Shown here: positions 1 to 64,000 of the stretch, piece after piece
Position numbering within the stretch: position 1 is the stretch's first letter
Layout: the number at the start of each line of letters is the position of its first letter
Assembly (NCBI RefSeq): GCF_022376445.1
Contig: NW_025955074.1
Location: 62,001 to 126,000, forward strand
Direction: 5' to 3'
Length of the DNA stretch: 64,000 nt
Source: Fomitopsis serialis
Lineage: Eukaryota > Basidiomycota > Agaricomycetes > Polyporales > Fomitopsidaceae
Program-made: the position numbers and the translations under genes
Notes under the pieces: generated by a model
Told to the model about the DNA's origin: nothing
The model's database searches: none
The model's input: the letters and a program-made list of their open reading frames with translations, nothing else

Positions 1-59
1 TTGATCAGCAGCAGCATAGCGCTTTTGACTCTCATCCATCACTTCCACCGCTGCCTACA

Positions 60-640
60 ATGATGGGTAGCTTCACTGGGCCTTCACAATCCCAATCTAC
101 AACGATCGGTGGCTTTGCTGGACCTTCACCACAATCCCAGTCTGCGATGATGGGTGGCTTCGATGGACCTCCGCAATCCCAGTCTACGACAATCGCCGGC
201 GGCTTTGCTGGACCTTCGCCGCAATTCCAGTCTGCGATGATGGGTGGCTTCGCTGGGCCTTCACAATACCAGTCTACGATGGGTGGCTTCACTGGGCCTC
301 CGCAATCGCAGTCTACGACGAGGGCTGGTGGCTTCGCTGGGCCTCTGCAATCCCAGTCTACGACGATCGCCAGCGGCTTCACTGGACCTTCGCCGCAATC
401 ACAGTCTGCGATGATGGGTGGCTTCGCTGGGCCTCCGCAATCGCAGTCTACGACGAGGGCTGGCGGCTTCGCTGGGCCTCTGCAATCCCAGTCTACGACG
501 ATCGCCAGCAGCTTCACTGGACCTTCGCCGCAATCACAGTCTACAATGATTGCCGGCGGCTTCGCTGGACCTTCGCAATCCCAGTCTACGATGATCGGTG
601 GCCTCGCTGGACCTTCCCAACCCCAGTCTGAGCCTCTACA
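60..640 (+). repeat. Coding minisatellite, about 13 units of 42-48 bp
   Basis: Each unit encodes a variant of GGF(A/T)GP(S/P)(P)QSQST(T/A). Unit length varies by whole codons, so the frame is kept throughout, which indicates selection on the protein or recent expansion. It forms the low-complexity N-terminus of the disrupted DUF6532-like gene. Confidence 0.9.
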
Positions 641-990
641 ATCCCAGCTAGCGAATGCTTACCAATATTATAGCAATACTAGTGGCCCCAGCATGCAGCC
701 CATGGGACTGGCACGGTTTCGTCCTCCTAGAGATTTCATGGACCGACTTCCTACCGTCCAGCTTTCACAGCCCCGCGTCATCTCAACAGTCCAGTCAAGC
801 ACTACTGTACTTGACCAATCTCGCAAGCGAACTCGACCGACGAATCCTCCCAAGGCAACACAAAGTAAGCTTTCACATCTCATCGAAGCAGTTTCTAACT
901 GCTTTCACAAAAGGTGGCATGACGCCTCACGAAACCGATGAATGGGCAAGCCGCAACACTCAGTTCTACACCAGATGCTGGCATGCTCAT

Positions 991-3900
991 GTATGAATAC
1001 CTGTTGTTAGCACAAAGGGATCATACATAAATCCCAGTACTTACAATTCCCCTTCATGTATGAAAGCGCAGTAATCACTGCAGCCGGCGCCCCGCTCACT
1101 ACCCGAAAGGGCAGCTGCCCTTTATGGACCACCCAGGTCACTGGGCCCGGGCGCCGGGGAGAGCTCGCGGCGGCGACCCTACCCAAAATGGGCGCCGTCG
1201 CGCGCTCTTCCTCTTTGGGTCCTGTCGCGGGCTCATCGGGCGAATGCGATCGCAACGAGTGATCAGCGAGATCTGACGTTTTCTGGGGCCAGGTACAGTA
1301 CCGTATATAGTGACTTCTTTGGCACCGTGCCTAGATGGTTTGTATCTAGATCCGGCAGATGGATAACATGTATGTCGTGCCCCATGACATATATGCTGCA
1401 CATGTCGCACTCCTCGACATACACTAAAGGATTTGTTCGTCGCAATGACAATGGCTGCTTCAAGCCTTGATGCAATTCGCATGAAGGGCCAAGGCAACCC
1501 TCCTATTTTGGTATGTTTAAGGCCTTGACAAATCATCACGCTCAGTCAAATGCAGCGGCCTTAGAGATCCACGATATCGACACTACGCAGTATACTAAAC
1601 ACTACAGAACAGGCGGATAACGCTGCAACACTGACTATGCCATACTACTCCTGCTCATCGCCCGCCTGTTCGTCGCCCGCCTGTCCGTCGCCGTCCAACC
1701 CATCACTTTCCCATCCGTCGCCCATAGGCCCACACAGTTCGTCCTCCCACTCCTCATCCATATGCTCCCACTGGCATGCCTCGTGGGCCCTGCCCAAAGG
1801 CTCGCTCGCCATGCGTAGTGCTTGCAGTATGCTGCGGTGACTCTTGTTGATGGGTGGGTCGTGCTTACTGACGCGTTGTTCATGCTCGTCGACACAGCGC
1901 CCGACGAACAGACGCGTTCGTCAACGGTGTGCCCGACATGTTTGTCGATGCGGCGCCTGGCGTGTTCGTCGACGCACTTGTTAACGCATGATTCGTGTTC
2001 GTTGTCGCCCTGTTTGTGCCCGTCATCCGCCTCTGTCAGGTTCTGCCCGAGCGGCCACATCCCTTTGTACCCGCCAACACACTCACCCTGTCAACGTGCC
2101 ATTCGACACGCTCGTCGACGCACTCGTTGACAAGAGGGTCAGTCTGGACTCTGGGGCGGGTAGTAGATTAGTGCATGCATAGATGACTAGGCCAGGCGAG
2201 CTTACCTGGGTAAATTCACCCCTGAATGTGTCTCGGAACCCCAACCGTTGTCTTCCGTGTAGAGTCGAGTATGAAAGCAGAATGGTAGTGATACAGTAGC
2301 ACGCAGAAGCGACGTGAGCCTTGCGGGCGCCCGTAAACTCAACGTTTGTGTCTATTTGTCGTCTCACTAGATTTGGCAACCCCGATGTGCTCGGGCTGTT
2401 CCTGGCCAATCAGAACACGTTTAACGGTCCTACTTAGGCCTGCAACATACCTGCGATTTGTGATCGGGACGTTTCCGCACCGTGTATGCATGTATTGTAT
2501 GCTGGAACGGGGATTAGATACATGTTTAGTAGGATTTACGACAGCAGATGAGATGTAGGACAACATTCTCGTGTTCAATAAGGATATTTAGTGTACTGTC
2601 CTGGTTTTCAGCCGAGTCTCGAGTCATAATGGGTGTTCAGCCAAGTCTTGAGTCGTGATGAGTGTTGCGGCGCGATACATACTGGACTCAATGATAACAC
2701 ATTCATTGTATATATAGATTGTATTGTGCCATTACATTTCATTGAATGTTTGAACATTGCACACAAGTGCGATGTTTTCAGATTAAACGAAGCCAGCACA
2801 CGGATCTATTCTACATGCTGCATGCGCCCCGGCCCTGCCCACTGTCGCGGTCACCTACTTCTCGCTCATGTGCCCACCTTGCGTTCGTTGGCCGCGCTTG
2901 CGGCTCTGCACGCTCGCGGTCGCCGTGCGTGTGGTGCTGGTCCGCGCCCTATGCTCGCCTGCCCTCTCGCCCTCGCCCTCTCACCCGCTTGTCCTCTCGC
3001 CCGTCCGCCCTCCCAGTTTCCCGCTCACCTGCTCGTCCATCTACCCACCCGCTCGTCTGCTTGTCAACGCATCCGTCTGCTCATCCACCCGCCGCTTGTC
3101 CACCTGCCGCTCGTCCACTCGCCCGCCCGCCCTCTCCGAGTCGTCCATCCGCCCGCCCGCCCGCTCGTCCACCCACCGCTCGTCCACCCGCCCACTCATC
3201 CGTCCGGCCCCCTGCTTTCCATCTGCTCGCGCGCCTGCGCCTGCATTTGTCGGCTGCGTCTGCGTGCTGGGCATTCGCTCAGCGCGCTCGCGGTGGGCAT
3301 GTGCTGTCGTTAGTGTCTGCCGGCTCTCCTACCCGCCCAAATGCTCACTTGTCCGCTCTTCTTCCCGCCCGCATGCGCTCGTCCATCCTATCCATCGGCA
3401 CGTCCGCCCGTCTGCCCTGCCCGCCTGCCCTGCCTGCCTGTCCTGCCCGCCCTCGCGTCTGTGCCTGCCAGTGGGCTGCGTTTGCACGCGGCAATATCCC
3501 TGCGCGCTCGCGGTCGACGCGCATGTTATGCTGCATGTCGCCGCGCCCTGTGACCATGGTCAGCTCGCTCGCTCGTCTGTGTTTGCACTCACCTCGATGC
3601 AAGCCCTTCGCTGACACACCCGCCGTCCCGGGCAGTTCGTCAGCTTCATCTGCATGCAGGAGAGCAATGCGTCATGCACGCTACGCTCTGACGACGTCGG
3701 TAAGTGATGTGGGATGGTGGAGGTGGGATGGTGGAGGAGGGATGGTGGAGGAGGGTGGAGGTCGCGAATGGCGGGCGGAAGCGCTCTTTGCGGCCTTCCG
3801 GGCTTGGCCGAAGCTCACGCCACGCAACGGGCAGGGCGGCAGCGCAGGAGATCCGAGATCGTATCCGATCTCAGATGCGCTGACCCCGATGTGCATCCAA

Positions 3901-4125
3901 ATGGGTAGGCTCGCATCGCGCGCCAGTGGTACCGCCCCGCCGGGGCCGAAAACCGGGCTGCCCCGGGGTAGCTGCCATATCAGGTAATGACCGACGGCGC
4001 CTCGTTCATACATGACGGCGTCTCGCTCATACATGAGCTAGTGGCAGCTCATGTATGAGAATAGGCCTCGGTAAGTACAGGTGTTTATGTATGATACCTT
4101 TGTGCTAACTACAGGGATCTCATAC
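991..4125. mobile_element. 3.1 kb insertion with long imperfect terminal inverted repeats
   Basis: The left end from GTATGAATACC and the reverse complement of the right end from GTATGAGATCCC align for roughly 65 bases, sharing GTTAGCACAAAGG and ATCATACATAAA. Beyond that both ends carry TCATGTATGA palindromes. It interrupts the repeat-protein gene, whose frame continues on the right side at 4126. No transposase is recognised inside. The interior has a low-complexity C/T-rich tract (2860-3640) and short ORFs that look spurious. No clear target duplication is seen, so the exact borders are provisional. It is a different family from the CATCAG-ended elements in this window. Confidence 0.65.
2860..3640. 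repeat. Low-complexity CTCGCCCG/TCGTCCAC-type tract
   Basis: The + strand is almost entirely short C/T-rich words such as CGCCCGCTCGTCCACC. Long ORFs are open in several frames on both strands only because stop codons are rare in this composition; none is called as a gene. Confidence 0.75.
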
Positions 4126-5059
4126 AAGAATATGCCTATATGGCCTGAGTTCTACGACCATGCTACCACAAGACGCAGCACCACCCGCGAGACTGAGGGC
4201 CAAGAACCACGCGATTCAGCCAACTTGAAGTCCATCTTTGAAGGTTTCCGCAATGAGCTGATCGAAGTCATCAAGCCTCGTATCCAAGCATACGTTGCCA
4301 CGGAGGTTCCATTTCATCAGCAAATTGGGCAATTGCTGAGCATCTGACCAGCTGACAGCTAGCTCTCAGAAGCTCAGTTCACTCAGACTTACCAGTCGCC
4401 TTCAGAGACAGACAGTTGTCAGAGAGTATCTCTGTACTCTCAGACTCGTAACAGCTCTCAGTTATTGCTTGTACAGTACTCAAACAGTCACACCAATACT
4501 TATTGTTGACGTACATTGCTCACACTCGTAGCACCGAGACTACCTTGCGCAGCGTCGGCCAATCCAACGTCAATATATTGCATCATTAGCTATATAAGTA
4601 TATACAGATATGAAGCTCCCCGTTTGTCGGCCATGCCTGCACACAGGGCATTAGTCCTGCATGCTCACAGCTGCCATGTACGTCGTAGTGTACACCATTA
4701 TGCCCTATGCCCGCCCGCTTGCTCGCCCACCTACCCGTTCGCTTGTGCACCCACTGTCTGTTCGTCAGCGGCACGCTCGCAGTCGGTGTACACACCGTGC
4801 TTCACGACGCTGGCACCTGTTCCTGCAGTTAGCGTGCCCACCCGCGTGTATTTGCACTCACCCGTCTGCACTCGCCCTCGCCCGTCCCCGCCGTATTCTC
4901 GCCTGTTTCTGCTACATGTTCGCCGTCCGCACACCTCCCGCCTGCGCCCACGCCCGCACTCTGCTCGTCGCTGGGGCTGTGCCCACGGTGTGTTTGTTGG
5001 CAGCACCTTCGCCGTGTATGCTTGGTATGAGAATGCAGGTAGAGGGCGTGACGCACTGC

Positions 5060-5420
5060 CCGTTTGAGCAAGCGTCCGAGCAGGCGGGAATCCGAGCGGG
5101 CGGGAATCCGAGCGGGCAGGAATCCGAGCGGGCGGGCGAACAGGGGAGCGAGGCGGATGAGCAGGTGGGTGAGTGAGGGAGCGAGGTGGATGTATAGACG
5201 AGTGAGGTGGGTCGGTAAGCCAGGCAGGTCGGCAGCAAGGTCAGCGAGCGAGCGGGCTGGCGAACGGGCTGGCGAGAAAGCCAGCTGGCGAAAAGACGGA
5301 TGGGCGAGAAGACGGATGGGCGAGAAGACGAGCAGACGAGAAGACGGGCTGGCGAGATGGGCTGGCGAGCGTATGCACGCGTGCACAAGTGAGCGAGCGT
5401 CGCACTCACCTGTAAGCTGT
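5060..5420. repeat. G/A-rich GCGAGCGGG-type tract inside element A
   Basis: The + strand is G/A-rich, while the preceding 4700-4990 is C/T-rich, so composition flips strand within the element. On the - strand the tract follows directly after a splice-donor-like CAGGTGAGTGCG at about 5410. Confidence 0.6.
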
Positions 5421-6789
5421 CCGTGTTCGACGCGCACCCGTTCACGGACCTACCGGGAGCGGATCCGCGAGGGTGGCGGCCCCGTCATCTCGCTCATTCA
5501 AGAGCGAGTTCGTAAGTGGGCATCGCGACGAGCGTGGTGTGCTTGGCGACTGGGGCTTCTTGAACGCACTGCCATGCGCGAGGACGAGAACGTGCGCGTG
5601 GCCTTACTCGAGCATCAGGTCGGAGCTGGAGATGCCGCTGGGGAGTATGACGGAATCATTTCCGCTGAGGTCCAGTCGGCGCGGGGATGAGGACGTCCTA
5701 AACGATGGGGACGGGACTTGGATCTTGAAGCTTGGGATGCGCGGACTCGGATGGAGAAGACTCACCGTCGTTGTCAGTGTCACCAACGAGAAGCACTTAT
5801 ATTACTTACTTTTGTGGCCCACCTCCCCCAGCTCCGTGCTCCCTTCGCTTCTCCGTCGCTTTTTGCGTGAGCTTAGACGCTACCGCGCAGTGTCGACGCT
5901 GAACGCTGAACGTTGAAGTGGAGTCGGCGGGCTGCGACTCGAGAGAAGCGCTAAGCGCCTCAGCCACGACACGTCACGCGCGCTCGCCGGACTTCCTCTC
6001 GAGTTCGCCTTGCGATTCACTGTCCGTCCCTCCTCCCTGTCTGCTTCGCCGTCGCTTGCCCGCCGCCGACCTCCAGTACACGCAGGTGGGCCCGTCCGCA
6101 AAAGACGGCACGTGCATCGGACCACCGGACGGCTCAAGATCGTGTTATACGCGGCTGCGACGAGCTGAGACCGACTGAGACAGCAGTCAAGCGCTTGAGG
6201 CAGTCTGCCGTTCTACAGCTCGAACACGACGGGATCAAGCGCGAAAGGCCTCAGTCCAGACGGAGAAGTCACAGGAGTGAGGGGCAAGGACCAAGGCAAG
6301 GCAGAGACAAAAAGCGAATGTGAGTCGTCTATTGTGTACCTACTAACGACTTCTGTTGCTAGACACTACGTGCATTGACGAGCTTTATGCTCGTGATGCC
6401 TACTTCCCCACCAGCCCGCGCATCTAGCCCACCCTCTCACTCATTCACTCGCCCCCTCGCGCGCGCCCACCCACTCTCACCTCCAAGTTCCGCCCGGCCG
6501 CGCTCGCTCACTCATTCACCACTTGCCCAGCCGCGCTTGCCTCATCTCCTGCTCACCCGCTCATCCGTGGGTTGCGGCCGCAGGGTTAGCCAGTCAGGTG
6601 AGTGCACCGCTGTCCTCCCCGACCCCATTGCCAACCCCGGCAAGTGACAGTCCACCAGGACGACCGGACAGAGACGAACCCGACGAAGACGGCCCCGACC
6701 GGTTCGCTCGGTTCCAGCACCACGCGCGGTGTATCCTCTCCACCAACGGGCTTAACCGCTCGCCCGTCAACGTCTTCGTCTGGTGCGCA

Positions 6790-6975
6790 CTCTCTGCGCG
6801 AACCGCGGGAAGCCGCTCCTCCCCCGCCTGTGCCGCACGGTCTCGTACGTCGACTCGGCGTTCTATGTGGACTTCCTGCTCCTCATCCCGTGGACGCCGC
6901 GCCACATCGACGTGCAGCATTGGGACAAGGCGTACGGCCCGAAGTACGAGATGTCAACGAAGACGAAGTGTGAGT
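6790..6975 (+). pseudogene. Short conserved coding segment carried by element A
   Basis: One frame reads GKPLLPRLCRTVSYVDSAF and continues to PKYEM.TKT before a GTGAGTACATG donor-like site. The matching segment in element B (31690-31885) keeps the same frame with scattered substitutions and no stop, and a shorter decayed match lies at 50220-50300. Frame conservation between copies suggests a captured or resident exon. I do not recognise the protein. Confidence 0.45.
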
Positions 6976-9229
6976 ACATGCGAATCCTGACGGCGCGCGA
7001 CCAGCTGACGACACAAGCCTGCTTGCGTAAACCCGACAGTTATGCACCTGACAGGCCTCAACATACTGCGCACGGACCCACCAGCATCGAAGAGTTGGCC
7101 ACCTACGGATACAGATCACGAACCGACGCGCACTGGTACGATTCGGGCCAGTTCGCTGTACATAGCGTGCCCAAGCCCGGTACGACAGCTCAACGAGCAG
7201 GACTCTGACAAGCAACAGCTCACCAGGCACCCGGCGTGGCGTGTAAGGGCCCGCTGAGCGACAGCCTGGCATGCCCAGCGCGAGGCGCATAGGGCCGTCA
7301 AGGGTGAGCATGCCGCGCCCCAGCCCGAGAAGGAGGCAGCCCACCGAGTACAAATGCAACAAGCGGGAGCAAAGCCTACCCCCCAACGCATCGGCCAGAC
7401 GAACCCGCCACACGCAAGCTCGACACAAGCTCGACGCATGACGAGCACGAGCCAGCAAATCAACACACCTAGGCCCCCAAGTGCCAGGGTGTGCGCGAGG
7501 TCATGGAGCAGAGCCCGACGAACAGACCCTCGATGCGTGCGAGCCCACTGACAGTAGCTCGTACAAACCTATGGTAATGATTAGCATTATTCCAATTGTA
7601 CAGCAGTAGTGATCCGTAGATTAATATATTTGATTGCCTCGATTTCGTATGACCTGGCTGATCTGACTGACGAACTGAGCAGTCTGACGGGTTGTCTGAG
7701 CATCCTGAGGATCCTGTCTGACGAGTTAGTGTCGAAAAAAATCGAGGTCATGAGGGCTGAAGGTCTGAATCAATCTGAAGCAATCTGAAGGTTTCTGAAG
7801 GCTTCTGAAGCCCCTGACACGGCCGTCAGACAGATTGCATGTATTCCTGATGTTCCAAGTAGTGAAGCCCTCTTGCAGAGAATTGCGCAAGAAACGCAGG
7901 CTGCTCTGGCGGTCAAGCCGACGATTCGGGAGAGCGGTTATGATGCAATACATGATGACAAACTCATAACAAAGGTATGGTACGTTGTGGTTGAGATGCT
8001 CCACGCTAAACTCCCTATATACAGGTGAAAAATGCGGTATCGCAGTTTCGGGGACGCTTCAAGGATGTTGCGGCTTATCTCCTTGTCGTTGTACACCCAG
8101 AGCTTGCCCCACCTGGACTTGATGTCCTCTGCGAGGACAGTCCATACGAGCTTGAGGAAGGCGTATTTGACAGGGAGGAGTTGTGCAGCCTTAGGAAGGA
8201 TGTAATCTTGAGGCTGCTGTCAAATCGTCCTCAATCGGCTCTCATTCATAAAGTATCTGCTCCGAACTTCGCTGAGGTAAGATTTATCAACGTTGGAATA
8301 CGATCCTACTCACATAAATCAGGCCGGCACAAGTGTCACGGTCACTGGCCTTTTTGAGGCAGGAAACCTCGTCCCGCACATCATCGACGCTGTTCTCTTC
8401 AAAAGACCTTCAAGCCTCGGTCATACCTTCGCCAACCTCTTTGTCAATGGCGTTCCAGACCCTGTATTCACACTTGCTGCGTGTGCAGTACTGTGCAGTG
8501 CAGACGAGCTCCGGACTGGAACGTACTCCCTCCGTAACTTCACACGAGAGGTCTACGAAGAATACGAGACGGGGATAGCTCAGTTGATTCGAGACATCAA
8601 GCAAACACGTCCGGATCTGGCTCGACGGTATGAGAATCTGTCCAAGAATATCGCTCAGCGTGGTAGGTGAGTATACACTCTTCATTCATCGTCAAGCCAC
8701 CTACTACACAGTCTATTACAGCGGGTGGACGAGGGGGCCCATTGCAATTGCAGCTACGACATACGAGGGAGCCTGACGTTGAGCTTGGAATCCGAATGTA
8801 CTACTAGATATCGAGCCGGTCTGACCGCTGTCGAATAGCGCACACTCTGCATGTATTCTACCACCAGTATCACGAACATCGTATACGCTTCGAGGTTCAA
8901 ATGTTCAAGCCCGGGTACTAGGCTACGAATTGAACTGTTTTCCAAGCTCCTGACGGTGAGACTGTATAAGGTAACTCCAAGTTGCGCCGGCGTCACGGGT
9001 GGCTCTTGTCCTCAGCTTTGACCAGGCTTCAACCACTCCGCGCCAAAGGAAGAGACCCTCCTGAGCGCAGTGTCCTCTATCTGGCGGACTTGCTCACTTC
9101 GTCTTGTGTCCATTCACCGCTCATGCAGCCAGACCACTGGCACTTGCTAGTATCACCTCTGACGCACTGGTTTGGTCCACAACCTCTTCGCCCACCCTCT
9201 CACTCTCACCCTGCGACCGCGCAGTTCTC

Positions 9230-10735
9230 GCACTCCTCCGATGTCACCTCTGTCTCGCTCATCTCCATCTGGGAGCACAAGCTCACACTCCCCCACCTCT
9301 TCTGCACGTTTGTCCACTGCAAAGCGCCCTTCACCAACGCTACCGTTCTCTCCGCGAGGTGCAGCGCCTCCCTCCGACACTCCGAGTCTCCCCGCGCACC
9401 TCGGGCAGCACGTCTGCACGCTCTGGAAAGAGAGCATCAGTGCGGTGGTGCCCACGAGCAAAATGGACATCTTCCGTGTGTGCCCCGCCGTCGAGCACTT
9501 TGCCAGTGGAGAGTGCGTCGAACTTTCAAGAACCCAGCATGCGCCGCACCGCATTTGGTCCAAGTCCACGCCTACATGCCACCGCTAGCCTAGCCCTTGG
9601 TTGGACCGGCTAGCCAGCTGGACCCCAGGGTGGCATAGTAAAGCGTCCCTCCCTGGTTTGGACCGGCGAAAGCTGGACCCCAGGGTGGAGGCATTCACGG
9701 CATCAGGTCCGTGCAGATGCTCCGCAAGCATGCCAACACTTCTGGCCAACACCCAGAAGCTCTGAAAGGCCCCTCGCCGACGTCCATCATCAACTGGAGG
9801 TTGAAGGACACCATTGGAAGCGTTGTATAGGGTAAGTTCCTGATCTCTTACACATTCGCGTTCGCATTCACTATCCCTCTCTCGCCCGCTCTCACCTCCA
9901 CGCGCGTACTGCCGTAAATGCCTGCCTGCCATCGCCCTCGCACTGTGACGCCTGCCTGCCCTCGCCCGCTCTCGCCGACTTGCCCACTTTCGCCGACTTG
10001 CTCACTCTCGCCGACTTGCTCGCTCTCGCTGACTTGCTTATTCTCGCCGACTTGCTCGCCCGTTATCGTCCACCGTTTCCCTCTCGCCTGCCCGGTTTCC
10101 CGCTCGCCCTCCTTTGTCCACGCTCCCTTGTCTGACGCCCACTCGTCCACGCGCCCTCATTCCCGCGTCTGCCCGACTTGCCTGCTCGTTTGCTCGCCCA
10201 TTCTTGCTCGCCCATTCTTGCTCGCCCATTCTTGCCCGCCTGACCGCTCCCACTCGCCTGCGCTCACCTTCTCGTCCGTAGTCGCGCACAATGCCTGTGC
10301 ATGGCGAAGGATTAGGACGCCTCCGCGCACAAGCCGGAGGCCTGTCGCTGAGACTCAAGCGAGCAAACCGAGCTCATCGGTGCGGTCGTCGTGATGTGCA
10401 TGTCTACGCACCGCGACCAGTTTGTCCACGGCCAGTTCAAGAGGCACGCGAAGGAGGTGAGCCCCGCGGCCTCCCCCTGCCCCACCAGCGACACGTACTG
10501 ACCCGCACGCAGCTGACGCACATTATTGTCGAGAAGGAGAGGAAGTCCGCGTCCTACCGTGAGGGCCGCCTCGATGCGCTCTTGGACGAGAAGGCGGGCA
10601 AGGTCAAGAAGTTCGCGAAGGAAGACCCTCCGCAAGGTGGACAAGAAGCGGCGCGAGGCCCGCCTCCGCGTCCCGTCGTCCGCGCAGCCCGCCAGCTCCG
10701 CGTCCCTGTCCATGCTGTCCCCCGTCCGTGTCCAG
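9230..10735 (+). pseudogene. Unrecognised coding remnants
   Basis: Several short segments look protein-coding but do not join into one frame. Near 9430-9560 one frame reads SKMDIFRVCPAVEHFA. Near 10355-10470 another reads LIGAVVVMCMSTHRDQFVHG, followed by a lysine/arginine-rich helical segment (LDALLDEKAGKVKKFA) at 10520-10640. Between them 9833-10279 is a C/T-rich tract bordered by GTAAGT and TCCGTAG, which could be an expanded intron. Frames shift between segments, so I read this as a decayed gene. No family is assigned. Confidence 0.35.
9598..9690 (+). repeat. Two-copy direct repeat
   Basis: The block TTGGACCGGC..AGCTGGACCCCAGGGTGG occurs at about 9601-9631 and again at about 9658-9689, each copy containing AGCTGGACCCCAGGGTGG. 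Confidence 0.7.
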
Positions 10736-10799
10736 TGAGGGCGGCGCCGCGGCGGCCTGGCGGTGTCATTCTGCGATGGCTCCGATATGCGTCAACGCT

Positions 10800-13700
10800 T
10801 GAGGAGCAGCTTCACCCGCCGTAGGCTCGGCAGGTCGCGGACGCCCAATATGGGCGAGAGGGCTTGGTACATGTCTGGCAGGAGTGACCGCGATGGAGAC
10901 AAGCACTCGTGAGTTGTGTGCAGCTCGGTGCTCTGATCCAAGAAAGGGGCCACTGGCTGGCAGGCGCAGTCGTGGGGAGAGAACTCACGACGAGCCTGCC
11001 ATGTCATCTACGAGAGTTCTACGAGAGTGGATATGTGTATTGTGCCTTTGTCACTAGGATACGAAAAGTGTATTGACGTCCTCGCTATGAAACTTGCTCT
11101 GCTACTACTACTGCTATTACATATTGTACACTGAAGTGGACTGGTCGTGTTTTGTCTGGAACCCTACACCGCTGTGTGACCTGCGCCTGTCCTCACACCG
11201 TGTGGCGTGCAGTGTATTCGATTCGATTTCCACATTAGCTTGCATTATCTCACTTTGCTACGATTACATGGGTGTGCAATAACTTGCAAACAATTGGAAT
11301 GCCGATAACAAATCCGTTAGGGTTGTCAGCGTTGCTCGAATCTCCATCCAATCGGAAACCACTCCGGCCTGCTTCCCATGATCGAGTCGGACTGCCAATG
11401 CATTTGCAATTCACCGACTTTGCAGATGTCTGGCGGGCCCTCGCCAACGCCTCACCCCCGTTCTCAGCCTCCCACTGTCCATGGTCGCTGGAGCCTGTAA
11501 TAAAATCCTGCCTGGGCGGGGCGTCGAGGGATCGCGGTGCGATAAGAATAGTGTCGAACGAGGTACGGTGCCCTGATCTATAGATAGAACGACTCGCAGG
11601 CTCACTCCACAGGGCCCGCATCACTTGCACCTGCACGTCTCGCTGCGATGCGGCTTTGGTGCTCGCGCCCAGGCATGCCAGCTACATACAGCGCGCCGGT
11701 CGGATGCTCTGAACTCGGAGTCAAACACGCTCAGGCAGCGACGTGCGAGACTGGCACCGCTACCTCCGCTTTCTTCCTCTCGTCAGCCCTGTCCAGACGG
11801 CGCGGAAATGGCTGGGACTGCACTCGTGCATACTGCGGCCTCGCTCTTCGGTTACTTGGGGGATCTGCAGGACGCCCAGGAACGACCCCAGCTCGCCACT
11901 GACCCGCGAATATTCCAGGCTCGTAGGACCGGCCTTCTCCTTCTCCCAGCTATGGCGGGCTGGCACTCGCCGGGGGCGATACGCTGGTGGACTTCCCCGG
12001 GCCCCCGCGGCTGAACTGGAGAGGGCGCGGTGACCCTCCGCTGCGCTCCTGCGACGTTGCTTTGATGTTCGCCTCGGATGCATGCACGCGCTCGCGGACG
12101 GCAGGTCGGCAACCGAGCAACCGAGCAACAGGAAACTTGAAGGCGCGAAGGCGGAGGGACTCGGCCGTCGCGGCTTTTGCTCCCCGCTCGCCCACCTATA
12201 CTGAAGTTGACATCCGCCCGCGACGCCCCGGAGCCGGCGTCGGCCACCCTCGAGCACGGCCTCCTGCCGCGCACCGCACTACATAACTTGCTCCCTCCCC
12301 GGGCTCGCCCTTCGCAGCGAGACCGCGCAAGCTCACGCGCGGCGTCGTCGGGCCGGGGAAGGCTCTACGCTTTCGTATACCCGGGAGGACAAGTGCGCCG
12401 GCGGCAGCCGTATCAGTCCGCACTCTGAATCCGGGGCGTACATACGAGACGCGCCTCATCTAGGGGTCCGGAGGTGTTCCCGTACGTGGTGTGTGTATGC
12501 CTGTGGGTGGGCGTCGTCTGTCGGACCCGAAGCACCGCACGGGCGGGGCTGGGTCTGAGAACGGGTCTGCGCACCTGGGTCGTGATGCAGATGCCGCAGC
12601 CCGCCTCGGAGTCCTACCACGTACATACGTACGTGTACGCCGATGACTTGTGTGTGAACTTGTGATTTCATGCGTCCACTCGCGAACGGGTGTCTCCCCG
12701 ACTGCGACTGGCGACTGGGCCACCACGGAAGCATCTCACTCAACCAATGTGGAAGCGGCCGCTCGGCTGTAGATAGGTTCTACCCTCGCGATACGTGTCT
12801 GGCTCCCCCTCACCAAAGAGACGGCTCCACCGTGTTACGCCGCCGAGGGGAGGGCATAAGTACAAGAACCCACGATCAGCCTGCGGCTGACGCGTCGCCC
12901 TATCCACGACTGATGGCAGGAAGACACGGGGATCGAGCAGTGTTGCCGCGGGCCAGCATCGACACTCGACTCCGACCCGCGGCAACATTCCTCGCCGGCC
13001 AGTCCGAGTCCAGGGAGGCGGTCATGCACCGGGGAACCGTCGACGGGGAGGCCGAATGTCAGTACTTCAGTGGGGGCTGTGGTCACAGACGCACGCAAGC
13101 GCTCGCCCTACATGTGGGCTGTCGGTGCTTACGCGGATGTGTGGTGGGATTGACTTTGCTGAGACGCAACACGGATGCTGTATGACAGCCTGGACGGAGT
13201 CCTTGGGTGGGGGTTGTAATGGCGCAGTCGATTGTCTCCGCTGCCGGGCAAGGAGTCGGTCTCGGACGAACGCCTCGCGCCTGAGGAACGTGCTCGGGGA
13301 TGCCTGTCGGTATGAAGTAAGAGCTTGCGTCGGCCGCCACTGTGCACAGACAACCACAGGAGAGCGGTCCATACGTACTCCGAGTGTGCGTCTGACCATA
13401 CGATCACTCGATCGTGCGTCTCTGCATCGCCCCGGCAGGCCTGTCGTCTGTTCAGAGTCATTCTGTCGGCCTGCGCCGATGCAAACTCTGCTCTGGTTAG
13501 GTAGCGAGGGGGGGTGATGAGTAAATCATCGAACATAATCCTTGTCAGCGATGTATAGTATGATCACAGAGCGAACGTGAGGCATGACATCACACATTCT
13601 GTTGTCAGAGAACAGCTGGAATGCCTCGAGAGGTAAGGAGGGCTTGGACCAACGGAAGACGTACGAAGACGCGAGTCGACGCTGTGATATACCCCGATCA

Positions 13701-15970
13701 GAGTTCATCGCAATGTGCGCTTACCATCTGATAATGTAGCCCGCGCTCGCGGTGATGTCTTCGTTGTCGTCGACATCGCCTGCAGGCTCCAGAGTGAGGT
13801 AGCAGCACTCGACAGGTGATGACATGTAGGACTGCAGTCTCCGACCACCGTGAGGCAAACCTTTGAATGATGCAAGACTCGCCGTGCACGAGCAGGTTGG
13901 CGATGACACCATGAGTCGAGTGTCTAGAGCGAGTCGTAAGCCAGAGGATTAGTACTAACCTCGTCCAAAAACCACTCACGGGGGAAGGAAAGCGAGAAAG
14001 AGAGAGGGGGAGCGATAGCCCTCAGAGTCCCATGAGTCGTCCTAGCAAGCAAGAGACAAAAGCAAAAGGACCGGAAACCGCGCCCTACTTATCCCCGACT
14101 CCGAACTTGAAGGTCCGACCTTCCTGGAGGAATGTCGGTAGGCTGTCGTGAAAGCACGCGTGTGCGTGCCTCGATCCGAAGCTCGCAGAGTGAAGAGGGA
14201 GAGCGCGGATTGCCTGGGCAGAAAGGATCGAGGTTTCTGGCCCTTGATGACACCGGACGTGGACGAGGATGGGGTCATGCGGGTGGGATGTAGTGTATTG
14301 AGTATTAGCAGACGGGCTTCAGAGGCCGGCAAAGACTCGCCTGGGTACCGCAGAGCACGAAAGAGGATGATAGCGACTCGGGAGACTCAGGAGGTGAGAC
14401 CGTTTGCTGTCGTAAACCCGCGTTTGAATGCTTTGATTCGTACAAGGATCCGAGAAATGGAAAACAAGCATGCATGTGTTGGAACACCATGTCCCTGGAG
14501 GACACTGACCGCGGAGGTTGAGGGAGTTGTGCGGGACTGCATACGGGGCTGCAGTCTTGTGTTGGATATTGAGTAGACTGGGCTCCTGAGGCCGCCGAAG
14601 GCGAGTCGAGGCACAGGAGAACCCGCGCACAGATAGCCATGATATAGTGGTTGCTCGGGATTCTGTGTGAGGCACGCCTATGACTGAGGTGGATCAGTCA
14701 TTGCATACTATGAATAGGAAAAAACGAGCGCGGGCACCGAGTGCCAAGTACTTGCAATTTCATTCTGAGTCGGACCAAGAACGTCCGGGGATGCTGTAAA
14801 GATACCATACAACTATTCCTGGTGTCGAACCAACCACGAGTACGACGACTGCGTTGAGGACGACGATTGTGCGCCGGGGATCCTCGCGCCACGAAGACAG
14901 CGCTTTGCCCTGCCAAATATGCCCAGGTATGCCTTGTATATGCCCAAGTACTCAGTCTATCAGCATCAACGAGAGCAGGATCAAGCACATCGTGTCCAGA
15001 TCGGGTCCATCTGGCTCTCATGGCGGTGCTAATGTCCGGGGAATATATACGTATTAAGCTTGTCATCAGTGTAGTTCGACGTAAGGATAAATACACTCAC
15101 GAAACAATATAGCACACGAGTCGTTGACACGAGCACATTGGGCAAGGATTATTGAAACTCTGCGACGCCACTGGGCGCCGTATATGCCAGTGGTGGTTCC
15201 GAATAAGGCAGGAGGGTTGGATTTGCTTCAGCTCGGGGGCGGTGGCGCCAAATCTGCATCTCCGAGCGCCTATACACGTCAATCATCTCTTGTCTCATAC
15301 GCTCATCCCAGTCTTGATATTTTCCTCTCTCGTTGGACCCCGAGAATGGCACTGTGACCTCCGTGAAGCGGTAAGCGCTAGCTGAGGCTCTTCATTCAAG
15401 TTACCACTTGCCCAGTAACTCCCTGCCGGCTTGGATGGCCTTCATCTGATCCGACGGGGTGGGCGGTCGGAGGTGTGAGTACGTACCCCGTCGAGTCACT
15501 GCGAGAGATCATCGTTCATTCTTCGCCGCAGATAAATGCATTTGACAGTTCGTGTGTAATCGGAAACGAGCTAAGAACAAGAAGACCCTGCAATGAGAAG
15601 ATCTGTCATCCATTTGCACCGCCTACAGCCAACGATATCAGCACACCTCGCCCAGCCCGGTCGTGGATCGTAGGTCATGAGTCTCCTTGTGGGCTTGTTC
15701 AGGACCTCGAATGGCTGTTTCATATCGTTATTGGTGCTCAAACGGGTTAGCCTGTGCGATGATTAGCATTACATCCTCGTGTCGTCAGCCTTTGATAGAG
15801 CTGATTCTAGGGCCCATCAGCGGATACGTGATGAACCGACCAACGCAGAAATATCCTTCACAACGCACAAGCCGAGTGTCCCTGGCCCACGCGGTTCTTG
15901 ATACCGTACAGACACCTCCTTGGCGACGGATTTGGCTCCCCGCCTGGACGGGGCTTCTCGCTGTGCGCCT
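10800..15970. other. About 5.2 kb with no gene I can support
   Basis: Only short overlapping ORFs on both strands are present. The GC-rich part at 11640-12480 is open on several frames but shows no recognisable domain and no consistent splice pattern. No tRNA, rRNA or transposon terminus was recognised. Confidence 0.5.
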
Positions 15971-15980
15971 CGCACGCGAG

Positions 15981-15987
15981 TATAATA
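15981..15987 (+). promoter_or_regulatory. TATA-like box upstream of sedolisin 1
   Basis: TATAATA lies 53 bases before the start codon at 16040, a usual spacing for a fungal core promoter with a short leader. Confidence 0.45.
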
Positions 15988-16039
15988 AGCACATCCACCG
16001 AGGGAAACTCTTCGTGGTCCAGCGACCCTCACCTCCAGG

Positions 16040-18263
16040 ATGTCGCTCTCCACTCGCCTGGCCGCTCTCCTGGCCCTCGTCCTCTGCGCCGTTGCCATCC
16101 CCGCGCCCGTCGGCCATGTCGTTCACGAGGCACGCGACCACCTCCCGCGCGGATGGGCCCCCGTCCGGCGCGCAGAACCAGACATGGTCTTGCCCTTCCG
16201 CGTCGGCCTTGTGCAGCCCAACCTGGAGAGCATCGAGGAGTATATCATGGACGTCTCCCACCCCGACTCGCCTAACTACGGTAAGCACTGGAGCCCCGCC
16301 AAGGTCGCGTCGACGTTCCGCCCGACGAAGGAGTCCGTCGACACCGTGCACGGCTGGTTCACCGAGAGCGGCATCGCGCCAGAGCGCGTAAAGTCGAGCA
16401 CGGGCGGGAGCTGGATGAAGGTGAACGTGACGATCGAGGAGGCGGAGCGACTGCTTGGCACGGAGTACTACGTCTACCAGTTCGGTGAGGATGGCAGCCG
16501 CACGCACGTCGCGTGCCACGAGAAGTACCATCTTCCGGATCACGTCTCGAAGCATGTCGAGATCGTTTCGCCCACTCTTCACTTCGATACTACGCCCAAT
16601 GGTCCGGCTGGCTCGTGGCAGAAGCTCGGTGGCAGGGACTCACCTTCGACTGAGTCCTCCCACGCCATTGGCCAACCCGGGTTCGGTATCAGCTTCCCAA
16701 AGACCAAAGGTACTGTTCAGGTAGCTAGTATGTCTGATGATGCTTTCGACATGTTCAATGACGTCCTTTACAGAGTATTTTCGACCAGCTGGAGAACTGC
16801 GATGAGCAGATTGTCCCGAACTGCCTCCGTGCGCTGTATGACTTTGAGTACTACCCTCTCGTCCCGGAGAAGAACTCGCTTGCTATCAGTGAGTATGCAT
16901 CTTCTAACTCGCACCACATGCCACTAATTGGCCCATATAGTCGAGTACACTCCTCAGGCATACGTCGCGAGCGATCTGGACCTGTTCTTCAGCAACTTCT
17001 CGCCCAGCCAAGTCGGAGAGCGTCCTGTGCTCTACAGCATCGACGGAGGCTACGTCCAGACCGACTTCGGAGGTTTCGACTACAATGGCGAGTCCAACCT
17101 CGATCTGCAGTACGCCATGTCGCTCGTCGGCTCGCGGCAGTCCGTGCAGCTTTACCAGGCGGGCGACCTCTACGAGGGCGCGTCCTTCGGCAATCTCCTC
17201 GACGCACTCGACGCTTCGTACTGCACGTTCGATGGCGGTGACGACCCCGACTTCGACGCGACTTACCCGGACCCGTACGGCGGGTACGAGGGCAACGAGG
17301 ACTGCGGCACCGTTTCGCCCGCGTACATCATGTCGACGTCGTACGGTTACACGGAGGCGGACCTGACACCGGCGTATGAGCAGAGGCAGTGCGCTGAGTA
17401 TGCGAAGCTCGGCCTGATGGGTATAACGGTGCTCTTCTCGTCTGGGGATAACGGCGTTTCGGGCAATGGTGGCGTCTGCTTGGACGCTGACGGCCAGGAG
17501 GACTACGATGGAAACGTGTTCGCCCCGGGCTTCCCCGTAGACTGTCCGTACGTCACTGCGGTCGGAGCGACGCAGGTCAATCCGAACGCTACGGTGCGTG
17601 CGCATAGCGTCCTGAGGTGTCGTCCAGTGCTGATCCGGATTCGTAGGTCTTCGAGCCCGAGAGTGCCTGCGAGCAGGTCATCTACTCTGGTGGCGGCTTC
17701 TCGAACGTCTTCCCGATGCCATCGTACCAGGCCTCCGCGGTTGAGCACTACCTGACCAACTACCCGCCTGCCTACCCTTCCGGCACCTACAACGTCTCTG
17801 GGTCACGTGCGTACCCTGACATTGCCGCGAACGGGTGAGTTGCAGTCTCTCGCCATGTCGCATTGAACAGATAAAATGACGCATGGCTGCTCAGTGCGAA
17901 CTACATCGTTGCCGTGCAGGGCGAGTTCTACCTCGTCTACGGCACCTCGTGCGCCTCGCCCGTCTCCGCGGCGATCTTGTCCGCGATCAACGACGCTCGT
18001 ATTGCAATCGAGAAGTCGCCGATTGGGTTTATCAACCCTACGGTACGTCAGCCCATCATGGATTGACTACTCTGTGTGATTGCTCATGTGCACGGTAGAT
18101 CTACACGCCCTTGTTCATGGAGGCGTTTAACGATATCACGACCGGCTCCAACCCGGGCTGCGGCACGGAGGGCTTCTACGCCCAGCCAGGGTGGGACCCC
18201 GTGACGGGTGTGGGCACACCGAACTTTGCGAAGCTGCTCGGGCTTTGGCTCGCTCTTCCGTGA
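16040..18263 (+). CDS. Secreted sedolisin (peptidase S53, tripeptidyl-peptidase-like), copy 1
   Basis: Six exons (16040-16720, 16774-16888, 16941-17593, 17647-17834, 17895-18042, 18099-18263) give 649 residues with all phases consistent. The first 20 residues form a signal peptide. A pro-kumamolisin activation domain follows (about 35-190). The catalytic domain carries ESNLD (Glu and Asp of the S53 triad), SSGDNG (oxyanion Asp) and YGTSCASP (nucleophile Ser). The C-terminal [13 protein letters not shown] resembles the S53 calcium site. Such enzymes cleave tripeptides or internal bonds at acidic pH outside the cell; substrate is not inferable. It is complete, and its close paralogue lies inverted at 21287-23467. 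Confidence 0.93.
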
Positions 18264-18821
18264 TACTGGACACGATTCTTGCTGGACTTGTGCAACGGAC
18301 TTATGACTCGAAAACGTGTGGATTATTGGTAGCATGTGGTGCGTGGTGGTCCTTCCGAGTCTCGACGATAAGAGACAAGGACTTCGGACTTCTTGTGTGT
18401 GTGGCTTCGCGAGTTCTTGTATGAATGAAGGTGAGTTAATGAAATCACGAGATCATATTGAGTTCGTGACTATGCGCCTTACAACTCGGGTACGTAGACT
18501 AATATTGAAAGCCTCATCCTGTGTTCGATACTGAAGGTTGTTGCGAAGGAGTACAGTGACGGCGTAGCGCCTTGTTCGCGAGACGTAGGTTTTTTCGGAG
18601 CATCCGCGCGAAGGCTGACGATCGCCTCGCTGATATGGCATGCCCATTGCCCACAATGTTTGCTATCAAACCTTGTAACACTGAAAGGCAAAGCTTGTTC
18701 TGAACACTGGCACGACGACCTATGCTTCCACGCCCACCCACTCATAAACTGGGGCCCAGTACGTGCGCACGTTCCCAGCCCCTCGCCCTCTCCACCCTCC
18801 TGTCGGCCCTCGGGCGTTGCG

Positions 18822-20413
18822 ATGTCCCAGAGTCCTGCTGAATGCCAGGTCGCGGGCGACCCCTTCAATAAGCCTAATGCCGACATCGCCTTGCAGACGT
18901 CGGACGATGTCCACTTTTACGTGCACTTGGTCGTCCTCGGACTGACATCCGGCTTTTTCGAAGGCATGGAGAAGCTTCCCCAGCCTGCCGGCGGCAGCGA
19001 GCGGGCCATCATCAAGGTCTCCGAAGACAGCGCCACGTTGGATGCGCTCCTCCGCTTCATGTATCCCTGCGACAATCCGGCCATAGACGATGTCATGCGG
19101 ATCGGGGACATCCTGCGGGCTGCGGTCAAATACCAGGTGGACGACGCCGTCAAGCACTTGAAGAAACAGCTTTCGACGTTTGACGACCCGCTCCACGTCT
19201 TCACCGTCGCCTGCCTCGCTGATCTCGAGGACCTGGCATACCAGACCGCCATCGAGTGGTGTCAAGACGGCGCATTCGACCTCGAGGACACGTATGTACA
19301 GGAGATGGAGGCTCTTCCAGCTGGGACGTACTTCCGTCTCCTTTACTTCTGTGACGCTTTCAACCGAGGAGACGAGATCGCGGAGCATTGTTGCTTCACG
19401 CAGCCGCCTAGTGCCTCTGCCAGCCCTTCGGAGCCGTCGGAGACCTTCATCGTGCCCTCCCCATTTGATCGACCATCCGCACACGCAAATATCATCGTAC
19501 GCTCGGGCGACAAAGTCAACTTCTACGTAAACGAAGTCATTCTTACCCAGTTCCCGAGCAAGCTGGCGGTTCTCTTGCACGACGCCCGCAACAGCAGTCG
19601 TAAATCGCACGATGGCTACCACGTCCTGGATCTCCCTGAGGACGCGGCTTTCCTCCTTCCTCTACTCCAGCTCACCTATCCGGGACCAAGCCCTCATTTA
19701 CGTGACTGGCAAGTGCTCACCGCCGTCCTCGAGACAGCATACAAGTACGAGCTGGTGAGGGCTGCAGAGCTCGCAAAGAGCGCATGGTCGAAGGAGATCA
19801 AGGCCGAACCTGTGCGGTCGTACTTCGTCGCTGTGGAGCACGGCTGGGAAGCAGAGGCGCGGCTCGCAGCGAAGTGCGCGCTGCTCTGCCCCGAGGACAA
19901 GTACTACCCGGAGATGGAGCTCGTCTCCGCGAGCCATTACGACCGTTTCCTGCGATACCGCCAGCGATGCCGACGGAGCGTCATCGACGCGCGCCGTGCC
20001 TTCATCGACGACGTGTACATGCCGGGCTCGTCCATCGAGCAGAGGGAGGTATACGACACGTTCTGGCACAAGCACGACTGCTCGAATATGTTCCATTACA
20101 CGTTGCATGCTACGTGGGCGCGTGCGGGTGCGACGAGTCCCGGCTTGCGCTCGAGCCTGTGGTCGATGGCTGGCTCGATGCCACAGGAGTTCGGGCTTGG
20201 AGGCGAATGGCCGATGCATATGCACCAGCTTATGTCGTGTTTGAACGCATGGAACGGGCGCAATGGAGACCTCCTCGAGCTCATTCACAACTACGACAAG
20301 TGCGGCGGTCAGGCTATGAACGCTGTCGACCAGGTAAGCCCATAGTTGATTGATTATTCTGAAGGTTACTGTGCATGCTCACGTGCTTGATACAGTTGGT
20401 CCTTGAAGTTTGA
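18822..20413 (+). CDS. Two-BTB-domain protein
   Basis: Exon 1 (18822-20333) and a tiny exon 2 (20396-20413) encode 509 residues. I chose the ATG at 18822 (MSQSPAECQVAG); the frame is open further upstream but without homology. Residues about 20-120 form a BTB/POZ fold (DIALQTSDDVHFYVH, then FFEGMEKLPQP, then LLRFMYP). A second, weaker BTB-like unit starts near residue 220 (NIIVRSGDKVNFYVNEVIL). Proteins of this type are heavily expanded in Agaricomycetes; some BTB proteins recruit cullin-3, but no such partner is shown here. It sits between the two inverted sedolisin genes and is transcribed with copy 1. Confidence 0.88.
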
Positions 20414-21286
20414 CGTGCTATTCGTCGACACGTACATTCTGAGACGCGATAGCCGGGACATTCTGCTAGCAGTGCTGCGAGGAGTGCGAGAATTCATCGA
20501 AGTCGCTGAGACACGGGGGCCACCCACCGTGGGGCCGCTGACGTGGGGCGTCCGTGCCTCTGCGATGTTTCGATGAGTCTGTCTTTCCTTCCCCCGATGT
20601 AGTTCTGCTAGCAGGGTCCTGCTTAGTTCGCATCTTATTGCTCAACGTCACTTCCGATTATCTTGCTTACTAGTAGCTACCGCATCCTGAGTACCTCGCA
20701 CTGTCACCTCACGACGGATTGTACGATATGCATGGGTTACGTTGGCACTCCAACGGCAATACGCAGGGCTCAATTGGTTTCACAACTTGAATGAACACCG
20801 TTAGTGACAGCGCTGCCATCGACAGTGGAGGAGTCAACCGGGACCCATGCTGGACGGTCCAGGAGTCCACAGCCAACCCAGCTCTTAGAGACTATGCAAT
20901 CGTCACGGCTACCTTAACTAGTGGGCTATGTCCCTGCAAGTGCACTGATGAGGCGCACATTCGCTTACAGCAAATTCTTGCGAGATGTTGAGATGCGGCC
21001 ATTACATGGGTTCAACTTACCGATCGCAAAGCCAGTTGAATTGAGAAAGATGGTTTGGGTTAGAAGTCATGCAGAGCGTGGAGACGGTCCAAGTGACTGC
21101 TATATAGCAGCTACGTTGTGTCTAGCCAGTTCACAAAAAAACGCACGCATAAGCCCCGATGCCAGTCCGAGTCCCAACCGAAGCGAACGACAACACCGTG
21201 CAATACAGTCATATTTCCCCATGTTCCACAACGATCATCGTTCGAGCCCAATTCGTCAATGTCATCCGGTGCGCACCCTGGAGCAA
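20414..21286. other. Intergenic, nothing recognised
   Basis: This 0.87 kb lies between the 3' ends of the BTB gene and sedolisin copy 2, so it should hold two convergent 3' ends. No ORF or repeat stands out. Confidence 0.5.
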
Positions 21287-23467
21287 TCACGGAAGCGCGA
21301 GCCAGAGCGCGAGCAGCTTCACAAAGTTTGGTGTGCCCACACCCGTCACGGGGTCCCATCCAGGCTGGGCGTCAAAGCCCTCCGTGCCGCACCCAGGGTT
21401 GGAACCGGTCGTGATGTCGTTGAACGCTGCCATGAATGCAGGGGTGTAGATCTGCCACACGTATGAACAATCAGACAGCAGTGAGTAGGCAGCAGGTGCA
21501 CGTACCGTAGGGTTGATGAACCCGATAGGCGACTTCCCGATAGCGATGCGGGCGTCGTTGATGGCAGAAAAGATCGCAGCGGAGACCGGTGTCGCGCAAG
21601 ACGTGCCGTAGACGAGGTAGTACTCGCCCTGTACGGTGATGACGTATCTTGCACTTTGACACCCCGCATTCAATAGGCAAGCTGATGCATGGTGACTGAG
21701 ACGACTCACCCATTTGCGGAAATATCAGGATAGGCACGCGATCCGGAGGCGTTGAAAGTACCAACGGGGTAGTCGGGCGGATAGTTCGTCAGGTAGTGTT
21801 CGACAGCAGACGCCTGATAAGACGGCATTCGGAATACGTTTGAGAAACCACCTCCCGATTGGATCATCTGCGCGCAGGCGCTCTCAGGCTCGAGGACCTG
21901 TGCACAAGGATCAGCTATACACGGCATGCGAGAGCGCAGCGTCCACATACGGTAGAGTTCGGATTGACCTGGGTCGCGCCGACCGAGGTGATGTACGGGC
22001 AGCCGGCGGGGAACCCCGGCGCAAATACATGGCCAAACCAGTCCTCCTGGCCACTGGCGTTCAAGCAAGCTTCGCCGTTACCCGCAACCCCATAATCACC
22101 TGACGAGTAGAGCACCGTAACACCCATCAGCCCGAGTTTCGCGTACTCCGCGCACTGCCTCTGCTCATACGCGGGAGTCAATTGGACCTCCGTGTAGCTG
22201 TACGACGTCGATATGATGTGCGCCGGCGAGACAGTACCACAGTTCTCGCTGCCCTCGTACCCGTCGCCGTACGGGTCCGGGTACGTCGGATCGTAAGTCG
22301 GATCGTCGCCGCCGTCGAACGTGCAGTACGAGGCGTCAAGCGCGTCGAGCAGGGTGTTGAACGATGCGCCCTCATTGAGGTCGCCCGCTTGGTAGAGCTG
22401 CACTGGTTGCCGTGGGCCGACGAGCGCCATGGAATACTGCAGATCGAGGTTGGACTCGGCGCTGTAGTAGTAGCCGCCGTAGTTGGTTTGGATGTAGCCC
22501 CCGTCGATGCTGTTGAAAACGGGGCGCTGCCCGACCTGGCTGGGCGAGAAGTTGCCGAAGAACATGTCGAGATCGGTGGCGTTGTATGCCTGCGGAGTGT
22601 ATTCGACTAACATAGATGCTGATCAGCGGTGGGTAGGGCAGCGGAGAATAGGCAATTCCTACCGATCGCAAGCGAGTTCTTCTCCGGGACAAGAGGGTAG
22701 TACTCAAAGTCGTATAGAGCGCGGAGGCAATCGGGAACGATCTGCTCGTCACAGTGCTCCAGCTGATTGATTACGTTCTGAACGGTACCCTGGGTCTTTG
22801 GGAAGCTCGTACCGAATCCGGGCTGGCCAACCGCATGCGCAGAATAATTCGGGTTCGAAGTCTCGTTGTCCCTGCCACCAAGCTTCTGCCACGAGCTAGC
22901 AGGACCGTGAGGCGGTGTATCGAAGTGGAGGGTGGGCGAAACAATCTCGACATGCTTCGAGACGTGCTCCGGAAGATGGTACTTCTCGTGGCACGCGACG
23001 TGCGTGCGGTTGTCATCCTCGCCGAACTGGTAGACGTAGTACTCCGTGCCCAGCAGTCGCTCCGCCTCCTCGATCGTCACGTTCACCTTCATCCAGCTCC
23101 CGCCCGTGCTCGACTTCACGCGCTCCGGAGCAATGCCGCTCTCGGTGAACCAGCCGTGCACGGTGTCGACGGACTCCTTCGTCGGGCGGAACGTCGACGC
23201 GACCTTGGCAGGGCTCCAGTGCTTACCATAGTTGGACGAGTCGGGGTGGGAGACGTCCATGATGTATTCCTCGATACTCTCCAGATTGGGCTGCACGAGG
23301 CCGATGCGGAAGGGGAGGACCATGTCGGGTTCTGCGCGCCGGACGGGGGCCCATCCACGCGGGAGTTGGTCGCGTGCCTCGTGAACGACATGGCCGACGG
23401 GCGCGGGGATGGCGGTGGCGCAGAGGGCGAGGGCCAGGAGAGCGGCCAGGCGAGTGGAGAGCGACAT
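21287..23467 (-). CDS. Secreted sedolisin (peptidase S53), copy 2
   Basis: Five exons (23467-22663, 22606-21951, 21897-21710, 21653-21506, 21451-21287) give 653 residues. Signal peptide and pro-domain are nearly the same as in copy 1. Catalytic motifs are ESNLD, SSGDYG and YGTSCATP, so the enzyme should be active. The remaining introns sit at the same places as in copy 1, but the first intron of copy 1 (16721-16773) is absent here and the frame runs straight through. Divergence is spread over the whole protein, so the duplication is not very recent. The two genes are inverted relative to each other, tails facing inward. Confidence 0.93.
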
Positions 23468-23509
23468 CCTGGAGGTGAGGATCCGCTGCTTCAGGGATTA
23501 ATGAGATTG

Positions 23510-23516
23510 TTTTATA
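23510..23516 (-). promoter_or_regulatory. TATA box upstream of sedolisin 2
   Basis: On the - strand TATAAAA lies about 43 bases before the start codon at 23467, matching the position of the TATAATA of copy 1. The short CTCACCTCCAGG leader before the ATG is also shared. Confidence 0.5.
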
Positions 23517-23519
23517 CTG

Positions 23520-25360
23520 TTTCTGTGCTTACGCCCGTGCGAGACACATACCGGGTAGCCAAAGGGCGGTCTTGAAGAACCGCGTGTGCAAGGAACACTC
23601 GACCTGTATGATATTGAAATCCAAAGAGGGATCACTCTTTGTGTGATAATTAGCCCATTACGTATCTGGATGACGAGCCCCGAGCCTGACACTGACGGTA
23701 CATGCAGATAGTGCCAAATATTGCAAAGGCTAGCCTGCTCGAGCACCAGCACCGGCGTAGAACACCCGTTCAAGGGACTGTTACCGGGGAGTAGACATTC
23801 CAGCCGCTCATTCCTTCAGATGGAGCTATGCGAGGTGTGCACAATGCACTGATATCGTGGGTGGCGCAAACGAATATTGGTGTGACCGATCTTCCCATTC
23901 AATTGCAGGGTCGCCTTGATCTCCGCGCGTTTACAATTCAACACAGTCTGTAAAGAGCGGTCAGTTAAAATCACAAATCATTGAGCTTTTGCTGACGCGA
24001 ACTCACACCTATTAGTACGCCAGTCCTACCGTGGCCACGCACCACCAGTTAGGCCTCAGGATGCATTCTGTAGTTGAGTACATGCAAGACCAGTACACGC
24101 TCACGGTATATAGTATTACAGCTGTCGCATCAGCCATCTTTGCGTGAGCCGGAAGGAAGCCAGTATGAGAGACTCGGAGACGGTGGAAGACAAGCCTGAG
24201 CCAGCCTGAGCCAGCTCGATTGAAGGATGGCATCTAAGCGCCCAGTGGCGGCAGATCGAGATCTCTAGATCTCGCCGCCAGTGACCGGCGCTGGGCGCTG
24301 CTGGGCGACCGCCACCACCAAATTTTGAAGCTTGGGAAGCAGATACAACACATTGTTTGTCTTAATGATAAGCGCAACGAATACATTCGTCATAGCACGA
24401 GTGAGCCCAGGTAAGCCCAATCAGCGCCTCAGCCAGACTCTTCATCGGTCTGACCGGCAACACGACTTTCAGTGAATATCTCTGACTAGGAAGAGAATAT
24501 ATGCCCTTTCGTTCCATTCAGGATGCACGGCCGGTATGCCGCCCTCAGTGTTTGCTGAGAGGCGCTGCGGAGCAAAGTATGTGAACGCGGGTTTACGACG
24601 GCGATCATTCCATGTCCTACCATCGTCTTTGAAGTCCCTGCTCATCTTGCAGCACCTTGATGAGTCTTTACCGGTCTCCGATGCCCGTCCCTGCTGATGC
24701 GAATGAATGTAGATCATCAAAGGCTTTCAAAACGATATCTCATGACTTCTCCCTCATCCGTACCGGTCCCAGCAAGGGGTACAAGTTCACGGAGCTAGGC
24801 ACAGTTGAGGCACACGGAGCGGACCAAGAGCGGACTCAGCGCTTCGTGTAAAGTGCATTTAGAGCAGGTCGTCTGTGGCTTGTCTCTGACGAGTCGTCCC
24901 GTTGTGTCTGGATCGTGAATATCACAATTCTGTCAAGACTAAACGCGTCTCGATCGCGAGCATCGCCATTCTGTCACGACCAAGTGCGTCGACAATCACG
25001 TACATCAATACTTATGAGTCCGGTGGTTGTAACACTTGCACTTGATCGGCGTGCAAACCTTCAATGTCGCAACGTTGTGGCACCGTCCTGCTCGGGATAT
25101 CCGACTCGATCCCGAGCGACTCGCCCGGCTTACAGTACCATCACTCTGCAGGCCTCAATGCGGTCCTAGTGGAGATCACGTGTGGATAGTTCCGAGTCTA
25201 CTTCACATACGTGTTGCTAAGACACAGTGACAAGAGGCGACCCGGATCCAAGGTTGTACGCCGGCAATACACTCGACCATGATTGTTTATGCTGCCATCA
25301 TCAGGAATATTGGCAAGACATGAATTCACGGCCATGCGACCGTAAGCGATGGATCGCACT
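23520..25360. other. Intergenic 1.8 kb, nothing coding recognised
   Basis: Only short ORFs. An imperfect hairpin lies at 24238-24298. Confidence 0.5.
24238..24298. repeat. Imperfect palindrome
   Basis: Outer arms GCGCCCAG and CTGGGCGC enclose GGCGGC/GCCGCC-type arms and a near-palindromic GAGATCTCTAGATCTC core. It could form a hairpin in single-stranded DNA or RNA. Confidence 0.5.
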
Positions 25361-25370
25361 TCCAACGGTC

Positions 25371-25377
25371 TATAAAG
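25371..25377 (+). promoter_or_regulatory. TATA box of the kinase-like gene
   Basis: TATAAAG lies about 140 bases before the ATG at 25516. The leader contains a T-rich stretch and one short upstream ATG. Confidence 0.4.
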
Positions 25378-25515
25378 AGGGTGCACGATGAACTGCAAGT
25401 CGAGTCTGGCTGGTCCTCCTCCTACTGCATTAATCTTCTTTTCTCTTTCCTTCTCTTGTCTTTTATCTTCTTTGTTCTCATCTTGGGTTTCTTTCGCATC
25501 ATTGACGATCTTTCC

Positions 25516-26400
25516 ATGAGGCTCCTTCTTTCCTCGTTGATTGCTTTATGCATTACAGCATGGGCTGCACCGGTCCTCCAGGGCACGGTAAGCATGGAAT
25601 AGACTGACCAAAAATTTGATTCGTGCGCTGACTTTTTGTGTGAACAGTCTGAGCTCGCAGTCCGCGACTTTTGGCCGCGTGCGCCACGTATGTTCTGCTC
25701 GGTCATGCCTAAGCATCGCCGCATAACAGTTGGAACAATGTAGATGACATAGACCTGACACTTGACGGTCAGAAGTACAAGGTGCGGAAGAACGAATTGC
25801 AAGGCGTGCACGGCGTCGTCTATCAAGTCGTCGAGGGCAAATTTAAGGGCGGCTACGCAAAGACGAAGATTTCGGACGACGAAATCCATGCGACTTCCGA
25901 CGTACGTCCCATTTCGCCTCGCTTGTGCACGATCAACAGGTCTACTTAGGTCGGCGCTCTGTGGAAGTTCGGTTTCGACGAACACCACGAGAAGTGAATC
26001 ATCGTGAAGCCATCCCCAGGCAAACGGCTCGATCAAACGGCCGCGTATGCGCATGTGCGACACAACACGCAGCAATGTTGGGCGCTGCTGGACCGCGTCG
26101 TCGACGTCGCGACGGACGCAATCATGGAGACTTACCACCGCACTCACTGGCTTCACCAAGACCCCGTTTTGGGGAACGTCCTCTTCGACGACCAGGCCTC
26201 CAAAGCGTATCTCATCGACTGGGGAACTGCGTCGAGACCGCCTAGCGTGGTGAGTACAGCTTTCCGCACATGTAGCGACGAGTTGACTGACAGAGTCTGC
26301 CTCGACGCCGTGGTACACGTGAAGAACCGTGCTACTGTCAGACTAGCTGTGTCAGACATGGTGTTGGGCTCTGGTCTTTGCGGTGCGCGGCCTGCGGGAA
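25516..26400 (+). pseudogene. Secreted kinase-like protein with an in-frame stop
   Basis: Exons 25516-25587, 25648-25687, 25744-25901 and 25950-26249 join in phase, with a further exon from 26294 whose end is unclear. The protein starts with a strong signal peptide (MRLLLSSLIALC). Late in exon 4 is a kinase-like catalytic loop (THWLHQDPVLGNVLF, with HQD in place of HRD and the loop Asn) followed by LIDWG in place of DFG. The N-lobe is short and lacks a clear glycine loop. A TGA at 25995-25997 (codon 106) interrupts the frame before that motif, so the allele may be dead or truncated, unless this is a sequence error. Whether it would phosphorylate anything is unknown. Confidence 0.6.
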
Positions 26401-26423
26401 TGCGTCCGGGCCACCCTGTGTCG

Positions 26424-26508
26424 GGGCGGCCGCACGTAGAACACGTCCCCGCTCACCCGGGCCACTCTCCTCCTGCGCCGGGGCGGCCGCACGTAGAATA
26501 CGTCCCCG
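26424..26508 (+). repeat. Two-copy GC-rich direct repeat
   Basis: GGGGCGGCCGCACGTAGAA followed by (C/T)ACGTCCCCG occurs at about 26424-26452 and 26480-26508. Confidence 0.7.
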
Positions 26509-26519
26509 CGCGCAGCCAT

Positions 26520-27870
26520 TAGGGACGTTCAAAGTTGCGGGGGCTCTGGAGCTCGCTCTCCGGGAATGCCGTCAGCCGCGCGACCGTTGTGGTCTCGCCA
26601 GAAAGTTCAGCCACAGTGTGCTTATGCCATGTCACAGTGTGCGGCGGCGCGAGTACTACAAGGCCTATTGGACATTTAGGTTGGATATTCAAATATTCAC
26701 TGCACTTGGGCACTTTGCAGTAGTCTTGGATGGAGGCGATTTCACGGTCTGGCACTTATACCCTTCCGACGTCACTGCACGAGGTTCTGAGGACGACGGT
26801 TTAGGGCTTCGACGACGCACTTACCCAACTATTAGGCAGTACAGCTTTGGTATAGCTCGTCCAACCCCGACTGCGCTACTAGTAGCGGCGAGAGCAACAT
26901 GTCCCACATGGTGCTGCACCGGCATGCGGCGCGGCCACTCTCCGACCATGGTATTGATGAGGCCCGTCGCACGACAGCCTATCGAGAAACAACTCCTTTC
27001 AGCCGGTACTGATGCGCTGTAGACTGCGTCGACGGTCCTCATGCTGAATATTGTAGACATGCCGTCACTCGGCGCCTTCAGATGTGTCCTTCTCCTAGCC
27101 TATCCTTCACCCTACATTCGACATTACCTCCAACTATGAGTCACGCAATCATTTGGCCGACCTACGCGCTCTCGTGGTACCTGTACGTCTGCAAGTACAT
27201 ACATATTCGGTTCCATCGCCATCAGGCTACTTGTGAGAACAGCCGATCGAGGTGGTACCCCGTATGCAAGGTAAAAAAAATGAAAACGAAAAATACTGCC
27301 CCTTGGCCAGATTGAGCAACCGATCTCACCACTTTGTAACGTCGTCTGCCTGCATTGCGCAGATAAGATGGTTTTACGCGTCGTGGTTGCGCGTGCGCAG
27401 GTGGTCGTGGCGGTGGTACGCACGGACGCAGGTAAGTATTTGGTGGCGCAGCCGGGGTCGTGGTGGCGGGACAGGGTGGCGTGGGAGTCACTGGGACTGG
27501 GGCGCATAGATTGCGTCTATGTACTGGGATGCGATGTATAGCTGTTATTCGCACTGGTTGGTGATGAATACATACAGGTGCTCGATCACCAGTTATGGCG
27601 CAATTGATTACGGTCAGGCTCGGACTCGTAGATAGGTCCGAGTTAAGTGGATGCGAGTGGAATGAACTTGAATATGAGGTGAGCGAAAGAGAGAAGATGT
27701 GTGTGGGGCGCAGCCCGTAGGGCTGCCCGACTCGAAACGTGTGCCCGGACCTGCGGGGTAACGGGTGAGCTGCGATACCCACATGGAAGGCGACTACGGC
27801 GGCGCGTTGCTGCGAAGCTGTTACCCCCATCTAGAAGACGACGTACCATGTCGCTGATGCTCGGCTCTGC
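26520..27870. other. About 1.3 kb with no gene I can support
   Basis: Short ORFs only. A proline-rich - strand ORF at 27222-27830 has no recognisable domain. The stretch lies just 3' of the recombinase ORF and may include the end of the retrotransposon, but no terminal repeat could be identified. Confidence 0.4.
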
Positions 27871-27876
27871 TTCCGT

Positions 27877-28858
27877 CTAGCGCGGCGGAGGCATCGCATA
27901 GCGGGTGACCTCGTTGTGCAATGGTGCATCCTGGAGATACGGCGCCATGATGACCGCATGCTTGCGCAGGTAAAGCTTGAAGCTTTCCCCGCTCCAGCGC
28001 CCGATCGACTTTACCACGTCGAAAGGTACACCCCGGAGTAGGTACTCCAAGGTGGCTCCGATGCGTATGCCGTGCCCCTTCATTGCGGGCAGGCCCTCCA
28101 GGGTCGTGATTGCGTCGAGCCTCTTTAGGAAGTCGCTGCGCGTGAGTGGTCGATGGCCGTCTCGATGCCGCCGCGCGAAAAGCGGCCCCTGCGCAGGCGG
28201 CTGGTTGACCTGTAGGTGGTTCGCAAAAGCAGCCGCCGGGTCTAGCGTGCCTATCTGTGCAGCCCAATACACGTCCTCGCCCTGCTCCGATGCGACTTTT
28301 GTGCTGGGGAGGTGGAACACCGTCACTTTGTGACCGTGCCTGTCCTGGTCATAGGTGACATCTGCTGGTTTGACGTGCAGATTGGGCCTGAACGAGTGGA
28401 GTGTTTGGCTGACGAACTCACCTAGCCGCGCGGCCGTGAAGAACGTCGTTGTGAGGCACGCAAACACCGCCGCGTCGAGCGGCAGTGCAATGTCGAGGTG
28501 CTTGCGTAGGGTGAGCAACAGCGCCAGCGTGACTGGATCGCGCTTGGGGCGTTTCGATGCTGGCGGCGCGAGTTTCTCTGCGCCTTTGAGCGCTGTGCGC
28601 AGCTCGGCGTCCTCTGTGTTCCACGCCAGCCCGTGGAGCACATGCCATGCATGCACCCCGGCGACGTAGTTCCGCAGGGTGGCTCCGCTATACAGCCCGG
28701 CGCATCCTGCAATGAACGCTAGGATTAGTCCCCGATCTGCTGGTCCCCGCTGGTCCTCGGGGATTTCGCGCGAGTCGCAATAGACCTGATAGACGAGCAA
28801 TCCTGCTCCGTATGAGTCCCGCGTGCCTTGTGCGTAGGACGCGAGCATGACTCGCATT
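27877..28858 (-). pseudogene. DIRS-type retrotransposon, tyrosine recombinase catalytic part
   Basis: About 326 residues hold a core-binding segment (SYGAGLLVYQVYC) and a catalytic domain with all expected residues: Arg in AARLGEFV, His-x-x-Arg in GHGIR, Trp in GRWSGES and Tyr in YLRKHA. The ORF ends at 27877. Its 5' side is cut by element B at 28860. The frame continues on the far side of B at 32629, where the N-terminal part of the same protein lies. This matches recombinases of DIRS/Ngaro-order retrotransposons in basidiomycetes; an RNase H piece of the same reading direction farther up (49432-49692) supports that over a Crypton. It is broken, so listed as pseudogene. Confidence 0.8.
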
Positions 28859-29694
28859 ACATCAGCAAACTCGGCAATTTCTGAGCATCTGACAGGCTGA
28901 CAGAGACCCCTCAGAGCGACTCAGTGCATCAGGTAGCTCAGCATTGTCAGATTATTCAGACCCATCAGATGAAGACACCTATTCAATTCCGATAATTGCA
29001 GTAGCCACAATATTATTGCTCGTACATCAATGGCTCGAGAGCGCTGATTGTTTCATTGTACCAAGAGTAACAATAGTGGGTAAACTACACTAAAATGTAT
29101 GGTCATCGTCGACACAGTCACATCAGCAGCATAGTCTATTCTCTCTCGCATTGTCTGCTGTCTCGCCGTGTTGTCTGCCATCTCGCCGCCCGTGCCATCT
29201 GCCGACTTGCCTGCCCCGTGTACCCTCTCTCGACCCATCTGCCCCGTCTGCTCTCCCATTTGCACAGGCCGGCAGCGGCAGCCACTCGTCTGCATGCTTC
29301 TGCTTGCTGGGTTCGTCCTCGGCCAGCTCCCGCTCATTCCGCTGGTCCTTGTTGAACACGTGTTCGATGGGCTAGTACGCATCATGCTTGTCTTTGTTGG
29401 GGTCGTTGTCGGTAGGCTCTTGCTTGCTGAGATCAGCCTCGCGCGGAGCTGACGAGAAGCGTTCAACTCACCTAACATGTACCCTGATCCTTCTCGCAGT
29501 CTAGCGCGTCGGGTTCAGACGCGTCGACACGGATGCGGGTAGTCTACGCCTAGTCGTGTTTGTCCCGCGCACAATTATCCTCGGTGGACTTTCCCTCGAA
29601 CACCCTCTCGCTGGGCGGGGTCGGCATAGGTGGATGCTTGCTTGCTGGATTCCGAATCCGCAGTCAGATCGTTGCATGCGGATTCGTCCTGGGC

Positions 29695-29729
29695 CGAGCT
29701 CGGGTATACCTATGGGTATCCCGAGCTCG
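29695..29729. repeat. Strong hairpin inside element B
   Basis: CGAGCTCGGGTATACC and GGGTATCCCGAGCTCG are near-perfect inverted arms around a 3-base loop. Confidence 0.6.
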
Positions 29730-29779
29730 ACGGGCGAGCAGGAGCGTGGCCCGTAAGAGGAAGCGGGTGCAGGACAAGT

Positions 29780-30680
29780 GACGAACGGGTGGGCAGGCGA
29801 ATAGGCGGGCAGTCGGGCAGGTGAATTGGCGAACGGGCTTGCAGATGAGCGAGCTGAGAAGAACCTGGGCGGGCAATGCATCGAGGACGGCAGGAGTGGA
29901 CTGGCAAGAGTGGGCGGACGACAGAGCTAGTGAGAAGGCGAGGCTGAGCGGACGAGAACAGGGAAGCGATTGAGCAAGCGAGTGGGAAGGCGAGCAAGAA
30001 GGTAAGTGGCGAGCAGGCAAGGACGGGCATGCGAGCGCATCAGCAAGAAGGCGAAGGCGGGCGGGGAACTGGCGAGAGTGGGCAGGCGAACAAGCTAGTG
30101 AGATGGCGACGAGGCAGACGAGCATGCGGGCGAATGAATTGGCGAGCGTGCGAGTGTGTAGGCAGACGGGTGGGCTAGCATTGGCAAGAGGGTAGGGGAG
30201 GGCTGGCGAGCAGACGGGCGAACGAGCAAGGAGCCGTCGCTGTGCGTCGCGCCTGTGCACTTGGCGAGCCCGCCGTCCACTTGCCCTCGTCCATGCTGCA
30301 TGCATGGTCCGCTCGTCGGTCGTGCTTCCGCGCAGGGTCTTCGCACTGCATGCTCACGGTCACTGTGCGCTATGCTCACGCCCGTCGTGTTTCCGCACCT
30401 CGTGCCCACCACCCGCTCGCCGCCGCCCGTCCCCGCCAGCCACTCGTCCGTGTGCGAACGCCACATCACAAATGAGTTGCGAGGGACTCACTATACATGA
30501 AATCGAGCACGCCCGCCGTTCCTCTCCTTGACGGAGGGCCGCGAGAGTCTGTGCTTTGCGGGATGAGCGGACGAGGGAACTGGAAAACGAAGGGCGGGTG
30601 AACAGGCGAGAGGGTGAAGGGGCGAGAGGGTGAAGGGGCGAGCGGGAGGACTGGCGAGTGGGCAGGTGAACGAGCACGCA
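29780..30680. repeat. Strand-switching low-complexity tracts of element B
   Basis: 29780-30230 is G/A-rich on the + strand, 30240-30440 is C/T-rich, and 30590-30680 is G/A-rich again. The words resemble the tracts of element A and of the insertion at 991-4125. On the - strand the last tract directly follows a donor-like GGTGAGTATG at about 30690. Confidence 0.6.
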
Positions 30681-31689
30681 GGCGCATACTCACCTATTGC
30701 CAACCTATTGGCCTCCTTTCCATGGCCCATCTCCCCTAGCTCCGTGTTATCCTCACGCCTCCGTCGCACTTCGCGTGTATTTCGACGCTACCGCGTAGTG
30801 TTGAAGTTCGATCGATGTTTGGTCGGCGACGTCGAGGAGGAGGAGAGAAGTTTGGCGCTGTTCGACGTGCGTGTGGAGGGCCAGTGGAAGCGAGAAGTGC
30901 TAAGCGCCTCAGCCACGACACGTCACGCGCGCTCGCCGGACTTCGAGCCTCAGACTCACTGTCCGCCTTCACTGTCAGCCCCCTCCTCCCGGTCTGCTTC
31001 GCCGTCACTTGCCCGCCGCCGACCTCCAGTACACACCGGGCCGGCCCATCTGCAAGAGAGCGTATGTAGCAGGTTACTGCGCAGCCCAAGATCGCGCTCT
31101 ATGCGACCGCACCGCAACGAGCCTCAGCGACGCGTCAAGAGCATCGCTGAAGGCTCGCGAAGGATTAGCAGAGGGAGGACGGGGGGCTGTGGTCAGCAGG
31201 GCGCGAAATTTAGGTGAGTGCACCGCCTTCCACCTCGACCCCGTAGCCAACCGCGGCAATTGCCCACCAAAGATGGCCGGAACACGACGGAGACAGCCCC
31301 AGAGCATGCTTGTCCAAGCGTATGAGCGCGGCGAAGACGGCCCCGGTGCGCGCGTTCACAAGCGACACAGGCCCGCTAGCACAAGCACAGTAGGTATGTA
31401 CCAGACGTCGCGCGCGGGCCCGCCAGCAAGAGCTGGCTGCATACGGATACGACGCTTCACGCACTGTTACGACCAGGGCCTGTCTGCCGCAAACCAATAC
31501 CATTCAACGACGCATCCAAGCCCGACGCGACCCAGCTCAACGAGCCTGAGACCACGACAAACAACGGATGAGCCCACCAGGCACCCGGCCCACCGAGCAA
31601 CAACCAGTCATCCCTGCCTGACGCGCATACACTTCCCAAGGACGAGCGTGCCGTACCCCCGCACGAGAAGGAGGCAGACCGCCGAGTAC

Positions 31690-31885
31690 CATGCGCGCTC
31701 TCTACGGCGAACGGCGGGAAGCCATTCCTCCCCCGCCTGCGCCGCGCGGTCTTGTACGTCGATTCGGCGTTCGACGTGGACCTCCTGCTCCTTGTCCCGC
31801 GGACGCTGTGCCACCTCGATGTGCAGCCCTGGGACGAGGTGTACAGCCCGAAGTATGAGATATTGACGAAGACGGAGTGTGAGTA
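31690..31885 (+). pseudogene. Conserved coding segment carried by element B
   Basis: Reads GKPFLPRLRRAVLYVDSAF and on to PKYEILTKTE, ending at a GTGAGTACATG donor. It is the counterpart of 6790-6975, frame-conserved. Function unknown. Confidence 0.45.
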
Positions 31886-32628
31886 CATGCACGAAGTCTG
31901 ACGGCGTGCGACCAGCCGACGACACAAGCCCGTTGGTGCAAACCCAACAGGTATGCAATTGACGAGTCTTAACATACCACGCACGGATCTACCAGCATCG
32001 AAGACTTGACCGCCTACAGATATGGATCACGAACCGACGCGCACGGGTACGACGCGGGCCACTGGCAGTTCGCCGTACATAACGTGCCCGAGCCCGGTAC
32101 GACACAGCTCAACGAGCAGCACTGCGACAAGCAACAGTCCACCAGGCATCCGGCGCGGCGTGCAACGGCCTGCCGAGCAACAGCTGGGGCCTGGGCATAC
32201 CCCAGCTCGACGCGCATATGCCCGTGACTGAGGATGAGCGTGCCGCATCCTAGCCTGAGGAGGAGCCAGGCCACCGAGTACGAATGCAACGAGCGGGAGA
32301 GAGCCCGCCGTGGGCACCCGCAGGCGGTAGCTTGCGCAATTCTACGGTACATTATGATTAGCTAGCGCTATTCTGTACAGTAACAGTAGTAGTGATCAAT
32401 AGAATAATATTTAGTTGATTTCTATGCCCTGGCTGATCTTGGCTGACGAGCTGGGAGGTCTGACAGGCTGTCTGAACGGTCTGAGGATCCTGTCTGACGA
32501 GCTAGCATCGAAAAAAAACGAGGTCATGAGGGCTGAAAATCTGAAGCAATCTGAAGCAATCTGAAGGCTTCTGAAGGCTTCTGAACCCCCTGACAGGGCC
32601 GTCAGACAGATTTCATGTTTTCCTGATG

Positions 32629-33133
32629 TACGTTCTCGAGGTCGCGCTCTGAGAGGCGTCCGATGCTTCGTCCCGCCTCGTTGTTTACGCTGCGAGGGGT
32701 TTCCGGGGACCACTTTTGCAGCCTGTCTCTGGCCAGGCAGTGCGGGCGACGCTCCGAGGGCTTGGGTGTGAGGAGACTAGGGTACGGGCGAGGTCTCGCT
32801 GTCTCTCGCTTCTGCGTGACAGTCTTACCTCCGTGTCCCTCCTCGTCAAAGTGTTGTGTGCTCGCCCCACTCGGTGTTGGTTCGGATGTGCCAGTCGAGG
32901 TCTTCGTCGACGCACCGTTGCTCCTCCGCATGAGCGCGCTCGAGAACCTCGTCAATGCACTTGGCTGCGGCTCTCGGGTAGCATCCTTGTCGGTGTAGCC
33001 TGAGCTCGGTGGCGGTGAGCGGCTCTTCTGAGTCAATGAGGAATCTTGTGAGTTCGTTGGGTAGGGGGACTGGTGGAAGGAGGAGTGCGCGCGCCGGGTA
33101 GATGCCGCGTGAAGGGCCGTCAGCAGGATTGTT
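32629..33133 (-). pseudogene. DIRS-type retrotransposon, RNase H end and recombinase N-terminus
   Basis: Read on the - strand, the segment begins with NNPADGPSRGIYP, the end of a retroelement RNase H domain (the Asp of NPAD is the usual last catalytic residue), and goes on through LLLPPVPLP to RPHCLARDRL and LSERDLENV. It joins in frame to the catalytic recombinase part at 28857 once element B is removed. One frameshift is needed near 32850, between the EWGEH part and the KTVTQKRE part, so the copy was decayed or has since decayed. The right side is cut by the 16.3 kb element at 33134. Confidence 0.75.
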
Positions 33134-33732
33134 CATCAGGAAAAATGGCCTTGTCACACAAGACCTTGAGACCACTCTTGAACCGTTCAAGAGTAGCCAA
33201 AGCGCAGAAAGGAGTCTCAAGCGATGAGAGCTGCCTCAAGACAAGTGCCCTAATTGGATGACTCCCAAAGCCTCCCAAACATCTGACGCTTGTCAACAAG
33301 CACCGTATGTGTCTCACGAGCTCTTCAATTTGCTTTCAATTGTTCGTTTTTTTGGCCCAGTCGCCGCACCGCTAATGCTTGATATTCCTTGGATCCACTT
33401 TGTCTCCTCACAAAAGCACTTGTAGAGAGCTCCAAATATCTTCAAATCTCTTACAAACATTGCTTTTCACAGCATACGGCGGCACATCGAATACAATGCG
33501 AGCGTGATATTCAACTAATACACGGACATACAGATGTGATACCTACACTTACACCCAGTAGCTGATGATAGACGCGATATTGGGCTACAGGAGGCACAAG
33601 GGGAATACAGAGGCGGCGGCAAATGGCGGCGACGGAATGAGGACTGAAGGGGGTAGACTGAAAGGGTATAGGACGAAGACATCGTGCTCGTATCGTACAT
33701 CCCCACTCCATACTGCTTGGGGACGGTGTTGC

Positions 33733-36415
33733 TTACGCACGAGAAGCCGTCTTCTTCTCCCAGTTGGAGTTGAACATCTCATCGTCTTCGTCGTCATCGC
33801 CTTGGCCGACTTCGCCCGTGTCGCTGTCGTCAACACGCAATCCTGCAAGGGCTCTGAGAGCAGAAGGTATGTTCAGAAACATTCAGAATAATATGGTGTA
33901 AGATAATACCGTATGTAATTGTTGAGCGTCGAGTCCATGGACTTGACGAATGCGATGACCCCCGCACGCTTGTCGCGATCCCCTGTGCTGGCCAGCCGCC
34001 TGAACTTGTCGATCCGACTCTTGAAGCGATCGTACCTGGGACACGCATGTTAGAGGCGAGTATCAGAGCCAGCTAAGACTTACTCGCTAGCGTAGTGCTT
34101 CTCATCGAAGTTGATGGTCTGTCCCCTGAGTGCCTCCTCAAGGGCGACAACTATCTGCGGGAGGAAAAAATTGAGTTTTGTCTCCTTACTGAGCATATCT
34201 GCACTCACCGCGCAGCACGCCAGTGCGATCATGTTGCTGGGAAGTGGCTTGCTGAGGTCGAACAGCTCCTGGTTTTCGCTACGCATCCCTTCCGGGTTTG
34301 ATCCGAGCCACCACTGGCGGGCCATGACCTCAGCTATGGCCTCATTGTGGAATGGCATGTCGGTGTCCACTTCCCAGGTCTGGCCCCGAGGTCAGAGGTC
34401 AGCCAGAAGCATGTCATCCAATATCTTATAAGTACGTACCGCGGGGTCTACGTCAGGGTCAGGCATATCGAGGTTACCGTGATGGAACACATCCTTGTCC
34501 TTGAGCCATTTAATGCGGACCTCTCTCGCCTTGACGAGTTTCTCAGCACGAGCCGCAGCATTGAGCTTCTGACCTCAGGGCCCCGGTCGGACACCTTGAT
34601 GTGCAGAAAATCCTTCTCCACTACACGTTTCGCTTTTTGCTTGACTTCTTGACGGATCTGCGCGGCGATTCTGTACACCTAGGGTCCAGCGATGTGACAA
34701 TGAGTCGCGTCAAACAACAACTCAGAACCATACCTTGTTCGACAGCTGATTGTGCAGAGGACCGGGTGTCGCCCACAAAGGGTCGATTTCGTTCGTAAAT
34801 TCCGGCGTCTTGAACATCTTGTACTTCTCGCGCGTCCTGTCGATGATAACATCCGGCGCAACAGTTTTTGCGAATTCCCCTTGCTTCTTCCGCGGCCACG
34901 CATTCTCCAGCGCGATATACAGGCGGAACTCCTGCTGAGCGGTGTAGATAAAGTTCTTCATCATGTCAGTAGCAAATGGGTCCTCGTTGGCTGCGTGGGC
35001 AGAGCTCTCCTGGGCTTTACCCTTGCCCTTGTCTTTGCGCTTGACCTTGGGAGTAAGGGTGGTGCCCACCTTCGACGGGATCATGTCCTCAGACTTGACG
35101 ATGATCTGGACGGCAAGTTAGCATATTTGACAGTGGGTGAACCCGGCTCACCTCGTCGTCGTCGGCCTCATCTCCAACTTCGGACTTCTCGAGCTCATCG
35201 AGCTGGGGCTCTTCCTCATAGTCATCGTCACCGTCACCGTCAGCGTCCGATAGGTCAGCGTTCGATAGGTTGTCCTCGTCGGCATCGGACTGGCCAGATA
35301 CGTTGCCAGAGAACCGAGACTTCTCTTTTCCGGCACCCGCTCCCTTTCTGCGTTTGGACAGAGCAGCCCTGGTCACTGTCGCACTCTGCTTGATTTGCGG
35401 AGCAGCTAGAGAGGCGTTACCTAGCCCATTTGTCAATCACATATCAGCACTACAATGACGTCCACTTGCCACGTTTATTCTCGGTCTCCTCATCCTCTCC
35501 GCTCTGCACGCGGTCGCTTTCTTCGGAGCTATCCAGTATGCGCCGTGCCGGCTTTCCAGCATTGCCACCTTTCCAAAATCGTATACGGCATTAGTCACCG
35601 AACACAAGTGCAAAGACGACTTACGCAGACGCGCTGTAAGCTCTCTCTCTTCCTGAGTTGCCCCGGAGGCGGCATTCTTGCGTGGAGATGCGGCAGATGC
35701 AGCCGGCACTTGAATGCCTATGAGGACCGGTGCCGACGAGAGAGTAGCTGAATAGCACGTACCAGAACCCGTGCTCTCATCATTGGCTCCAGTCCCGGTG
35801 CGTGCCTTCTGCGACTTAACCTTCTTGCTTGGCCGTTCTTCACCGTCACTGAGCTGAGCAGCGTTCCTTTTGGAACCTGTGATAGCATCCACGTTGTCCT
35901 GTAATTCCTGAACAATAGCCTAATGAATACGTACCACTCTTCCCCCCGGTCTTTGTACGCTTAGGGTTTGTCACTATTTCACCACGAGCGTCGCCCTCAT
36001 TCTCTTCCTCTTCAACCTCGTCGTCATCATCTTCTTTCTGCATTGCCTCACTCTTTGCTTGGATGCCTGCAATGTCATCGGACGGTTGCAATTATGAATC
36101 ACTAACATAGCCGACTTTGTACTTACCTTCTCGCCGCTCTTTACTGCTGGACTCAGTTCCCCGTCTCATCTCTGCCACGATTTTTCGAGCCTTTGCCATG
36201 ATGTCCTTCTCGCTGGCGTTGGGCATCCCCTTCCGCACGAGCTCCTTCGCTTCTTTGAGTGCAGCAGCATAAGTCTGTTGACTTGCAGAGGCCGGCGTCG
36301 AGTCGGGTTTGCTGGATGAACCTGGCGCGCGGCCGCGCGTCGATGCCGGCTTCCGCGTCGCACTCTTCGTTGTCGTTGATTTGGCAGTCGCAGCTGCTCG
36401 AGTCTGGGGAGACAT
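33733..36415 (-). CDS. DUF6532-domain protein (cargo of element 1)
   Basis: A multi-exon gene starting MSPQTRAAATAKSTTT. The first two thirds are low-complexity: lysine/arginine-rich and acidic tracts (EDDDDEVEEEENEG; DADGDGDDDYEEEPQLDE) with SKR and KKVKSQK stretches that could act as nuclear localisation signals. The helical domain begins near ATDMMKNFIYTAQQEF and includes ARQWWLGSNPEG and LPSNMIALACCAIVVALEEA, the layout of DUF6532. The last exons join across 33905-33850 and end in EKKTASRA at 33733. Introns are short with normal borders. Function unknown. It is the leftmost gene of four in the same direction. Exact exon borders in the N-terminal half are not settled. Confidence 0.72.
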
Positions 36416-36761
36416 GATAGTGTGAGACCAGAAAGCACGGGATGGACGAACTGAGATGCGTCGAAAACTGGACTACGTGCGAGATTGACGAGCCATGCCG
36501 CACGGTGTTCTCGGAGTTGCGGAGTGCGTGCGACGGAGTCTGAGAACCCGAAGGTGTCCCCCAACGGACTGTTGTTCACAAGACCCGAACGTTTGAACAG
36601 TTGACCAGGTAGGAATAGATGAGATCTGAGCTTATCAGCAGAACAGAGGAACGGTGCCAGTGGGAGTCGTGACACGTTGGCAGCCGTAGGCGGGCATGAC
36701 ATTGATAGCGCGCAGCTAATACTACGTAAGATGTTGAGGATACATAGAAGAAAATCATGTA

Positions 36762-39700
36762 CTAATGGAAATGTTCGTTGGCCTCCCAGCCATTGCGCCC
36801 ACTGTTCGTCCACTTGTCGATCTCCCTATCTGTATGGAGAACTATCGACGCGCGCTCTCCAGTAAAGTGGAGATTAAAATGAGTAATGCGTGATGAGGAG
36901 AATGCCGCAAAGTCTCCGTTTTGAAGAGGAAAGACTAGACCGGGCTCATACAAACACAAATCTCCCCCGTCGTAATCTCCAACCGCCAGAACAACACACA
37001 TTGTTTTGTCTTGGTGGTCCCTGTGAGCGAGAGTGGTCGCATTCAAATTGATGACCAGGGATAAGAAGGGATGCACGACGGAAGATGCGTTTCCAGGCAG
37101 TACTTCCGCGTCGATTTGGAGGCCGGCATAGTCATCTGGCAAGACCTTCCGTATCTGTTACAGGTTTGTGTGAGAAATTATGAGCAAGGACAGCTATGTG
37201 TTCACCTGATCGCCAATGTACTCGAATACGTGCGCAAAAACCGACCGTAAATTGACGTAGATATCTTGATACTTGCGCATATCGCTTGAGGTGTAGGGCA
37301 GAAGCTGACCGTAATTCATTCGCGTGTTGTCAGCCTTGCCCACAACATAAGGATGCACGTCGGGCGGGGCTTCATGACCCTGTTCAGATCATGATTGGCA
37401 GCGTAATACAAGAGACTACGAATTGTACTTACTCTCATGCCATGTCTGTTGTACCATGCAAAATGGAGTGCAGGGAAACAATATTCCTCGCCCATCGCTT
37501 CTGAGTTCATGTGCTGAAGATTGAATTTTTGCAGGGCGAAACAGGCAACCAAGTTGGTCTTGAGCGTGGCGCGAAGATTATCCGGCATGTCCGGGAAAAG
37601 GCAGGCAATCAGTTCCCCGTTGCTGGCCTTGATTTGCAGTGGTTCTCTGCATCTCGGTTAGCTCGACTCTCCTTAAGCTATGGGTGATTACCTGATGATA
37701 TGCGGGCGTACCCTGACGTACCGCGTACTACATATGCGTTGGCCGTTTTGATACTGTTCAGACAGCTTGAGAGGGCGGTACAGTTCCCGCGTCAATCTCG
37801 AGCTGTAACTGTCAATACGTGTGAGACAATACCTGAGTTTCCAGCTCCTCAATGGTACCAGGTTCCCTTGCCATACTGGCCTCGGATCGCCGGGTCTCTG
37901 TCCACGCAAACGCTTCAGAGCCAGGGACGGGGTTCGCTCGATGCCCATCGCATCGTAGATCAAAGCTTGTGGTGAGGGATGTCCCATGGGACGACACTGG
38001 ACCTCCCCCTGCTTCGCCATCACCGAGCGTTGATTGTACGTAGCACTCGTCATCGTCAAGGACGGTGCAGGGAGACGGCGGATTGGAATGGACCTCATTT
38101 GCGGTACACAAGAGTTGCTGACTGGCCCACGTCAGTTGTAATTCAACCTGATGGTCGACGGGGTGCAGGCACGATAGCCATGCCTCAGGGTTCCTGTCAA
38201 CGGCTTCAAAAGTGCTTGACAAGGTATTATGTGTACAGTTGCAACACCACGATCAAAGAACTTACTTCATACTCAGCGCGCCGAAGACACGGTCTGATTG
38301 GGTCAGATCGGAACAGAGGATGTAGTCCGAACGGAGGTTCATGTCCTCGAGAAGGCTGCGAGAGAACAACGTGTCGAAGCGGAGAGATGCAAGCTGCCGG
38401 ATGCGAGCAATGGTTGGAATGATGCGCTCAATGATCAGTTGACCGCATGTTGTAGCTATTGAGTTACAGCAGAGTGAACGTTGTTTCATCAGTGGGTTCA
38501 TAGTGGGAGAACGTACTGGAATCTGGGCATCGCAGTACGTTCGCCAATTGCCACGCAAAGTCATCCACGGATTTTTCTAGATTGATCCGCAACTGAGCGC
38601 AGACGATTATGATCAGTATGTACACAGATCCTTGGAAGAGATCGTCAACAACATCGTCATAGAACGCTATGACGAGCGTACCGCCAGCAGCAACGGCGGC
38701 AAATTTGCTGCCTAACTTGATCCAATGCCGGAAGGTACGCTCGCTCGGCGCGTCTGGTAACCCTTCAATGTGTCTGCGCCAAACTTCGGCATTGCTCTTG
38801 ATATCATCTCGCCGCTTCAAACTACTAATGCATGTCAGCGTTCTCAACCAATCTCAATAGAAGCATGTCCTTACGCCGTACACTTACATACTAGCTGTAT
38901 GTAGTGAATCATGAGTAGAAAGTTCAAGGTGAGGTCGCGCTTAGTGACCAGGCCACATCTCTGCATTATAGAAGCCAAAGAGTCGTCGGCAAACCCCGCT
39001 CCGAAGAGATCGTTGCGTGCTAGGGAGGTTATTATTCCGTCCATGTTCGACTCGGCACCGTGCATCACAGCACCTAGTTGGGCCACGAAGGCGTTTATTG
39101 CGGGGGTGACTTGGGCAGGGGGGGTATGGAGGTTAACCCATCGACGACTGGCGCTGGCCTGGGCACCAGTGCGGCACTTCCAATAAGCTACATCCGCTCT
39201 TCTGCCACTAGAAGAGCTGCTCTTCTTTCTTGATGAGCGACGTGTTGTCAGCTTTCCCTGCCCTGTGGCGATATCTGTGACGTGTTTCGAGTTCAGTGCC
39301 AATTGAATAACATTGACAATGTCCCAAACTCACCAGCCTTGGCCATCTGAGTGTTGAGCTCATGTTCTTGTGACGTGGCATGGTCGCCTGTACCGCGTTG
39401 TACCGCGTGAGTTGTGGAATCACAGTCGTCGACGCCCATCCCACTACTGTCCAGGTCTGTTGTATGGTACGTAAGAAGACACGGGTTCTCACCATCTACA
39501 TTGGCGTAGAACTGACCGTGCACATGAGGACGAGGGGCGCCCATATGGCTCGCATCAGCATCGTCCACGTCGGTACCTCTGTTGGTATCATCATACGCGA
39601 TGAGGGCTGATTGAGTAGTGAATAACATCGTTTACAAATCACTCATAGAGTGGTCACTCACGTTCTTCGTTGATTGGCGCGCCGTTGGACTGCGAAGCCA

Positions 39701-39869
39701 ATCTATCCTGGATGTCTTGAAGACGTGTGCGAGTGCTTTGCAGAGGTTCCGGCAGACAAGGAAAGCTGGTGAGGAAATCCAGCATTTGTGTGAGTTCAAA
39801 ATGTGAGAAAGGAATCAGGACTTCCGTCACTGATGCAGCGTCCTCCATGGTCAAGCTCAAGTGTGACAT
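36762..39869 (-). CDS. TET/JBP-like 2-oxoglutarate Fe(II) oxygenase (cargo of element 1)
   Basis: The last exons (to 36762) encode a double-stranded beta-helix oxygenase core. HRDHQD supplies the His-x-Asp iron ligands, GDYDGGDLCLYEPG is the usual following strand pair, ITHFNLHF gives the distal His, and GERASIVLHTDRE the Arg that binds 2-oxoglutarate. This pattern fits the basidiomycete TET/JBP-related family, whose animal members oxidise 5-methylcytosine in DNA; that family is known to sit beside KDZ and Plavaka transposons. Upstream exons (39869-39661, 39606 onward) encode an N-terminal region with a Ser/Arg/Lys-rich stretch (TTRRSSRKKSSSSSGRR). One middle junction (near 38830-38890) is uncertain, so two genes are possible. 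Activity and substrate are inferred. Confidence 0.72.
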
Positions 39870-39980
39870 GGTAAGCGCCCAAAATCGGCGGATCGGTACG
39901 ATGGAGATTGTCATAAACATATCGGACGTGTTGAATTGGCCATCATGTACGTGTGGCACTACTTACACAACAACGACCCC

Positions 39981-41338
39981 CTACTTTGACCGCACACTCT
40001 TTCCTTTACCCTTCGAAGATCCGGCCTTCCCCCTCCCCTGGACGTGTTTGCCCTCGGCCTTAGCGTTGGTCCGCTCCTGCGCCTGTTTTTCGCTCATCAA
40101 CCGCTCGTCGACGCGCGTGCGTACTCGGGTTCGACCTCCCGCCATGGCATACGGCAGGATGTTTGACGGGGCGTGCTCGGTGAAAGCGTCGAACGCATCG
40201 AAGAAGCCCTGCTGCGACGTCAGCACCAGGTCAACCACGGCGTTCGACCGATCCAGACTGGGTAACTGCGTGTAATAATTAGGGACGTCCTCCTCGGCGA
40301 TCTTCAACAAGACCTTGTTTCCGGGAGCCGCCATGCCCGGAAACTGGTGGAGTTCAGCGCGAAGATCTTCGTCTTCTTCACGAGCGTTCACGGCAGCGAG
40401 GACCTGGTAAACCAGGACCCACAAGCGGGATAAGTGGTCCTTGAAGCGACGTACGGTTTCGAGTGGGGAGAGGTGGGGGTTGATGCTCGGCATGAGCGTG
40501 TCTGACGACATGTTCAAACGGATTTCCTGCATAAACCCGTGATTGAAGCCCTATTGAGTTTGGTGTTCGTACTTACCACGAAAACGAATTCCTCAAGTAT
40601 CCTGGGGAGGTCCCAGTGTTCATCGACGGCTTGACGAAACTTGTGGTACTCCGAAGGGAGTACCGCAAGTGCGTACGCATGCGTCGCACCATAAACGGCG
40701 ATATTTCGGAGGGCAATAGGGGGTGTTACGTGGTCCGGCCACACCTCCACCATCGGCTTGAGGGCGTCCCGAGGACGGCAATCCAAGGGGGCCTTACCGT
40801 GCCCTTTTGATGCTCTCCCGCCACTGGGATGCCTTCCAAGCAGTTCCCACTTCCCCCATCCTTCCGCCTTGGAGTCCAACTTCCGCCCATCCTTCTCGGC
40901 TTTGGCGGCCTCGATCCACGCTTTGGGGATGCTCCCTGGGACCTTCCCCCCGGGGTTCGGATGCGATTCCTTCAGCAGAAGGATGAAGATCCCGCAGGCG
41001 GCGATCAGGCGGCGATCCCACATGTTCGCCATCTGCTAGCCGTTCATTAGAATCAAAACTGTGAATGTGTGAGCACGTACCTTCCGCATGATGTCCAGGG
41101 GAGACTGCGACACTCCGCACTCTGTTTGACACAGTGCGTGTGAAGTGAAACCGAAATCGATCACGAAGGATGCGTCTGGCACGACAGCGGGATATTCACC
41201 GATGCAAGTCAACAGGCTCGCGATGTCGAGATCAAATAGATCCCCGTACGTGAGGAAACCCCGGTCCATGAGTCTGCGCCATAGGTTTTCGATCCCGTCG
41301 TGTATTCGACTGGCCGGAGCGTGCTGCGCTGGAGGCAT
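39981..41338 (-). CDS. Hypothetical protein (cargo of element 1)
   Basis: Three exons (41338-41081, 41032-40577, 40526-39981) give 419 residues in consistent phase. No domain is recognised. The N-terminus has an amphipathic stretch (DGIENLWRRLMDRGFLTYGD), the middle a lysine-rich part (IEAAKAEKDGRKLDSKAEG), and the end a basic tail (GRGKAGSSKGKGKSVRSK) that could bind nucleic acid or act in nuclear import. It lies between the oxygenase and the next cargo gene, same strand, with only about 110 and 370 bases on either side. Confidence 0.75.
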
Positions 41339-41705
41339 GGGCCTGGGACGCCGCCGGTGTGCGCTGAGACGCGAGGCGTGAGGCGCGAGGCGCGAGACAC
41401 GAGACACGAGAGTTTGGTTTGAGAACGATCTGCGCTGCCCTGTTCACGGCCCTTGTGTGATCACTGAGTCACCGACGGCGCAGATTGTCTTCTTCCAGAA
41501 CTCACCTAGATATCATCTACTGCCTGCGTACCTTGGCTTCTATTCACTTCCCACAGCGGTGCATCGCGGGCGCCTGAACATCGGGCGCCAAGATCATCTC
41601 TCAGTCGCACGCGCGTCAAGATCTCGACATAACAGTGCGTGATTTCAGCCATAGTATACAAACAATCACAAGAACGAGAACTCGTACATAGCCACAGCGA
41701 ACCCT

Positions 41706-43388
41706 TCAGACGAAAACGTTGTTGCGGTACGCGCCCTCCTCGCCATAGGGAAGCCCTCCCTTGAGAAGGAACGCCCTACCCAGTCCGCGCTGCTGATAGA
41801 CCATCGCCGCCAGCTTGTGATACATGACACGCTGCAGCCACCGAATCACTCTGCTCCCCGCGCCCTCGCAAACCTCCTTCAGCAATGTCTCGTCCACGTA
41901 TCGGTCCTGACCGACCGACTTCAAATCGACCGACTGAACCTGATCATCCGGCAGCAGCGCGACCGGCGCCAGCGCGCGTTCAGCAATATTGGAAGCATGA
42001 GAGTAGACGATGTTGTGGATGTGGTCTTCCAAGAAGCGACTCCCGTCAGGGGGGGACGTCTGTGGCGGGATGCCGCGTTTGAGCAGGCGCTGCATCGGTG
42101 TTGGTTATGAGTACCGCAACGCATAGATAAGTCGACTTACAATGAATCTGGGTCCCTCGGTATCCCAGTCCTCCAACGTCCTTGCGTGCTGCGCACACTC
42201 CTGAAACTTGGCGAACTCCTCACACCGGTACACGGCCATACAAGCCTCCATCCGCGCAGTCTCGGCACCCGGGGGCACACGACTGCTGCGGTAAAGGATG
42301 TTGTTATTGAGGGCCGGGTCCGCCTGTCCCGCCAGAGCGATGACGAAGCCTTGTAAGTTCTTCAACGAAGGCAACGCTGCAGAGATCTACGTCATTGATG
42401 AGCAGGATTATGGCATGATAAGAGATCTTGACGTACCTTTAGAGTCTGGTAAAGGAACTCGGCTCGCGTATGTGTCACCAGGGCGAAGAATATCTCTTTG
42501 CCCGAGCCCGGAGCCAAGTGCATATTCTGGACAACGGAGCTGTGGCGTAGGGTGAACTGAACCCGCTCGTTCTTGACCAACATCTTGTACGCGACGCAGG
42601 GCCGTGCGTCTGAGAACGTGACAATTGTATGCCGAAACATTGACGCCATCTCGTCGAGTAAATCGAACGCGAAGTCCTCACTGTAGGTAGGCGTTTGGGC
42701 CACTATCTTCGCGTCTTGCGGCCAGAAGTCCATACTGTCTTGCATAAGCTTCCTTGCTCGGCGGTGGTGCAGATAGGAGTGCTTTGGTACTCACTTGATG
42801 GCACGCAGGAATGCGACGTACTTTGCCAGTTCACCGCTCACATCCCACTGCCAGCTCTCCTCCAGGGTGCTCTGCAAGAGGGAAAATTCACGCTCCTCAA
42901 TGCTGAAGATCTCCTGTTGTGAACAAACATAAACGTATATACGCACGTCCGGGTTCGCCATACGTTACCTGCATAATGAACCCATCACGTCCCGCCTCCA
43001 CCCACTTCTGCCATAGCGTCCAGATTTCCTCGAAGAACCGCACTATGAGCTGTAGGTCTTCCTCAGCAGGGTTCATCCGAGGCAAGAGTGTCATGAATGG
43101 GTTGGTTTCATCGTTGATGTGCGTCGGTTCCTCAGATTTATCGAGCAACTTCGCCGCGATGGGCAGTGCCGAGCGCACACGCTCAGTGAAGGAGTTCCCA
43201 GGAGAGTAGTGAGTGGCGATGCTGGGAGGGGCAGAATCTTCAGTGGGGGTTTGAGGCGGGGCCGACTCTTGGTCGCTGTCTGACAGTTCGACATCCGAAC
43301 CACGACCGCCGTCTCCAGTGCGTCCTGAAGACAGATCAGTCGTCTGAGTATCGATAGAGCGGATTGAAGAGTAACGATTCAGAGGCAT
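41706..43388 (-). CDS. Hypothetical protein, Plavaka-paired family (copy in element 1)
   Basis: Five exons (43388-42969, 42913-42795, 42752-42437, 42386-42141, 42089-41706) give 494 residues with all phases consistent. The N-terminal 60 residues are acidic and Ser/Thr-rich (VELSDSDQESAPPQTPTED), then comes SPGNSFTERVR, then a helical body. No catalytic motif is recognised. A paralogue starts at 63429 and shares SPGNSF, the exon 1 end (GFIMQ against GFVTQ) and the start of exon 2. Both are divergently paired with a Plavaka transposase gene, here 843 bases away. It may be a DNA-binding or regulatory partner of the element, but nothing in the sequence proves it. Confidence 0.75.
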
Positions 43389-43658
43389 TGTGGAAGCATG
43401 TACTGAAGGTGTACTGAGGGCAGCGGTGGCTTTGTCAGCCGATGCACCATGATAATGCCTGTGAACATGAAAACAAACCAAAACTTACGGTTTGCTCACT
43501 TCTACTTCCCTCGTCACTTGCTCTGTTTGCAACCACAGGCAGTTGCTCAATTAAAACACAAGCCGATGTAATACAGAACTGGATACTTACCGCGTTATAC
43601 GTCATGTAAATCCCGCTTCACAGACCACTGTACATGCCGTTACAGGCACCTAAGGGGT

Positions 43659-43711
43659 CCTGCCTAAAACGGACATCGGCAATGGGCTTGCCAATGACCG
43701 CTTTAGGCAGG
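43659..43711. promoter_or_regulatory. Hairpin in the divergent promoter region
   Basis: CCTGCCTAAA and TTTAGGCAGG are perfect 10-base arms; the stem continues imperfectly through CGGACATCGGCAA against TTGCCAATGACCG. It lies between the divergent cargo gene (43388) and the transposase (44231), so it could be a protein-binding site or a relic insertion. Confidence 0.55.
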
Positions 43712-44230
43712 CTAAGCGCTAGCCAGTGCGTACATTTTGTTCATATCAAAGCCGTGAACTCACCAACGAGCCTGATTCTGCGTAGGTGACGACGCACAGT
43801 CGTGATGAACGTCAAACGAGGGTGCAATGTTGCACCGAAATTGGACTGTGAATGTTATGATAACGTCGTGTAAGTGTCGATGTAGATTCCCAACCCAATG
43901 AAAGAAGACATACCCTTGAGATCCGCTCAGTGAGAAATGACGCTAGCACTTATCCCTAGGTTCCTAGGCAGTGGGAGTACGGCGTGAAGGTAGGAAGATG
44001 CGTGTGACAGACTGCACGGCGCGAGCCATCAACTTTACCTCATAAGCGATTGAATTGACGCGCATAGGCGCGGGGACGCTACTCAGAGGGCTTCAAGAGC
44101 CGTCAAAGCACTTCCCAGCGGGTACGATCCTCGATTTTCTACCGCCCAGTCCATCGTTGTAGGTGAGAAGACTAGCTATATCACCAGATAACGCATTACT
44201 GACCTTGAATGTGTGGTATAGCCTTCCTCC

Positions 44231-47200
44231 ATGAAAGGCAGAGCCAAGACGTATGTGCCGTTCATCCGCCCCGGCGATGCCGAGGACCGTACGTGTCCAG
44301 CTTGCGACAAGCTCCTCAAGACACCGCAAGGTCTCATGGCCCACCTATCAACAGCTAGATCGTGTAAGTGGTACAATAAGGGGAAAAACCGGGAACTCAG
44401 CGGGATTGTCGTTCCCGAAATTATTGAGGATGTCACCGCCAGCACAGAAGACGGCGAAGGTGACCTGGACGACTTCCGAGACGTTGTGGAGAACAGGGAT
44501 CTCTTCCGGTTTGAGATCCCTGTGCGGCCAGAGGATGGGGCCTTTCCCAACCCGAGCCAAGCTTCTTCTTCCACCGGTGCGCAACCAGCTCCGCCGACCG
44601 TACGGGTTCCTGCAGTGCCGGCCCTGGACGACGACGAGGACACGAGGGTGGAAGATGAGGACCCTCTAGCAGGGAAGGTCATACGCATGGAGCCCACCAT
44701 CGTGGAGACTTGGAGGGCGTATTTCTCGGGCGAGGACGGGGACGACCCGATGGACGGCGACGGCGCGGATGGGCTTGACGGAGACGAGGCAATGGATGTG
44801 GATGAAGAAGACAGGCCTCCTGAAGAGCAAGCCAGAAACGAAGTGTGGAAACCGTTTGCGTCGGAGCTCGACTGGCAAGTGGCTAAATGGGTCGTTTGTG
44901 AGGATGTAGGGCAGAACTCCCTGAACCGATTCTTGAGCATACCAGGAGTAAGCTGTTCCGTATTTCTCTACAGTCCAATTCTCTGAAGCAAGCTCACAGG
45001 TAGTCGAAAAGCTCGGGCTTACCTTCAAAGACGTGCGAGAGCTCTTCTCAAAGGTTGACGACATCCCCGACCGGGCGTCATGGAGAACATCTTCCCTCAC
45101 GTTCCCTGACAGGCCTGATGAGGCCCATCTAGTACGTTACCGCGATATTCTGGAGGCAATCAAGGCCCTCTTGGGCAACCCGTCATATGCGAAGCACATC
45201 GTGTACCGGCCCAGGCGAGTCTTCGCCGACCGATCCAGGATGAAGCGCATCTTCACGGAAATGTGGACGGGTCTGTGGTGGAATGCGGTACAGGTACGTC
45301 CTCTTTATACATAATAACTTGGTACAGGCATATGAATTTTCGTCTTAGGAACTGCTGCCCGAGGGTGCGGCTGTTGCCCCCGTGATTATATCTACAGACA
45401 AAACGCAGCTCACTCAGTTCTCGGGGAACAAGTCTGCATATCCGGTCTACCTCTCCCTCGGCAACATCCCTCGTGCCATTCGCCGCAAGCCCTCGCAACA
45501 CGCTTGTATTCTACTGGGCTACCTTCCGGTGTCGAAGATCGACAAGGAAAAAATCACAAAACGCGAGCGAAAGGCGAGGACACAGAGGCTGTTCCACGCC
45601 GCCATGCGAGTCATTCTCAGACCGCTTGTGCAAGCCGGCGTGGACGGTATGGAGGTTACTGGCGGCGACGGTTGTGTGCGTCGTGTCCATCCCATCCTTG
45701 CGGCATATGTCGCCGACTTCCCTGAGCAGTGCCTGGTAACTTGCTCGAAATACGGGACATGCCCTAAATGCCATTGTCCTTCCGACAAACTGGAAGACCC
45801 CGATCCCGCTCAGCCTCGTACGTCGGAGATGACAGCGCAAGCAATCTCAGAGGCATACAGGACGACTCGTAATCCCGCTGCTGCCGATGCCAGCTGCATG
45901 GAGCGTGACATAAGCGGCAATGTGAAGAAGCCTTTCTGGGCAGACTTACCGTATACCGACATACATCTCTCCGTTACGCCCGACATTCTTCATCAATGCT
46001 ATCAGGGAGTATTCAAGCACCTCGTCTCTTGGTGCCAAGATCTCCTAGGTCCCAAGGAGCTAGATCAACGACTTCGCTGTCTGCCGCCTGCCAATGGCAT
46101 ACGTCACTTCAAGCATGGGATTGCCTCTCTAGCCCAGGTATCCGGCAAGGAGCGTAAGGAGATGGCCCGCATTCTCCTGGGCTGTCTCGCGGGGAAGATC
46201 CCTAAAGCTGTGATGCTGGCGTTCCGCTCTCTGCTAGATTTTATTTATCTAGCTCAATATCCCACCCACGACGACACCACACTACGGTACATGGAAGACG
46301 CCTTGAAAACCTTCCACCAAAACAAGCACGTTCTCGTCTCCCTCGAGATCCGCGACCACCTGAACATCCCGAAACTACACTCTCTGCTGCACTACGTCAG
46401 TTCGATCCGTCAGTTCGGCACCACTGACAATTACAATACAGAGATGTTCGAGCGCCTCCACATCGACTTTGCGAAGAAAGCGTGGCGCGCATCAAACCAT
46501 CGAGACGAGTTTCCTCAAATGATGAAATGGATCTCAAGACGCGAGAAGATGAACATGTATGAAGTGTTCCAGAAGGAACGTTTGGCCGAGCTGGAAGACA
46601 ACATCTCAGATGAATCCGACGAAGGCGGCGATGCACACTCAAAGGATACCATCGCAGAGAGGGACACGGGTCGTGAAGAAGTTGTCGACGTCGGGGATAC
46701 CGTCAAGATAGCCAAGTACTCTCCCGCTCCGCATCGGCATCTTGGCCGGGTCCAAGAGCAGCACGACGCTCCAGGATTTACGACGGCCTTGGCACACTTC
46801 CTGAACGACCTTCAGCCTACCGAACTACGTCTGCCTCGAGGTCAACTGTCCCGAACGTGGCTACCCATTGACCGGGTCGACGTTTACCACAAATTCCAAT
46901 TCAAACCTTGCGAAATGTCCGATGGGAGGGAGGAAGTCGACTTGGTGAAGGCAATTCCTGGCTCCTCGGCGAAGGGGAGGAAAAGCCGATTCGACACCGT
47001 CATTGTGCTTGACAACGAGGAGGCGGAATCAACAGGCATCAGAGGTAAGACGAATTGACAATGCCGTTGCATAGCTGTCTACTTTACTCATGAGTCTCAC
47101 AACTTGACACGCAGGTACTCGGGCCGCCAGAGCGAAAGTCGTCTTCAAACTACCGAAGACATTACCGGTATCAAGAGGCGGCGGTGATGCACCTGCATGG

Positions 47201-47497
47201 TGGCCGCAAGAGCCCCTTGCTTATGTCGAGTGGTATGCTCGCTTCCCGCGAGCCCCGGATCCGACGCACCTCATGTACCCGGTGAGCAAGGCGCCTTTGA
47301 AAGCAGATGGTACACCTCAAGGCAAAGTTATTCCGTTGTCCCAAATCCGTCAGTCATGTCAACTTATTCCTACATTTCCTGGTCGGGCCCGAGGCGCCGT
47401 TCCGCATGATTGGACGTCTGACAATGTATTAGACAAGGCTAGTAGCTTCTTACTCAACAACTGGAGCGGCATGTATGCGTATCAAACTCTATGGTAG
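44231..47497 (+). CDS. Plavaka transposase, copy 1
   Basis: Four exons (44231-44947, 45000-45293, 45349-47044, 47115-47497) give 1029 residues, open throughout. A C2HC zinc finger lies at residues 22-45 (Cys22, Cys25, His38, Cys45), then an acidic linker. The RNase H-like DDE core begins about residue 340: STDKTQ (Asp354), TPDILHQ (Asp549) and NTEMFERLH (Glu702 or Glu705) are the candidate catalytic residues by analogy with CACTA transposases. A Cys cluster (CSKYGTCPKCHCP) interrupts the core. The last exon carries AWWPQEPLAYVEWY. It should act in the nucleus on the element ends. A partner gene follows 361 bases downstream. Confidence 0.92.
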
Positions 47498-47857
47498 CAT
47501 GATGCATTTTGCTTGTTGGCCTCTGATCGTCCTTTCACGTCAATAGATGAGGCAGTATGTATGCATTCCAGGCAGTATGGTAATATGACAATACATCTCA
47601 CCCATAAATGCGGTTACAATCTGAATGAGGACACATGGAATGAGGGCTATTCAATGTAACACAAGCGTACTACATGTGTACTCAAAACGGTCTTCAAGAA
47701 CTCGGCGAGAATTGAGATCAGTTGTGAGCGCTAAAGCACAGTATCGACCTCTCTCGCGTCCGTCCACACTGTGCTTGTGGGCACCACAGCAACTCTGCCG
47801 TTACTCTGCTCTTGAGAACTCGCTCAACTCGACGCTTAACTTCTCACCTCTATCACG

Positions 47858-48983
47858 ATGCCTCTTCATGATCCCCGGGTCCTCAAGCTTCTCGCACCGG
47901 TAGTGCCAACATATGATCGTGCCACCCGTAGTTCGGCGCCATGTTTGAGGATAGGGGGGGAGCTGTATCACATAACTGTCGTCTGCCTGGATCGACAGAG
48001 GCTGGGACAGTTGTTCAACTACGTGAGTTCCGTATTCATTCGTCATACATCACCCAGTGTGTGATGTACGATTGCTCGAACTGCCCCGCAACGCTTGCGT
48101 TGCCACAGGGAGACAAGAAAGTGTTGGACTTCACGCGCCAACAAGTCGATGCCCTCGATCCGCCCGCAAAGCTGGGCGGATGGATTCTTCTCGGAACTTT
48201 GGAAGAATGGCGACCGGTTTCTTCGGGCAGCACACCTCCCTCGAACGTTGTGCGCAGGGCGAAGGTTCCGGGCGCGCCTAGCCGGTACGTGGTACCCACG
48301 AAGATTGTAGTAGAGACGTTAGTCTACGCCTTGGTGAGTACCCATAGTTGTCCCGAAGGGCTGGCACAAATGTTCACAAGGATTAGGACCGGTACCCTCC
48401 TCTCGCGTTGCCTCTCGTATGGAATTTGCACAACGGAGTGATAGAGGTCTCCTTCCACCAGCCCCTCACCACGCAGCTGTTTCGTGGCCTCAATAGGTGG
48501 AAGAAGACTCCGCACGCACGTCGCACGACGTTTGATATCTTCAGCCTTGAACGCGGGGAATTTGCGCCCGCCGCCACGCACCCCCAACCCGGATCCGAAT
48601 CCTTTCGTCTGCAGCTCCCACTCACGTATATACCAGTCTTCAAGGCGCATTATGTCACTGTGGCGGAGTTTGCGGGGCAGTATTCACGCGGCGTTCGACG
48701 GTTGGTCCCTATGTGCTCAATGAAGATGAGCATGATGAACCTGGAGTTCCTATGGCCGGTTGACATGCCTCGCCGCCGTCGTTACCTGCGAGCCAATTGG
48801 CATGTCGAGTCACGGGGGAGCCCGGAAGGGGTTGTAGCGGTGCGGCCGCTGTTGGGTGTGGAGGGCTGTACTGTGGAGGAGGTGAGGTGGGACAGAGAAG
48901 AGAACGTGAAGGAGGAGGAGGAGGAGGAGGGGGTGCTGATGGGTCATGATGACAACGGTGGGATGGGGATGCAGTACAACTAG
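47858..48983 (+). CDS. Plavaka partner protein, copy 1
   Basis: Three exons (47858-48022, 48058-48333, 48387-48983) give 345 residues. The first intron is only 35 nt, against 55 nt in copy 2. Shared landmarks with copy 2 are a MP..DPRVL.LL start, CPATL, LDPPA(K/R)LGGWILLG, V(V/I)VETLVY, YPP..LPLVW and FLWPVDMP. The end is very acidic (run of Glu). No known domain is recognised. In both copies 1 and 2 it lies just downstream of the transposase in the same direction, so it is likely the second gene of the transposon; function not inferable. Confidence 0.78.
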
Positions 48984-49431
48984 TAGTAGGAATGGCGGAG
49001 GTCACTATCAATACCTCATGTGGTTACAGTACAAATGACAACTCACCAGTACAAATCCCATTGTGAAAGACGTTCAATACACCCCATCTGAAGACTGGCA
49101 CAGGTAGAGATTCAGACTAGTACTATTTTCTGTGAACAACTTGAAATGGCACACAAGGAAACAGTACTATTTTGTTGTGCAAGTAATTAGCTTGTAGCTG
49201 TCTGTGCAGGTATGCGAGGGCGCCCTAAATGAACGACAAATGAAATTCATAGCATTCTGTGAATGCTAAATTGCTCACAGTGTTCAGAGCGATTTTGACG
49301 GCTTGGGGGTGGGGCTCATTAGTTTCAGAGTGCGCAAGAACTGCTTTGAGAGGTCCACAACGCTTGGAAGGCTTTCCGGGCACTTTGGGAAATTCTCAAT
49401 CTCTTGGGCGGCAAAGGTGTTTTTCCTGATG

Positions 49432-49692
49432 TTGGCGCTCGGGACGTAGGCGGTGTGTATGCATTCCGCATCTCCGCTGCTGTCGAGATGCTCCAGGAGT
49501 CGCTGGAAGACTCCGTTGACGGCTGTGTTGCGACTCCGGTGGTTGCGCCAGCCTTCGACAACTCCGATGTTATCCCCATGGAGCCGTAGATGCTCACCTG
49601 TGCCTCGCGCCGACGTAATGCAGCGCGCGAGAAGCTCGAACCCGACTGCCTCGGCCCATCCAATGTCTCGTTCGCCGTCGAGTGTCCTCCAA
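49432..49692 (-). pseudogene. DIRS-type retrotransposon, RNase H piece
   Basis: Read on the - strand, all 261 bases are open in one frame and carry GWAEAVGFELL (first catalytic Glu), HGDNIGVVEGW (catalytic Asp) and NHRSRNTAVN, ending at AYVPSAN. The next part of the domain, NPADGPSRG, is at 33133 on the other side of element 1, in frame after removal. The left flank of a second Plavaka element starts at 49693, so the reverse transcriptase part expected upstream would lie beyond that element, outside the window. Confidence 0.8.
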
Positions 49693-49997
49693 CATCAGGA
49701 AAAACACCTTTGCCGCCCAAGCAATTGGAGATTTCCCATAGTGCCCGCCAAGCCTTCGAAGGCTCCAAAAGCTCTCAAAGTAATTTCTGCGCGGTATTGA
49801 CAAAGCGGATGTGGTCTCAAGTAGTAGTCATATGTCTTAACCTATTTTATGACGTGAATACTCTTGAGAGTGATCCTTGCATTCCTGCCTTTAATTGCTG
49901 GTTCATGCTGGTACAGACCCATCGGACTCAAAAGCTTGTCAAATAAACCCAGAGAATTGCTGGACTATTACATTGGAGTCACTGGGATTAACACGTA

Positions 49998-50540
49998 GGT
50001 AGGAACGGGGATTGTGGCCAGCAGGGCCAGCAAGTAAGGTGGGTGCAATGTTTTTTACCTCGACCCCCGTAGCCAATCCCGGCAGATGTACTACCTACTT
50101 CCTGCCGTACCAACTTGAACGCCCTTTCGCACTCTTGCCCCGACCGGTTTACTACTCGCTTTCAGCACCACGCGTCGCGCCTCCTCTCTACCAACCGATT
50201 GAACTAGTACTTGGCACGTACTCTGTGCCGCCAACGGCGGGAAGCTGCTCCTACCCTGCCGGGCGGTCTGGTACGTCCAGTCCGTGTTCCAGATTTGTCC
50301 TATTAGTACCCAATGAGCATGAGCATAGCGAACTTGAAGACGACTCCAGCGGGTGCGTACGCACGCAACTCAGGCCCACAAGTTCAAATTCAACATCTAC
50401 GCACCTGACAAGCCTCAGTAGTGATCAGTTGATATGATTCTCAATATATTTCATTGACTCACTTTCTAATGTCCTGGCTGAATGGCGCAAGATCTGAGCG
50501 GCAGTCTGACAGCAGCCTTTGCAAGTACACATTGAGTATC
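49998..50540 (+). repeat. Fragment C: truncated third copy of the element A/B sequence
   Basis: Matches 6580-6880 and 31190-31780 (for example CCGTAGCCAA.C.CGGCA and GCCAACGGCGGGAAGC), then jumps to the CAGTAGTGATCA part near the right end. It lacks both termini and has decayed, so it is a fossil copy inside element 2. Confidence 0.65.
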
Positions 50541-50649
50541 ATTCAAACCGGACTAACTAATAGTACATGATCAATTCGCAGCCCTCTCAGTGACCCCCAT
50601 ATTCCGTAGTACCGCATACACCGGCATCCCCATTACCTGATACTAACAC

Positions 50650-51730
50650 CTACTCTACGTCCTCCTCCCCATCCCACTTCACTTCCTCCACCGTACAGCC
50701 CACCTCGCCCAGCACCGGACGCACGGCCGCGAGCCGACGTTGCGAGCCCCACCACTGCCCCTCGACATGCCAATCAGCGCGTATGAGCTGACGGCGCTGC
50801 GGCATGTCCACCGGCCACAGGAACTCGAGGTCCATGATGTTCCTCTTCATCGAACACATGGGCTTCAAGGGTTGAATGCCGAGTGAGTGCTCGGCGGCGT
50901 CCTCGACGATGGTGAGGGTTGAGTCCTTGAAGACGGGGATGTAGGTGAGGGGGAGCGGCAGACGGAAGGAGGTGGAGCCGGGAGCGCGGTGTACGGACGC
51001 AGGACGGAACTTCCCCAGTTTGACGTCGAAGAGTTCGAATGTCGCAAGTTTCCGGAAACGATTCTTCTTGTACTTGTTGTACGCACCGATCACCTGCATG
51101 GCGATCGGCTGGTCGAAGGAAAGCTCAATCTCCCCGTTGTACAAGTCCCACACAAGGGGCAACACCATAGGGGGGTATGCATCCTGAGCCTTGTAAGCGG
51201 TTGCCCAGCATTCAGAACACTTATTAGCACTCACCAAGGTATAGACCAGCGTCTCCACTATGACCTTCATAGGTACAATCATCCTCCGCCCCGGCGCGCC
51301 GTGAGGAACCATCGGCCTCGGTACCACCTCGTCAGGCGTGTTCCGAGGATCCCGCAACCACTCCTCCATGAACCCGAGCAGAATCCATCCGCCCAGCCTA
51401 GCGGGTGGATCAAGAATGTCCATTAGGCTGCGGACGTACAGCAGCGTGTTGTCGTCTATCTGCACCGCCGATAGCGTTGCAGGGCAGACCGAGGTGTCGT
51501 GCACCATACACTGGGTGATAGACGTCGCAAAAAGAACGGATGACAGACGAATGCATCGCACTCACATAATCAAACAGTTCTCCAAGCCTCTTACGCTCCA
51601 GACAGACGATGGTGCTGCGGTAGATCTGGCGGGTTGAGCGGTCGCACGGGGCCGAGTTGCGGACGGCACTATCGAACGTTGGCAGGACACGCGAGAGAAG
51701 GTGGAGGACACGGGGATCGTAGACCGGCAT
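50650..51730 (-). CDS. Plavaka partner protein, copy 2
   Basis: Three exons (51730-51566, 51510-51235, 51183-50650) give 324 residues, open throughout and in phase. It is colinear with copy 1 at 47858-48983, with the same intron positions, and lies 229 bases downstream of its transposase. The C-terminus is shorter (ending WDGEEDVE), without the long Glu run. Conservation of both exons and introns between the two copies argues that it is a functional gene of the element. Function unknown. Confidence 0.78.
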
Positions 51731-51958
51731 CTTGACAGAGGAAACGAGCAATCGAGGGTAGAGTTGAGCGTTGGAAGAGTCGTTGTAGTGAGCAAAAGCC
51801 ACAGCGTGGCTGCGTGAGAAGTTGAGTTGGCGCTTTAGCGCTCACAACTGCTCACACGGCTCTCTGAACGCTTTGAGAGCTCTTGAAGCGCTCAGTATTT
51901 CGCAACGCGCTGCTTGTGTGCTCGCCCTGTTTGAATATAAAATTCGTTTACCATTGCC

Positions 51959-54900
51959 CTACCATACTGTCTGGTACGCGTACATACTGCCCCAATTATT
52001 AACGTGAAAGCTATTGGCCTTGTCCAATACATTGTCAGAGGTCCAGTCTCCCGGAACAATACTTTGCGACCCAACGGGAAACGTAGGGATGAGCTGACAG
52101 GACTGACGAATTTGAGATAAAGGGATGATTTTCCCTTGAGGCATACCATCTGATCTTGGAGGTGGCTTGCTCACGGAGTACATGAGGTGCGTAGGATCCG
52201 GGGCCCGGGAAAATCGAGCATACCATTCCACGTATGCGAGGGGCTCTTGCGGCCACCATGCGGGCGCGCCTCCACCTCCGCGCGATACTGGTAGAGTCTG
52301 GGGTAATTTGAAGACCACCTTGACTCTGGCTGCCCTTGTGCCTGTGTTTGTAGTGAGCTGGTTGTTCATCTTAGTAAAACACAGAATTCCACATACCTCT
52401 GACACCAGTCGATTCCGCCTCGTCATTGTCAAGCAGAATGACGGTGTCGAACCGACTCTTTCTCCCCTTCGCGGAGGACCCAGGAATCGCCTTCACCACG
52501 TCGACCTCAACCTTCCCATCCGACAACTCACAAGGCGTGAACTGAAACTTGTGATAAACGTCCACCCGGTCGATGGGCAGCCACGTTCGAGAGAGCTCGC
52601 GGCGCGTGAGACGAAGTTCTGGCGGTTGAAGGTCATTCAGGTAATGGGCCAAGGCCGTCGTGAATCCGGGAGCGTTGTGTTGCTCTTGGACCCGGCCAGG
52701 ATCCCGCTGCGGCGCCGGAGGGTACTTGGCGATCTTGATGGTATTCCCAACATTGACAACCTCTTCTCGACCTGCGCCCGCCTCTGTGATAGTATCCGTG
52801 GATGGGCCATCTCCACCTTCTTCAGGGTCGTCTGAACCGTCGCCATCCAGCTCCGCCAAACGCTCCTTCTGGAACGCTTCATACAGCGCCATCTTCTCCC
52901 GCCGCGAGATCCACCTCATCATTTGAGGGAATTCATCTCGGTGATTCGAGGCGCGCCACGCTTTCTTCGCAAAGTCAATGTGGAGGCGCTCGAACATTTC
53001 TGTATTGTAATTGTCAGTGGTGCCGAACTGACGGATAGAACTGACGTAGTGGAGAAGGGAGTGTAGTTTGGGAATGTTCAGGTGGTCGCGGATCTCGAGG
53101 GTGATGAGGACGTGCTTGTGTTGGTGGAATGTCTTCAATGCGTCTTCCATGTACCGTAGCGTAGTATCGTCGTGAGTGGGATATTGAGCTAGATAAATGA
53201 AATCCAGCAGCGAGCGGAAAGCCAGCATGACGGCCTTAGGGATCTTGCCTATGAGACAGCCCAGCAGGATGCGGGCCATCTCCTTCCGCTCTTTACCGGA
53301 TACCTGGGCGAGCGACGATATGCCGTGTTTGAAGTGACGTATGCCGAATGCCGGCGGAAGGCAGCGAAGACGACGATCCAGCTCCTTTGGTCCCAGCAAA
53401 TCTTGGCACCATGATAGGACGTGCTTGAAAACGCCCTGGTAGAGTTGATGCAGAACGTCTGGAGTGATAGAGAGGTGAATGTCGGTATAGGGCAAGTCAG
53501 CCCAGAACGGCTTTTTCACGTTACCGCTGATGTCCTGCTCCATGCAGCTCGCATCAGCAGCTGCAGCGTTACGGCTCGTCCTGAAGGCTTCTGAGATGAC
53601 TTGCGCAGTCCTTTCCGATGTACGAGGCTGGGCCGGTACGGGGTCCCCCAGTTTGTCGGCGGGACAATCGCATTTGGGGCACGTCCCGTACTTTGAGCAA
53701 GTCACAAGGCACTGCTCTGGGAAGTCGGCGACGTATGCCGCAAGAATGGGATGGACGCGCCGTACACAACCGTCGCCTCCAGTGACCTCCATGCCATCCA
53801 CACCGGCTTGCATAAGCGGTTTGAGGATGACGCGCATTGCGGCGTGGAAGAGCCTTTGCGCCCTCGACTTCCGCTCGCGTTTCGTGATCTTCTCCTTGTC
53901 GATTTTTGACACCGGAAGGTATCCTAGTAGAATACACGCATGTTGAGAGGGCTTGCGGCGAATGGCACGAGGGATGTTGCCGAGGGTGAGGTAAACAGGA
54001 TATGCTGACTTGTTTCCCGAGAACTGGGTCAGCTGCGTTTTGTCCGTAGATATGATCACGGGCGCAACAGCCGCACCCTCGGGCAGCAGTTCCTAGGACA
54101 CATTTTTAATTACGCGTACCAAGTTCTAATCTGTAAAGCGGACGAACCTGTACTGCGTTCCACCACAAGCCCGTCCACATTTCCGTGAAGATCCGTTTTG
54201 TCCGGGACCTGTCGGCGAACACTCGTCTCGGGCGATACACAATGTGCTTCGCATATGAAGGGTTGCCGAGGAGGGCCTTTATTGCCTCCAGTATGTCGCG
54301 GTAACGAACGAGGTGGGCCTCATCAGGTCTGTCGGGGAATGTAAGGGAGGAGGTGTTCCATGATGCCCGGTCGGGAATACCGTCGACCTTCATGAAGAGC
54401 TCCCGAACATCTTTGAAGGTGAGCCCAAGCTTCTCAACTACCTGTGAGGCGTGCATCAGTGTCAGATAGTACCAGTTTAGAAGTATAAAACCACTCACCC
54501 CAGGTATGCTCAAGAATCTGTTCAAGGACTTCTGCCCTACATCCTCGCTGATTATCCACTTAGCCACGCGCCAGTCGAGCTCAGACGCAAATGGTCTCCA
54601 TACTGCGTTACCGTCACACTCGTTTGGGGGCCTGTCTTCATCATCCACGTCCATTCTCTCGTCCGCCTCCGGCCCATCTGCATTGTCCACGTCCATCGGC
54701 TCGTCCTCATCCTCTTCTGCGAAATACGCCCTCCATGTTTCCACGATGGTCGGCTCCATGCGTATGACTCTCCCGGCCAGAGGGTCCTCTTCTTCGACTC
54801 TAGTATCCTCGTCGTCGTCCAGAGCAGGCACGGTTGGAACACGTAAAGGCGGGGGAGCCGGACGTGGGGCAGACGAAGAGGATGATGCTTCATTCTGGTT

Positions 54901-55215
54901 GCCAATGCTGGAGTTATCCACAGGCACAGGAAGGTCGAACCTGAAGAGATCCCTATTTTCCAACACGTCGCGAAAGTCGTCCCAGGTACCGTCCTCCTCG
55001 TCTTCTCTGGCCGCAACTTCCTCGACAATTTCCGCAACCGCTATCTCACCGAGCTCTCGATTTTTTCCTTTATTATACCACTTACACGATCGCGCACTTG
55101 ACAGGTGCGCTGCAAGACCTTGAGGCGTCTTGAGCACCTTGTCGCAAGCCGGACATGTGCGGTCATCTGCGTCACCGGGACGGACGTATGGCAACCCAGA
55201 TGCTCTGCCCCTCAT
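51959..55215 (-). CDS. Plavaka transposase, copy 2
   Basis: Four exons (55215-54499, 54441-54148, 54092-52397, 52341-51959) give 1029 residues, with each exon exactly as long as in copy 1. The C2HC finger (CPACDKVLKT), STDKTQ, TPDVLHQ, NTEMFERLH and the internal CPKCDCP cluster are all kept, so it should be active. An in-frame extension upstream to 55254 exists, but the start MRGRASG aligns with the other two copies. Most differences from copy 1 are in the acidic linker, as expected for related family members. Confidence 0.92.
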
Positions 55216-56009
55216 CGCAAAATATAGCACTGAAAATTCCATTAGCGCGTCCATAGAGTCGTCAAAAAATGAGGTATTCTCACCTGCAGTAGTTGACTGG
55301 GGACAGCAACTGGGGATAGCGAAATGGTGGGTCGTACCAGCTTGAAAGCACTTTGACGGCTTGGGAACTTCTGTGAACGGTGTCCCGCGCCTACGCGCGT
55401 CAACTCAATTTCTTATGAGGTAAAGTTGATCGCTTGCAACGTTCAGTCTCTCACACGCATCCGCGTATCTTCACTCTCTGCTCTCACCATCTGGTATCCT
55501 TGGGTTAAGTGTCTGTGAGTGCGCTGTAGAACTGGTGTCAATACTCACAATGTTTCAGATTATCCTCATAAGTGCGTGGCCATTCTGTACAGTCATCTAC
55601 ACCGTACTTATGCTGAGGGGTTTTATAATTCTAGTTGCGGTACAATGTGTCCGCCGTTTGATATTCATCACTACATCAGGAAAAACACCTTAGTCACCCA
55701 AGCAAGGCGCCCAGCTTTCAGAGCCCTACCAATCATTCCCAACCTCTTCTTGATCAGTTGCGGAGTGGTACCCGACTCGTGAAGACATTGTGTAGTAGTT
55801 CTGTAGCTTGCTTGACTCATGTGGTTTCAGTCGTGCTCTTCGTATTCATACTAGCTTCACGTTAATAGTGTGCAATCAAAGCCATTGTAAGCAGGTAAGT
55901 GTTATACCATTAGTCAGTGTTCCCTCGTAGTACAGCACATTACAAGCATATCAAGTCATACTACTAAGGCTACGGGTCATTATGTACAGTGCATACGAAG
56001 TCGGGCAAG

Positions 56010-57780
56010 CATGTACATGACGCCTTTGAGCTTGCCATTCTACGAGATCAGTGTGATGAACCTGCATCTGAGTTGATTCAGGTGGTCACGGTTGAGTGGG
56101 AGCTCGAGACCACGTTCAGGTTCTGCGCTCGTTCTCCTCGTCCGCCTCTGCCGCACCAAATCCATCACGTTTCGTGCCATTGATGGTCGCTGCAGGTGAC
56201 TGCGCCGTGCGGAGGCTCGCAGGGGGCATGTACACGCCGTCGTCCCATATCTTCTCGACGATGCCCATGCGGACGAACGCCCACATTGAGCATGTAGCGC
56301 GCAGGCGCGTGAGGCACCAGTGCGCCGTGCAGAGCGGGTATATCGTCGGTTTGGCTTGGGTATTGTTCTGCGGAGACAGCGGGAGGGACACGGGCAGCCC
56401 CGACGACGTCATCGCGATGCGGAAGATGTATACTGTGGTGGGGGCTCACTGGCTGGCGCGCGCGTGGCAGGGGATTGGCTGCGCGATTGCACGAGCGCGC
56501 CGGGGCCGGAGGAGAGGGTGTGGACAAGGGAGTTTTTGAAGCGAGATGCGGACCAGGTGTTGTTGATGGATGGTCGGTGGGATGTCGGAGACGGGAAGTT
56601 GGCCGTGGTAGGCGAACCTGAGGCGCTGTTGGACGGATAGATTATGCTAGTCCCGCAGAGAGCACATGAGATGTGGGTATTGTGTGATTGGCCAGGAATG
56701 GCGGAGGGCGCGAGTTCTTGCAAGAGCACAAGTGTAGGCATGGACTCGATGGAGAGTTCTCCGCCGTGGATGGCCGAAATGACGGATCTCCGCGACAGCC
56801 AGTTCAGTGAGGGCGCAAGGTCTAGCCGGACCGTCGGATCACTGCAAGCAGGTGTCAGCGCTATATGCATATTGTATATACAGACGAATATGACACACGA
56901 ATCGTCCGTCACTAGACGCCAGGAAAGGCAATGGGAGCAGCGTCGACATCGCTGGTGGATGTTGAGTCGCCGGACGTATTGAATTGAACGCAGGTGCGCG
57001 ATGAAGGACAAGTACTCTTGGTATGTATGGTGCATGCGAAGACAAGAGACGTCGAATGGCTGGACTTGGCTCATGCACCCGGTCGACCCACTTGCCATTA
57101 CCCATCGTAGCACGCATATCCTCCATCCACCCATCCGCACGCTCCTTCTCCGCCTGCAGTGTCTGCATCTGCGTCTGCAGCATCCCGACTACCTGCGTGA
57201 AGCGCACGCTCCGTCCCCTCCTCCTTCCGCTCGCTCTTCGCCTGCGCGATGCGCGCCTTCGCTACTATGCTGCTTGCCTGGTTGAAGAGCCCCGCGCTAA
57301 GGTCGGCAAGCTCCTTCTCGATCTGCGCACGCGCACTCTCCACCTGGCTGTGCTGCGCCGCCTCATCCGTCGCACACTTCATGAGGTGGTTCAGCGCTGT
57401 CGTGATGTGGTCCTTCTCGACGAGCGGTCCGGAGCTCGGCGCGGAGAGATGTTGCGCACGCTCGAGCTCGAGCTCGCCGATCTTGAGCGTCGCGCCGCGC
57501 AGGTTCGAGGTCGTGACGTGCGGCTCGTCCTCGACGTTGGACATGCGGTCGTACGACTTGACGAGTTTGCTATTCAACTGCAACCGCGACACCTCGAGAA
57601 GAGGTCTTGCACCTGCGAGCCCGCGCAGGGCTGTAGAGGCCGGTCGTCCACGTCGATGTCGACGTCCAAGTCGCTGGGGTGGTCATGATGGTGGTCGTAG
57701 TGATGGTGGAGCTCGTGATGATGATGAAGGTCACCAGCACATGGTACTGGTTCATTCGCAGGGCCTGTTCGCGCGCAAAG
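56010..57780 (-). pseudogene. Sec2-like Rab exchange factor, decayed
   Basis: In order on the - strand are an acidic/His-rich lead (VDIDVDDRPLQP), the coiled coil QLNSKLVKSYDRMSNVEDE, IEKELADLSAGLFNQAS and IVAKARIAQAKSERK (the Sec2p helical exchange domain), MLQTQMQTLQAEKERADGWM, then a C-terminal part with SDPTVRLDLAPSLNWLSRR, HNTHISCALCGT and a Trp/Cys-rich end (LCTAHWCLTRLRATCSMWAF). The frame changes at least three times (near 57600, 57240 and 57100), and at least one true intron remains (near 56900-56850). Sec2 proteins activate the Rab Sec4 in exocytosis. This copy cannot encode the full protein; it is probably a captured or dead duplicate. Confidence 0.7.
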
Positions 57781-57794
57781 CCGCAACAGCTAGG

Positions 57795-58900
57795 TTAGCT
57801 CATCCACATGTGAAGAGAAAGGAACCGCGCACGACGAGCGAATCCTGCCAAAGTCCGTTGAGAAAGTTGAGCATATACACGACACCCTTGACAAAATCGT
57901 GCACCCGCACCAGCGGTGCCAGTTGTTGTCTCCTGCAACGCTCGCAGTGGCGACCATCGTCCGCCAGACGCCGTCGTCTTCAGTCTGCCCTGCTCGGTGT
58001 CGAGCTTCTCGCGCCAGTCCCAAGGCCCCTGCGTGAAGGACATGACCGCTCGGCGCGACAAGCGTGTGCCCGGGTGCGATTGTGTGCTCGTGGTTGAGCG
58101 GGTGGGCGAGAGGACAGGCGGCGAGAAGGGCAGGCGGCGAGAAGGCGAGAAGGCAGGCGGCGAGGCGGCGAGAAGCAGGCGCAGAGAAGGTATGCAGCAA
58201 GACTGCAAGCGGGCTGCGAGGTGGTCCGAGTCCTCACTAAGTGCAGCGGTGCGCGGGTGGTAATAAGAGGGCGGGCGGCGGCATAGCGGGCAGTGGTGAT
58301 GAGAGTGGTTATTACAGCGTAGGCGACATTCAAGTGAAATGACCTCCACGTGACGTAGGGCTCTACCCACCCGGTACTACTAGAATATTACTACTGGTCG
58401 ATTGCCCTCTCTCCTACGAGCTCAACACGCTCTACCAATGCCCTGGATGCGCTAGCCACGATAGAGGATAATTGCGTGGTCCTGGTTGTCCGACTTGGCG
58501 TTGAAATGGAGCGGCCGGGAAGCGCGATGCGGAACTTCGAGCAGCTTCAACCATCCTTGGAGATGAACTCGGAGTGACAGTGGATGAGCGCGGGGAACGT
58601 ACACAGACGGACCTACTTGCGCGACGCATCTCCCTCGAGGTAAACGATCTGCGGGTCGGGGTACACACGATAGAAGAACTTGGTGTTCTTTTGCTGTTCC
58701 CGGTTGAGCTTCGAGTGTCGTTGCGAGGAGCGTGCCATACTCGCGCTCGAGTCTGTCCATGTTGCCGCCGAACAGCTGAACGACCTCAGAATCCGGCTTC
58801 TCAGCGCAGGAAGAAAGTGGGTTGGCCCGCCACGCAGAGTTCATCGCCCCCGGGACGGTACGGTATAGGGTCTGCGCACGGAGCAGAGCCCAGTCACGAC
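57795..58900 (-). pseudogene. Unrecognised decayed coding sequence
   Basis: Two blocks look coding on the - strand: 58900-58600 (VVQLFGGNMDRLEREYGTLL, then after a frame change QQKNTKFFYRVYPDPQIVYL) and 58070-57800 (MSFTQGPWDWREKLDTEQG). Frames shift within and between the blocks. I do not recognise the family. It lies where the partner gene would be expected downstream of transposase copy 3. Confidence 0.4.
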
Positions 58901-59035
58901 TGCCACGAGTAGACTCAGTAGCAATGTAACCGATGTAGTAGATAATGATCTCTCTCACCGAGAGATGAGTCTAGATGTCCTATTAGTAGGCGTCATACAG
59001 ACGAGATTGAGCAAACGGACCGTCTCGCAGCAGGG

Positions 59036-62000
59036 CTACCAAAGTGTTTGATAGCTGTACATGCTTGCCCAATTATTCAAGTAGAAAGTTCGCGCGAGGT
59101 CCAAGACGTTGTCTGACGTCCAGTTGTCGGGAACCACGCCATTGGGGCCCTCCGGGAAAGATGGCAATAGCTGGCAAGATTGAGTGATTTGTTCGAGGGG
59201 TATGATCGAGGCGTGGGGTAAGCCGTCGGCGCGAGGAGCGGATTTGCGCACGGTGTACATAAGATGAGTTGGGTCGGCGGCACTAGAGAACGGGGCGTAC
59301 CACTCGACATAAGCGAGTGGTCCTTTTGGCCACCACGAAGGGGCAGGACCATTTCCATGGACGGCGGACAACTTCCTGGGCAATGTGAAGATTACTTTGA
59401 CCCTTCCGGCTCTAGTACCTGGAAATTCACAATAATGAGTTACGACTGTACCTGGGACGGCGTGCTACTGCATGTACACATGTACTCACCTCTGATGCCT
59501 GTTGACTCTGCCTCTTCATTTTGCAACGCGATGATGGTATCGAATCGATTCTTCCGACCCTGCCTCGTGGCAGGGACCGCCTTCACTTCATCCATTTCAT
59601 CCTTGCCATCCAGCAGTTCGTAACGCTTGAACCGGAATTTATGGTAGACGTCAACACGGTCGAACGGTACCCATGTCTCTTCCAAGTGGCGTCGGCCGAT
59701 TCTGAGTTCTTCTGGCTGTAAGTCATTGATGAGTCGAAGGAGCGCGTTCTTGAATGCCGGAGCACGGTGACGCTCCTGAATGGCTGTGATGTGCTGCCGA
59801 GGGGCCTGCGGATACTTAGCGAGTTTGATACGTCGCCCCTCACCCACGGAGTCGTCCATCTGGGCCTCGGAGACGGTGTCGCCCGAAGGTTTCGGCGGTG
59901 GTGGTTGCCCAGGACATGCTTCGTCTTCATCCTCGGACTCGTTTGGCTCGTCTTCTGCCTCGCATTGGCCCTGGAACACCTCGTACATAGTGATTTTTTC
60001 CCGACGCGAGATCCACTTGACCATCTGCGGGAACTCGTCGCGATGATTCGTTGCGCGCCATGCATCTTTTGCGAAATCAATGTGTAGCCTCTCGAAGGCT
60101 TCGGTGTTGTAATTGTCTGTTGTGCCGTAGAGTCGGATGGATTCAGCATAGTGGAGGAGGCTGTGAATCTTCGGTATATTCAGGGAATCTCGGATCCCGA
60201 GCTTGACAAGGACGTCTTTATGCTTGTGGAAAGTGTCGAGCGCGTCGGTGAGGTAGCGTAGGGTGTCGTCATCGTGGGTGGGATACTGTGCAAGATAGAT
60301 AAAATCTAACAGTGAGCGAAACGCGATCATGACGGGCTTCGGGATCTTCCCTATCAAGCACCCCAAGAGCACCTTCGCCATCTCTTTGCGTTCCTTCCCG
60401 GATACCTGCGCCAGCGAAGAAATCCCGTGTTTGAAGTGGCGGACGCCGAACGCGGGAGGAAGGGAGCGGAGACGGCGGTCTAGTTCTGTAGGCCCTAGAA
60501 GGTCGTGACACCAAGAAACGAGGTGTTTAAAGACACCCTGATATACTTGATGCAGTATATCTGGTGTTACCGACATGTGTATGTCGGTGTACGGGAGGCC
60601 GAGCCAGAACGGCTTCGTGACGGCACCGCATACTTCCCTTTCCTTGCACTGACTTTCGGCTGCCGCTGCCGTGCCTGAGTCTGTCCACGCCTCGTTAATG
60701 GTTTGTGCCGTAGACGTTGAGCTGCGCGGATCACAGGGAGAGGGCTCGCTTAGTCTGTCCGCAGGGCAGTAGCACTTCGGACAGGTGCCGTATTTCGAGC
60801 AGGTGACGAGCGCTTGTTCGGGGTAGTCGGCGACGTAGGCTGCGAGCACTGGATGCACCCGTCTGACAGTCCCGTCGCCGCTAGTCACGTCCATGCCTTC
60901 CTCGCCAGCGCGGATGAGAGGGCGCAGGATTATCCTCATCGCCGCATGGAAGAGACGCTGGTTGCGCGCTCTACGCTCGCGCTTCGTGAGCTTGTCCTTG
61001 CTGACCTTCGAGACGGGGAGATACCCTAATAAGACGCAGGCATGCTCGGACGGCTTGCGGCGGAGAGCGCGGGGGATGTTGCCTAGTGTGAGATACACTG
61101 GGTAGGCCGACTTGTTGCCGCAGAACTGTGTAAGTTGGGTTTTATCCGTCGAAATTATCACGGGCGCGACTGCTGCGCCGTCCGGGAGTAGAGACTGAAG
61201 TATGTCAAACATTAGTTTGTCGTACGTAGCAATGGACAAAGCACGAAGTCACTGTACCTGTACCGCGTTCCACCATAAACCTGTCCACATTTCGGAGTAG
61301 ATTCTCTTCGTTCTCGATCGGTCGGCGAACACGCGTCGCGGCCGATACACGATGTCTTTGGCATGTGCTGGATTTCCGAGAAGGGCCTTGATCGCTTCAA
61401 GGATGTCCCTGTAACGCACCAAGTGCTCTTCATCAATACGATCCGGAAACGTCAGAGACGTGGTTTTCCATGCAGCGCGGTCGGGAAGGGCGTCTACTTT
61501 GATGAATAGCTCACGGACATCCTTGAATGTAAGTCCTAATTTCTCCACGACCTGGCCGCCAATTGCGGTAAGTAATGCGGCAAGTGAGGCAATAGAGATA
61601 TGGCACTGCACGACGTACCCCTGGTATGCTGAGGAAGCGATTTAACGATCCTTGTCCCACATCCTCCCTGATTATCCAGTTCGCCACGCGCCAGTCGAGC
61701 TCCGAGGCAAACGGTTTCCATCGACCGTTCGGGTCTCGTTCCTGTGCACATCCTCCCTCACCCTCCTCGCTGTCGACATCCATCCGATCCTCCTCTGAGT
61801 CGGCGCTCCCTTCCGTTGCCGAGTCCTCCGCAAAGAACGCCTTCCAAGTGTCCACAATCCGCGGCTCCATTCGTATCACTCGGCCGGCTGTCGTGTCAAC
61901 GTCTTCTACTCGCGTATCTTCGTCGTCATCTAAGGCGGGGGCCGCTGGTGGTCGTCGGCGTGGAGCAGCCTCGGTTCGAGTCGTTGAACAGGATGGGCCG

Positions 62001-62341
62001 CTGTCATTGCCAGCTTGCTCCTCCATGACCTCGGCCTCTGCTGGGAGCTCAAAGTGGAAGAGATTGCCGTGGTCTAGGAAGGTATGGAAGTCTTCATATG
62101 GTTCGTCCTCATCCATTGCGTCGTCGGTGCCGGACACATTGCACTCGGCGGTCTCGGTAACTTCTGGTATGTTGTGCTCAACGGGAACTCTGTTCTTGCC
62201 CTTGCGGTACCAAAGGCATGATCGCGCCGTCGACAGGTGTGCCATAAGCCCTTGACTGGTCTTGAGCGGCTTGTCACATGCTGGACAAGTCGTGTCGTCC
62301 TGTGTGCCCGGGAAGACACACGCTTTTTTTGACCCTCGCAT
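59036..62341 (-). CDS. Plavaka transposase, copy 3
   Basis: Four exons (62341-61619, 61551-61258, 61194-59490, 59418-59036) give 1034 residues, open throughout. Exons 2 and 4 are the same length as in copies 1 and 2; exons 1 and 3 are 6 and 9 bases longer. The finger (CPACDKPLKT), STDKTQ, TPDILHQ, NTEAFERLH and the CPKCYCP cluster are all present. It is clearly more diverged from copies 1 and 2 than they are from each other, so it represents an older or different subfamily. No partner gene lies downstream. Confidence 0.92.
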
Positions 62342-62344
62342 TCC

Positions 62345-63428
62345 TCCAGTTTGTCAACAAGTGGTGAGTCGATTAAGTACGGATTTTTCGGACAGATTAT
62401 TGCATTACTCACTGGCTGCTGGTCTGGTACTGTGGACTTTGTGAAGAGAGCGCGGGGAGTGACAGCGGAGCCAGGTCAGAGCAGCAGCACGGCGTCTGAT
62501 CTCACCGTCAACTGGCCCTGAACGGCCTGAAGGGTCTGTGTCGTAAGCTTGACAGGTCCTGATGGCGCCGGGCGGTACGACGCGCGGGGGATTGCCCATC
62601 TCATTCGTCTAGTATTCCGACAAAGGTTGTGTCAATTGATCTCTCATCGCTGGGACAACTTCTTGCATTACTGATCAGTTATTTGTTTTTCTTTGACTTC
62701 GGGTGTCGTAGAGAGGATACGAAGAGTGAGTTCTTAGTCCGCGGAGAGCGCACTATGGAGCGCCAAACCCATCTGTGAGCCGCGGGCGGTTGATCTCTAT
62801 TCAATCGGTAAAAAGGTGAGATTCCTATTTCTCCTCCTCGTATTTCAGCACTCACCGCTGCCTATGTACATCTCTGCACTTAGCTCTGTACTCGGCAGAC
62901 GCAGTTCAGTTGACCACCAGCTGGGATTACGGGAAGAACTACACTGCCGTGGTGATGTTTTGTGACTTTCATATGGTCGCTCTATCGCTTACACATACCT
63001 GCATTCCACAGCTTCAATACTAGCCTGTAGGGAACTTGAACAGACCTACGCGTCAGACAATATCACCTCACTCATGGCATATGTATGCTCGCAACTGACA
63101 CGGTCAAAGCACGGCGCTTACGGCATTGCCCAATACAGTTGCTGCCGTATCCCCTGCGACAGCAACCGTTTTGGGAGGTGCCGCTTGCATTTGGTGTGTC
63201 GGCATCGCGAGTCCTTGCAAACGTGTAAGTTATTGGTTCTCGGTTCGAAGAGAAAGGTGCGCGATCCTCCTTGTACTGACACCATGCCGGGCTAAACCCT
63301 TCAAGCTTCAAGCTTAGAGGTGCCACCGCCAAGGCCCGAAGGTTCACACGGTCGCTGTTTGTATGCTGACGGATACGAAGGCGACGCCGACAGGCCAACG
63401 CCCACCTCGCTGCTCCTCAGTACTCACC
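62345..63428. other. Divergent intergenic region
   Basis: This 1.1 kb separates transposase copy 3 from the + strand gene at 63429. It should hold both promoters. No ORF of note and no hairpin like the one at 43659-43711 was seen. Confidence 0.45.
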
Positions 63429-64000
63429 ATGTCTACTATGAACGACCCGTCTCTCGACACTTGCGATCACCCCAACTCCGACACCGACTCTATCCATAGT
63501 GACGGCACCGAGTCCAGTCTTCCCAACTCTGACGCAACGCAGACGTCCACCAACCCGCCTGGGACGCCGCCGAACGCAGCTCAGCAGCTCCCGGATGTCG
63601 CCATTCGGTCGCCGGGCAACTCATTCAGGGAGAACGATCGAATCACCGGGCCCCACACCCGACTCCTCGCAGGCGAAACTCCCCTCGACGACATGGTGAT
63701 TTCGGCGACGACCTTTGACGACTTACCACAGCAGTTCCTAGGAGCACTGCAGGCTGGATCTGCCCACGATGGGTGTGATCGCAAGCTTTCAACCCGTCTC
63801 CTTGGGTACCTCTTGCAGCTGAAGCGCGGGTGGACTCATGCTTGCGGGCGTGGGTTTGTCACCCAGGTGAAGTCATCATTCTTTATTCAACACGCTGCGG
63901 GAACTGAGCACCAATTTTACATAGGATATTCACGGCGCCGATGAGAAACAGTACCACATACTGCAGAATTTTGTGGTTAATGCATGGAACAACAAGATAG
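63429..64000 (+). CDS. Hypothetical protein, Plavaka-paired family (partial)
   Basis: Starts MSTMNDPSLDTCDH at 63429. Exon 1 ends at 63866 (GFVTQ, GTGAAG donor). The next exon begins after an ACATAG near 63925 with DIHGADEKQYHILQNF and runs off the window. It aligns with the gene at 41706-43388: an acidic Ser/Thr-rich start, SPGNSF, a similar exon 1 end, and an exon 2 start (D/E)I....(D/E)E(K/R).(Y/F)..LQ. Identity is low, as between transposase copies 1 and 3, which suggests the two genes have travelled together for a long time. Confidence 0.65.

What the first reader, a model, noticed from the sequence alone, without database searches (positions are those of the whole stretch)
33134..49431. 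A 16.3 kb Plavaka transposon with four cargo genes, including a TET/JBP-like oxygenase
Inverted CATCAGGAAAAA ends, a TT duplication and exact frame repair of the interrupted RNase H delimit one unit that holds a full Plavaka transposase, a partner gene, a DUF6532 gene, a 2-oxoglutarate oxygenase and two unknown genes. Association of TET/JBP genes with Plavaka and KDZ elements is known in basidiomycetes, but a bounded unit with this gene set is a precise candidate for a mobile epigenetic module.
Basis: partly seen in the sequence, partly recalled or inferred. Interest (0 to 1): 0.92.

Follow-up and report, generated by a model that had tools for sequence, protein, structure and literature searches.

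The report
TET-carrying Plavaka transposon in a polypore
A 16.3 kb jumping gene in a wood-rotting fungus carries, besides its own transposase, an enzyme related to those that erase DNA methylation marks, and relatives with the same layout sit elsewhere in the same genome, which makes transposon escape from silencing testable.

The parts
33134..49431 (.). complete PlavakaB-type transposon, 16,298 bp
   Evidence: inverted ends, TT duplication, frame closure, same layout in other units
33134..33171 (+). left terminal inverted repeat; first 12 bp CATCAGGAAAAA exact
49394..49431 (-). right terminal inverted repeat; last 12 bp exact
33132..33133 (.). target site duplication TT, left copy
49432..49433 (.). 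target site duplication TT, right copy
34080..36415 (-). DUF6532 gene region; PF20149 match at 34200-34532 (over cut-off, one TGA inside) and a weak one in frame 34722-35117; exon structure only partly modelled
   Evidence: DUF6532 present in 14 of 14 transposase-bearing pairs
36762..39962 (-). TET/JBP-like 2-oxoglutarate oxygenase gene; 11-exon model, 847 aa from the Met chosen, last (catalytic) exon 36762-37154
   Evidence: open splice model, Pfam 26.9 bits below cut-off, fold of relative P0001, H/D/H/R conserved
39981..41338 (-). G4, unknown gene, about 420 aa, no Pfam match
   Evidence: open model, no Pfam, relatives beside Plavaka
41706..43388 (-). G5, unknown gene, about 486 aa, no Pfam match
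   Evidence: open model, no Pfam, relatives beside Plavaka
44231..47497 (+). Plavaka transposase gene, exons about 44231-44947, 45000-45293, 45349-47044, 47115-47497 (last exon end from the open frame)
   Evidence: PF18759 301 bits, splice model, dN 0.061 and dS 0.82 against element 2
47858..48986 (+). partner ORF, about 340 aa, no Pfam match; similar sequence lies in the inverted neighbour around 50650-51561
32629..33133 (-). interrupted RNase H-like host frame, downstream part
49434..49692 (-). interrupted RNase H-like host frame, upstream part; itself cut at 49693 by a second element

Best explanation
33134-49431 is a complete, apparently autonomous cut-and-paste PlavakaB transposon. SHOWN by sequence: it lies as one piece at a TT target in an RNase H-like frame; it belongs to a large family in this genome with a constant layout (end, transposase on one strand, then, where found, G5, G4, TET-like oxygenase and DUF6532 on the other strand, end); transposase and oxygenase change mostly at silent sites, as under purifying selection. 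INFERRED: the transposase cuts at the CATCAGGAAAAA ends; DUF6532 is a second core protein of the element, perhaps a DNA- or chromatin-binding helper; the oxygenase oxidises methylated bases (5mC most likely) on or near the element, so that host DNA methylation silences it less.
Against: The closest unit in size, C29 (16,287 bp), lacks a 2-bp duplication; 8 of 22 pairs lack one, including 3 of the 9 TET+ units. For the copies C794 and C779 the opposite end was not found in the 200 bp fetched where length predicted it. No near-identical second copy of this element was found from its own ends. The empty sites are paralogues, not the same locus in another strain. G4 and G5 were not detected in C29. 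In any orientation, 6 of 34 AG-type loci also lie within 12.5 kb of Plavaka and 3 of 34 within 6 kb of DUF6532. The TET model fails Pfam's cut-off (26.9 of 34.9), and the fold model of its relative has mean pLDDT 49. No enzyme activity, methylation or expression data exist here.
Confidence: 0.82

Rival explanations
1. The left and right ends belong to two different elements and the genes between them are an accidental neighbourhood or a host gene cluster.
For: The end motif is common (288 copies) and the window has further ends at 32617-32628, 49693 and 55674; beyond the shared 12 bp the two ends agree only partly (57% over 60 bp).
Against: TT duplication and exact frame closure, paralogous sites aligned across the junction, the same genes in the same order between ends at other places, no internal end motif.
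Confidence: 0.03
2. The large unit is a small Plavaka (transposase + DUF6532) into which a separate TET/G4/G5 block was later inserted or captured; the block, not the element, is the novelty.
For: Units of 6.7-9.2 kb with only transposase + DUF6532 matches exist (C89, C113, C116).
Against: No end motif and no pair of inverted repeats found by the repeat search bounds the block inside the element. The TET is shared by diverged units, so a capture was old, or the small units lost it. Direction not resolved.
Confidence: 0.35
3. The oxygenase does not demethylate: it makes another base modification, marks element DNA for the transposase, or acts on RNA or protein.
For: The class has D at H+5 and V at H+11 where CcTet has Gly331 and Asp337 (CcTet residues from PMC12730594). 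CMD1, which makes a different adduct, is also a close fold match.
Against: The 16 best rows of the structural comparison are TET-type enzymes that act on 5mC in DNA, with a gap of 2.4 Z to the next.
Confidence: 0.25
4. The oxygenase belongs to the known AG-type TETs of KDZ elements, merely nested here.
For: TET genes of that type are frequent in the same genome; 6 of 34 lie within 12.5 kb of a Plavaka match.
Against: Different core residues and different neighbours in the conserved positions.
Confidence: 0.03

Closest known systems
TET+ PlavakaB families of Agaricus bisporus and Gymnopus confluens (Kojima 2025, PMC12730594; abstract, methods, results 3.2 and 3.4, first of two parts of the discussion, legends and passages read; supplements not)
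   Same: Plavaka transposase, CATCA..TGATG ends, 2-3 bp duplications, a TET/JBP gene inside the element
   Different: the abstract places the Plavaka TETs in the PE type, whose hallmark is HxE; the paper states that Polyporales showed only TET+ Kyakuja. Here HxD with D at +5 and V at +11, in a Polyporales genome, with DUF6532 and two unknown genes; a search of that paper's main text for 'DUF' gave one match, shown in the reference list
TET+ Kyakuja (KDZ) elements with AG-type TET, relatives of CcTet
   Same: DNA transposons with a TET/JBP gene in Agaricomycetes; TET loci of that type lie near KDZ transposases in this genome
   Different: different transposase and TET class; DUF6532 in the conserved position beside the TET in 0 of 34, within 6 kb in any orientation in 3 of 34
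TET-less PlavakaB (units C89, C113, C116 here; TET- Plavaka families in PMC12730594)
   Same: same ends, transposase and DUF6532 (for the units here)
   Different: 6.7-9.2 kb, no TET match
CACTA/EnSpm elements with an accessory protein (accessory protein recalled, no call)
   Same: short duplications and CA..TG ends (PMC12730594 groups them with Plavaka), transposase plus second protein (recalled)
   Different: no sequence comparison of DUF6532 with such accessory proteins was made

Membership tests
PlavakaB transposon | Plavaka transposase domain PF18759 | tested here: met
   301 bits against cut-off 26.3
PlavakaB transposon | termini 5'-CATCA..TGATG-3' | tested here: met
   definition from PMC12730594
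PlavakaB transposon | 2 or 3 bp target site duplication | tested here: met
   TT; 14 of 22 family pairs at least 2 bp
PlavakaB transposon | transposase falls in the PlavakaB clade of the published tree | not tested
   published sequences (supplement) not available here
TET/JBP dioxygenase (superfamily, by fold) | oxygenase core closest to TET enzymes | tested here: met
TET/JBP dioxygenase (superfamily, by fold) | HxD...H iron ligands and downstream Arg | tested here: met
   H761, D763, H809, R818 of the model; kept in the relatives that reach that far except P0002, whose predicted protein departs after HxD
Pfam PF12851 by score alone | score over the curated cut-off 34.9 | tested here: not met
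   26.9 bits; relative P0007 carries the domain in the database
AG-type TET (CcTet-like) | Gly/Ser and Asp at the positions of CcTet Gly331 and Asp337 | tested here: not met
   D and V there in ours and in 7 of 9 relatives, the other 2 end before; in 29 of 30 fetched top Tet_JBP loci of this genome S (21) or T (8) and D, one not read
PE-type TET | HxE in place of HxD | tested here: not met
   HRD in ours, C29, C121, C146, C327
PU-type TET | residues conserved in rust-fungus transposon TETs | not testable with these tools
   alignment shown only in a figure; no rust-fungus protein came up
KDZ (Kyakuja/Dileera/Zisupton) transposon | KDZ transposase PF18758 inside the unit | tested here: not met
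   no PF18758 match listed on contig C18

The most novel reading that the evidence does not exclude
PlavakaB elements of brown-rot polypores are a two-level system: transposase plus DUF6532 form the minimal mobile core, and large members add a co-inherited anti-silencing block led by a fourth, so far undescribed class of transposon TET (HRDxxDxxxxxV) with its own conserved N-terminal region and two conserved helpers, possibly with a base specificity different from known TETs.
Probability: 0.5. Interest if true: 0.68.

Novelty: new variant of a known kind. Interest (0 to 1): 0.52.

Why it matters
Whether transposon-borne TETs protect their own element from methylation is not experimentally settled (so PMC12730594). 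Here one genome holds TET+ and TET- units with the same kind of ends and transposase, plus short units without gene matches, so methylation, oxidised bases and movement can be compared within one organism. The family also gives DUF6532, a domain named in only one held paper, a home: a core gene of PlavakaB transposons. It further shows a TET class that fits neither of the two published types that could be tested.

Tried and rejected
Near-identical copies of this element sought from its two ends: none beyond a 79% stretch of 100 bp of the right end at C790 and at element 2. The homologue search with the TET alignment reached no further than the single-sequence search. PDB by sequence gave nothing significant for this TET class, while an AG-type copy from the same genome hit CcTet at 7e-22. 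The DUF6532 model of P0011 is fair (mean pLDDT 71, much of the core near 90, almost all helices) but had no significant match in Foldseek's PDB search (best E 0.53) and none by profile (best E 0.31); its function stays open. G4, G5 and the partner ORF have no Pfam match. Considered and rejected: ends from two elements; host gene cluster; nested KDZ/AG TET (see rivals). C62/C124 were dropped as independent copies because their right flanks are the same 40 bp; C44/C265 because they share the right flank and C44 lacks the left end motif. The opposite ends predicted for C794 and C779 were not found in the 200 bp fetched. The two C13 pairs were not examined for duplications. For the counts one row per place was kept: 122 of 139 Plavaka rows, 118 DUF6532 rows (152 matches; list cut), 89 TET rows merged to 88 loci (191 matches; list cut; rows of the catalytic part), 27 of 42 G5, 9 of 17 G4, 74 of 108 KDZ. 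'AG-type' loci are the 36 Tet_JBP matches over the cut-off minus 2 that overlap this class; residues were read in 29 of the 30 fetched. Only 123 of 323 Plavaka candidates were scored, so absences are weak. An empty allele in another strain could not be tested.
Full report
WHERE IT LIES. The window is bases 62001-126000 of contig C18 of a 66.2 Mb, 806-contig genome. Four contig lengths of that genome (C146 463,813; C129 64,381; C76 85,426; C779 182,296) equal the longest-contig lengths listed for Fomitopsis serialis proteins P0002, P0011, P0015 and P0001. I therefore take the genome to be F. serialis (Polyporales), an inference.

THE INSERTION. CATCAGGAAAAA starts at 33134 and its inverse ends at 49431, each flanked by TT. 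A query of the joined flanks (764 bp) aligned across the junction (query base 505) as one match at C505:5968-6714 and C290:96023-96769 (75% identity, query 8-763, equal scores), and over part of the query at C335 (232-748, 69%) and C94 (232-763, 67%). These are paralogues, not the same locus, but they show the uninterrupted arrangement.

IS THE PAIR REAL? The 12-mer occurs 288 times in the genome against 1 for the reversed pattern. That could have made the pairing accidental, so I tested it. The search lists the first 100 places (contigs C2-C146). Among 42 neighbouring ends less than 35 kb apart, 24 are inward-facing, 8 and 3 point the same way and 7 are outward. For 22 pairs (20 fetched, plus C18 and C29) I read the flanks: 14 have an identical flank of at least 2 bp where 1/16 is expected per pair, P = 2.7e-12. 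The 8 without are C23, C28, C29, C39, C62, C76, C89 and C121; C28 (30 kb) and C121 (28 kb) may be mispaired or nested. Copies at two places agree: C76 and C129 are identical inside (100/100 and 99/100 bases) and unrelated outside at both ends. The left end of C72/C794 and the right end of C121/C779, both of units with TET, are 100% identical inside over about 100 bp and differ outside. The opposite ends of C794 and C779 were not found where predicted.

WHAT THE UNITS HOLD. Of the 24 pairs, 7 are 2.8-3.7 kb without any gene match (probably non-autonomous copies). Three are 6.7-9.2 kb with transposase and DUF6532 only (C89, C113, C116). Nine have transposase, TET and DUF6532 (C18, C22, C28, C29, C63, C72, C121, C124, C146). 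Two have transposase and DUF6532 at 18 kb without a TET match (C76, C129). C23 has TET and DUF6532, C62 only TET, and C75 (19 kb) nothing. All 14 with transposase have DUF6532. The layout is constant: transposase on one strand, then, where found, G5, G4, TET and DUF6532 on the other, DUF6532 next to the end. G5 was found in 5 of the 9 TET+ transposase+ units, G4 in 3. Six of the 9 have a 2-bp duplication (C18, C22, C63, C72, C124, C146). In C29, C89 and C116 the transposase domain lies 1.6-1.9 kb from the end (3.4 kb here), which leaves little room for the partner ORF, so that gene is probably variable (inference).

GENOME-WIDE ASSOCIATION. Of 88 loci of this TET class, 60 have a DUF6532 match downstream on the same strand within 6 kb (1 in the mirror position), and 38 have a Plavaka match upstream on the opposite strand within 15 kb. 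Of 34 AG-type TET loci over the Pfam cut-off (2 of 36 dropped because they overlap this class) the numbers are 0 and 1. In any orientation the contrast is weaker but clear: Plavaka within 12.5 kb in 47 of 88 against 6 of 34, DUF6532 within 6 kb in 60 of 88 against 3 of 34, KDZ transposase within 8 kb in 4 of 88 against 23 of 34. The two TET classes thus mostly ride on different transposons in one genome. Two relatives, P0002 (F. serialis) and P0006 (Suillus ampliporus, listed name), are predicted as one protein with TET-like and DUF6532 parts, which fits neighbouring genes outside this species too.

OTHER GENES. The transposase model runs 44231-47497. That 47115-47497 is its C-terminal part rests on the splice model and on recall of Plavaka proteins. 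Partner (about 340 aa), G4 (about 420 aa) and G5 (486 aa) are open and without Pfam match. DUF6532 in family member P0011 folds as a mostly helical domain (mean pLDDT 71, much of the core near 90) with no significant PDB match (best Foldseek E 0.53).

PRIOR WORK. The library count for Plavaka is 11 papers, 10 listed. The decisive one is Kojima 2025, PMC12730594 (abstract, methods, results 3.2 and 3.4, first of two parts of the discussion, legends and passages read). It defines PlavakaB by CATCA..TGATG ends and 2-3 bp duplications. It reports TET+ Plavaka only from Agaricus bisporus and Gymnopus confluens, with Polyporales yielding only TET+ Kyakuja, and says an earlier study (its reference 21, by recall Iyer 2014; not seen in the listing and not read) implied Plavaka-TET association in Fomitopsis pinicola. 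Its method clustered hits at 75% identity and extended consensus sequences from hits over 80% identity, so single divergent copies like this one could escape; that is my inference. DUF6532 is named in one held paper, as a list item beside Plavaka. Passages on Plavaka in PMC9674265 and PMC8290104 were seen; they do not mention TET in what I saw.

VERDICT. It is a new variant of a published kind: Polyporales, another TET class, a conserved DUF6532 companion and two conserved unknown genes. The anti-silencing role is inferred from the enzyme family and from selection, not shown.

Noticed in passing
window 49693-55673: A second PlavakaB copy in inverted orientation, 261 bp from the first and in the same RNase H-like frame; transposase exon 88% identical in protein, partner-like sequence also present. 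Its far end was not found: a third element begins at 55674.
   Followed up: partly
window 55674 to beyond 64000 (C18:117674 to about 131.7 kb): Third element start (+), Plavaka transposase frame at 59443-61248 (-), DUF6532 match at C18:131238-131726 (+) near the contig end.
   Followed up: partly
window 32617-32628 (-): An 11-of-12 copy of the end motif just before the insertion, pointing left; maybe the right end of yet another element.
   Followed up: no
G000 C13 (two), C39, C64, C67, C78, C82: Seven end pairs of 2.8-3.7 kb without gene matches; C78 and C82 share 100/100 bases at both ends and differ outside, as expected of non-autonomous copies moved by the same ends.
   Followed up: partly
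window 15989-16924 (+) and 22610-23497 (-): Two frames with pro-kumamolisin activation domains (sedolisin-type proteases); between them a BTB-domain frame at 18498-20342.
   Followed up: no
window 27880-28920 (-): Weak match to tyrosine recombinase (Phage_integrase, below cut-off) downstream of the RNase H-like frame on the same strand; perhaps parts of one YR retroelement.
   Followed up: no
G000, 34 AG-type TET loci: CcTet-like TET genes, 23 of 34 near KDZ transposases, a separate set from the Plavaka TETs.
   Followed up: partly
G000 C13 to C804: 86 ends share a longer motif CATCAGGAAAAACC, suggesting subfamilies by end sequence.
   Followed up: no
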